Of a stretch of DNA of 44,111 bases, positions 1 through 44,111 are shown piece after piece (within the stretch, counting starts at the first letter, position 1; each line of letters begins with the position of its first letter). The DNA lies in contig NW_014577517.1 of assembly GCF_000485595.1 (NCBI RefSeq), forward strand, positions 179,557 to 223,667. The letters run 5' to 3'. A program made the position numbers and the translations under genes. The DNA comes from Priapulus caudatus. Lineage: Eukaryota > Priapulida > Priapulimorpha > Priapulimorphida > Priapulidae. The notes under the pieces were generated by a model. That model was given only the letters and a program-made list of their open reading frames with translations, searched no databases and was not told the origin of the DNA.

Positions 1-1051
1 AAGGTTTCCAAGCTTGACTAGTTCGTGGGCGATTACCATTTGGAAGAGGGGGGCAATTGTCGCGTCCGTTAATTTAAGTATGTGTGTGCCTGTGTGTGTG
101 TGTCCTGTGGTGTGGAGTGGTGTGTGTGTGTTTGTGTGTGCGTGCGGGGGTATGTGCCGTGTGTATGTGTTGCGCGCGCGCGCGTGTGTGGTGTATGTGT
201 TGAATGTGGGTGTGTGGGATGTGTGTGTGTGTGTGTCGTGCATGCTGTATTGGGTTGGTGCCGGCCTGCGTCGGGCGTGGATGTGTGTGTGCGCAGCGCC
301 GCGCGCGTCTGTGTGTGGCTGTGCGCCGTGTGCGTGTATGCGTTGCATGTGGTCCCTGTCTGTGTGTGTGTTATGTGGTTCGCGTGTCATTCTTGTGTAT
401 GCCGATATTGTATGTGCGTGCGCGCGTGCGTGAGCTGTGTGTGTGTGTTATGTATGTGTATGTGTGGTGCGTGCGTGCGTGCGGTGGGTGTTGTGTGTAT
501 GTGTGTGTTCGGGTGTGTGCGTGATCGTGGGGTGTGTGTTTGTGTGTTGTGTGTGTGTGTGTGTGTCGTATGTATGTTTGCCCCTCCCTATTTTCTTTCC
601 TCTTTTCTTCTCCTCCCTTCTCTCCGTTCCCTCAGTTTTTTACTCCCCCTCTCAAATTCTATCGCCCACGACCAGGCAAAGCATGCAAAAAGTCTTACTA
701 GGAAAATTGCTTGTGTTTCGCCCGAACTTTTCACCCACAAATTGCACAAAAAAGTGGATTTACGGTAGAATACGCGTTTTTACAGCCACAAAAACACACA
801 TATACACATGCGCGCGTGCGCGTGTATTAGTAGGCGTAAGATTCACATTTTGTGCCCGGGGCAAAGTGAAAAAGTATCGGCGGCAAATACGGCAGCATTT
901 ACTGCTAAAAGTTTTCCGATGCTTGACTGGTTGTGTGGGCATACCATTTGGACAGGGGGAGGCAAATTGTCGCGTCAGTAATTTACGTTGTGTCGTGTGT
1001 GTGCAGTGGCCGTGCGTGCGTGCGTGCTGTGCGTGCGGTGTGTGTGGCTAC

Positions 1052-1084
<33 letters not shown>

Positions 1085-1123
1085 TTGTCGTGTGTATTGT
1101 GTGGTTTGGGTGTGTGTAGTGTC

Positions 1124-1154
<31 letters not shown>

Positions 1155-1620
1155 TTGGCGTGGGTGTGTGTGCTGTGTGTGTGTGTTCGTGGTGGTTCTG
1201 TCCGGTGTGCGTTGCCGTAACGTGCGTGCGTGGTGTGTGCGGTGTGTGTCGTTGTGCGCGGGTGTGGCGTGTGGTGCTTGTGTTCGTGTGTGTGCGTGTG
1301 TGGTTGTTGTGTGTGTGCGTGCGGGCGGTGTGTATGTTTGTGTGTTGTGTGTGTTGTGTGTGTGTGGTAAGTCGCGTGCGCGCGTGGTGTGTGTGTGTAT
1401 GTGTGTGTGTGTGCGTTGCCGCGCGCGTGCGCGTGTTCTGTGTCGCGTGCTGCGTGTGTCGTTGTTGCATGCGTGCCCGTGCTGCGTGCGTGTGCGTGCG
1501 CGTGCGCGTGCAGTGCGTGTGCGTGCGTGCGCGTGCGGCCTGCGTGCGTAAGCTGCTGTGGGTGCGCTGTGCGTGTGGACCGCGTGAACTCGTGCTGCGT
1601 CGCTAGTGCGTGAAGCGCGG
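1..1620. repeat. GT-rich simple-repeat tract with duplicated unit
   Basis: The tract is mostly (TG)n mixed with GC runs (for example near 175-190 and 1375-1520). Long ORFs here on both strands encode only Cys/Val or His/Thr strings and are composition artefacts, not genes. A non-GT block at about 5-80 recurs at about 906-985 with clear similarity (both contain TTGACT, TACCATTTGGA and AATTGTCGCGTC), so the tract holds a duplicated unit of roughly 907 bp. Alternating purine/pyrimidine runs of this kind can adopt Z-DNA; that is inference only. Confidence 0.9.
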
Positions 1621-1639
1621 TCGTGTTTGCGTACATGAC

Positions 1640-1910
1640 GCTTACAACCAGAACTTGTTTTAGGCCCGAAATTCGTGCCCGAAATTCGTGGCAAACTATC
1701 GTTTTGAGAATTGAGTTTTGGTGGACAGGATTGGACAGAATTGAGTTTTTTTTTCACAAAATTGGTTTTGTGAACCGACTGACAAGAATGAGTTTGTGGT
1801 GTTTACAAAATTTGAGGTGTTGGTAACAGGATTGACAGAATTGAGTTTTGTGTCACACAAACTTGAGTTTTTGAGACAGAATATGAGTTTGTTAGACCAA
1901 AGGATTGAGC
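1640..1910. repeat. degenerate short tandem repeat
   Basis: The phrase GACAGAATTGAGTTTT and variants of it recur irregularly (about 1700, 1735, 1785, 1835, 1865, 1880). This looks like a decayed minisatellite and is not coding. Confidence 0.6.
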
Positions 1911-3001
1911 CTGTCCTGCATGGCGCCCCGTACGCGTAGGCGTTGTCTGGTCTTGTCTATGAGCAAAAGCATTATCGATTTAATTTGGCGCCAAATAGGT
2001 CTCTATTATACAATCATAGTTTCGACAGTGTGAACCTATAGTCAGACATAAAAGACGCGCACACTGCAGTCTAGTTTATCATTAATTATAACGGTGTGCG
2101 CAGCTTCAACCTTAATTACCTGACCGGTCGCTTTGGTCTGACTGAGAACTAAATCGCCGTTCCTTTGCGAGGGGCTGCAGCCACACGCCAACGTTGACTG
2201 GTTTCCAGTTGCTCTCTGGTTGTTAGGTCACCAACGCTACATCATTCCGCGACGGCATGTGAATATCCAGCTCACACACAAGCTGAGGTTACGTTATAAC
2301 AGCAGCAGGAACATCAACAAAACATAATCTTACACCACACCAGCTGGCAAGGAGACGGATTTATCTGCCAGACTCACAAACAACTGGTAAAATTAGTTCC
2401 ACACGGAATAGATACACACGTAGATAGGCGCAGCTCTGTTACAACCTACATATGTTGGCCGCAACTCTGCCTATAGTACGGGTCAACTTTCAAAGAATAA
2501 CAGCTTAGACACACACCTTAGCTGCATCACAACATTAGTTTGGGTTAGCTGTCGGCGAAGAACACACACACACACACACACATTAGCATAACGTTGTTTT
2601 ACACAGCTACTAAACAGCTGTTCTACACTGAACACACACACATCAGCGTCATCACTGTCTATCATGCGGGTTAGCTTGCAACAACTAATATCTTAGATAC
2701 ACACATAGAGCCACAAGACTGCCCATAGTAACGGTCAGATGTCGGCCAGTAAAATACACACATTAGCCTAAAGTTAGTTCTACACAGCTGTTAAATATTT
2801 AATTACGGTAAACGATCAACCAGCATACGTCATACGTCATACGTCATGCCACCTACGAAGCACCCACGTGCCTGAGGGGGAAGCTAGGGGGGCGTAAACC
2901 CATCTCCACTCAATACTCGCCATTGGCCATCCACTCTATCCCACTCCACAAACTGACCACAGACAATAATTCCACCCCTCTACTATCCCTGTAGTCAGCA
3001 G
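1911..3001. other. non-coding, CA-rich, with weak internal repetition
   Basis: I find no gene here. A block with TGTCGGC, ACACACATTAGC and TTACACAGCT at about 2550-2620 recurs at about 2728-2795, so part of it is a decayed tandem repeat of about 180 bp. CATACGT is repeated three times at 2825-2846. The upstream part of the 5' LTR of the next element probably starts somewhere after 2870, but its first base cannot be fixed because the matching part of the 3' LTR is hidden in the gap. Confidence 0.5.
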
Positions 3002-3329
3002 TGATAGGGAGAAGCATATTTGGTAAGGGTTTCACGGCTCAGTTTACAAAGGGAGGTATAAGAGAGCTCGCACGGAAGAAACGGGGCTCTCGTGTACTCA
3101 TCCCTCTGTTAAGTGATTATATGTGTATTGTGAAACCCGTATTCTACCCTGTGTTACTTGTACGAATTTTGTAAGTATTCAATAGTGAAACGGCAGTTTG
3201 TAATCCACATCAGTCTACTCTCATTTTATTATCGCATTCGTAAGTTTAGTCACGCAATTACACGGCGCACATATAGCACGCAAGCTACCGCGCACAGTTG
3301 TCTGGCAGCAGAATTACCCAGCGACTACA
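3002..3329 (+). repeat. 5' LTR (visible part)
   Basis: It matches 10831-11204 over its whole length, including GATAGGGAGAA, GAAACGGGGCTCTCGTG and the final CCCAGCGACTACA. The right boundary is set where the two copies diverge after CTACA(TT). The 3' copy carries an extra ~40 bp that repeats CTACCCTGTGT. A TATA-like TATAAGAG lies at 3057. Confidence 0.85.
3057..3064 (+). promoter_or_regulatory. TATA-like core promoter in 5' LTR
   Basis: TATAAGAG is preceded by GGGAGG and conserved at 10887 in the other LTR. Its position fits a U3/R promoter of an LTR element; the start site itself is not determined. Confidence 0.5.
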
Positions 3330-3566
3330 TTGGGCCGTAGACAAGGATTCCACACAACGCGGGGTGCTACCGCTATACGCTTCACGGCCGTTTCACTGAA
3401 CTGCATGAGGATGAGCCAACAATTTCTCGGGTAAGCGAACAGTTTTGCCAGTAAATTTTTTTTTTCTTGCTATAAATCGTATCTAATATTCTTATGTTTC
3501 CGCGTGAGTTGACCAGTAGATAAGATTGCTCTTTGTTGCCTCTGACTCTTGTAACGTTACTTAAAC
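3330..3566 (+). other. retrotransposon leader between LTR and gag
   Basis: This is the untranslated leader. The primer-binding site should lie right after 3329-3331; the sequence there (GGGCCGTAGACAAGG) does not match a tRNA end that I recognise. Confidence 0.5.
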
Positions 3567-4767
3567 ATGGAACAGTTGACGCCGCCCGTAGGCGATTTGT
3601 CGGATATTCAATATGAAGAGAGGCCGCATTTAAATCCAGTATCAGAGACGCACTTTAATGTACCGCATACCCCCCTTCAGCCTCAGCCTTCACCTTTGAT
3701 CTGCCCCCCTACAGTTAATGAACTAGCAGATATGCTTGGAAAAGCGCTGCGTCCAAGTTTAGAATCGCTCGGCGAGGCTGTAGATAAATCAATGCGAGCG
3801 GCGGAATTTCGCGCGACGCTACCAAAATTTTCGGGAGCGACGGGGCCACTTGATACATTACTCACCCAGTGGGAGGCAGCGCTTCAATGGGCGCGGCTGC
3901 AGCTTCACCTAACAGATAAACAGTTTCTATCCGCTGCCTTTTCAACGCTGACGGGACACGCCGCGCGATTCGGCCAACAGCAGCTAGTAGCGAGACCTGA
4001 GTTAACATGGGCAGATTTACTCGTCCTCATTAAGCGTGAATTCCAATCGTCATCTGAAGTCCCGCGAGCACAATCAATGTTAAAAACGTTTCGCCAGACG
4101 CGGGGCGAAAGTATACGTGATTATGCTCGTCGACTACAGCAGGTTGCAGGGTGTGCATATCCGAACACGCATACGTCACAGCCTGCGTTTCAGGAGAGAT
4201 TACTCGAAATTTTTAGGGATGGTCTACAACAAATATCAGCACAAAGGGCAGTAATAAAGGCGAAGCCTGCCTCGCTAAAACACGCGGTGGAAATCTGTGT
4301 ATCACAAGCATGCGTAGAGGCCGAGTTAACAGCGAACTCGTGCCTACCTACCGCCACCTACAGCGGGCGATGGTTCTGCGCTGGAATATGCAGAGGTCAC
4401 GTGTGACCAGCGCATACAGGAGCCGCGCGCTGGACGCCCCGCTAAGCAGGTATCGAGTTACGAGCTCATTCGGCGGGATATTAACGAGTTGCGAGACATG
4501 GTGACGGCAAATACACAAGCCATCGCAGCACAGCAGAGGGTTGTGACCGCACCCATTTCGTACCTATCTCAAGACACGCGCGCGGCACAGCGGGGTGTTG
4601 ACCCATACACCCAGCAGCAGCCCGCGCAGTGTCCGCCGTTTCCCTTCAATGCTCAGCAAGCGGCGGCGGCCAACACTTGGACACGCTGTAATCAGTATAA
4701 CCAGCTTGGACATGCGGCATGCTACTGCCCTCGCAAGGCGGGAAACGAGAGCGGCGCGCGTCAATAA
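3567..4767 (+). pseudogene. gag of the Ty3/gypsy element, frameshifted
   Basis: The first 270 or so codons (from ATG 3567) read as a Gag-like capsid: a proline-rich N-terminus, then a helical region with WEAALQWARLQL and a retrotransposon-gag-like LIKREFQSS...ARRLQQVAG stretch. The frame changes near 4375 and continues, ending in a nucleocapsid zinc knuckle around 4684-4730. That knuckle reads CNQYNQLGHAACYC, so the expected second cysteine of the CCHC pattern is tyrosine. Gag packages element RNA in the cytoplasm; the broken frame and damaged knuckle mean this copy would not. Identification rests on position before protease/RT and on these motifs. Confidence 0.75.
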
Positions 4768-5280
4768 GGAGATTCCGCGCAGCAAGCCGCACATCGAACG
4801 CTCCTGCTTTCCCGTACGTATTTTCGTCTATTAATACCCAGCCACATAGCGCGCCACATTGCGCTGTGAGGATAGCAGGCTTGCCGTTGACGGCATTGGT
4901 TGATTCTGGTGCTGACGCGACACTCCTAGCGTATAAACTCTGGCTCAGCCTTCCTCAGTCTCTGCGGGAAGAATCTTCTTTGCCTACTCACCATACAATA
5001 CTGTTGTCAGCATCGGGGCATCATCTTTCCATTGTGGGAGCGGCGATACTGCCTGTTTGGATTGGAACTCGTAGGATTAGAGTTAAGCTGCTCATTGTGA
5101 AAGATTTACCATGCTCCTGTGTGCTAGAAGCAGATTTTTTATATACAACAGAAGCACTGATTGATTTCCGCATGGGAATGCTTCGATTTCGTAGAACAGG
5201 TGTGCCGCTTATCACTACGGGTGTCAATCGCAGTACTTCGGAAACGGACAGTGGACAATCACATAGCCCCCCTCACTTAA
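4755..5280 (+). pseudogene. retroviral-type aspartic protease domain
   Basis: The reading frame 4719-5522 contains LVDSGADATLL (active-site Asp in DSGA) at about 4900-4935 and a later VLEADFL, the position of the usual LGxDFL. This is the pepsin-like protease of Ty3/gypsy Pol, which cleaves Gag-Pol. It overlaps the end of gag in another frame, as expected for a frameshift-expressed pol, and runs directly into the tandem repeat at 5290-5500, which separates it from RT. It is likely non-functional in this context because RT continues in a different frame. Confidence 0.8.
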
Positions 5281-5289
5281 GTACTCTCG

Positions 5290-5500
5290 CTCACCACCCG
5301 ATACCATCATCTACTGCCACCCCCACCACCCGATGCCATCATCTACTGCCACCCCCACCACCGGATACCATCATTCACTACCACCTCCCACCACTGTATA
5401 CCATCATCCAATACCACCCCCCACAAATGTACACTATTATTCACTACCGTACACCCCACCACACCACACCCCACCACACCACACCCCAACCCACCACATG
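5290..5500 (+). repeat. ~32-bp tandem repeat between protease and RT
   Basis: CCATCAT recurs at 5304, 5336, 5368 and 5401 with units rich in CCACC, followed by a CACCCCACCA run. The repeat adds a His/Pro/Thr-rich segment in the protease frame at a place where Ty3/gypsy polyproteins normally have a short linker. The unit length is not a multiple of three. Confidence 0.8.
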
Positions 5501-5505
5501 TCAAT

Positions 5506-8500
5506 TTGGCAGCACTACTTGAACATATAGGAGATGCGGAAAGAAAAGCTCGATTGTTTCAAGATAATGTTACCTCCTTTGCTCCCTCGGACAAGCACTT
5601 GGGATGCACACCACTAATGGAACTCCGCATTGATACTCAGGGTCACGCACCTGTAAGAACTCGGCCGTACCGTATGAGCCAGCTTGAACAGAGAATCGTT
5701 CAGGGAAAAGTAGACTCTTTGCTGGAGAGCCGTCTCATACGCCCATCATACAGCCCGTGGGCTGCCGGCGTTTTATTGGTCCCCAAACCCTATTCCGAAT
5801 GACGCCTTTGTGTAGATTATAGGCGTCTGAATGCCGTTACAGTTCGAGATAACCATCCCCTGCCTCTTGTGGATGACCTACTTCACAACCTTGGTTCGGC
5901 TCGAGTTTTTTCCACTCTTGACCTTAGATCAGCATATCACCAACTGCCAACAATTGCTAGGGAAGATCAAGCGAAAACTGCTTTTGTTACACCTAATAGG
6001 CAATATGAATTTCCTTCGCACGCCCTATGGACTTCGGAACGCACCCTCAGCCTTTCAGCGACTCATGCAGCTCGCCTTGATGGAGCTAGTGGGAAAGTTT
6101 GTACTGGTTTACATAGATGACATTATAATATACTCACCTACATTCGACGCTCACCTCAATCATATCAGGCAGGTGTTCCACAAACTCAACGCAACCAACC
6201 TAAAGCTAAAGGCCAGTAAATGTTCATTCCATCACGATTCAGTACAATTTTTGGGACACACCATTTCGGATGGACGCATCACACCGAACGCCGATAAAAC
6301 GCAAGCAGTGTGTAAGATGGAACAGCCTACCAATGCCAAACAGGTTCGCCAGTTCCTCGGGATGACGGGATTCTATAGAAAATTCATTTGCCAATACGCT
6401 GAGATTGCACGCCCACTGACACGCCTTACCAAGAAGACCACCCCATTTGAATGGACAGAACAAGCTCAAACTGCATTCCAGACACTCAAAACTTGTCTAA
6501 CTACGGCACCAGTCTTAGCTCTCGCTGACCCACAGAGTCACTTCTTCCTCCACTGCGATGCATCGGACTATGCCATTGGAGCGGTCTTAACCCAGGAGGG
6601 AGACGATGGGCAGCAGCATGCCATCACCTACTTGAGTAAGAAGTTCACAATGGCTGAACTTAAATGGCCCATAATAGAAAAAGAGGCTTTCGCGATTATT
6701 TATTCGCTTAGTAAACTACGACAATTCCTAGTAGGCAGCGAATTCACAATATACAGCGATCATAAACCACTAAAATTCATCCTCACAACAAAGACATTGA
6801 CAAACCCTCGTCTCCAACGATGGGCATTGATTCTATCGGAGTATGATTGCCAAATACATTACAGACAAGGACGGTGCAACCTGCAGGCGGACGCATTGTC
6901 ACGCCTCACCTCTGTACCAGTCGCTGGCCCTGAGCTGGACATAGAAAAACAGATGGATACAGCCTGCTATCAGATTGGTGCGCCAGACCCGACGCGCCAT
7001 AAACTTCAACTTCCGGCAATGGAGGCATTAACGACGGTACCCACACACGATGCGGAAGAGCACTTGCCCACGTCGCATGCCGAGTTCAAACAGATGCAGG
7101 CAGAGGAGATACAGTTGGCGAATATCATAGCAATTCTACAGACTCCCAACGAATCCCTGCGACAACGCAAGCTTGTCACCGAGTTCCACATGACGGATGG
7201 GCTACTATACCACCTCGCTGCAACAGGGTTCCCGGCACCGCCACGAGCACAAGTCGTCATACCAAGGACATTGATCACGCAAGTCATGGACGAGTGCCAC
7301 ATGCATCTACATGCTGGACATTTAGGATTCGACAAGACTTATCGCAAGGTGGCAGAGAGGTACTATTGGAGTCGCATGTATGCGGACATTCAGAAGTACG
7401 TCAAGTCGTGTGTTACTTGCAACTCGCGCAAGCTACAACGCATACGCGCGCCACTTCATGAGGCTCCACTTCCAACCGCACCTAACCAAACGGTAAGCAT
7501 AGACGTTGTCGGCCCGCTTCCGATCACGAACCAGGGAAACCGCTACATAGTCACCTTCGTTGACCTTTATTCTTCATACCCGGAGGCATATCCGGTGAGC
7601 AACAAGTCAGCAGCCACAATAGCTAACCTCATAGTCAACTGTTTCATCCCCACCCATGGCTGCCCCTTCAACCTACTCACGGATCGAGGCCTTGAATTTT
7701 GCAACGTGCTGATGGCTCGTATCTCTACAGTATTTCGCATCCACCACATCAAGACAGCCCCTTTCCACCCGGCTAGCAACGGACTATGTGAACGTTTTCA
7801 TCGCTCGCTCAACACCATGTTAGCGTGCTTTGTGAACGACCGCCACACAGACTGGGATGAAAAACTAGCACCAGTGCTTTTCGCCTATCGGACCGCGGAA
7901 CACACCACCAGTGGACACACACCATTCTTCCTCACGTACGGACGCGATGCTGTCCTACCGCTTGATACGTTGCTACAGCCACGTCATGTCAATTACGCAA
8001 CTGACCCTGTTTCCATTGCGTTGGACAGATTACACCAGGCATGCACAACTATTAGAGAGCGCACTCAGCGAACTCGAAGGCGTAACAAGGAGTTGTATGA
8101 TAAACGTGCCAGGGAGCAGCTTTTCGAACCCGGAGATTCGGTTTACTGGCACAACCCAGTCGTACCCATTGGGGCTTCAAGGAAGTTCGCCAAGTATTGG
8201 AAACCGTATTTCATCATCGTTCAACAGCTATCGCCAGTCAAGTTTAGGATTAAGCATGTCTACACTGCTCGCACATATGAAGTGCATGTTGACAGTTTGC
8301 GCCCTGCCTTCCCGCAAGGAGCATGGGACGGCGTAGTAACTGATGCTGCAGCACCGGAGGAACAGGCAGTCGGCACACGAGTTCAAACACCACGAGCAGC
8401 ACACCTGGTGCAGCCTGCAACAGTTACGGACGAAGACTCTGATGACGATGCAGAATCTCAATCCGTGCCCTCACAGTGGGAGGAAGAAGACCTTCTTCCA

Positions 8501-8536
8501 CTTGAAACCCTACGACAGAAGCAGAAAAGGGACTAA
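5506..8536 (+). pseudogene. pol: reverse transcriptase, RNase H, integrase
   Basis: The order is RT (palm motif FVLVYIDDII near 6100-6130, LRTPYGLRNAPSAFQ before it), RNase H (LHCDASDYAIGAVLTQ, YSDHKPL) and integrase (HHCC zinc domain HLHAGH...CVTC at 7305-7425; catalytic core with Asp in SIDVVGP, Asp in LLTDRG and Glu in NGLCERFH; then a GPY/F-like KYWKPYFIIVQ). There are two clear lesions: TGA at 5800-5802 where a tryptophan codon is expected before RLCVDYRR, and a one-base frameshift near 6010 between QYEF and LRTPYG. From 6010 on, about 840 codons are open, so decay is modest. In life, Pol copies element RNA and inserts the DNA. The C-terminal ~90 residues are acidic and unrecognised. Confidence 0.93.
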
Positions 8537-9041
8537 CCACACTACACACCACTAACACCACTCACCCTAAGCACACTCTGATGGGTTTGTGCATGTCATC
8601 CGTACAGCTTCTACCGTGACGACGCCTGTTTAAGGGGTGTCGCTATGAGTCGTTAGCGACATCTGGCATGCGAATTAATGGTCAACCATGCGTAGAAACG
8701 TATTATATATATAATAGTGTTTATTAAACCGGCAAGATTGTTTGTTTTCTCGAGGAATTAGTTCCCCTGTATGTGTGTGTGACTATTTAGGCGTGCGTAA
8801 TTGATAATTATATTTTGCAGTAGCACCAATCGTCGCACGCATGGCGGTAGACAACGACTTGGACACAGTGCTAGGGTTGAGAGCATGCAACAGTAGTAGT
8901 AGAGGCACTAGCTTGGCACGTACAGCAAGCATGTAGCAATTTATTTTACCCCGTCAATCATGGCTATTCAAAGTAGGACCCAACTGGGCCAGCCAGTCTC
9001 ATTAGTTTTCGCTCCAGCTCTTCAAGCTTCATAGCTCATCA
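8537..9041 (+). other. non-coding stretch after pol
   Basis: I see no coding region here. It contains the palindrome-like GTCGCTATGAGTCGTTAGCGAC at 8639-8660 and AT-rich TATATATATAATA near 8703. It may be the intron or untranslated leader of the downstream coiled-coil ORF. Confidence 0.4.
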
Positions 9042-9110
9042 TACTAACCGGTCCTTTCTTTTCCCCTCCATCTGTAAAGCGCCCACGATAACCTTTCGTC
9101 ACAATAGCAG
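9042..9110 (+). promoter_or_regulatory. candidate splice branch point and acceptor for the coiled-coil ORF
   Basis: TACTAAC (9042-9048) is followed by a pyrimidine-rich tract and by AG at 9078-9079, with another CAG at 9108-9110 only two bases before the ATG at 9113. This fits an acceptor for a spliced subgenomic message placing the 9113 ORF first. No donor has been assigned; this is inference from consensus alone. Confidence 0.4.
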
Positions 9111-9112
9111 AA

Positions 9113-9655
9113 ATGGAAGATGCGACATTCGCTGTAGGCGTCCGTACAACAACTACCCGACTGACCGTGGGAGTTGGACGAGGACGCCCCATCCACTGCC
9201 AGGACGAATGCGAGCATCATCTGCCCCGACCGGCCGACCGACCAACCGACTCACCGGTACCGGACCAACTGATCTACCTTGAGGATCAGCTCAGCCTCCT
9301 TAAAAAAGAACATCGGACGGCAGTTACCACGTTGGAGATGACGCTTGCGCGTGCCAACGCTGCATGCGCAGAGGCCGGGAGGAAGGCTGACCGCGAGAGA
9401 CACGCGTCCACCAACATGCTAACTGACCTAGCCAGGCGCGCACACTCGTTGCAGGCAAACCTGGACTACGCCCGAATCGCCTTCACCCAGGTCCTCCATG
9501 AGAAGCAGAATATTCAGATTCAATTGCAGGATTCACAATCTCGCATGAACGACCTGAGGGTAGAGTTCAGCAGAACATTAGCCGAGAACGACAGCCTGCG
9601 GCACGAACTATCCAGCGCCCGGAGAGCGCCACACTTCACTCTCGAGGAGCACTAG
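9113..9655 (+). CDS. coiled-coil ORF in the env-like position of the retrotransposon
   Basis: It is an intact 180-codon ORF from ATG 9113. Residues 1-50 are Thr/Arg/Pro-rich (PRPADRPTDSP). From about residue 53 to 172 it is almost continuously helical, with hydrophobic heptads (LIYLEDQLSLLKKEH, LQANLDYARIAF, IQIQLQDSQSRMNDLR), a clear coiled coil. I see no signal peptide, membrane segment or furin-like site, so it is not an envelope protein. It lies between pol and the 3' LTR in the same orientation and is unbroken while gag and pol are broken. I do not recognise the family. It could be an accessory element protein (RNA-binding or structural) or a captured host fragment. Its stop codon falls in the first unit of the 8-bp repeat that follows. 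Confidence 0.55.
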   Translation: MEDATFAVGVRTTTTRLTVGVGRGRPIHCQDECEHHLPRPADRPTDSPVPDQLIYLEDQLSLLKKEHRTAVTTLEMTLARANAACAEAGRKADRERHASTNMLTDLARRAHSLQANLDYARIAFTQVLHEKQNIQIQLQDSQSRMNDLRVEFSRTLAENDSLRHELSSARRAPHFTLEEH

Positions 9656-9730
9656 GACACCAGGACACCAGGACACTAGGACACCAGGACACCAGGACAC
9701 CAGGACACCAGGACACCAGGACACCAGGAC
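9651..9730 (+). repeat. 8-bp tandem repeat (GGACACCA)n
   Basis: About ten near-perfect copies start at the stop codon of the coiled-coil ORF. Two units carry a C-to-T change (GGACACTA). Confidence 0.95.
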
Positions 9731-9895
9731 GACAGCACGACCTCACTCGTCCCCGACCAGTCGGCTCGCCATCAACGCCGTCGGCCTCAATCGCCTAAAA
9801 TGATTTATTCCTCTGCCCTCTTCCTTTTCCTTCCATCACTCTGTTCATTACAAATTCATTTTCGCTACTTTCCCTTTCGGCACTTCCCACTCTCC

Positions 9896-10032
9896 TGGGG
9901 CCGGATTCATCAACGTTGCGTAAAGTCTATTGCGTACACGGAGTTTCTACGAAGTACGTACGCAAAGCTCGTAGGTGCGATTCATCAACGCAGCGTAGCA
10001 CCTGCGTACGCAAATGTTGATGAATTCCAGTG
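9896..10032. mobile_element. short MITE-like hairpin element
   Basis: GGATTCATCAACGTTGCGTA (9903-9922) is repeated inverted as TACGCAAATGTTGATGAATTCC near 10007-10028, and a further GATTCATCAACGCAGCGTA lies inside. The inverted ends and ~130-bp length suggest a small non-autonomous DNA element inside the retrotransposon 3' region. The target duplication is not clear. Confidence 0.6.
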
Positions 10033-10302
10033 TAAACCCACTACGCCATCCTAGCTGCTGGCTGTGGAGGAGTGTGCCTAGCATAAACCAATCACACTGT
10101 GCGACACATACCATAGGAACCGAACAGACGCCTCTCTTGTATTTAAACCATATGGCTCGTCTAGTCGTCTCGTCTGTCTACATGAGTGCTGGGGGATGTG
10201 ATAGTGTCCTCATTTTCGTTTGTTTGATTGCGTTCAACACTCATGAAAGCAGCACCACGTACACGTGCGTGCGTGCGTACGTACACGTGCGTGCGTGTGT
10301 GC
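10033..10302. other. non-coding flank of the gap
   Basis: No gene is seen. It ends in a (CGTG)n-type tract (10258-10302), which probably caused the assembly gap. Confidence 0.5.
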
Positions 10303-10830
10303 NNNNNNNNNNNNNNNNNNNNNNNNNNNNNNNNNNNNNNNNNNNNNNNNNNNNNNNNNNNNNNNNNNNNNNNNNNNNNNNNNNNNNNNNNNNNNNNNNN
10401 NNNNNNNNNNNNNNNNNNNNNNNNNNNNNNNNNNNNNNNNNNNNNNNNNNNNNNNNNNNNNNNNNNNNNNNNNNNNNNNNNNNNNNNNNNNNNNNNNNNN
10501 NNNNNNNNNNNNNNNNNNNNNNNNNNNNNNNNNNNNNNNNNNNNNNNNNNNNNNNNNNNNNNNNNNNNNNNNNNNNNNNNNNNNNNNNNNNNNNNNNNNN
10601 NNNNNNNNNNNNNNNNNNNNNNNNNNNNNNNNNNNNNNNNNNNNNNNNNNNNNNNNNNNNNNNNNNNNNNNNNNNNNNNNNNNNNNNNNNNNNNNNNNNN
10701 NNNNNNNNNNNNNNNNNNNNNNNNNNNNNNNNNNNNNNNNNNNNNNNNNNNNNNNNNNNNNNNNNNNNNNNNNNNNNNNNNNNNNNNNNNNNNNNNNNNN
10801 NNNNNNNNNNNNNNNNNNNNNNNNNNNNNN
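10303..10830. other. assembly gap (N run)
   Basis: This is 528 undetermined bases between a simple repeat and the 3' LTR. It hides the first part of the 3' LTR and the polypurine tract of the element. Confidence 1.
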
Positions 10831-11204
10831 TGATAGGGAGAAACATATTTGGGGAAGGGTTTCACGGCTTCGTTGACGAAGGCAGGTATAAGAGAGCTCG
10901 CGCGGAAGAAACGGGGCTCTCGTGTACTCACCCCTCTGTTGTGTTAAGTGATTATATGTGAATTTAAAACCAGTGTTCTACCCTGTGTTACTTGTGTGAA
11001 TTTCTGAAAACCTCTAGTCTACCCTGTGTGATTTGTACTGATTTTGTAAGTATTCAATAGTGAAACGGCAGTTTGTAATCCACATCAGTCTACTCTCATT
11101 TTATTATCACATTCGTAAGTTTAGTCAAGCAATTACACGGCGCATACATAGCACGCAAGCTATAGCGCACAGTCGTCTGGCAGCAGAATTACCCAGCGAC
11201 TACA
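10831..11204 (+). repeat. 3' LTR (visible part)
   Basis: This is a direct copy of 3002-3329, with the TATA-like box at 10887 and the same CCCAGCGACTACA end. It differs by scattered substitutions and by an insertion at about 10990-11035 that re-copies a CTACCCTGTGT segment. The divergence indicates an insertion that is not recent. Confidence 0.85.
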
Positions 11205-11638
11205 TTATAATTTCCATAAATCCATCCATAATTCCATTGTCCATGATTGCATTTTGCCGTGATTGTAATAAGTATTAAATTGAGGCTGTGTCATTATATG
11301 CACAATGCCTAATCTTATGTGTAGTGCTGAGTGCGCATTGCTAGGTATAGCGAGTAAAAAGAAATTGTAAATCTTGAATAATGGGTAATGCCCGCACGTC
11401 TGTTAGTTAAGGTCTAATTTACTTAAGGGTTCTTAGGTAATGTCGATTGAATAGCTTAATAATTACGTTGTATCATGTTTACCAGACATCAGCCCTTCAT
11501 GGTGCAGCCCTGGTTAGGAGCTATGTTAGTTGAGTGGCTGAGGAATGCGGCACAGTATACAGCATTCGTTTTTTTATGTTAGTGTTTTAGGACGACACTT
11601 GTTGACATCAAGTCAAGCAAGTTATTTTGCGGGGGGAG
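11205..11638 (+). other. probable 3' internal end of a second LTR element, with polypurine tract
   Basis: I see no coding sequence. The stretch ends in a purine tract (GCGGGGGGAG, 11629-11638) followed at once by TGATGTAACAGTGC, the arrangement seen at the start of 3' LTRs in many gypsy elements. Confidence 0.45.
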
Positions 11639-12609
11639 TGATGTAACAGTGCGGTGCGTAGAGCTTGTAATTAGAAAAAGTATTGTATAGGAATTATACG
11701 TGATTTTAGTGTGCGTAGCCATCAGGCTAGCAAGGCACGCCGTAAAATGTGGGAACAACATGTTTACACCGCGTTGGTGCACTCGTGAATATTAAGTAGG
11801 TAGACTATACTAGGCTATGTGTGAAAGCTTGGAATATGGCTTTGTGAATTTGGTAAGCCACAGATGACTGACGTATTTAGCTGCCAACCGGATGTTATGG
11901 CCGGATGCGCCAGCGTAGATTGTGAGTGAAAACGGACGTTGCGAGATGGATAATAATGCCTATTAGTCGATGGATGTGACTTGTAGAAGATGTTGACGTG
12001 TGCCGGTTAGGGCCTGGAAGGCCAGCAGTTTTAGAGCATTTGTAGTTAGGTGGTGACCTCTGGTGTATAAATTAAAGTGTAAACGTATAAAGTTTTAGGC
12101 ACCGCGCTGCCGAGTGGCGGCCCCTGCTGGAGGCGCGTGGAGTTTTTAGAGGCATCGTAGCCAGTGGTGCCTCTAGGATGACGTCACATTGCACGAGGGT
12201 ATATATAACGCTGCGCACTCCGAAATGATCAGTTCTTGGTTTTTAGTTGTGACACGTGCACGTGTAGCTATTCTAGTAGTGGCGACTTGACAGATTTGAC
12301 AAGACGTTATACGTATGAATGCGATGTACGTTGACGGGTAGTTTTTAGCAGTGTTCAGTTTGCAGACTTTATGCACTTTTGTATGTGTGCATATATAAGT
12401 AGAGTGTGAATATATAATGAAGTGTTCATACGTGAAAAAACCTCTAGTGTGTTAACACCGGCTTTGGACTCCGACAATGTTTTTGCTCTGTACACTGACT
12501 CTTCAAGTAGCTGTTCAGCTAGCGCGAAACGAATTGTCGGGTTACGAAAAACACAACGCAAGGAACAATAATCAACGCAAAGCTTAGAACTCTAACGCTC
12601 ACTCCATAC
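11639..12609 (+). repeat. putative solo or truncated LTR of a second retroelement
   Basis: It begins TGATGTAACAG right after a polypurine tract, has a TATA-like GGGTATATATAA at 12198-12209, and appears to end near TCCATACA at 12602-12609. No second copy is present in the window, so boundaries are inferred from the TG...CA ends and the preceding purine tract. The right end directly abuts transposase-coding sequence of another element. Confidence 0.45.
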
Positions 12610-12611
12610 AT

Positions 12612-13648
12612 TTGGAGCGGCGACATCAAGAACCGCATTCAACTATACGATTCGACCCCCGCACCATTTCACTAGATTCGAGACAGATTGTTGATTTCAA
12701 AGTTATTCATGTGGCTGAAGCCACTAGTTCAGTTGGCATGGAAAAAGTTGGCCTAGAACGGTGTATCCAAAGTCTGCAAGACGATGGATTCTCTCTGGAG
12801 ACACTTGCCACTGACAGAAACGTGCAAATCACAAGCTACCACTGCAATTCTCAGCCCTGTATACAGACAGCATTAGTATGTGTGGCATATGTCCAAATAG
12901 TTGTCTAAAAAGTTATCTGCAGCTGGCAAGAAAGCACAGTGTCTGTCAGTGGCTAAGTGGTCGAAATCAATTAGTAACCATTTATGGTGGTCAGCCGCTA
13001 ACTGCGATGGTAACCCTGATATTTTAAAAGAATGTTTTATTTCCATTATTTACCATGTTTGTAATGTGCACAAGTTCCCCGGTAACTATATTACACGCTG
13101 TAGTCACCCCCCCACTCGAACCCACAGAAGAGAGGCAGACTAAATGAGTGAAACTTGACAGCAAAGCTCACAAATAAATTAAGCAAATAGTTCTTAATAA
13201 GCGCTTCCTCAATGACGTCACCAAGTTCACATTCTTTTGTCACACTGGTGATTTGGAGTCGTATCATTCCCTCATCACAAAATACTGTCCAAAACGACAG
13301 CATTTTGGGATGAAGAGAATGATCGCTCGAACACAACTTGCTGCGCTTGACTACTCACAAAATGTTAACAGGAAACAGGCAGTTGTAAAAAAGGGAAAGG
13401 ACAAAGGACAGTTGCGATACAGAAGTGTTTGCACAAAACACAACAAGTAGTGGGTACTGAAGCCTGTCATGGATAATAAAGAGTATCCACACATTCCTCA
13501 AATGATGGAGAGAGTAGTAGAGTTAAAGGTGGCTAGTGAGTTACTAGAGTCGTGTCCACTGCCAGTCCTCCCAGCTAACATTGCTCCAATACCTAGACCT
13601 TCCAAATCAGAGCTTTTGGAGCATCAACAGTCTAGGTTTAAAAAGTAG
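12612..13648 (+). pseudogene. Kolobok-type DNA transposase, truncated and broken
   Basis: Spliced by eye across three frames, it shows the features I associate with Kolobok transposases: RQIVDFKVIHVAEAT, LATDRNVQI (a probable catalytic Asp in ATDR), a WHMSK block, KWSKSISNHLWWSAANCDGN, FFCHTGDLESYHSL, YCPKRQHFG and a C-terminal IPRPSKSELLEHQQSRFKK before TAG 13646. Lesions are a missing N-terminal THAP/early catalytic part, a TAG at 12898, frame changes near 12870 and 13200, and a TAG at 13448. Kolobok transposases cut and paste DNA at TTAA; I did not find matching termini here. The left edge coincides with the end of the putative LTR, suggesting truncation by that insertion. Confidence 0.75.
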
Positions 13649-14096
13649 TGCTGCTGAGTTTGATATATATACTATATGTGCCAGTGAGTACATGTACAGA
13701 GAAACCCCCCTAAACCGATCTCCCACAAAACTAAAATTCCCTCCAAACCACATGTTTTTTTTTCAGTCCCAAATCCTTAAATTTCTGCAAAAATAAATCC
13801 TTGTAATACATGTATAAACCAGATGTTTATTATGTACATATGCATTCTGAAATCTTAATTTATACCTGTACAGCTTTGCTACATGTATATGTAATAAACA
13901 TACTGTTCATGTGACCTAATTCTTTGTCATTCCTATCAGTTATGGCAACACAAATATTCAGTTATGAACAAATGTACTGTATTCAGTAGTTTCATCTGTT
14001 GGGACCTGGAAATTGGAGACACCGAGGTTCATGTAGTCCGATATGTTCCAAATTCATTTTTGTAATCGAATCGAAATGTGGCGTTTTTAATCGTTG
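13649..14096. other. AT-rich non-coding stretch
   Basis: Several AATAAA-like signals occur (13792, 13893). It may be the 3' untranslated part of the Kolobok copy. Nothing else is recognised. Confidence 0.4.
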
Positions 14097-14340
14097 TTAA
14101 CCCTTTCCCTGCCACCGTCGCCGAATTGCGACAGGATACACCCCACTATAAAACATTAAAAAAAATACGAAAACACGGCTAGGAATTTCCTTTATATATC
14201 CCCGCTAGATGGCGTATGTGTAGCGCATCAATTCGACACCAAAATAATCGTATGTTGTTATTCAAAGTTTTGGAGTAAATTTCGATGGAAAATCACCGAT
14301 TGTTTTGCCAAAATGACCAGAAGACAAGAAAATTAAGTTC

Positions 14341-16045
14341 AATGTTGAAGAAACAATAGACCAATTATTCGCTGACAGCGATTCTGAGAGGGGGGCGTGA
14401 CAGGCCCAGAGGGCCACGTGGCAGGCCCAGAGGGGCACATGGCAGACCTGGGAGAGGGCAGAATGCAGCCAGAAGAGGCAGGGGTCGTGGTAGAGGACGG
14501 GAAAATAGAGCAGCTGCTGGGAATGCCACTGACTATGATTGGGTTCAATTGGATTATTTAGAAAATTATAATGCATGGATCCCCACTTTTGGCCAAGATC
14601 AGGGGTACATTGGTGATCAGGACTTGACTGATGCAGACCCTCTGACCTTTTTATCATTGTTTCTGAGTGATCATTTCTGGGATATTCTTGTTCTGGAGAC
14701 AAATAGGTATGCTCAACAATATCTGGAGGCTGAGGATACAGTGCTGAAACCCAAGTCCAGATATCATGACTGGTATGAAGTAACAATAGTTGAAATGAAA
14801 GCATTTTTCGCGTTGCACCTTGCCATGGGGTTAGTTGACAAAGCTGAACTCACAGACTATTGGCAACTATTTTGGCTTACTGAAACCCCAGGCTTCAACA
14901 AGGTTATGCCTAGAAACAGATTTCAAATAATCTTGTCATTCCTTCATTTCGTGAACAATGACGATCGCATATCGCGTGGCGAGCCTGGTCACGACCGCCT
15001 GTTTAAGATACGTCCAATCATTGAAGAAATTGTGCCACGCTTCAAAGCCATGTATTCCCCAAGAAAGGAATTATCCCTAGATGAGATAACTGTGGCCTTC
15101 AAGGAGAGATCAACACTGAAACAATATAATCCCAGAAAACTAGACAAATATGGGTACAAAGCATTTGTTCTGAGTGAGGCAGGGACAGGGTACGTCTTGG
15201 AGTGGTCAATGTATACTGGCCAAGAAGAAGCAGGTGATCCTGACAATTTGGCAATGGGTGCAACTCACCTGACAGTGAGGAATTTGGTGACCCCTCAGTT
15301 CACAGGGAAAGGACATGAAGTCTATATGGATAGCTACTATACGAGTCTTGCTCTGGCCAATGAACTGGCTGACAATGACACCGGTTTGTGTAGGACTGTA
15401 AACTGTAATCGCAGGGGGATGCCTGATGAACTCAAAACTAATGTGTTGGCGCTTCGTAAGGGAGATGATCTTGTGTTCATGCGTTCAAACCACCTGTTAG
15501 CCTGTGCTTGGCACGATACCAAACGTTTGACAATGCTCTCATCCATTCATGACAACTCTTGTGTCCCAAAGCGGATTCGGGCAAGGGCACACCAGATGGA
15601 AATCGTGACATCAACAAGCCTTTCTGTGTTGACAGATATAATAGTTACATGGGAGGAGTGGACACTGCAGATCAAAGGTTGAAAACTTATCTGTTCCCTC
15701 ATAGAAGTAAGAAATGGTACAACCGGATCTTCAATGCGCTTGTGAGCATCTGTACGGTGAATGCCCTGGCACTGCATTACTAGAAGGACATAGAAAGAAG
15801 GAGTTCAGGGTGGGAAGACCCGCAAGGGAGATGCTTCAAAGGCTAGTGGAACGCCATTGGCTTGACGAAGTTCAAGATCGTCCTGATTGTGTAGTGTGCG
15901 CTGATCGCTCCCGTTCAGGTGGTCGCCGCCAGACCAAATACAGATGTCGCCAATGTGGAGCAGGACTTTGTGTGCTTATCCTTGTAATGAGAGATACCAT
16001 ACTCTACAGCACTACAAACAGTGCCATCTGGATAGGTAAAATGTC
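14341..16045 (+). pseudogene. piggyBac transposase (PGBD-like), frameshifted
   Basis: The acidic N-terminus (ADSDSE near 14375) passes through a frame change at the G-run 14391-14396 into an Arg/Gly-rich stretch. It then has the DDE_Tnp_1_7 core: first catalytic Asp in LSLDEITVAF (about 15080), second in VYMDSYYTS (about 15330) and third in YNSYMGGVDTADQR (about 15650). A frame change lies near 15570, with a TAG at 15781 and another frame change right after it. The C-terminus keeps a cysteine-rich zinc finger (CVVCADRS...RCRQCGAGLCV, 15888-15975), partly in another frame. piggyBac transposases cut and paste at TTAA. All three catalytic aspartates survive although the frame is broken in at least four places. 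Confidence 0.9.
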
Positions 16046-16314
16046 TCAGAAACAAAGACAAAATCCTATCTCACGGTTGACATTTATATTGATAACGCAC
16101 CGCGAAACTAGATCATTTGTGTTGGGCATTTACACTAAGTAAGGACAAAAGACTAGGATAACTTTTATTGTGTTTACTCAAGTACATACGTTGGAATTGA
16201 ACATAGATAGCATTTATCCAAACAATATAAAAAAAGAACTGAGCAAATAGACTAAAAAGGGAATTTATGGGAAGATATATTAAAAATTTCAAGAAATCCA
16301 AGATGACCGCCATG

Positions 16315-16337
16315 TGATGACGTCATCATATGCAAAT
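16315..16337. promoter_or_regulatory. CRE palindrome plus octamer
   Basis: The perfect 14-bp palindrome TGATGACGTCATCA (16315-16328) contains the CRE core TGACGTCA. ATGCAAAT (16330-16337), the Oct-factor octamer, follows two bases later. It could be a promoter element or simply part of the piggyBac 3' region. Confidence 0.4.
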
Positions 16338-16440
16338 TAGGTAAGAAATTTTATTTCAGAAATTTAAGAAACTACTGATGATACTGAACATTTATTTCCA
16401 TTACAGTAACAGTCTAGCTCTTACCATTTTCAAACAGTAG

Positions 16441-17247
16441 TCTTTTGAAATCATGCAACTCTCAAAGATGCACTCTCTGATGGAAGTTGATGGCAAAATC
16501 GAGACACATATCTTGTCAAAGGATAGCTGCAACTCCAGGGGCGTAAATCCGTACCGAGGAGTGGGGGGGATGATGACGCGAAGGGGGGGTCTGGAGGGCC
16601 CTCCCCCAGAATTTTTTTGAAATTAGACCCCCTCAGATGCGTTTCTGCGCGAGCAGGGGGGGGGAGTCCGGACCCCCTGACCCCTCCCCCCCTGTACACG
16701 CCGTGCAGTAATTGAAATCGATTTAGGTCTGCCCATGTCTCCAAATTAGGGGTCATAAGTAGCTGAAACTTTCAAGTAGGGCAGGAGAAGGAGTTTTTTT
16801 GTTGAATCTCGCAGGGGATATTTGTTACCAGTGCCTATCCCCTCCTTTCAAGAGCGGGTGGAGCATCCCCCATCCCCCCCGGATTGGATTGGGGAATGAA
16901 TTTCTACGCCCATGTGCAACTCAGTCATAGATATCAATGATGGTGTCCCATCTACGAGCTGCCCTGCTAACATCAGAAAAGGCAAGTCAATCAGCATTGG
17001 AGATTGGTACATCGTGGAGTATGATGGGCAAAGATTTCCAGGTGAAGTAGTTGCGGTAGTAGGGGAAGAATTCCAGGTTTCTGTCATGCAGCGAGCAAGA
17101 AAATACTGGAAATGGCCCGCTCGGAAAGACATTATCTACTACTTGCAGAACAAAATGATTCTTTGCAACTTGGACATGTCAGAGGTTGCACAACAACAGG
17201 CCGGACATTCAAATTTCTGTTCTGATAGAAGCAATCTTAACAAGTGA
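16441..17247 (+). pseudogene. C-terminal part of an unnamed transposon-encoded protein, split by a MITE
   Basis: Open codons run from 16441 to 16535, are interrupted by the MITE and its second target copy, and resume in the same frame at 16923 to the stop at 17245-17247. The right part carries ISIGDWYIVEYDGQRFPGEV and QRARKYWKWPARKDIIYY, a small beta-rich C-terminal domain that I associate with a multicopy family of uncharacterised transposon-derived proteins in invertebrates and fish. No catalytic domain is present. It is followed by the terminal motif array 17751-18157, which it shares with the element at 21959-24393 that carries a middle domain, so both likely come from one family. I infer that upstream exons were lost. 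Confidence 0.55.
16528..16922. mobile_element. 379-bp hAT-type MITE with 8-bp target duplication
   Basis: The element is 16536-16914. The 8-bp duplication TGCAACTC flanks it at 16528-16535 and 16915-16922. The left end is CAGGGGCGTAAATCC and the right end read inverted is CATGGGCGTAGAAATTC, so short imperfect inverted repeats start with the CA(G/T)GGGCGTA typical of hAT elements. There is no coding capacity. It is rich in G and C runs (GGGGGG, CCCCCC) that appear on both halves. Confidence 0.9.
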
Positions 17248-18827
17248 CTGTTGAGATAGCCTTGAGACAATGAACCTTTGTTTGCCTGCACTTATTTTAG
17301 TTTGTAAGCACAAAGACGTTCATTATGTGTGCACCCTCCTTAGATTTGTTTTTTATTCCTAATTATTACTAAAAGAGAAAGACACCCATTCATTTAATCT
17401 TTTTGTTTAATAATAGTGTTACCTGAGTACTTACGATGCACATGGTACCGGTCATCACTGTTTTGATATATATCTACTTTACTTAGGCTAGCATTTAGCT
17501 CTTTACTTTGGCAGCATGAGCAAATAAGTTCTCATCGTGGTTGAGTCTTAGGGTTAGCACTTAAGTGAAGAGACTGTATAATTTTAAGCCACAACTTAAG
17601 CACTTAACATTTTTATCAAGATCAGCGAACACAATGATGTTTGAAAATGTAAACTGCTCAAGAGTGTACAAATTTTTAAGGTGCAGCACATGCACACTAG
17701 GGTGTGAGAAAAACATGACCAAATGCATTTTTTTGATGCATGGACAAAGTGTAACGAAACTAATTCGTAACGTAACTAACATGTTTTGTTGTTACTGTGA
17801 AAATTTTAAAGCTATTACTAAAATGTTTCATATCAAATAACTTTGCAAGAACACCGCAATTAACATGAATGTCACAGTTTTGTTTTAGTGAACCTAGTTT
17901 GAGGAACTTTGGGGACAAAATCTTGTCATTTTTTCCATGTCCTCTTTTATGTAAACGTAACTAACGAAATTAAAGTTCTTGTTATCATTTACTGAAATGT
18001 GTCTCATGATTCTGTTTTATGGTGTGAAGTAGGTTTTGTCTTAGAGGGATATGACACTACAAAAATAGAAACATAATATCATAGCATCTTCATGTAGAAG
18101 CCAACCTTAGAGTAAAAATGACCATAAAGTGTAACGTAACTAATCATGGAATTGCCCAAATACACTGTTACCTGGACTTTTACTTGACATTTATGATTTT
18201 TCTTTTTATACTAGATTCTTAATAGCATATATTTTCCTATCTAAACTACCAAATTCTAGAACCCATACCCATCAAAATAGGCTATTTGTGGGTCAAATCA
18301 GAATTTTTTTTCCGGGGGTCCATGTCACCTGACCCCCCTAGCAGGGCTTCGCGCCTTCGCCGCTCGCCCTACCGTCCGTGCCGGAAAAACAGTTACCTGC
18401 TATTCATTGTCAAATTACCTGCTTAGTCAAAAGTTAACAAGAACCCTGACTATAATGAAAACTAATTCAATCTATGCTGCTAGGACTAAGAGTAGGAACA
18501 CCAACGTTGATGCACGTTCATGGGGCGGCCATTTTACATGTTGATTGCCTGGTGAAACGTAAACCGGGCTCTCATTGGTTCAGGGTTGGGAACTCAGCCA
18601 GTGAGAGCATGTGTTGTACATGGTGTTGTATCTGACATTGCCGCTGATCATTGGGAATGAATGTGGGTTTGAATTACCACTGATCTCTATTACTGTACAC
18701 TAACTAGTTAGTCAGTGGTTGTAACATGGTTGTAATACAATCCAATGCAATCTAATAAAAATTGTGATCAATACTAAATAAAATATATTGAAGAAAATAA
18801 TTAAATTTTGAATAAAATGCGATAAAA
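17248..18827. other. AT-rich non-coding region with terminal motif array
   Basis: The left part is probably the 3' untranslated and subterminal region of the broken element. After 18157 (end of that element) there is a C-rich stretch at 18305-18360 and AT-rich sequence. I see no gene. Confidence 0.5.
17751..18157 (+). repeat. GTAACGTAACTAAC motif array and terminal sequence
   Basis: Copies lie at 17751 (variant), 17767, 17955 (partial) and 18131, all in the same orientation. The last copy is followed one base later by TGGAATTGCCC at 18147-18157. The arrangement mirrors the right end of the element at 21959-24393. Confidence 0.7.
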
Positions 18828-19073
18828 ATGCTGTCCCTGCCAATCACGGAATTTGATCCATTGCCAGTAATAAATTTATGGAACGAGCAGGGTGTCAAGT
18901 CAAGGCCAACGAAAGATAAAATGGCAGAAAACGCATTGGAACTTGTTGAGAATAATGGAGCTGAAGATAGAACAGGGACTCAAACAGACATGATGATGAC
19001 GGCTGATGATGCTGAAACAGTAAATGACAATGGTGACTGGATAGACTCTGACAATGACATGGAAACTGTTTAA
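18828..19073 (+). CDS. small ORF, possible C-terminal transposase remnant
   Basis: An 81-codon frame begins at an ATG. It starts ITEFDPLPVINLWNEQGVKSR, which looks like the end of a larger protein (a charged FDPxPxIxLWN segment), then becomes acidic and low complexity (MMTADDAETVNDNGDW). I do not recognise it with confidence. It has no upstream open frame, so if real it is either a short protein or a last exon. It is placed between two fragments of the unnamed transposon family. Confidence 0.3.
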   Translation: MLSLPITEFDPLPVINLWNEQGVKSRPTKDKMAENALELVENNGAEDRTGTQTDMMMTADDAETVNDNGDWIDSDNDMETV

Positions 19074-19432
19074 AAAAACAATTGAGTAACTACTCTAATT
19101 AATGGCGTAATAAAAACAAATGTTGAAGTACTTCTTTTTTACTTCTTGTCACTAAGGTATGGTACGGAGTCCCCTCAATAAATATTTGTATTTGTCACTG
19201 GTCGTGCACGTTTCATCGGACACCACCTGGCTGTCGCCCTATTGAAGTGACAACATCTTGTATTTTCATAGACTTTGTACCGTTTACAAAAAATACTTGC
19301 AGTTCTTTTCTCAAAAGATTTGCTCTGAATCTTCATGCCCAGAATGCATATTAGAGCACCATTTTAGTGTCAATATCCAAGACGAATCCCGAACTTCTGC
19401 GCTACGTGCTATAAGCTGGACCCTTAAAATTT

Positions 19433-19471
19433 GAGCTGGGCCCCTAATATTTTTACTTTAGGGGCCCAGCT
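19433..19471. repeat. 14-bp perfect inverted repeat (hairpin)
   Basis: AGCTGGGCCCCTAA and its complement TTAGGGGCCCAGCT are separated by about 10 bases. It may be the tip of a MITE or a structural element. A related AGCTGGACCCTTAA lies just upstream at 19414. Confidence 0.8.
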
Positions 19472-19583
19472 GGCTACTACATTTTTGGGTAAGTTTTCAT
19501 CACTGATATTACTTGTCATCATAAATGTAGACAGGTATTTGACACCAAGTCAAATTATATGCTTGTTTTTCTTCCAAATTAAG

Positions 19584-19771
19584 ACCACTCATTCAAAGAC
19601 AATTCCAGAGGCTGCCTCTTCTAGTGATCCGTTCGTGCCACTGCCTTCCACCTCTGAGTCTGGATTAGCTTCACCTTTAGCAAATGTCAGACTGGAAAAT
19701 GTGACTATAAAGGGCTATCATCACTACTATATACGGCACAAAGTAATGGCTGCGCCTGCATTTCAATCCTG
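19584..19771 (+). CDS. candidate exon of an unrecognised transposon-associated protein
   Basis: The open frame includes EAASSSDPFVPLPSTSES and VRLENVTIKGYHHYYIRHK and ends at a donor-like G|GTCAGT at 19771/19772. The KGYH-containing start resembles the N-terminus of a multicopy family of uncharacterised invertebrate proteins, but no following exon is seen. Treat as tentative. Confidence 0.3.
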
Positions 19772-19878
19772 GTCAGTTTTATTGTGTAAATCATTTAATT
19801 TTTGAGTGTCTAGACTCTAGTCTACTAATTAGTGAAGTGAGTGATATTAGGCCTACACGACATAAGCAAGTAGACACC

Positions 19879-20162
19879 ATGAGTGAGTCAGATGATTTTG
19901 AACATACTGTTCTAACAGATAAAGCGAAAAAACGTAAAGTTAACGGCCGAAAAAGAGATATGTACAAAAAGAGAAGGTTGGCCGGACATACAACTGGCAA
20001 TGATTGTCACTGTAAAAGGTTTAAGTGCTTCGAAAATGTTACGACGAACGAACGTGATGAATTGATTCATCATTTCAATATGGATTACTCGACTAAAGAT
20101 GAACAGGAAGCTTATTTGTTGACACAGATAAAGCCTGTTGCGGTGAAAAGGCACAGGCACAG
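19879..20162 (+). CDS. N-terminal exon of the unnamed transposon-encoded family
   Basis: It starts at ATG 19879 in a CACC context and stays open to a donor-like CACAG|GTAAAG at 20162/20163. The protein is basic (KRKVNGRKRDMYKKRRLAG) and then cysteine-containing (CHCKRFKCFENV), followed by a charged helix (NERDELIHHFNMDY) and KDEQEAYLLTQIKPV. This lysine-rich then Cys-rich start, followed by a segment of the form Q.AYL, is the N-terminal pattern I recall for the multicopy family whose middle part is present at 22813-23210. No continuation is found before 21959, so it is probably an isolated first exon. Confidence 0.5.
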
Positions 20163-20315
20163 GTAAAGAAGATTCGATGGAACTGAAAGAATTCTCTTAT
20201 AATTATGAGGTGAAAATTCCAAGAAATGATACCATTGCATGCTATCGTGCCAGTATGTAAAACATACACTAGTTAGCAAACCCGGCAATCAAATTCTTTC
20301 TAACAGTAAACAAAT

Positions 20316-20890
20316 CCATGTTTAACCCTCCTCTTGAGGGTCAAAAGGTTATCCGACACTTACTCTTCGCATGTCAGCAGAAATACCATTTCATGCGTCC
20401 TTTTAATAAAGCCATAAAAAATGCTATGGTCACGCTGAAACAAAAAGTTTTCAATCGCTCCGTCAGACCATGTCCTCAGAAAATGTCTAAACTCTGCCCT
20501 GTGCCCCATTGACCGTTGACCTGTGACCTCCAATTTCGGCACCAGTGATGGTTTTTCCTACCTATGATGCCTATACACCGACTATCACGAGCGGCCTAAG
20601 GTCGAGCCGTTGATTTGTGCCGCATTCTGCATTTCTCCCTATCCTTAAGTTAAGGATGGAATGTTCGCCCTTCTTTTACACCTCTTGACCTTTGACGTTT
20701 TGACCCCCCAGCTTCGACATCCCAACTCGTTTTCGGATTACCCCACCACGTCCGACTTTTTCGAATCCATACGTCGAGCCGTTTAGATTTGTGCCCAACT
20801 GTTGAGGACGCACGCACGCACGCACGCACGCACGCTCATGCGATTCTACAAGCTGCATCTGACTATGTCAGATGAGCTAAAAACTAGAAA
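20316..20890. repeat. composite dispersed repeat, copy A (uninterrupted)
   Basis: Block 1 (about 20316-20655) matches 41070-41367 and block 2 (about 20656-20890) matches 42494-42740. Shared landmarks are TGTCCTCAGAAAATGT, TGACCTGTGACCT, CCTATCCTTAAGTTAAGG and CTTCGACATCC. The 3' part has a (GCAC)n tract at 20810-20833 and the conserved tail GCATCTGACTATGTCAGA. It is non-coding and of unknown class. Confidence 0.85.
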
Positions 20891-21165
20891 CGAGCAGTTG
20901 CCGCCAACTACATGTATCCCCCGTGATCTAGTATGAATGGAATATCTCTGTAAGGACGTAGAGGGCAGGTAAAGTTAAATAAGTTACAAAGACAAAGGTT
21001 TGTTAGACAACGTTCTGGTCTGCCTCAGATGTGCAAGTATATGAAATCTGGTTACCCTAGGAGGCCGAAGAGAAAATGTAAGTCGACGGTCAAGGTCAAA
21101 CTACGGTCAAGGGCAGTGGTGGTTTTGGTATGCGACAGACTTTCTCCCCAAGATGTGTAAGCATA
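20891..21165. other. non-coding spacer
   Basis: No gene is seen. It is interrupted at 21171 by a MITE. Confidence 0.4.
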
Positions 21166-21670
21166 CCAAGCAGTGCTCAATTTTAAGTTTTTTTGGGGGT
21201 TGTCCGGAGGACAACCAAGAGAGTAGCATATGGTTGTCCCTCAAGAGTTTTTGGTTGTCCAGATATTATTTAAACATGCGCTGCATGAGCTCTGCTCGCG
21301 TGATGCTCAGTGCTGTAAAGCAAAAAACCTAATCATGTACATTTTGTACGTATTGCAGTGACAGCAGACATGGCCATTCGCATTGTTTCATGCACTCATT
21401 ATATGAAGAGAATAAAATATTGGTAATGTGGTAAATGATGCTGGGATCAATGACGTATAATAATAGTAATTAAAAGTTGCATGAAATTTATTTCATAACA
21501 TTTACATTAAAACTGTGTCAAGTCACAGATGAGCAAAAATTTTCAAAATTTTCAAAATTATAATTTAGAGGTTGGACACCGGACAACCACGGAAGCAATT
21601 TGTAGTTGCCATAGAGAAAATCCAGTCGTCACGAACGACCGAACGACTGTTAAAATTGAGCCCTGCCAAG
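21166..21670. mobile_element. 495-bp hAT-like MITE
   Basis: The left end is CAGTGCTCAATTTTAAG (21171) and the right end read inverted is CAGGGCTCAATTTTAAC (ends 21665). CCAAG is present on both sides (21166-21170 and 21666-21670), and removing the element restores ACCAAGTTTGGTC, so the target duplication appears to be 5 bp. It contains a palindrome GGTTGTCCGGAGGACAACC at 21198-21216. It has no coding capacity. Confidence 0.85.
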
Positions 21671-21954
21671 TTTGGTCGCGCTAGGTCAATTAGGGGCTGA
21701 GTTAGAGAGCGGAAGGGAAATATGATCAAGGTCAAGGTAAAGGTGAAATAATCCCTTTCCTTTAAAAACCTTCCTTTTTACCTTTAAAAAAAAAATAATT
21801 TCCTTAAGTTTTTGCAGTTTTTACCCGATATCGAATCATCTTCAAATTTGGCATGAAGGTGCGTTATAGTAAAGCAAAGACGCCAATCGTTTTTGGTGTG
21901 GGCGGAGTCATCGTTGCCATGGTAACAACATTTTTGTGGAAATATTGTAGAACC
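21671..21954. other. non-coding spacer with a repeat shared at 24407
   Basis: GTTTTTACCCGAT followed by CAAATTTGGCA (21817-21852) resembles the hairpin arms at 24407-24530. No gene is seen. Confidence 0.5.
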
Positions 21955-22320
21955 TGTAGGGCAATTCCAAGCAAACATGGACAAGACACCAAAAAATAAA
22001 ATCTATGTCACAACTTTCCTTCCACTTCTAAGTTATAGCTAACATATGTAAGTAAACAGAAATAAACTTTTTTTAAGGGTTCTGTGTCGCATTGTGCAAA
22101 GGCAGACCTGTTTTCCCACTGTTCTTAGACGCATTAAAAGTGAGCATGCCAAGGAGATTTCTTCTAAGTTGTATATTTTCTTCAAAAAAGATTCTTCCAT
22201 CAAAAGTTTAATATGTTTAATTAGTACCATGACCCATCTGTTACAATCCAAAATAAATTCAAAGTTGCCTCTTCCATTCAAGCCGTACAGTGAGTGTACC
22301 TGTTAAAGCTTCAATGTGGT

Positions 22321-22491
22321 GTAATGCGACTGACCGAAAGATGATTTGTTTTCAATTATAGCAAAAATCCACTGATTATTTTATTGGCATTTCAAGTCTG
22401 AAATGACTAAGGAATTGAAAGCTTTAGTCAGCATTATTTAATAACGAGCCAACCAGAATTGTAATGCGACTAACCGGTAATGCGACTGACC
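22321..22491 (+). repeat. GTAATGCGACTGACC motif, left cluster
   Basis: Copies are at 22321-22335, 22461-22475 (GACTAACC variant) and 22477-22491, all direct. Confidence 0.85.
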
Positions 22492-22812
22492 AAATCTGAT
22501 TTCAAGAAGAGGATGCAAAGAGATCAGTAAAGCCAGAGATCTTAGTCATGACTAAATAGAGGGCAGCAGAGATATGGACAGCTGCAGAGATGTCACTAAT
22601 GAATGGATAAAGGGCAGCATTGTTTTATAAACCTACCCAGTACCCACAATGCACTTCTACAAAGCACATGGTTATAATATAAGTACATGATTTGTGCTAG
22701 TCACAGTAGGCAGTTTTGAACACTCCTGTTTTCACTTGTTTACTTGTAAATACAAGGTTCCCACTCAAATGGTTAGCTTAAATTTAAGGACTTTCATGGA
22801 TTTGCGCGAGCT

Positions 22813-23210
22813 TTGGAGCACCTTCCATCACACGTGAAGATTGTGTCCTTGTGGTCCGATGGACCGCGGTCACAGTTCAAGAACAAGTTTGTAGCTGCAG
22901 CAATTAAAGATCTTGAGAAAAAGCATGATGTCAAAATCAAATGGTCTTTCTTTGCAACGTCACATGGAAAGGGGCCTGTTGACGGAATCGGGGGTGCAGC
23001 AAAGAGGTTTGTGTGGGATGCTGTAAGATTGCGGAAGCATAGCGTCAGAAATGCAGCAACCTTTGCAAGTGCCGCATCCAACATGCCCAAGGTCAAGGTA
23101 CATGAACTTACAGCAGCTGACATCAATGCAAGAAATAAAAATCTTGACCTAGATGCGACCTTTGAAAAAGCTAAACAAATCAAAGACATTGCACAGAAGC
23201 ATTTCATCCT
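22813..23210 (+). pseudogene. middle-domain fragment of the unnamed transposon-encoded protein
   Basis: The open frame contains LWSDGPRSQFKNKFV, then IKWSFFATSHGKGPVDGIGG and AAKRFVWDAV. The SDGPxSQFKN and FFATSHGKGxxDGIGG blocks are strongly patterned (conserved Asp in SDG, His-Gly-Lys, Asp-Gly) and recur in a multicopy family of uncharacterised metazoan proteins; they look like part of an RNase H-fold nuclease, which is inference. The fragment opens without a credible start and runs into the tandem repeat at 23213, so it is truncated on both sides. Its N-terminal and C-terminal partners are seen separately at 19879-20162 and 16441-17247. Confidence 0.6.
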
Positions 23211-23212
23211 CC

Positions 23213-23445
23213 CCCCTACACCCACTCTGTCTCTACAGTGTATCATCCCTACACCCCTCCCCCCTGACCCCTACACCCTCTCTGTCTCTACAGTGTATCA
23301 TCCCTACACCCCTCCCCCTGCACCCTCCCTGTCTCTACAGTGTATCATTCCTACACCCCTCCCTGTCTCTACAGTGTATCATCCCTACACCCCTCCTCCT
23401 ACACCCTTCCTGTCACCACAGTGTATCATCCCTACACCCCTCTCT
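23213..23445 (+). repeat. tandem repeat with splice-acceptor-like units
   Basis: CTCTACAG followed by TGTATCAT recurs at 23231, 23286, 23333 and 23367, with a variant (CACCACAG) at 23414. Spacing is 34-55 bp and the units are rich in CCCCT. Each unit resembles a pyrimidine tract plus AG acceptor. It starts where the coding fragment loses similarity. Confidence 0.85.
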
Positions 23446-23647
23446 ATACATACACTTGTAAACACATACGTACGAACTTGTCTTATCTTGAACTCACGGA
23501 GAAATGAATTGCGCAACAAACCCATACAGCTGATGGGTAGCGAATGGATTGCACGTGTACTACTGTTTTGATTTAGGCCAATTTTGTTTTAGGGAAAGCA
23601 TTGTTTCTTGTTGCGATTCACATTCTCAAAATTTGCTTCCAGTAAAC

Positions 23648-23732
23648 CACACGTACACACACGTACACGCGCACACGCACACGCACACGCACACGCACAC
23701 GCACACACACACACACACGTACACACACACTC
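23648..23732. repeat. CA/GC microsatellite
   Basis: This is (CACACG)n and (CA)n. Overlapping His/Thr ORFs are artefacts. Confidence 0.95.
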
Positions 23733-23870
23733 GGAAATCAGCAGAGCGTCCCCTTGCGCAATCATGCGTGTACGTGTCGCAAGATCTCTGTGTGAGATGG
23801 ATGTCCGGACGCGTAGCCTAGCGGTTCCTTTTCCGGAACCGGTCGCGTAGCCACGGCCTTATTTTTATTG

Positions 23871-23965
23871 TGCCAGGCGGGCCACCAACCCGACAGTTTC
23901 AGGTGGCCCGACGCCGTTTCAGGTGGCCATGGCACCCGGGCCACCGTTAAAGTCGAGCCCTGCTT
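23871..23965. mobile_element. possible hAT right-end fragment
   Basis: The stretch ends GTTAAAGTCGAGCCCTG, the inverse of a CAGGGCTCGACTTTAAC-type hAT terminus, and contains GGTGGCC/GGGCCACC repeats. No matching left end is found, so it is a fragment only. Confidence 0.4.
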
Positions 23966-23981
23966 ATTTGATGGACAAACT

Positions 23982-24381
23982 TTAATGCGACTGACCGTAA
24001 TGCGACTAACCAGGGTTTTTCTGTACACAAAGGATACTTTTAAGTTGCTTACCAAATGTAAATACCTTATTTGAGACTTCTGTGTGGAGGTCATGTGTTG
24101 CATGTAATAAACTGGAAAGTGTTTTGGTTGAGGAAACTTTTGAATTGTGATAAGTGGATTTTTTGCCTTGGCCTTGTTCGCGTAATGCCGACTGACCGAT
24201 TTTTACGATGTCATGGCATCTCACAGTACAAAGCCTGCAACATTTCCAATAGCCATTACTTTAAAGCTTTGGCGTGTCAAGTTGAAATCAGTGTATAAAC
24301 TTGACAGAAAGACTCACCCTTGTAAAAACTGCATACCACCAAATTAAGATTGACACCACTAAAAGTGTAATGCGACTGACC
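23982..24381 (+). repeat. GTAATGCGACTGACC motif, right cluster
   Basis: Copies are at 23982-23996, 23997-24011 (GACTAACC variant), 24182-24197 (one-base insertion) and 24367-24381, all direct. The last is one base from the terminal TGGAATTGCCC. Confidence 0.85.
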
Positions 24382-24406
24382 GTGGAATTGCCCTGTAACT
24401 TGTGCT

Positions 24407-24530
24407 GTTTTTACCCGATTGTCATGGAATTTGGCACACAGGGCTGATATAACATGTCCTATATATATATATATATATATATGTATAAATTGGTCCTGTG
24501 TGCCAAATTTCATGACAATCAGGTAAAAAC
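24407..24530. repeat. 36-nt inverted repeat around an (AT)n core
   Basis: The arms 24407-24442 and 24495-24530 are near-perfect complements (about two mismatches), with (TA)n at 24459-24483 in the loop. This is a likely miniature hairpin element. An arm-like copy is also at 21817-21852. Confidence 0.85.
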
Positions 24531-24611
24531 TAATGATCCGAGAAGCACTGCAGCCGGTAGAGCGCTCACAAGGAAATCTCTGCGGCGGCGGCGCGACGAG
24601 GCCAAATCCAT

Positions 24612-24641
24612 AGTATCCCCCCGAACTCTTTCGGGGGATAC
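24612..24641. repeat. short hairpin
   Basis: GTATCCCCCCGAA and TTTCGGGGGATAC pair around a small loop. Confidence 0.7.
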
Positions 24642-25068
24642 AATTATTTATAACGCTGTCAATAACACTTGATTCACCATTCTGCCCGATACTACCGATA
24701 CTGCGATACAAAACTAATACGCTATAACCCACATAACTGTGGCAACAACATGGCGGCCGTGCTTGCATGGCGCTCAACACGGATTGCGATTTAACAGTGA
24801 ATTATTGAAATAATATATAGTGTTTGTACAGTACCCAGTGGCTAATATCGATTGATTACGAATGCAGGACACCGCGTAAGTCCTAATTAGCATCTGTCCC
24901 CGTATAGTTTACATTTTATTGGGACCAACGCGTACGTGATTCGGTACACCTGAAAATGATCCGCTATTACTGCAAGCACATGAGATCGTCATCGACTCGG
25001 CAGAAGCGATGTATGGCATCTAATTAAAAACACAAGTATATTCCAAATAAAGGCAGATAACAAATTTT

Positions 25069-25108
<40 letters not shown>

Positions 25109-25150
25109 TGTAAACGAGCCTAATTGAAAGCACATTCTAGCATTTTGCAG
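24642..25150. other. non-coding, ends in (AT)n
   Basis: No gene is seen. (AT)n at about 25073-25107 lies just outside the left end of the large transposon. Confidence 0.5.
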
Positions 25151-25160
25151 GTAGTGATCC
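25151..25160. repeat. left 10-bp target-site duplication
   Basis: GTAGTGATCC is identical to 43673-43682 and directly abuts the left terminal repeat. Confidence 0.9.
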
Positions 25161-25217
25161 TAACCTGTATGATACAGGCGGTTCCGGTTCCGCTTCAGCT
25201 CACTTCACCGCCTGTAC
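25161..25217. repeat. left terminal inverted repeat
   Basis: It begins TAACCTGTATGATACAGG, itself a palindrome around one base. A further ACAGGCGGT...ACCGCCTGT inverted pair lets the whole end fold into a larger hairpin. Confidence 0.9.
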
Positions 25218-25249
25218 CGCTTGCTTCTTCAGCCCGCTTCCCAAGAAAT

Positions 25250-25306
25250 GATTGCGCCCAATCAGAGAGCTGTAGCGGGATTACGTCACTACCGGTTAAA
25301 ATTAAA
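25250..25306 (+). promoter_or_regulatory. probable helicase promoter/leader
   Basis: GCCCAATCAG (CCAAT-box-like, 25255-25264) and a CRE half-like TTACGTCA (25281-25288) lie between the terminal repeat and the first ATG at 25307. No TATA box is seen. Confidence 0.35.
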
Positions 25307-25773
25307 ATGGCGACCATGGCGAAAGCTGTAAGCGATGTTGAGACAAAATATCACATTGAGTTCAAAACCTACCAAAAGACGGCAATTGAGTCAGTAGTGA
25401 ATGGCAAGGATACATTTGTTGTTCTTCCAACTGGCTACGGCAAGTCATACATATACTCGTTTCTGCCAGAAGTGTTCAATGGAGTGCTCGGACAGACCGA
25501 CTCGTCTTTGCTAGTTATCTCACCATTACAGTCATTGATGGTAGATCAGGTCAGAGCATTGACAGATTTCGGCATAAAAGCTACCTTTGTTGGCGAGATG
25601 CAGAACGATAGCAATGTTGACACTGAAATTGAGAAAGGACATTTTTCAATTGTTTTTGCATCCCCGGAGGCTGTACTGACGAGCACACGATGGCGAAGGG
25701 TGTTGACCAGAGGTAGATTTCAGCAGACTCTGAAGGCTGTAGCAGTAGACGAAGCACATTGTATTACGCAGTG
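25307..25773 (+). CDS. RecQ-like DNA helicase, exon 1
   Basis: The start at ATG 25307 is chosen because it opens MATMAKAV after AATTAAA and lies inside the element; a second in-frame ATG is at 25316. Residues 41-47 are PTGYGKS (Walker A), 71-74 ISPL (motif Ia), 118-121 ASPE and 148-151 DEAH (Walker B), ending CITQW. This is the N-terminal RecA-like lobe of a superfamily 2 RecQ-family 3'-5' helicase. The exon ends at a consensus donor, TG|GTAAGT. Splicing to 26366 restores WGADFR, the conserved RecQ junction. It probably acts in the nucleus to unwind transposon ends or replication intermediates (inference). There is no RecQ RQC winged-helix or HRDC domain in this exon. Confidence 0.92.
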
Positions 25774-26365
25774 GTAAGTTATATTACCGATAAAATTAAA
25801 TTAAATTCAGGTAATCTGTACATTTTTTAGGTATATATAAATTAATCTACAGATAACAAATATTGGTTTTAAAATGAAATATATACTAATTTTCTTGTGA
25901 GGTTTTTTAAATATATTTACAATACAATATGTATGTATGTGTGTGTGGTATGTATTTATGTTTGTATGTATGTATCTTTGTATACATGTGTATGTATGTA
26001 TTATATGTATGTATATCTATATTGATATGTGTGTATGTATGTACATGTATGTATGTATGCAAAGTTACTTCGCAAATTCATGAATATTTGTCACCTGTTT
26101 CTTAATTTATATAAATATTAAAATAATTAGTGATATCAACAATTTGATCGGGTTAAAACTAAAAAGTTTGCTACTAAAATTACTATTCTACTTGAATAAT
26201 GATCAACTCACATTTTGTCATTTGTGTCAGTTTTTCGATTCGTTGATAACTTAGTTTGAAATTTGTTATAATATAAAAGCATTGATTTAATAACTTAGTA
26301 ATGTGACGTATCAAGGTATATTTATATATATTATGTTTGATATGTTTTTATTGTTACTTTAACAG
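25774..26365 (+). other. helicase intron
   Basis: It is a GT...AG intron (GTAAGT to TTTAACAG) of 592 bp containing an (ATGT)n microsatellite at about 25927-26060. Confidence 0.9.
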
Positions 26366-27113
26366 GGGAGCCGACTTCCGCCAGGAATACGCTAGACTCA
26401 ACGAAATCCGCTCTGTGATCGCCAGTGACACTCCGTTCTTGGCCCTAACCGCTACAGCCACCGAGGGAATGAGGAAGGAGATCTTCAAATCACTACAAAT
26501 GTCATCCGACAGCACGACAGTGGCAATAATTCCGGAAAGGACCAACATCCGGTATACCTTCCAAAAGGTCAAGAAAGACATAGGACAGAATCTGTACTGG
26601 TTGGTTCAGGAGCTGCTGTCCAAATCAGACCCGTGCAAAGCCATCATATACTGTAGAAACATTGCATCATGTGCAGATTTGTACGAACACTTCATGCTTG
26701 CGCTGGGGGATAAGGCATTTACATCAAAGGAAAAGACTTTGCAGAGTCGTGTTGTGGGGATGTTCCATAGATCGACTTCGGATGCCAACAAGACACATAT
26801 CTTGGAGACCTTTGTTAAGGCCGATTCGCAGCTTAGAGTAGTTTTTGCCACGATAGCATTTGGCATGGGAGTAAACATCCCAGATGTAGATATTGTTGTG
26901 CATTGGGGTGCACCCAGGGGTGTAGAACAATTCGCACAGGAGTCTGGAAGAGCCGGTAGAGATGGCAGACAAGCAGACTCCATTGTCTACTACAATGGAT
27001 ATGACTTGAGATCGGGCAGCTCCACCAAGGAGGTGAGGGCTCTGTGTACAGGCGATACCTGTTCCCCAGGCGCTCTGTGCTACAGGCGATACCTGTTCCT
27101 CGGCAGTACATGA
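26366..27113 (+). CDS. RecQ-like DNA helicase, exon 2
   Basis: It continues from exon 1 with GADFRQEYARL, then FLALTATATEG (motif III), a second RecA lobe with KAIIYCRN (motif IV), VVFATIAFGMGVNIPDV (motif V), VVHWGAP and QESGRAGRDGR (motif VI, arginine fingers). All SF2/RecQ motifs are present, so the ATPase core reads intact. After about 27030 the frame runs through a 33-34-bp tandem duplication (ACAGGCGATACCTGTTCC at 27050 and again at 27083) and reaches TGA at 27111. The duplication adds a one-base shift, so the natural C-terminus is lost. A donor-like AG|GTGAGG at 27032 could alternatively end the exon there. Confidence 0.88.
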
Positions 27114-27349
27114 ACAAGTTACTTTAAACTGGAAGGTGTCAGTTCAACTTCCACTGATCTGAGTGAGGATGCAGATATCATCAATGACATCAAGTGCTGC
27201 ACATTGTGGCAAATCGGAAATTGTGAATGTGGTTCGTGCTTTACAGTCGCAGCACTTGTGCCGAGCAGTCACGAAATGCTCAGCTTGTTGTACCCGGAAG
27301 CTGGGAGTGAGTGCGAGATCTGTCCACCCAATCAGTGTCGGATTTACTA
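27114..27349 (+). pseudogene. helicase zinc-binding region, out of frame
   Basis: Beyond the stop, the sequence still encodes, in shifted frames, an RQYMN...YFKLEG segment and then KCCTLWQIGNCECGSC, spacing that resembles the four-cysteine RecQ zinc-binding subdomain. One or two small indels separate it from exon 2. It ends at TAA 27357 or a nearby stop. I infer the gene was inactivated recently or the assembly has indel errors here. Confidence 0.5.
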
Positions 27350-28419
27350 AGCAGCTAATTTAACTCGACTTCCGTATGTGTCTGTGCGAGGAAATGGTCA
27401 TTCCAACTCTTCGACAACCATTGATTTATGAACCCGGTTGAGTCGTGAAAGTTAGTGACAGTCGTGGTGAATCCTGCATGTTTTTTAATGTGCAGGATGA
27501 TGACATTGCGAGTCTTGGTCTCTGCTTCACATGAGCTTGGACTGGGGCACATATCTGAGAGAGAATCTCAATGAGTATACAGTGAGGATCTACATAGCCT
27601 CGTCATATCAGCGAGCTATTGCGACGCCCATCATTTCGTCGTGTAACGTCGTGTTCCAACCCTTCGGACGTATCGCGATGTTATAGCTAGCGTCTCGACG
27701 ACAACACCGGATAGAGCGATCTCGTGACCGTGTATTGCTCCTACGTAATAGAGACGAGAGCAGTTGGTTGACCGTCGCCCCTCATCAAATAGGGAAGTTA
27801 AGTTGTTACTATTCGCTACTCTGCAGGTTAGAGCGCGTTGTACACTGAATGGTCTCAGTACATTGAGTTAGAGGCACTTACACGCTACGATGACACATAC
27901 GTAAGCAGGTGAGTGCGTTATAGTCCTGCAACCCTCACGCGCTTAAGGGCGCCGACAATCCCTCATTGACGATCAGCTTTAACCACTCGTACCGTTTCAC
28001 CAGAACTCTCTGCGGTCGTGTATGACCGAGAGCTTATGGAGAGCGCAGACTACGCGGAATTTCTGAGACATCTGTACCATACTCTTATCTGACCTCCCTG
28101 TAGCCAAGGCTGCTGTAATGCACGACAACTTGTCCAGATTAGCTGTTATCGCAACGTTTCGAGACATTACACAGCTCTCTAATGGAGAGCGAGAGAGAGA
28201 AGCGACACCGCTACTTCTCTAGTTAAGCTGCGAGCTGTATTCGGATTATAGAAGTATATTTCCTGAATCTCACGTTCTCAGGATATTTCAGAGTATGTTA
28301 CATTAGACTCGAAAATTACTATTGGATACTCATAGCGTGTCTCTGAACCTTTACTGGTTTTTCTCTCTCTCTGTACCATGGCGTAATTTTATGCGTAAGG
28401 AACAATCCCCATCTTTTGG
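27350..28419. other. unrecognised sequence inside the large transposon
   Basis: No ORF, repeat or family is recognised. Base composition is more even and less patterned than elsewhere in the window, as it is through the nested element that follows. Confidence 0.4.
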
Positions 28420-28870
28420 TGTGAGATATTGATGTTATCGCTATTACTATGATGTATATTTACCGGTATAATATAGATTCTGTAAGATCGCGAGCCAGTA
28501 CGTGACGCACACGGTACCGAACAGACTAGCTAAGCCTCGGTTGTGGATAGTACTGATAATTTGCGACTAGAATTATCTGTCTCTCGGTCCCGAATACATT
28601 TGAAGTGGCCAATTTTTCGTTCAACATAGCAAAAATGGTTGACATCAGCTCTACACTTCGGCTTCTGGCATCGTGTGGACTAGCGGCACCCTATGTTTCT
28701 TGGAGGCTTGAGGGGGCAATAAATAAACATTGGCGGCGGGCTGCGTTTCGTGTTATCACACAGATCTGTCGAAGGCAGCTCTTGTGTGTCTAACCTTCAT
28801 TCCATATGTGTCACTAGATTACCACGCCCCACTGAACTGTATCTAAAGACCTCTCGTCAACATCAAAACA
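28420..28870 (+). repeat. candidate 5' LTR of nested gypsy element
   Basis: It starts TGTGAGATATTGATG and ends CATCAAAACA right before the primer-binding site. Similarity to 33571-33985 is patchy: GCATCGTG, GGCACCCTATG, GGGGGCAATAAATAAACAT. Confidence 0.45.
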
Positions 28871-28881
28871 TGGTGTCAGAA
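28871..28881 (+). other. primer-binding site (tRNA-Leu type)
   Basis: TGGTGTCAGAA directly follows ...AAAACA. This is the primer-site form common in Ty3/gypsy elements of marine invertebrates. Confidence 0.65.
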
Positions 28882-30153
28882 TAAACGATAAAGAGCATAG
28901 CCGCGCGTATGCTACAGGGAACTTATAGTAGCTTAGCAACCCAGTTGTGATAGTGCGCGCCCATGTTATGCTCAGTTTGCCAGCGTGGTTGCGTATGATG
29001 GTCAGTTATCAAGGGTGCAGATCGCGCGGCTAAATTGTTAGTGCTATGCTAACGACGCGCATCTCGGTTCTAGTGGCTTCTGTCGTGATACCTACTGTGC
29101 GTATTTTCGGATGAGCAGTTGACCTTTGATCTGACCCTATACCGCTCCTGGGCGGAACTTTACATCACGCTTCATGCCCTGGCCGGTTACGTAGTGACTA
29201 TGGCCACAAGTTCGCAAGTCCAACCCACCTGAGTGCATCTCGCACTGTTGAGCGACGCCGGAGAGGCTGTCGGTCACAAATGCTGCCATGCAGCAGAACG
29301 GAATGCCCTTTGCGTTGGAGTAGACATTCAGGACCACAGAGGGTCTAATTGCGTTGCTCAGAATATATCGGGAGCAAGCCAGTAACTTCAGAAGCGGTAG
29401 ACGACCCCTCATTTAACTCAATGGGTTGTATTGAAGCCGCAGGCGAGGACCGAGGTTTCTAATGAATGTCCTGAAGTCTAACGCGAGGAATATGCAAGAG
29501 GGACAATGGACTTATTCGAGCCTCACTAAAGACCGTTAAACTGGAGAGACTAATTTTGTACCGAAAGTAAGATACGTTCCTTTTGTAGACGCGTGCTGGC
29601 AAAACATATTTCAATCAACGTTTGCCCGAGTAAGGCACGGCGTGTATCCTAAGGTGGGAATCGCCTTTATCATCACCCGCAAGCTCTGTCACTCTTGCTG
29701 GGCCTATAACACGTGCATGTACTATCACTGGTTACACTGCACATGAGCAGGAAGTTTAACTCCGGTGTGGGGTTGCGGATAGGATTTCGGTGCTGCGCTG
29801 GAGGTATTAGTTTATTGGGTTAGACTTAAAGGACGGCAGAGTTGTCAGCACGGTCTGCAACTTGACGCAGACATTGTCGCTTAGAACCGCCATGGACAAG
29901 GCTCGCCAGAGCGAAACATTCGCAAGCAACAGGGCATCTCTGCGAGGGAGGCGGCTCCCCCATGCCGGCGGAGGTCGCAAAGTCGAGAAACGCACGAGAT
30001 GCCTCAATGGCGTCCCAAACGTCCACGCCTACACCGCCATACAGTGGTAGCAGTCAGAAGCAGTTTAGCCTAGAAGCAGCTGGGTAAGTCGTGCCCCAAA
30101 CTGTGGAACAACCGCCGCCATGAGAAAAAGCCGTGTTCCACAAAGGTGTAGAA

Positions 30154-33050
30154 TGCCATTTTTGCAAGAAAATTGGCCACTTCAAAATGTATTGCGAATT
30201 CGCAGATCGTCAGACGAGGTTCGGCTTCTGAGCAGCGTGACCCCTCATCGCTTTCATGGGAGACACTACAATCTCAACCAGAGGGGATCTTGTCGCTGGC
30301 AAAGCCGAAGTAAAGATAGCAGATCGTTCACGTGTGGAAAGATACGGCGTGCTGAGTTACGTGTATGCCATGAAAATGTACTCGCGAACGCTCACTATGG
30401 AAAGTGGCCCAGGCACTGCCAAGGTCTAGTTAAGGAGCTGCTGGTTCAAACTCGACGCTTCGGATTGTTCGTGAGAAAACTAGAAAGGTTCGCCGCGTCG
30501 CCGATAACCGACATCTACTGTGTGTCGTGGACCTTTACGAAAACCACTTCTTGCGATCAGCCATCAGAAACTCAATCTCGTGTCGTTAGTCAGTTCGTCA
30601 AGGGCAAAGCTACAAGTGGAAAAGTCAATTTCCAGAAGCTGTTTTCATCGCTTTTTGCGTAGATGAAGGGTGACTATGAGATAAAATCCGAGCGACAGTG
30701 CGCCGACCGTTACTCGCATCTCAACGCCACGTCGTGTCCTATACCCGCTGTACGCAGAAGTCAAGAAAGCCTCGTGCGCATGGAGGAGCATGGGAGTTAT
30801 TTCCAAGATAACCGCAGCCAAACATACTGCGTGTGCTGGGAATGGTTGTGGTTCCAAAACCACGAACTGTCAGGATCTGGCGTAGACCTGACGAAAGTTG
30901 AAGTGAAAGTGTGAAACGATGAGAAAACACATTCTACATCTGTGACACTACACTACGGTCGAAGTGGAGCAAAGGGTGTTCGAAACTCGACGCAACTCCG
31001 GGTTCTTGGCCAGTTGCCTCTAAGCAAGAATCGCTAGTCTGACCACGTTCATCACTGCCATTCGGGAGTTCTGGTTTTAATAGGGGGACTCCCTTGCGAA
31101 TCTCATCGGCGCCTGAGATATTCCAGCGCGAATGCCAGGACATTCTAGAGGGCTTTAGAGGGAGGTTTTGTGCTCATAGATGACTTCTGATCTTCGGAAA
31201 GGATCAAGGCGAACACGCATGGAAGACTCCACGGCTTGTTCTAAGTAGTCTGAGCAGCAGGCAGGTGTTACCCTGAATGAGCACAACGTGTTGAGTTTTC
31301 AGTCGATGACAATCAAGTACCTAGGTACTATTCAGTGTTTCATTTGTTTTTTGTTGTAGTTTTTTTTTTTTTTTTTTTCCGAAGAGCATTTAACGCAGAC
31401 CCAAAACAAGCGTCAAAGGCGTATACAGAGAGTGGAACGGCCAGGCTGAACATCACGGAGCTTAGACGTTTCCTAGGCAGATTGGGGGCTCAACCAGCTG
31501 GGGAAATTGTCCCTAACCTACGGACAGAACGGAGCCTCTCGCTCGTTACTACAGCGTGGAAAAATAGCCTGGCTCTTGGAGTTCAAGCTCAAGGAAACGT
31601 GGCTTTCATGGAACTGAAGGCATGCTCTCACGTACGACTGGTATTCTTGCGCTGTATGATCGGAGCAGAGACACGCTCGTCTCAGCTGGATCGTCGTCGT
31701 ATGGATTAGGAGCCGTCATAAGCAGAAACAGAGTGACAATGTGTGGAAACAATTAGCATACGGCGTCACGTTCATTGTCTGATACGAGAAACGGACGCCG
31801 CAGGGGAGAAAGAAGCGCCTAGCCTCAGCTGGGCTTCGCATAGGTTCTAAGAGTCATTTGATTGGAAAACATTTTACTCTAGAAACGGAACCATAGGCCG
31901 TTAGTGTCGTTCTTCGGGCTCAAAGCAGTTGGCTATGAGAACTCCCCGCACGAGTCCAACGCTAAACTCCGACCTATGATCCACGCTATACAGCTATTAT
32001 ACATGTTCCGTGCGGAAAGAAACTGTATACGCAGACGCCTTGTCGAGCGCGCCAGGTCTATTTTTCGCAAAACGTCTGAGGAAATATAGAACTCGCGCAG
32101 GATGTTCAAGCACTACGTGGCTTAATCGTGCAGAGTCTGCCTGCACCGCAAAAAACGTCTAGCTGAAATGTCGCAGAAAGCAGCGCAAGACGAAGTGTGC
32201 TGCCAAATCGTCAAATACTGCTCAAGATGGTGTGGCAGATAGATCATCGTCAATGGAGCTGTGTTTACGTTCTACCCAGTAGTAGGTGAACCTGACTGTT
32301 ATGGACGGGTTACTATAAGGGTACCTAGAAGTTAGTTCATACCCACAAGCATGCCGCTTAGAACTCTTGCGATAGATTCACGAAGGTCACCAGGGGATAA
32401 CTAAGTGTAGGACCGTCCGTGGCCCACAGGGAATCTGTGTGGTGGCAGCGACTGAGTTATTACAGTTCATGCAAACTTCTAGTGCAAAGCATTAACATTC
32501 TGTTGCAAAGAAACGTGTTTGTTCGCATGAGCGACATCACACCGAGGTTCCAAAAACGTCCTTTGGAGATCGTGGGTTACAGACTTGTTTGACTGAAGAG
32601 TGTCACTACCTTGTAGTACTCGATTACTTCTCCCGCTATATAGAACTCGCGAACTGTTGACGCAGCCTATCATCGGAAGCTATAGTCAACATCTTAAGTC
32701 GATCTTTGCGAGACATGGAGTCCAGAATGCGTCAGGTCCGACAACGCGACCACAGTATTCCGCAGAAGAATTCGGCAAGCTTCGCGGATACCTACAACTC
32801 ACGCATGCCACGAGTAGCCCGCGTATCCTCAAGGCCAATGCAGAGTAGCAAGGCCGTGCCAACGCTGAAGACCTGGCTGAAGAAGGCAAAAGCACCCATA
32901 CTCGCAGCTGCGTAAGCGTTACAGAGCCACAGCCTCTCTTTCAACGGGTACACGCCGGCAGAATGCTGCTTCGGAAGACGCGTGTGCGTACAACATCTTC
33001 CGGCAGCATCCGAACCAAACAAACCCCCGTTGGCCGATATGGACAAATCT
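30154..33050 (+). pseudogene. gag-pol remnants of the nested gypsy element
   Basis: Recognisable islands, in mixed frames: CCHC zinc knuckle CHFCKKIGHFKMYC (30154-30195, intact); a protease tail DIYCVVDLYEN (about 30510); a pre-RT linker and GMVVVPKP (about 30830-30860); an RT active-site remnant with IDD (31176-31184); GVTLNEH and KYLG (about 31266-31325); ADPKQ...NITELRRFLG (31390-31480); an RNase H start SSYGLGAVIS (about 31695); an integrase core with HYLVVLDYFSRYIEL (32598-32645), RPQYSAEEFGKL (32750-32785) and THATSSPR (32810); and a C-terminal TLKTWLKKA. Islands of 10-20 good codons are separated by frequent small shifts and substitutions. It is non-functional. Confidence 0.75.
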
Positions 33051-33570
33051 CGCTAGATGACAAACTAGAGTACCGCAAAAAGACGCGGAGAAACCGCTAT
33101 AGACGCCTAGTCACCGGTGCGAGAAACAACTCATGAACTGGGAAGGGAGACAATGTGCTGGGTTCGCTGATAAAGACGTCGCGCCTAAGCATCATTGCAC
33201 TCAAAGCGGAGACACCCGATCGCTATGTTGTAGAGACTCAATCTGGTCGTCCCTGAGACGAAACCGCCAGAAGCCTTGTGCAAGCTTAGCCCAGATCATT
33301 TGAGCAGGATTTCGTCGAAAAACCGGCCGATCGCGAAGTACATGTGAACACCCCGCAAGCAGTTGCGCCCATCCCAAACTCTTGGACTGTTAGTTCGCTT
33401 GAAACAGGACATTCCATCCCGGTGAATGAACTTCAACTGCCATGAGGACAGTATCAGGGAATGTACCGATGACGACAGCTCAAGCCTAGCCCCAGTATGT
33501 GACTAGGTCAGCAGAGTGTCCAAACCGTGGTGAGAAGCTAGCACTGGAACAATCTGTTTAGCCAGATAGG

Positions 33571-33985
33571 TGTGTAATGTTGAGAATTAGTGGTTCAAAA
33601 GATAGAGTTGATGTGTTTACAACTGATAAAGTGGTTGATGCGTTAGGTGGTACAATAGCATTCCCAATTGTTGCCAGCTATTATATATAATCTTGTCAGG
33701 AATGATCTATTGGATAATTGGGACTGTATGGGAATTCATATCTGCAAGAGCTGCCATTATTAGGTTTTTATTTCATCTCAAAGGGGCGAATGTTGTATTA
33801 TCATAATTATCTGTTCTGTGTCAACAAGTTATTCAGCACTGCATCATCGTGCTGCCACCTATGGACGGTTGAGGCGGAACTAAATAAAACATGGCTGGTT
33901 TCTGTTTACGCAAGGCTTTTAGCTGCCTACTCATTATTTGGTCTAATCTAACGCCCACAGATAAACCTCGCTGACTCAACAATAC
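33571..33985 (+). repeat. candidate 3' LTR of nested gypsy element
   Basis: It starts TGTGTAATGTTGAG and includes GCTGCCACCTATGGACGG and AACTAAATAAAACATGG. The right limit is estimated from similarity to the end of the 5' copy. Unlike that copy, it looks little damaged. Confidence 0.45.
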
Positions 33986-34439
33986 GTTAGACATTTTCCA
34001 TACCGCTATATATCTACAGTACTGCACAGTAACACAAATGCAATTTCTGGAAATAGTACATCTATATTAGTGCTTTTAGGAGGTATAGACAGATATTTGT
34101 TAAAACTATTCAAAGATAGATATACACATGTCTACTTAAGTCTGTCTACCTAAGGCACTTAAGGCTACTGATTTTCCATACGGACGTATTTATATGACAC
34201 TTTTAGAAAATGTGTTCTTAACAACACATTTAAGCTTTATCATATTTACAAATGTTACAGGTCAATAGTGTGATGACACCTCTACTAGATAAACACAACA
34301 TAACTATAAATTTCATGAAGAAAACGAAGTTAGAGCATGCTAAACATTAGGTAGACAGCAAATCTGTCTACCTAACAAATTTGTCTACATAACGGCTGGT
34401 TTTTTACACCCGGTGTCTACATATGGTGGGATTAAGATA

Positions 34440-34518
<79 letters not shown>

Positions 34519-34984
34519 AGAGAGAGAGAGGGGAGAAGAGTTATTAGTGACTGCGATATTTGAATTGATTCCCATGATGGTACATGTTTTACGTACAATG
34601 TATGTGTGTAGACATATGTCACAATTCCTGTATTGTGTTTCAACATGTGAGCTAAATACTAGAGAGAGAGATAATACAATATAATAATATACAATATACA
34701 TGTAAGATAATGACTACAAATTATAAATATACCCGATAGTGTTTTTCTCGCACCAAATCACAAACGATAATGTCACCCGGTAGAACGTATTTGCACCATA
34801 TCGCAACAAATCACAAACGATAATGTGGTACAATTAATATAAAATAATGCAAACATGCATAAAAAGTGACTAATGTGACACACAGTCAACCTGACACTAC
34901 ACAGTCAACCCGACATCTACACTACACAGTCAACTCGACACTACAAAGTCAACTCGATACTACAGTCAACTCAACATTATCTAC
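33986..34984. other. AT-rich non-coding region with microsatellites
   Basis: It contains (AT)n at about 34437-34474 and (GA)n at about 34481-34530. From 34880 there are irregular ACAGTCAAC(C/T)CGACAC repeats leading into the 57-bp minisatellite. No gene is seen. Confidence 0.7.
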
Positions 34985-35375
34985 ACTACACAGTTTTATC
35001 CACTCGACACTCGGTCAGCCAAACTTTATCTACACGTACACAACACACAGTTTTATTCACTCGACACTCAGTCAGCCAAACTTTATCTACACGTACACAA
35101 CACACAGTTTTATTCACTCGACACTCAGTCAGCTTTTATTCACTCGACACTCGGTCAGCCAAACTTTATCTACACGTACACAACACACAGTTTTATTCAC
35201 TCGACACTCGGTCAGCCAAACTTTATCTACACGTACACAACACACAGTTTTATCCACTCGACACTCGGTCAGCCAAACTTTATATACACGTACACAACAC
35301 ACAGTTTTATTCACTCGACACTCGGTCAGCCAAACTTTATCTACACGTACACAACACACAGTCAACCCGACACGA
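34985..35375. repeat. 57-bp minisatellite
   Basis: CAGTTTTAT begins units at 34991, 35048, 35105, 35188, 35245 and 35302, with exact 57-bp spacing except for one partial unit after 35105; a last unit starts at 35359 and diverges. The unit length equals 19 codons, so open frames persist on both strands, but this is a repeat, not a gene. Confidence 0.95.
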
Positions 35376-35391
35376 CATGGTCGATCTGGCA

Positions 35392-36588
35392 TTATTGGTA
35401 AGATCGCAATCGTTGAATGCGGGCACTCTGTTCTTTTTGCCTTGTTAGCCACAATCCTAGAGGACCTAGACTTTTCCCGTGAATATTGTCAAGTCTGCTG
35501 TAGGGCATATCTGGAAATGACTGGTGAAATCGTCCTGGTATTTGGGCAAATAGTGATTCACCCTTCATTTCTCGAACCAACAACTTGACATCGTTCTGGA
35601 TGGATGGTTTGTGGTGTTTAGGGGCGCCAAAGTAGACATCAAGTCCAGTTTTATATGCGTTCATAATTCGGTCGAGTGCTGACAAACTGCGTCCTGCTCT
35701 TCGGATAGACTTTGTGGTCAGATTGCCCCTCAAGGACGACAAAGCATCTTTGGCCACCATGTTCAAGAATTCAAGTGCAACGTCGCCAGGCACATTGCCA
35801 CCTGCCCCACCATGAATATTTATGCACCTGTTGTGCAGCATCTGGTGTTGCTGCCTGGCCGTCAATGTGGCAAGTAGCTGTGACTGCAGCCTAAACCCCA
35901 GTAACCGGTACTTTGTGTGGTTGTTTTGGTGATAGAGGAGCATATCAAAGCGCCACATCCGAGTTAGCCTGTGGCCATCGTTCTCCTCGGCTGCGTCCTC
36001 TCTCACCCAGTCCATCAGCCCTTCACGCAGCACATTGCAGGAATAATTGAATTTAAAGTCCTCCTTTGACGCTGTCGACTGGCCATCAGGAGTGTTTCGG
36101 GCCATGGGGGGGTCACACTGCTGTAGTTGTACATCCTGGTACAGGCACATGGCTCTATGTGTTTGTCGGCACTTCCCATCGATCGCAAAGTCCCGATGGC
36201 AGCCCGGAAATCCACACGGAACGCGACACGGCATGTTGGTCGCCATATCGGGTACTCCATCACCCTGATTTAGGAGGTCGTCGGGCGAAGTAGTCGTCGC
36301 CACGAAACTGTCAACAATTTCCAATGCAGTCTGCGCCAGAAAAGCCGCCTTCTCCTCATTGGATGCAAACTGCGCTGGACTGTCGTCGTCCAACGACTCC
36401 AGACCGAGCTTGTGAAGTGCCGATAGCAGAATAAAGCTGATGGTCACAAACCGGCTGAATTCCCGACAGTCGTTCACAGCATCTTTTACGATCGACTTCA
36501 CCCGTGTGCGCTCAAAGCGGTTGCGTAGTTGGAACAGTGTCCCCTTCTCGCCAGCTGACGACGTCTTGTAGTAGGAATTGAACAGATC
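35392..36588 (-). CDS. DUF6589-like transposon protein, last exon
   Basis: The acceptor is ATAATAG|GATCTG, with exon start at 36588 (phase 0) and stop TAA at 35394-35392, giving about 398 codons. The order from the start is DLFNSYYKTS, a helical segment, a zinc-finger-like CGFPGCHRDFAIDGKCRQTHRAMC, FKFNYSCNVLREGLM, MLLYHQNNHTKYRLLGFRLQSQL, RCINIHGGAGGNVPGDVALEF and SFPDMPYSRLDNIHGKSL. The YNY-like FNYSC, YHxNNHTKY and N.HGGxGxNxPxDxxLE blocks are the signature I know from DUF6589 proteins, abundant and multicopy in marine invertebrates and found in fungi. I infer transposase function from linkage to the terminal repeats. The stop lies about 17 bases from the 57-bp minisatellite. Confidence 0.85.
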   Translation of the reverse strand, partial: DLFNSYYKTSSAGEKGTLFQLRNRFERTRVKSIVKDAVNDCREFSRFVTISFILLSALHKLGLESLDDDSPAQFASNEEKAAFLAQTALEIVDSFVATTTSPDDLLNQGDGVPDMATNMPCRVPCGFPGCHRDFAIDGKCRQTHRAMCLYQDVQLQQCDPPMARNTPDGQSTASKEDFKFNYSCNVLREGLMDWVREDAAEENDGHRLTRMWRFDMLLYHQNNHTKYRLLGFRLQSQLLATLTARQQHQMLHNRCINIHGGAGGNVPGDVALEFLNMVAKDALSSLRGNLTTKSIRRAGRSLSALDRIMNAYKTGLDVYFGAPKHHKPSIQNDVKLLVREMKGESLFAQIPGRFHQSFPDMPYSRLDNIHGKSLGPLGLWLTRQKEQSARIQRLRSYQ

Positions 36589-37019
36589 CTATTATAAATA
36601 AAGAAATATTTATATTAGAAAAAGTTGAGTCACAAATGTGAGCATAGAAAATAAATTCAATATTACGATGAGAGTCAGGGGAATACATGTACTATGGATT
36701 AGTCTCCATTGTGGTAGTGCCATGGCCGCAGACACTTCTGATTGTTTTACGCGTTACAGCATTCGTCTAGCGAAAATGAGCAATTCTGGTTTTATGTATT
36801 AACAGAGTTTAAGATGGAGATTAACTGGCCATTAACGTTGCAAAGTTCTTAACCTGATTTAAAAATGAACAAATTCTGTTCATTTTATGCGATGTACAGG
36901 CGAAAGACTGGGAGATAACTATAAAATTGTATATATATATATATATATATACAGACTAACCCTATTTTAATTATAATTGTCGAGAAAGTCAAACATACAG
37001 TATTGACTATAGGCCTTAC
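36589..37019 (-). other. intron of the DUF6589-like gene
   Basis: On the minus strand it runs from CAG|GTAAGG to ATAATAG. It contains (AT)n at 36931-36951. Confidence 0.8.
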
Positions 37020-37274
37020 CTGTAGAGCGAGAACATGGCCATGCCAGTCTTCGCTGTGGGCAACTAGTCCATCCAGGCGATCCTCGGGTGTGATGCCATC
37101 AGCTCTGGCTCGTTGCGATCCAACCGCACGCTCGACACTCAGGCCATCTCCCCCCAGCAGGAGCGGCTTCATCACATCATCAGCCGTTCTCGGGACATAC
37201 TGCTGGAGGTGGGTCATGATGTCTATCATCTGCTCTGTTATATTCTCGTCCTTCTCCATAATGCCCAGAGGGAC
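37020..37274 (-). CDS. DUF6589-like gene, internal exon with GGD motif
   Basis: The exon runs from ATTACAG|GTCCCT to CTACAG|GTAAGG, 85 codons, phase 0 at both ends. It encodes VPLGIMEKDE, then MKPLLLGGDGLSVERAVGSQR and LVAHSEDWHGH. The GGDxLxVxRxxxxQ and EDWH blocks are the best conserved part of DUF6589 proteins and probably carry acidic catalytic residues of an RNase H-like fold (inference). It joins in frame to the exons on both sides. Confidence 0.88.
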
Positions 37275-37905
37275 CTGTAATATAAACATGCAATTTTTTA
37301 AATTAAAAAAAATTAAATATCACTGGTTAATAGATTTATATGGTAAACATCCTAATAATTTGTAGAGTAAAAATAAATTCTTCAAACTTGGGAGTGTGTG
37401 AATAATTAAGCCAACATGCAAATACATTACCATAATTTTATTATGAGTGTATTAATTATTAGGATATTTACTGTGATTTCCTTCCCCCCACACACACACA
37501 ATGTGCAGATCAATCATAAATTATTATTACATTTAAACACCCCTCCCGCCCATAGTGTGCAGAACTGCAGTTCATGAAAAATATAGTAATTGTGTCTATT
37601 AAGCCACATTGATACAGACAAATAGAAAAATTAAACAAATAAAATTTTTTCAACAAATTACAAACGGCCTATTCAGACTAGTGATTTAAAAATAATTTGT
37701 GACCATGTAAAAATTATTATGGAGATGTTAATATGTTGAACACTAAATAATTTTGTTAACAATTGAAAATTCAGATTTAACTGTGGCAATCAAGAAAGTG
37801 TCTGCAAGTGGCTGTGACACCGTGTAGAGTGTCAAGTGCATGATTCGTTGATGGATACACCTAAAAAGTAATTTATACATGTTCATGTGTGTAAAGCAAA
37901 CTCAC
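37275..37905 (-). other. intron of the DUF6589-like gene
   Basis: The donor is AATGTG|GTGAGT on the minus strand and the acceptor is ATTACAG at 37275. The rest is AT-rich, with nothing else seen. Confidence 0.75.
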
Positions 37906-38115
37906 CACATTGCTCTTTCTCTTGGACTGCTCTGAATACTCATGTGGGATGTGGTCAGTCACAAGGTGCTTGATGTCGTGAAACATTTTCATGTGCTCTG
38001 TGAGGACGCGCTGAATCAAGACCCGCATATCTTCTCTCAGAAGCCGATGATCTTCAGCTGAAGGTAGGAAGGCAGAGTTTGGAATGTAGTGTGGATATAT
38101 CCTTCGCGTGATATT
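37906..38115 (-). CDS. DUF6589-like gene, internal exon
   Basis: Seventy codons in phase 0, ending AGCAATGTG|GTGAGT. The encoded part includes LPSAEDHRLLREDMRVLIQR, MKMFHDIKHLVTDHIPHEYSE and RKSN. The REDMRVL and VxDHIPHxYS blocks precede the GGD exon in DUF6589 proteins. The acceptor (GATGACAG) has a poor pyrimidine tract, but in-frame stops upstream require a splice here. Together with the two downstream exons it gives about 553 continuous codons. Confidence 0.75.
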
Positions 38116-39072
38116 CTGTCATCAAGTGTTCACACCATACACCGTTCCGGGACAGCTATGGAATGTACCAAGTTGTGCTACTTTTGTTGACTGTCATGTT
38201 TTGAGCAACATGCTGAACAGTTCACAAATTTGTCGTATACAATTCGAATCCAGGGAACCAGTGCTGGTGGTGAGTGCTTCCTTTATAGTCCGTTGTGACG
38301 TATCACAGTCCTGTCTAATCCCCTATCACTACACCTATCTCCCGGCTATAAGCACAACATCGAGTCTACAGATGTCTCATGATAGAGTCAGTCAGTGTCT
38401 GCTTGTGCTGGATTCCGCTCGAGCTGATGATGCCCATCCATTCAAAGGCAGCCGACGTTTCTGCCTTGTTTGGCTACTCCGCAACAGGTGATTGCGACCC
38501 TCTCAATGTCACTGGCGGGGTGCGCCATACTGGATTTGACTCGGACTCAGCGAGAGTCGGCTGTGTGGGTCGAACATCACACGCTTGGGTGTCGCTATGG
38601 TTGGGTTGATGACACGACTGCATAATCATGTATCATGTGACCGTTGCCGAATCTAGCTTGGATGCTGGTGATCGGCGCCCTGTCCGCCAGACAGATGCTT
38701 TCACTTTACTTGTCATCAATCCTCCCTACTTTGTCATACTCTGTCAAGTAGATTGTGCACAGGCCATCCGCCCTCGTTGAAGGATCTGTACACGCGGAGC
38801 CTTCTGACGTGTCCATTGATAGAACGAGCTGTCACCAGGCCTGTAGTGGTGTATGCTGCTGATTTTCTTGTAAACAACAGATTGGCCGGGCGGACCAATC
38901 TCTGGCGCGACGACATGTTTCCCACACTTGTGTCACATTCAGCACTATTAGTTGGTGTCGCGGTTTTTCAGGTAGTCAATGAGACTTGTGGCCCAGTCAA
39001 AGTCGTTCTCGTTAGCCAATATTTGTAAAGACGCAAGGATTTTTAGCTTTGGTCGCCACAGCCCTTGGCATT
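38116..39072 (-). other. probable intron or decayed coding stretch of the DUF6589-like gene
   Basis: Short minus-strand frames exist (for example after 39072, a frame with LWRPKLKILASLQILANEND and DWATSLIDYLKNRDT, ending near 38965), suggesting remnants of the missing middle of the protein. I could not assemble a continuous frame or confident splice sites. Confidence 0.35.
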
Positions 39073-39282
39073 CTAGTAACATTGCTTTTCGAAAAACTGA
39101 CTGACGATGTGTGCTGTCGGTAGATTCAGATAGTGGTGACAGCCTGTCTGAATTGTCTCATCCAAGGCACGTGATTTTTCCACATGTTTCCTTGCTGATG
39201 AGAGACCCGGGTTCTGCACTTGAAAGGAATCTCCACCTGAAATTATAATATAAAACCAAACATTAGTATCAGACAAAAATAA
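39073..39282 (-). CDS. candidate upstream exon of the DUF6589-like gene
   Basis: It begins after a good acceptor (ATTATAATTTCAG) at 39282 and is open for about 69 codons (SARKHVEKSRALDET, HHYLNLPTAHIVSQFFEK) to TAG. A coding-looking frame continues in another phase just beyond, so a small indel may have broken it. The phase does not match the donor of the first exon, so another exon or a lesion lies between. Tentative. Confidence 0.35.
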   Translation of the reverse strand, partial: LFLSDTNVWFYIIISGGDSFQVQNPGLSSARKHVEKSRALDETIQTGCHHYLNLPTAHIVSQFFEKQCY

Positions 39283-41069
39283 TTTAGTTAAAATAGGAGG
39301 GGGTAGGGTCACGTAGCGGATCGCTACAGTAATGAGGGATCGTCTAGTGTGATTCTGCTACACTATTGTACAATTATGATATATTTAGTATTATTGAATT
39401 TTAAGAAATAAACGTGTGTACACGTATGCATGCATACACACAGTCTATACAGCTTCTTTTTTTAAATTTTATTTTAATGAAAATGTTACAAAATTTAGTG
39501 AAAAATATATCGATTTTTAATTTTAAAACAAATGAAGAAAAAAAATTTGGGTCGGGCCGTATTTGGTAGGTAGGGTCGGGTTCGGAACACATCATTTTTT
39601 AGCCTATATGTATGTCATGATAAAAGTTAAAAATGTATGCGCACATGCCACAGTGCCTGCCCCGCATTATATAGTATGTATATTTCCAAAGGAGGAGGTG
39701 GGCAAAGTGACAAAATAAACTCAGCCTATTCCAGTAGGGGCGGGTGGCTGAGCATAGCAGTCTATTTGTTATAATCAATTTGTTGTTCAATACTTGTTAC
39801 ATACTCATTCCTGTCTTTCATTTATAGTAAATACTAATAGTATCATTTTATATGTTAATGTTATGTCATTATGATCTTCATTATAACAAGAGCGCAGAGG
39901 TCTGGCTCATCTGGGTTGTTTGCTACGTTATGACGTACAATTTCAGTGCTTGTGCGTCGTAGCTGACACATTTGTAGGCGCAGATATGCAGTACGCAGTT
40001 GGTACACATCATTGTCGTAGGACACGCATCACTATCCCCCCATGCGAATTTTGGTTTATTTTATTAAATGATATGCCTTTGACGTGTCGAATGTGTGGTC
40101 GTGATTCACAGCTATTTCTATTTTATCTATCTATAAAGATTTCACATGTGAGCTGGATTCAAGTTATAAATGCGGGGGCGGGGAGTCTTCTTCCCACCTC
40201 CCTCCCTCCTCGCCTCCCCTGCTTCGCTCCCTCCCCTCTGTGTCGCCTCCACCTCCATTCCCTTGCCACACCATCTCGCACGACCTAATTGTTGAACCCC
40301 GTTTCCCGCCTCGATACACACGCCCGTCTATCACCGTTTTCCTGGCCCCGTCTCACTTCTCCTCTCTTCTTCTTATCTATATAAAATTACCAGCGATGAT
40401 GCTTTTACTGCCCTCATAATGCTATTCTTCCTATGCCCCTGAGGTGGTACAGTTCATAAATCATTATATATATAGTCTCTATATTTCTAATGATACGCTT
40501 TATGTCGCCACAACTCGGTATATGGATACCGACGCTGCATTGCCCATGTTATGGTTAAGATTCAGATGCAAGAGGTATTATCTTATATATTATATGGTAC
40601 TAGTTTTATTTTATTCGCATTGAACAAGTTAATGAGATAAAGTCTATTTAACTAGCTTGTTCCCGCCGAGATGCGCGTGCAAGTTGTAGTATGATAATCA
40701 AGATGCAGCGTTCCTGGAATCTAGAGTAGTACATGTAATGCAGTAAGTATATTAGCGTTGCCTCGCTGTGAGTTAACAGTGCATTGCAGAGTGCAGGCAA
40801 CACATTATGTTAGAGCCGTTGACAGCCATGGGGCTGCCTGTGTTTTTGCTCTGCGAGCATTTCACTGATTCGATCATTTAGCTTCAGCCCAGGGGCAGGG
40901 TTGCGCCTATAGACATGCTTTTAGGAAACATCATAGCTTTAAGGAAGCTTAAACCATTGTTCAACCTCATTTGCCTTGTGCAAATTTCTAAACTGTGCAC
41001 TTAGGGCGCACTTGACAAGTATGCGCTCTCTAATAGCAAGCAGTTCAGTCTTTGTACGTCAACATTCAA
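39283..41069. other. non-coding, large intron of the right-hand gene
   Basis: No exon is recognised. A CT-rich tract lies at 40185-40260. It is otherwise AT-rich. Confidence 0.5.
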
Positions 41070-41367
41070 GTTTACCCTTCTTGAGGTGTCAAAGGTTTTC
41101 ACACTTACTCTTGCATGTCAGTGGAAAGCATTTTCATGGTGCCTTTCAATAAAAGTTGTTCCAATCGTCTCCGTCCCCCTGTCCTCAGAAAATGTTTCTA
41201 AATTCTGACCTGTGCCATGACCTTTTGACCTGTGACCTACAATTCGGCACCAGTGGATGGCTTTTACCTACCATTTATGTATACACCGGACTTCACGCTC
41301 ATAGGTCGAGCCGTTTTAGGATTTGTTTGCGCAATTCTGCGTTTCCGCCCTATCCTTAAGTTAAGGC
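41070..41367. repeat. dispersed repeat, copy B, block 1
   Basis: It matches 20316-20655 (GTCCTCAGAAAATGTTTC, TGACCTGTGACCTACAATT, TCGAGCCGTTTT, CCTATCCTTAAGTTAAGG). Confidence 0.85.
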
Positions 41368-42493
41368 TACTCTCCGTTAGTGCATGAAATTTCATCGAAT
41401 TTTTCTGTTTTCACTTATTCGATGAGCATCCACTATGTGCCGCCTGTGTACATGCTAATTTATCCATTTAAACGTTACATGTAACTGTACAGAGGTTTTG
41501 TGCTTACCCGTCGTACATGTGTAGTAAGCAGCGGCTGACGTTCATGATGTCGAGCGGACATGATTACACCACGATAGTAACTAACTCCAAGTATCAGTAA
41601 GCGTCAACCCTGGCGTACGCTTCATTGCATGTATTCATTACATTATGTACATCTGTAGTGATTGCTAACAAGGCATCCGCCAAATAGTTCTAAACCCGAA
41701 CACACCTTGCAACACAGCGCAGTACATGCTGTGCGTTGTGACTATTAGCTTCTGTTGACGTCAGGATGACGTTGAGTTCGCGCGTTTTGCCTCGATTGTG
41801 TAACCTCGTAATTCTCAGAATGTTCTCAGGGTGCATGATGAATTTTACATTTAGTGGATGTCAGTTAGTCATGGTATGTCGCGTAAACTAAATAGATTTT
41901 TACATTGACGTTCACCCATTTTCGCACACAGCGCGGTCACTCATTGTGAAATAGAAAACGTTATTTCTCCGTTTCGATTTCTGCATGTACGATGTATAAT
42001 GAATTTCTTCTGTGATTCAACTCGATTAATTTATTTTCACTTGTTTTAATGGTAACATTTGTGTGTAAAAAGTGCCCTGGTCAGGGATTGTATTAAGTGC
42101 TGCTATTTTATTAGTCTGGCTTCTTTATTCGCTAAGATTTCAATTTTTAAAACAACTGATTTTTAAGCGTTTTTTGCAGCTTTTCTCCGGTAATATAGAA
42201 AATTCAAGAAATCCTGACGCACCTATTCGTGGTTCCATATTGTGACTTAACAGTGCGCCGAAATTTTGTTCCTCAACTCTTTCTGGTAATCGAGAAATAT
42301 CAAAATACATTTTGACATAATTCAAATTTGTGTGGCGTACTAATTACGGTGCTTGAATTTCTGAAATTTTTTGGCTGAGCAGAGTATATCTTCTCGTATA
42401 ATACAAAAAGTGATTGATTCGATTCGATTCCGCCAATAAACGTTTAATCTTCACTAGAGCATGATACGTGCACAACGTGGACACTATCTTAGC
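41368..42493. other. ~1.1-kb insertion splitting repeat copy B
   Basis: This sequence is absent between blocks 1 and 2 in copy A. It has no recognised coding region. No terminal repeats or target duplication are obvious, so its nature is open. Confidence 0.55.
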
Positions 42494-42740
42494 GAGGTGA
42501 ATGTCCTCTCTTTTCGTAACCTCTTGACTTTGACCTTTGCCCCAGGCTTCGACATCCACATCGCGTTTTTCGGATTACCCCCCAATTGTCCCGAATATCG
42601 TGACCGTACGTCGAGCGGTTAAGATTTGTGCCCAACTGTTGACGGACGGACGGACGGACGGACGGACAGACGGACGCTCGGACGGACGGACGATCATGCG
42701 ATTCTACAAGCTGCATCTGACTATGTCAGACGAGCTAAAA
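42494..42740. repeat. dispersed repeat, copy B, block 2
   Basis: It matches 20656-20890, with (GGAC)n at 42640-42692 in place of (GCAC)n and the same tail GATTCTACAAGCTGCATC and GACTATGTCAGA. Confidence 0.9.
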
Positions 42741-42800
42741 ATTGTATTTGACTTTTTTTTATCGAAGTTTATATATATATATACTTTGGAAAGTACTTAC

Positions 42801-43421
42801 CGATACTGGGCTGGTATGTGACTTTGAGGTCTGGGGGGTCTGTGACTTGGGGGTCTTGTGGGTCGCACTCGGAACTTGAGGACTGGTGAATAACCCCTTC
42901 CTACGACTAGCTTTCCCATTTTTTTGGCCAACATCATGATGTAGAGCGGTGACATAATTCTTTTTAGATGCTGGTGTCAATCCTGTCTTCAAAGGCGTCA
43001 ATGCCGATCTAGATCTTTTCTTGTGTGACTTGTCCGGAGTGCGTACTTGAACTTGCATGGGGCTGGGGGGTACCTGTTCATTTTGGACGTTTTCTTCGTC
43101 ACACAGATTACTCAACACACCTCCCGGTACCCTCCGGGCCCTAATCGTACTCAACAGGTTAATTGCTTTATCCCTTGCCGACGCGTGCTGCTTGATAAGA
43201 TTGTTACAATTTGCACAGATGAATAGAGTGTCTACATTGTTTGGTGATTGCAACGTATTTAGCAGTGATTCACGATCAGTGTTCAGCACAATCGCCAACT
43301 CATTCAATATGAATATATCAAAGCCGCCTTGAACTGAAAATATATTCCGCCTGCGCTCGTTTTTCAAATTGTACAAATTGAAATGATGATTACAATATAC
43401 ACAATTGTCGCCGCAAGCCAT
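42801..43421 (-). CDS. N-terminal exon of the right-hand (DUF6589-like) gene
   Basis: ATG at 43421-43419 opens MACGDNCVYCNHHF, then FICANCNNLIKQH: two Cys pairs (CxxxCxxC and CxxC) that form a zinc-ribbon-like domain over residues 3-80. The rest, to about residue 207, is basic and Pro/Ser/Thr-rich (SHKKRSRSALTPLKTG, PKSQTPQTSKSHTSPV), a probable disordered nuclear-localisation segment. It ends at donor TCG|GTAAGT (42801/42800). The start lies about 200 bp inside the right terminal repeat and reads inward, mirroring the helicase at the other end. Zn-ribbon N-termini of this kind precede DUF6589 domains in related proteins, so I assign it to that gene; the linking exons are not all found. Confidence 0.65.
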
Positions 43422-43616
43422 AAGGTTCGACACAATGACAATTAATCAATTTTTCCGGAATGTTCCAACTATACTCGCCCACTACACACAACCATGTACA
43501 ACGCATAACGTTAGTTACTATGGTTACAAAAATACCACCAGCAACGTCATTTCCGGTTAGCCTCGTTCTGAGTTTAATCGGTAACGAGGCTTGCGAAACG
43601 CCAGGGTTCATCTCGC

Positions 43617-43672
43617 GTACAGGCGGTTAGTGTAGTGAAGCGGAACCGGAACCGCCTGTATCATACAGGTTA
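43617..43672. repeat. right terminal inverted repeat
   Basis: It is the inverse of the left repeat: the outermost 37 bases are identical, then GTAC...GCGGT continues with small differences. Confidence 0.9.
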
Positions 43673-43682
43673 GTAGTGATCC
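43673..43682. repeat. right 10-bp target-site duplication
   Basis: GTAGTGATCC is identical to 25151-25160. Confidence 0.9.
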
Positions 43683-44111
43683 ATATATATATATATCGCT
43701 ATATAAGCAGTGTATATAGCGTAGTGGCGCCATCTATCGGCGGAAAAAATCGTCTTTTATTGCTGACCATGCTCTCTATCCTTGAGCCACTATGGCCCTA
43801 CCTACTGCACAAGCACTTGGAACGTCTCAATAAAAAAAAATAATGGTAAATAAACACGAAATGTATTTACTACCAAAGTCTTAACGTTTCTCTACTCGAT
43901 TTCGCCTATAATCACCTGTAAATGCCAGTCAAATGCTCATCTGCAATACACAAGTACACCGCACGCCCGCCATGTGCACAAACAACATGAATGAGAGCAG
44001 GAAGGAAAGCAGGATCGAAAAATTTGTTCGTTGCTCGCTTCATTTCACACCTTCACGAATCACAGCACGAATACACATCCAACAGCTTCCATCTTGGTAT
44101 CTATGTGTACA
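43683..44111. other. flank of the large transposon
   Basis: Short (AT)n, then the phrase GTGGCGCCATCTATCGGCGG. No gene is seen. Confidence 0.5.

Follow-up and report, generated by a model that had tools for sequence, protein, structure and literature searches.

A helicase-bearing DNA transposon, very likely of the AcademH kind, in Priapulus caudatus, and its DUF6589 protein as a probable transposase

Two genes face each other across some 18.5 kb of Priapulus caudatus DNA: a RecQ-like helicase gene, and a gene for a protein of the Pfam family DUF6589. The locus raises the question of whether both belong to one transposon and, if so, of which kind and moved by which enzyme. All positions refer to the window, i.e., the whole 44,111-nt stretch of DNA that was analysed.

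Ends of the element and its short copies

The element occupies positions 25161–43672 (18,512 bp; 100% match to the genome at G000:C457:204707 onward). Its left terminal inverted repeat (25161–25217, + strand) begins with TAACCTGTATGATACAGG and recurs elsewhere in the genome, while the right one (43617–43672, − strand) terminates in CCTGTATCATACAGGTTA. All of the 37 outer bases (37/37) are identical between the ends, and BLASTN aligns 25160–25217 with 43673–43617 at 93% over 59 columns. Within the left repeat, the motif ACAGGCGG occurs as an inverted pair (25172–25183 on the + strand and 25206–25217 on the − strand). Both flanks carry GTAGTGATCC (25151–25160 and 43673–43682), a perfect 10-bp target site duplication. 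The alignment and the flanks thus confirm what had been proposed in the sequence-only reading: inverted ends of about 57 bp with 37 identical outer bases and a perfect 10-bp duplication, which enclose both genes in a single element.

That reading also held the element to be bounded to the base, which is true once other copies are considered but not from this copy taken singly. Given the extra complementary bases C25160 and G43673, the element alone is also compatible with an 8-bp duplication and a longer repeat; the short copies indicate TAACC…GGTTA as the ends, by which the duplication here is 10 bp.

We read 51 further loci in the Priapulus genome. At 38 of these, two ends face each other at a distance of 95–444 bp (short copies, or MITEs), and at the other 13 a single end is present; dozens of short, non-coding MITEs with the element's ends thus exist in the same genome. 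Among the 40 scored copies, including the 18.5-kb copy, perfect duplications of 9 bp were found in 21 and of 10 bp in three; 16 have neither, five of them failing by one mismatch. The usual duplication of the family is 9 bp. In a control with mismatched flank pairs, at least 9 bp matched in 3 of 1558 cases, all three between related loci. The recurrence of the terminal repeats as pairs had been set beforehand as a test of the element, and such pairs do recur, with different duplications. At contigs C281 and C97, the repeat in the left flank continues through the insertion site without the element, but the right flank differs from the continuation there, so that the check for empty sites yielded an uninterrupted left-flank repeat and not a full empty site. 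In the copy on contig C1643, DUF6589 sequence lies on the same side of the right end as in the 18.5-kb copy.

The two genes and the interior

The helicase gene starts from the left end on the + strand. Pfam recognises a DEAD helicase domain (PF00270; E 4.6e-17) and Helicase_C (E 2.9e-16), the nearest solved structures by sequence are RecQ-family chains, and the protein is 100% identical to the P. caudatus record P0029. Exon 1 (25307–25773) encodes the DEAD domain with its P-loop and DEAH boxes, and a splice donor can be read there; exon 2 (26366–27110) encodes Helicase_C and is ended by an in-frame TGA (27111–27113), just downstream of a short tandem duplication (27036–27099). The similarity to Mytilus relatives continues beyond the stop, to approximately 27239.

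The DUF6589 gene starts from the right end on the − strand, such that the two genes point inward on opposite strands, as had been claimed. Its product is 100% identical to the P. caudatus record P0001 and contains DUF6589 (PF20231; E 2.3e-15) and no other Pfam family. The first exon (42798–43421) starts with MACGDNCVYC, with CxxC pairs. A 66-bp exon (39171–39236) occurs in the NCBI model P0001 only, is absent from the relatives' alignment and is doubtful. The part around the probable first catalytic aspartate (38121–38255) is decayed, with two in-frame stops; the matching stretch in the C1643 copy is free of in-frame stops. There follow an exon with HIPHEYSEQSKRKSNV (37906–38115), an exon with a conserved GGD motif that includes the probable second catalytic aspartate (37020–37274) and the last exon (35392–36588; 398 aa, stop present), in which the PF20231 match lies.

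Pfam states no function for DUF6589. Four acidic residues are conserved in the alignment of DUF6589 proteins (P0002 numbering): D565 (24/26), D716 (26/26), E957 (23/25) and E1028 (20/22), the denominators being the alignment rows with a letter at that position. A sequence search of solved structures found no match to DUF6589 with E ≤ 1, and fold searches with two poor structure models (mean pLDDT 49.5 and 52.7) returned nothing usable.

With their in-frame stops, both genes of the 18.5-kb copy look broken; hence, "complete", as the copy had been called, applies to its ends and not to its genes. The NCBI models P0029 and P0001 splice around the stop and the damage, respectively, so that a shortened product may be made from the genes as modelled. 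Given these signs of decay, the copy has probably lost its capacity to make functional proteins and would be a fossil.

The coding parts are confined to about 2 kb at the left end and 8 kb at the right end. In the middle (27400–34801), a six-frame translation with X at stops contains no Pfam family; a weak RNase H-like match of the retrotransposon type (31568–31756; E 0.0097) falls below the cut-off. Tandem arrays adjoin the 3′ end of the DUF6589 gene (34880–35362; 57-bp units from about 34988, preceded by shorter units), and a dispersed repeat is nested in the large first intron of that gene (41151–42741), where the blocks 41151–41366 and 42499–42741 match window positions 20443–20883 at about 78–80%. 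The 18.5-kb length is mostly non-coding filler and nested repeat: "very large" describes this copy and may not be a trait of the family.

The gene pair in other animals

P0001 and P0029 are encoded on one Priapulus contig of 232,245 bp. We compared 37 DUF6589 proteins listed as matches (35 distinct contigs, told apart by length) with 120 listed helicases, taking one contig per cluster. Among the matches listed, at least seven of the 35 DUF6589 contigs, that of Priapulus included, recur as contigs with a RecQ-like helicase gene, and the other 28 carry none of the listed helicases. The others are three contigs in M. coruscus (1035051, 1508358 and 318152 bp) and one each in M. edulis (665986 bp), M. 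californianus (117871512 bp; adjacent numbers LOC127709853/127709854) and B. lanceolatum (20012688 bp). Wherever the shared contig is of chromosome size, the sharing is weak evidence.

The Mytilus and Branchiostoma linked pairs, known here from their genes alone, are 36–52% identical to the Priapulus DUF6589 protein and 45–50% identical to its helicase. Across 15 comparisons amongst six linked pairs, the DUF6589 and helicase identities correlate (r 0.89), with the proviso that the pairs lack independence and that a single 94%/94% pair strongly influences the result. In a phylogenetic tree, the Priapulus helicase clusters with Mytilus helicases (support 100/99). The closest relatives occur in bivalves.

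Assignment and probable mode of transposition

AcademH elements have terminal inverted repeats and encode a helicase of superfamily 2. A passage in PMC10045372 describes AcademH, of the Academ superfamily, with 9- or 10-bp target duplications and a helicase, and cites an AcademH paper (Kojima 2020) with animals and fungi in its title; PMC10799480 has further passages on the group. The Priapulus element likewise has 9- or 10-bp duplications in its family, a helicase gene of its own, terminal inverted repeats and an animal host, and differs in the host phylum, Priapulida. Going by duplications, helicase and ends, and with AcademH taken from its description, membership is very likely, and the fit to AcademH suggested by the sequence-only reading is upheld. 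The copy spans 18.5 kb versus a mean of 5,565 bp given, in part of PMC10294476, for curated bivalve Academ elements of all kinds, the excess being filler and nested repeat.

A separate, undescribed superfamily that has a DUF6589 transposase and a helicase and resembles AcademH in duplication length only appears unlikely. DUF6589 has no stated Pfam function and a literature search on the word "DUF6589" came back empty, as such a superfamily would have it; yet, duplications of 9 or 10 bp together with a helicase are the very description of AcademH in PMC10045372, the title cited there extends to animals and fungi, and a passage in PMC10294476 reports an abundance of Academ in bivalves, the group with the closest relatives. 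Far less probable is a Kolobok-type element: KolobokH, too, is a DNA transposon that encodes a RecQ helicase, and in a rhodophyte Kolobok the gene for such a helicase lies on the complementary strand (passages in PMC9587614). Kolobok duplications, however, are TTAA (4 bp), which the 9- or 10-bp duplications of varied sequence at the Priapulus copies contradict.

Slighter still is the chance that two host genes merely lie between unrelated short repeats, the ends being two MITEs and their duplication fortuitous. MITEs with the same ends are common and the interior is mostly non-coding, but the perfect 10-bp match between two flanks 18.5 kb apart contrasts with the mismatched-flank control, the two genes also occur together on contigs of other animals, and the C1643 copy has DUF6589 on the same side of its right end. 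Helitrons have neither inverted ends nor a target duplication, and the Priapulus element, having both, is not one of them.

We thus assign the element with confidence to the AcademH kind of cut-and-paste DNA transposon, with the DUF6589 protein as the probable DDD/E transposase, the helicase in a putative auxiliary role, MITEs presumably moved in trans and the 18.5-kb copy probably a fossil. The main new point is the predicted function: DUF6589 is probably the transposase. This protein would bind ACAGGCGG-type motifs, as the inverted pair inside each end, and excise the element at TAACC/GGTTA by putative DDD/E chemistry; insertion would take place at a target cut with a stagger of 9 or 10 bp, and fill-in would leave the flanking duplication. 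The RecQ-like helicase may assist by unwinding the element's ends or the DNA around the repair gap, and intact relatives would mobilise the end-only MITEs in trans. With more reserve, we favour a wider proposal, in which the helicase-bearing AcademH-type transposons of priapulids, molluscs and lancelets have DUF6589 as their catalytic transposase, inherited with the RecQ-like helicase as a unit; the helicase may set the 9–10-bp stagger, which is unusually long.

For a phylum remote from the usual model organisms, the locus provides a reference, exact to the base, for how a helicase-bearing transposon ends and what duplication it makes, and ties a Pfam family without a function to a probable transposase. 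The MITE family members record the enzyme's choice of 9 versus 10 bp. Duplication length in Academ has been suggested, in a passage of PMC10045372, to relate to the encoded helicase or nuclease, a link that the Mytilus gene pairs offer to test. Some Mytilus records related to the DUF6589 protein are named as ZAD domain proteins.

Terminal repeats and target duplications

The element occupies 25161-43672 of the window (18,512 bp; window at G000:C457:179557-223667 in a 385-Mb assembly) and is bounded by two perfect copies of GTAGTGATCC, which bears out the 10-bp target duplication proposed in the sequence-only reading. The outer bases of its inverted ends are identical (37/37), with 93% identity over the 59 aligned columns, and within the repeat of each end lie a ACAGGCGG motif and an inverted counterpart. 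With up to two mismatches allowed, ATACAGGCGGTT occurs at eight sites in the window (2.75 expected), four of them in the element ends; we infer that the ACAGGCGG-type motifs in the ends are likely transposase-binding sites.

The left 250 bp gave at least 61 genome matches and the right 250 bp at least 72. Both lists include the window element, and a single copy often contributes its two ends; with 40 of 73 and 40 of 87 candidates scored, the numbers are lower bounds on loci. The sequence of 51 further loci around end matches was inspected: facing ends occur in 38 of these, showing that the ends recur as pairs elsewhere, as the first interpretation required, and a single end in 13, at least one of which showed a weak second end on rereading. 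After the outer pairings of the nested copies L011 and L053 were dropped, 39 pairings of 95-444 bp were retained. They are MITEs, many of about 280-310 bp and with some 119 bp of the left end and some 96 bp of the right end.

Together with the window element, 40 copies were scored for duplications, with the ends set at TAACC...GGTTA. A perfect 9-bp duplication flanks 21, at 20 distinct sites (G is the first base in 13, C in four; loci L024 and L025 have the same site); three, including the window element, have a perfect 10-bp duplication, and 16 have neither, five of these being off by one mismatch. Among 1558 mismatched flank pairs used as a control, three reached at least 9 bp, all between related loci (the two copies of L011; L028 and L054; L041 and L023). 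Therefore, the family makes 9-bp, more rarely 10-bp, duplications; the anticipated copies with different 10-bp duplications exist as regards the variety of sites, but the length is mostly 9 bp.

L011 (G000:C157:607119-607516) holds two adjacent short copies with their own, overlapping 9-bp duplications, as if one had inserted in the flank of the other. L024 and L025 (G000:C179:51599 and 56017) are short copies separated by 4.4 kb whose flanks are identical, and thus probably reflect local duplication rather than two insertions.

The insertion site

The left flank is part of a low-copy repeat, which in contigs C281 and C97 crosses the site (AGTGATCC, AGTGGTCC) into GCTATCCCTTGAA, the element being absent; a third copy, in C220, diverges before the site. 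Beyond the right end, the left-flank repeat does not continue; its place is taken by an AT run and a different dispersed repeat, and GTAGTGATCC was absent from all nine other places of the right-flank repeat inspected. This absence and the run-through in C281 and C97 support the right GTAGTGATCC as a duplicate created by the insertion. The search for empty sites thus yielded the element-free left-flank repeat, but the pre-insertion junction of both flanking repeats was not found elsewhere. At 43683-43850, the dispersed repeat, with its variable AT run, starts exactly at the right duplication, the point where the left-flank repeat should have carried on.

The two genes and their relatives

The helicase gene (plus strand) starts with exon 1 at 25307-25773, and exon 2 runs from 26366 to an in-frame TGA (27111-27113) closely preceded by a short tandem duplication; beyond this stop, the likeness to the Mytilus helicase P0030, cysteine cluster included, continues to 27239. 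By sequence, the closest solved structures are BLM, WRN and RecQ chains. The DUF6589 gene (minus strand) starts at 43421 with an open first exon containing CxxC pairs; exons 38115-37906, 37274-37020 and 36588-35392 are also open, and the damage lies between the first exon and 38115. There, 38255-38121 aligns to residues 558-603 of the Mytilus DUF6589 protein P0002, including the conserved MDN aspartate, with two stops.

A second long copy (G000:C1643:38725-42996) carries the right end and DUF6589 sequence that shares 82.7% identity with window 37433-39216. Its middle exons are largely readable; no left end was found in the 44 kb read, which include 649 N. Against P0002, it is stop-free over residues 558-676 and has one stop over 205-389. 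Over 1,958 aligned columns (82% identity), its reading frames stay open for 265 and 222 residues, whereas the window copy has none above 81. In view of these stops and short frames, and of the helicase TGA, the helicase and DUF6589 genes both appear defective in the window copy; the element described as complete is so in its ends, not in its genes. The NCBI models for DUF6589 (P0001) and the helicase (P0029) bypass the damage by splicing, so a shortened product is possible. P0040, a second Priapulus helicase piece on a 36,695-bp contig, aligns to half of the window helicase at 70% identity and indicates a further diverged copy.

The window proteins match Priapulus records at 100% (LOC106810602 for DUF6589; "ATP-dependent DNA helicase Q-like SIM"). 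Both records are placed on a 232,245-bp contig, whereas C457 stops at the window's end, 223,667, so that the assembly searched and that behind the records may differ in letters.

The closest listed relatives of both proteins are from Mytilus and Branchiostoma. The 37 listed DUF6589 proteins lie on contigs of 35 distinct lengths, seven of which recur among 120 listed helicases: those of Priapulus, M. coruscus (three, 0.3-1.5 Mb) and M. edulis (0.67 Mb), that of an M. californianus chromosome on which the LOC numbers are adjacent, and that of a B. lanceolatum sequence of 20 Mb, the last being weak evidence of linkage by itself. Identities of the two proteins correlate (r 0.89; 15 comparisons among six of the seven pairs, which are not independent; M. 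coruscus 318152 is the one excluded). In a 35-row helicase tree, Priapulus groups with nine Mytilus helicases (support 100/99), and all helicases on the same contig as a DUF6589 protein separate from bacterial RecQ (100/100), 23 unlabelled rows also falling on the non-bacterial side; Branchiostoma helicases showed no supported grouping with the Priapulus-Mytilus set.

Classification, length and neighbouring elements

According to PMC10045372, duplications measure 9 or 10 bp in AcademH and 3 or 4 in AcademX, their size being tied to the encoded helicase or nuclease. The element resembles AcademH, as described there, in duplication size and helicase. With its inverted ends as well, it is very likely an AcademH. 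KolobokH was rejected: its duplication is TTAA (PMC9587614), against 9 or 10 bp here. Acidic residues conserved in DUF6589 would suit a DDD/E core, although the quality of two structure models was too low for proof of one. No paper mentioning DUF6589 was found in the literature searched, nor was such an element named in titles and abstract openings retrieved for Priapulus caudatus and transposon. What is chiefly new is the assignment of DUF6589 as probable transposase, the element itself belonging to a known kind.

The element is indeed very large, but its excess length is best interpreted as filler particular to this copy rather than cargo. Reading 27.4-34.8 kb in six frames, with X at stops, returned no Pfam family; tandem arrays occupy 34880-35362; two blocks of a dispersed repeat (41151-41366 and 42499-42741; also at 20443-20883) lie in the large first intron of DUF6589; and the mean length of curated Academ elements in bivalves, all kinds pooled, is 5,565 bp (PMC10294476). 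One sub-threshold RNase H-like match in the middle stretch hints at an old retrotransposon.

Elsewhere in the window, 14360-15682 is an open 440-aa piggyBac-type transposase ORF (DDE_Tnp_1_7, E 2.2e-64), around which an inverted-repeat scan gave no clear ends. A probable Gypsy LTR retrotransposon occupies 3002-11206: its 901-aa RT/RNase H/integrase ORF (5831-8536) lies between direct repeats, at 3002-3331 and 10831-11206, that share 87-92% identity.
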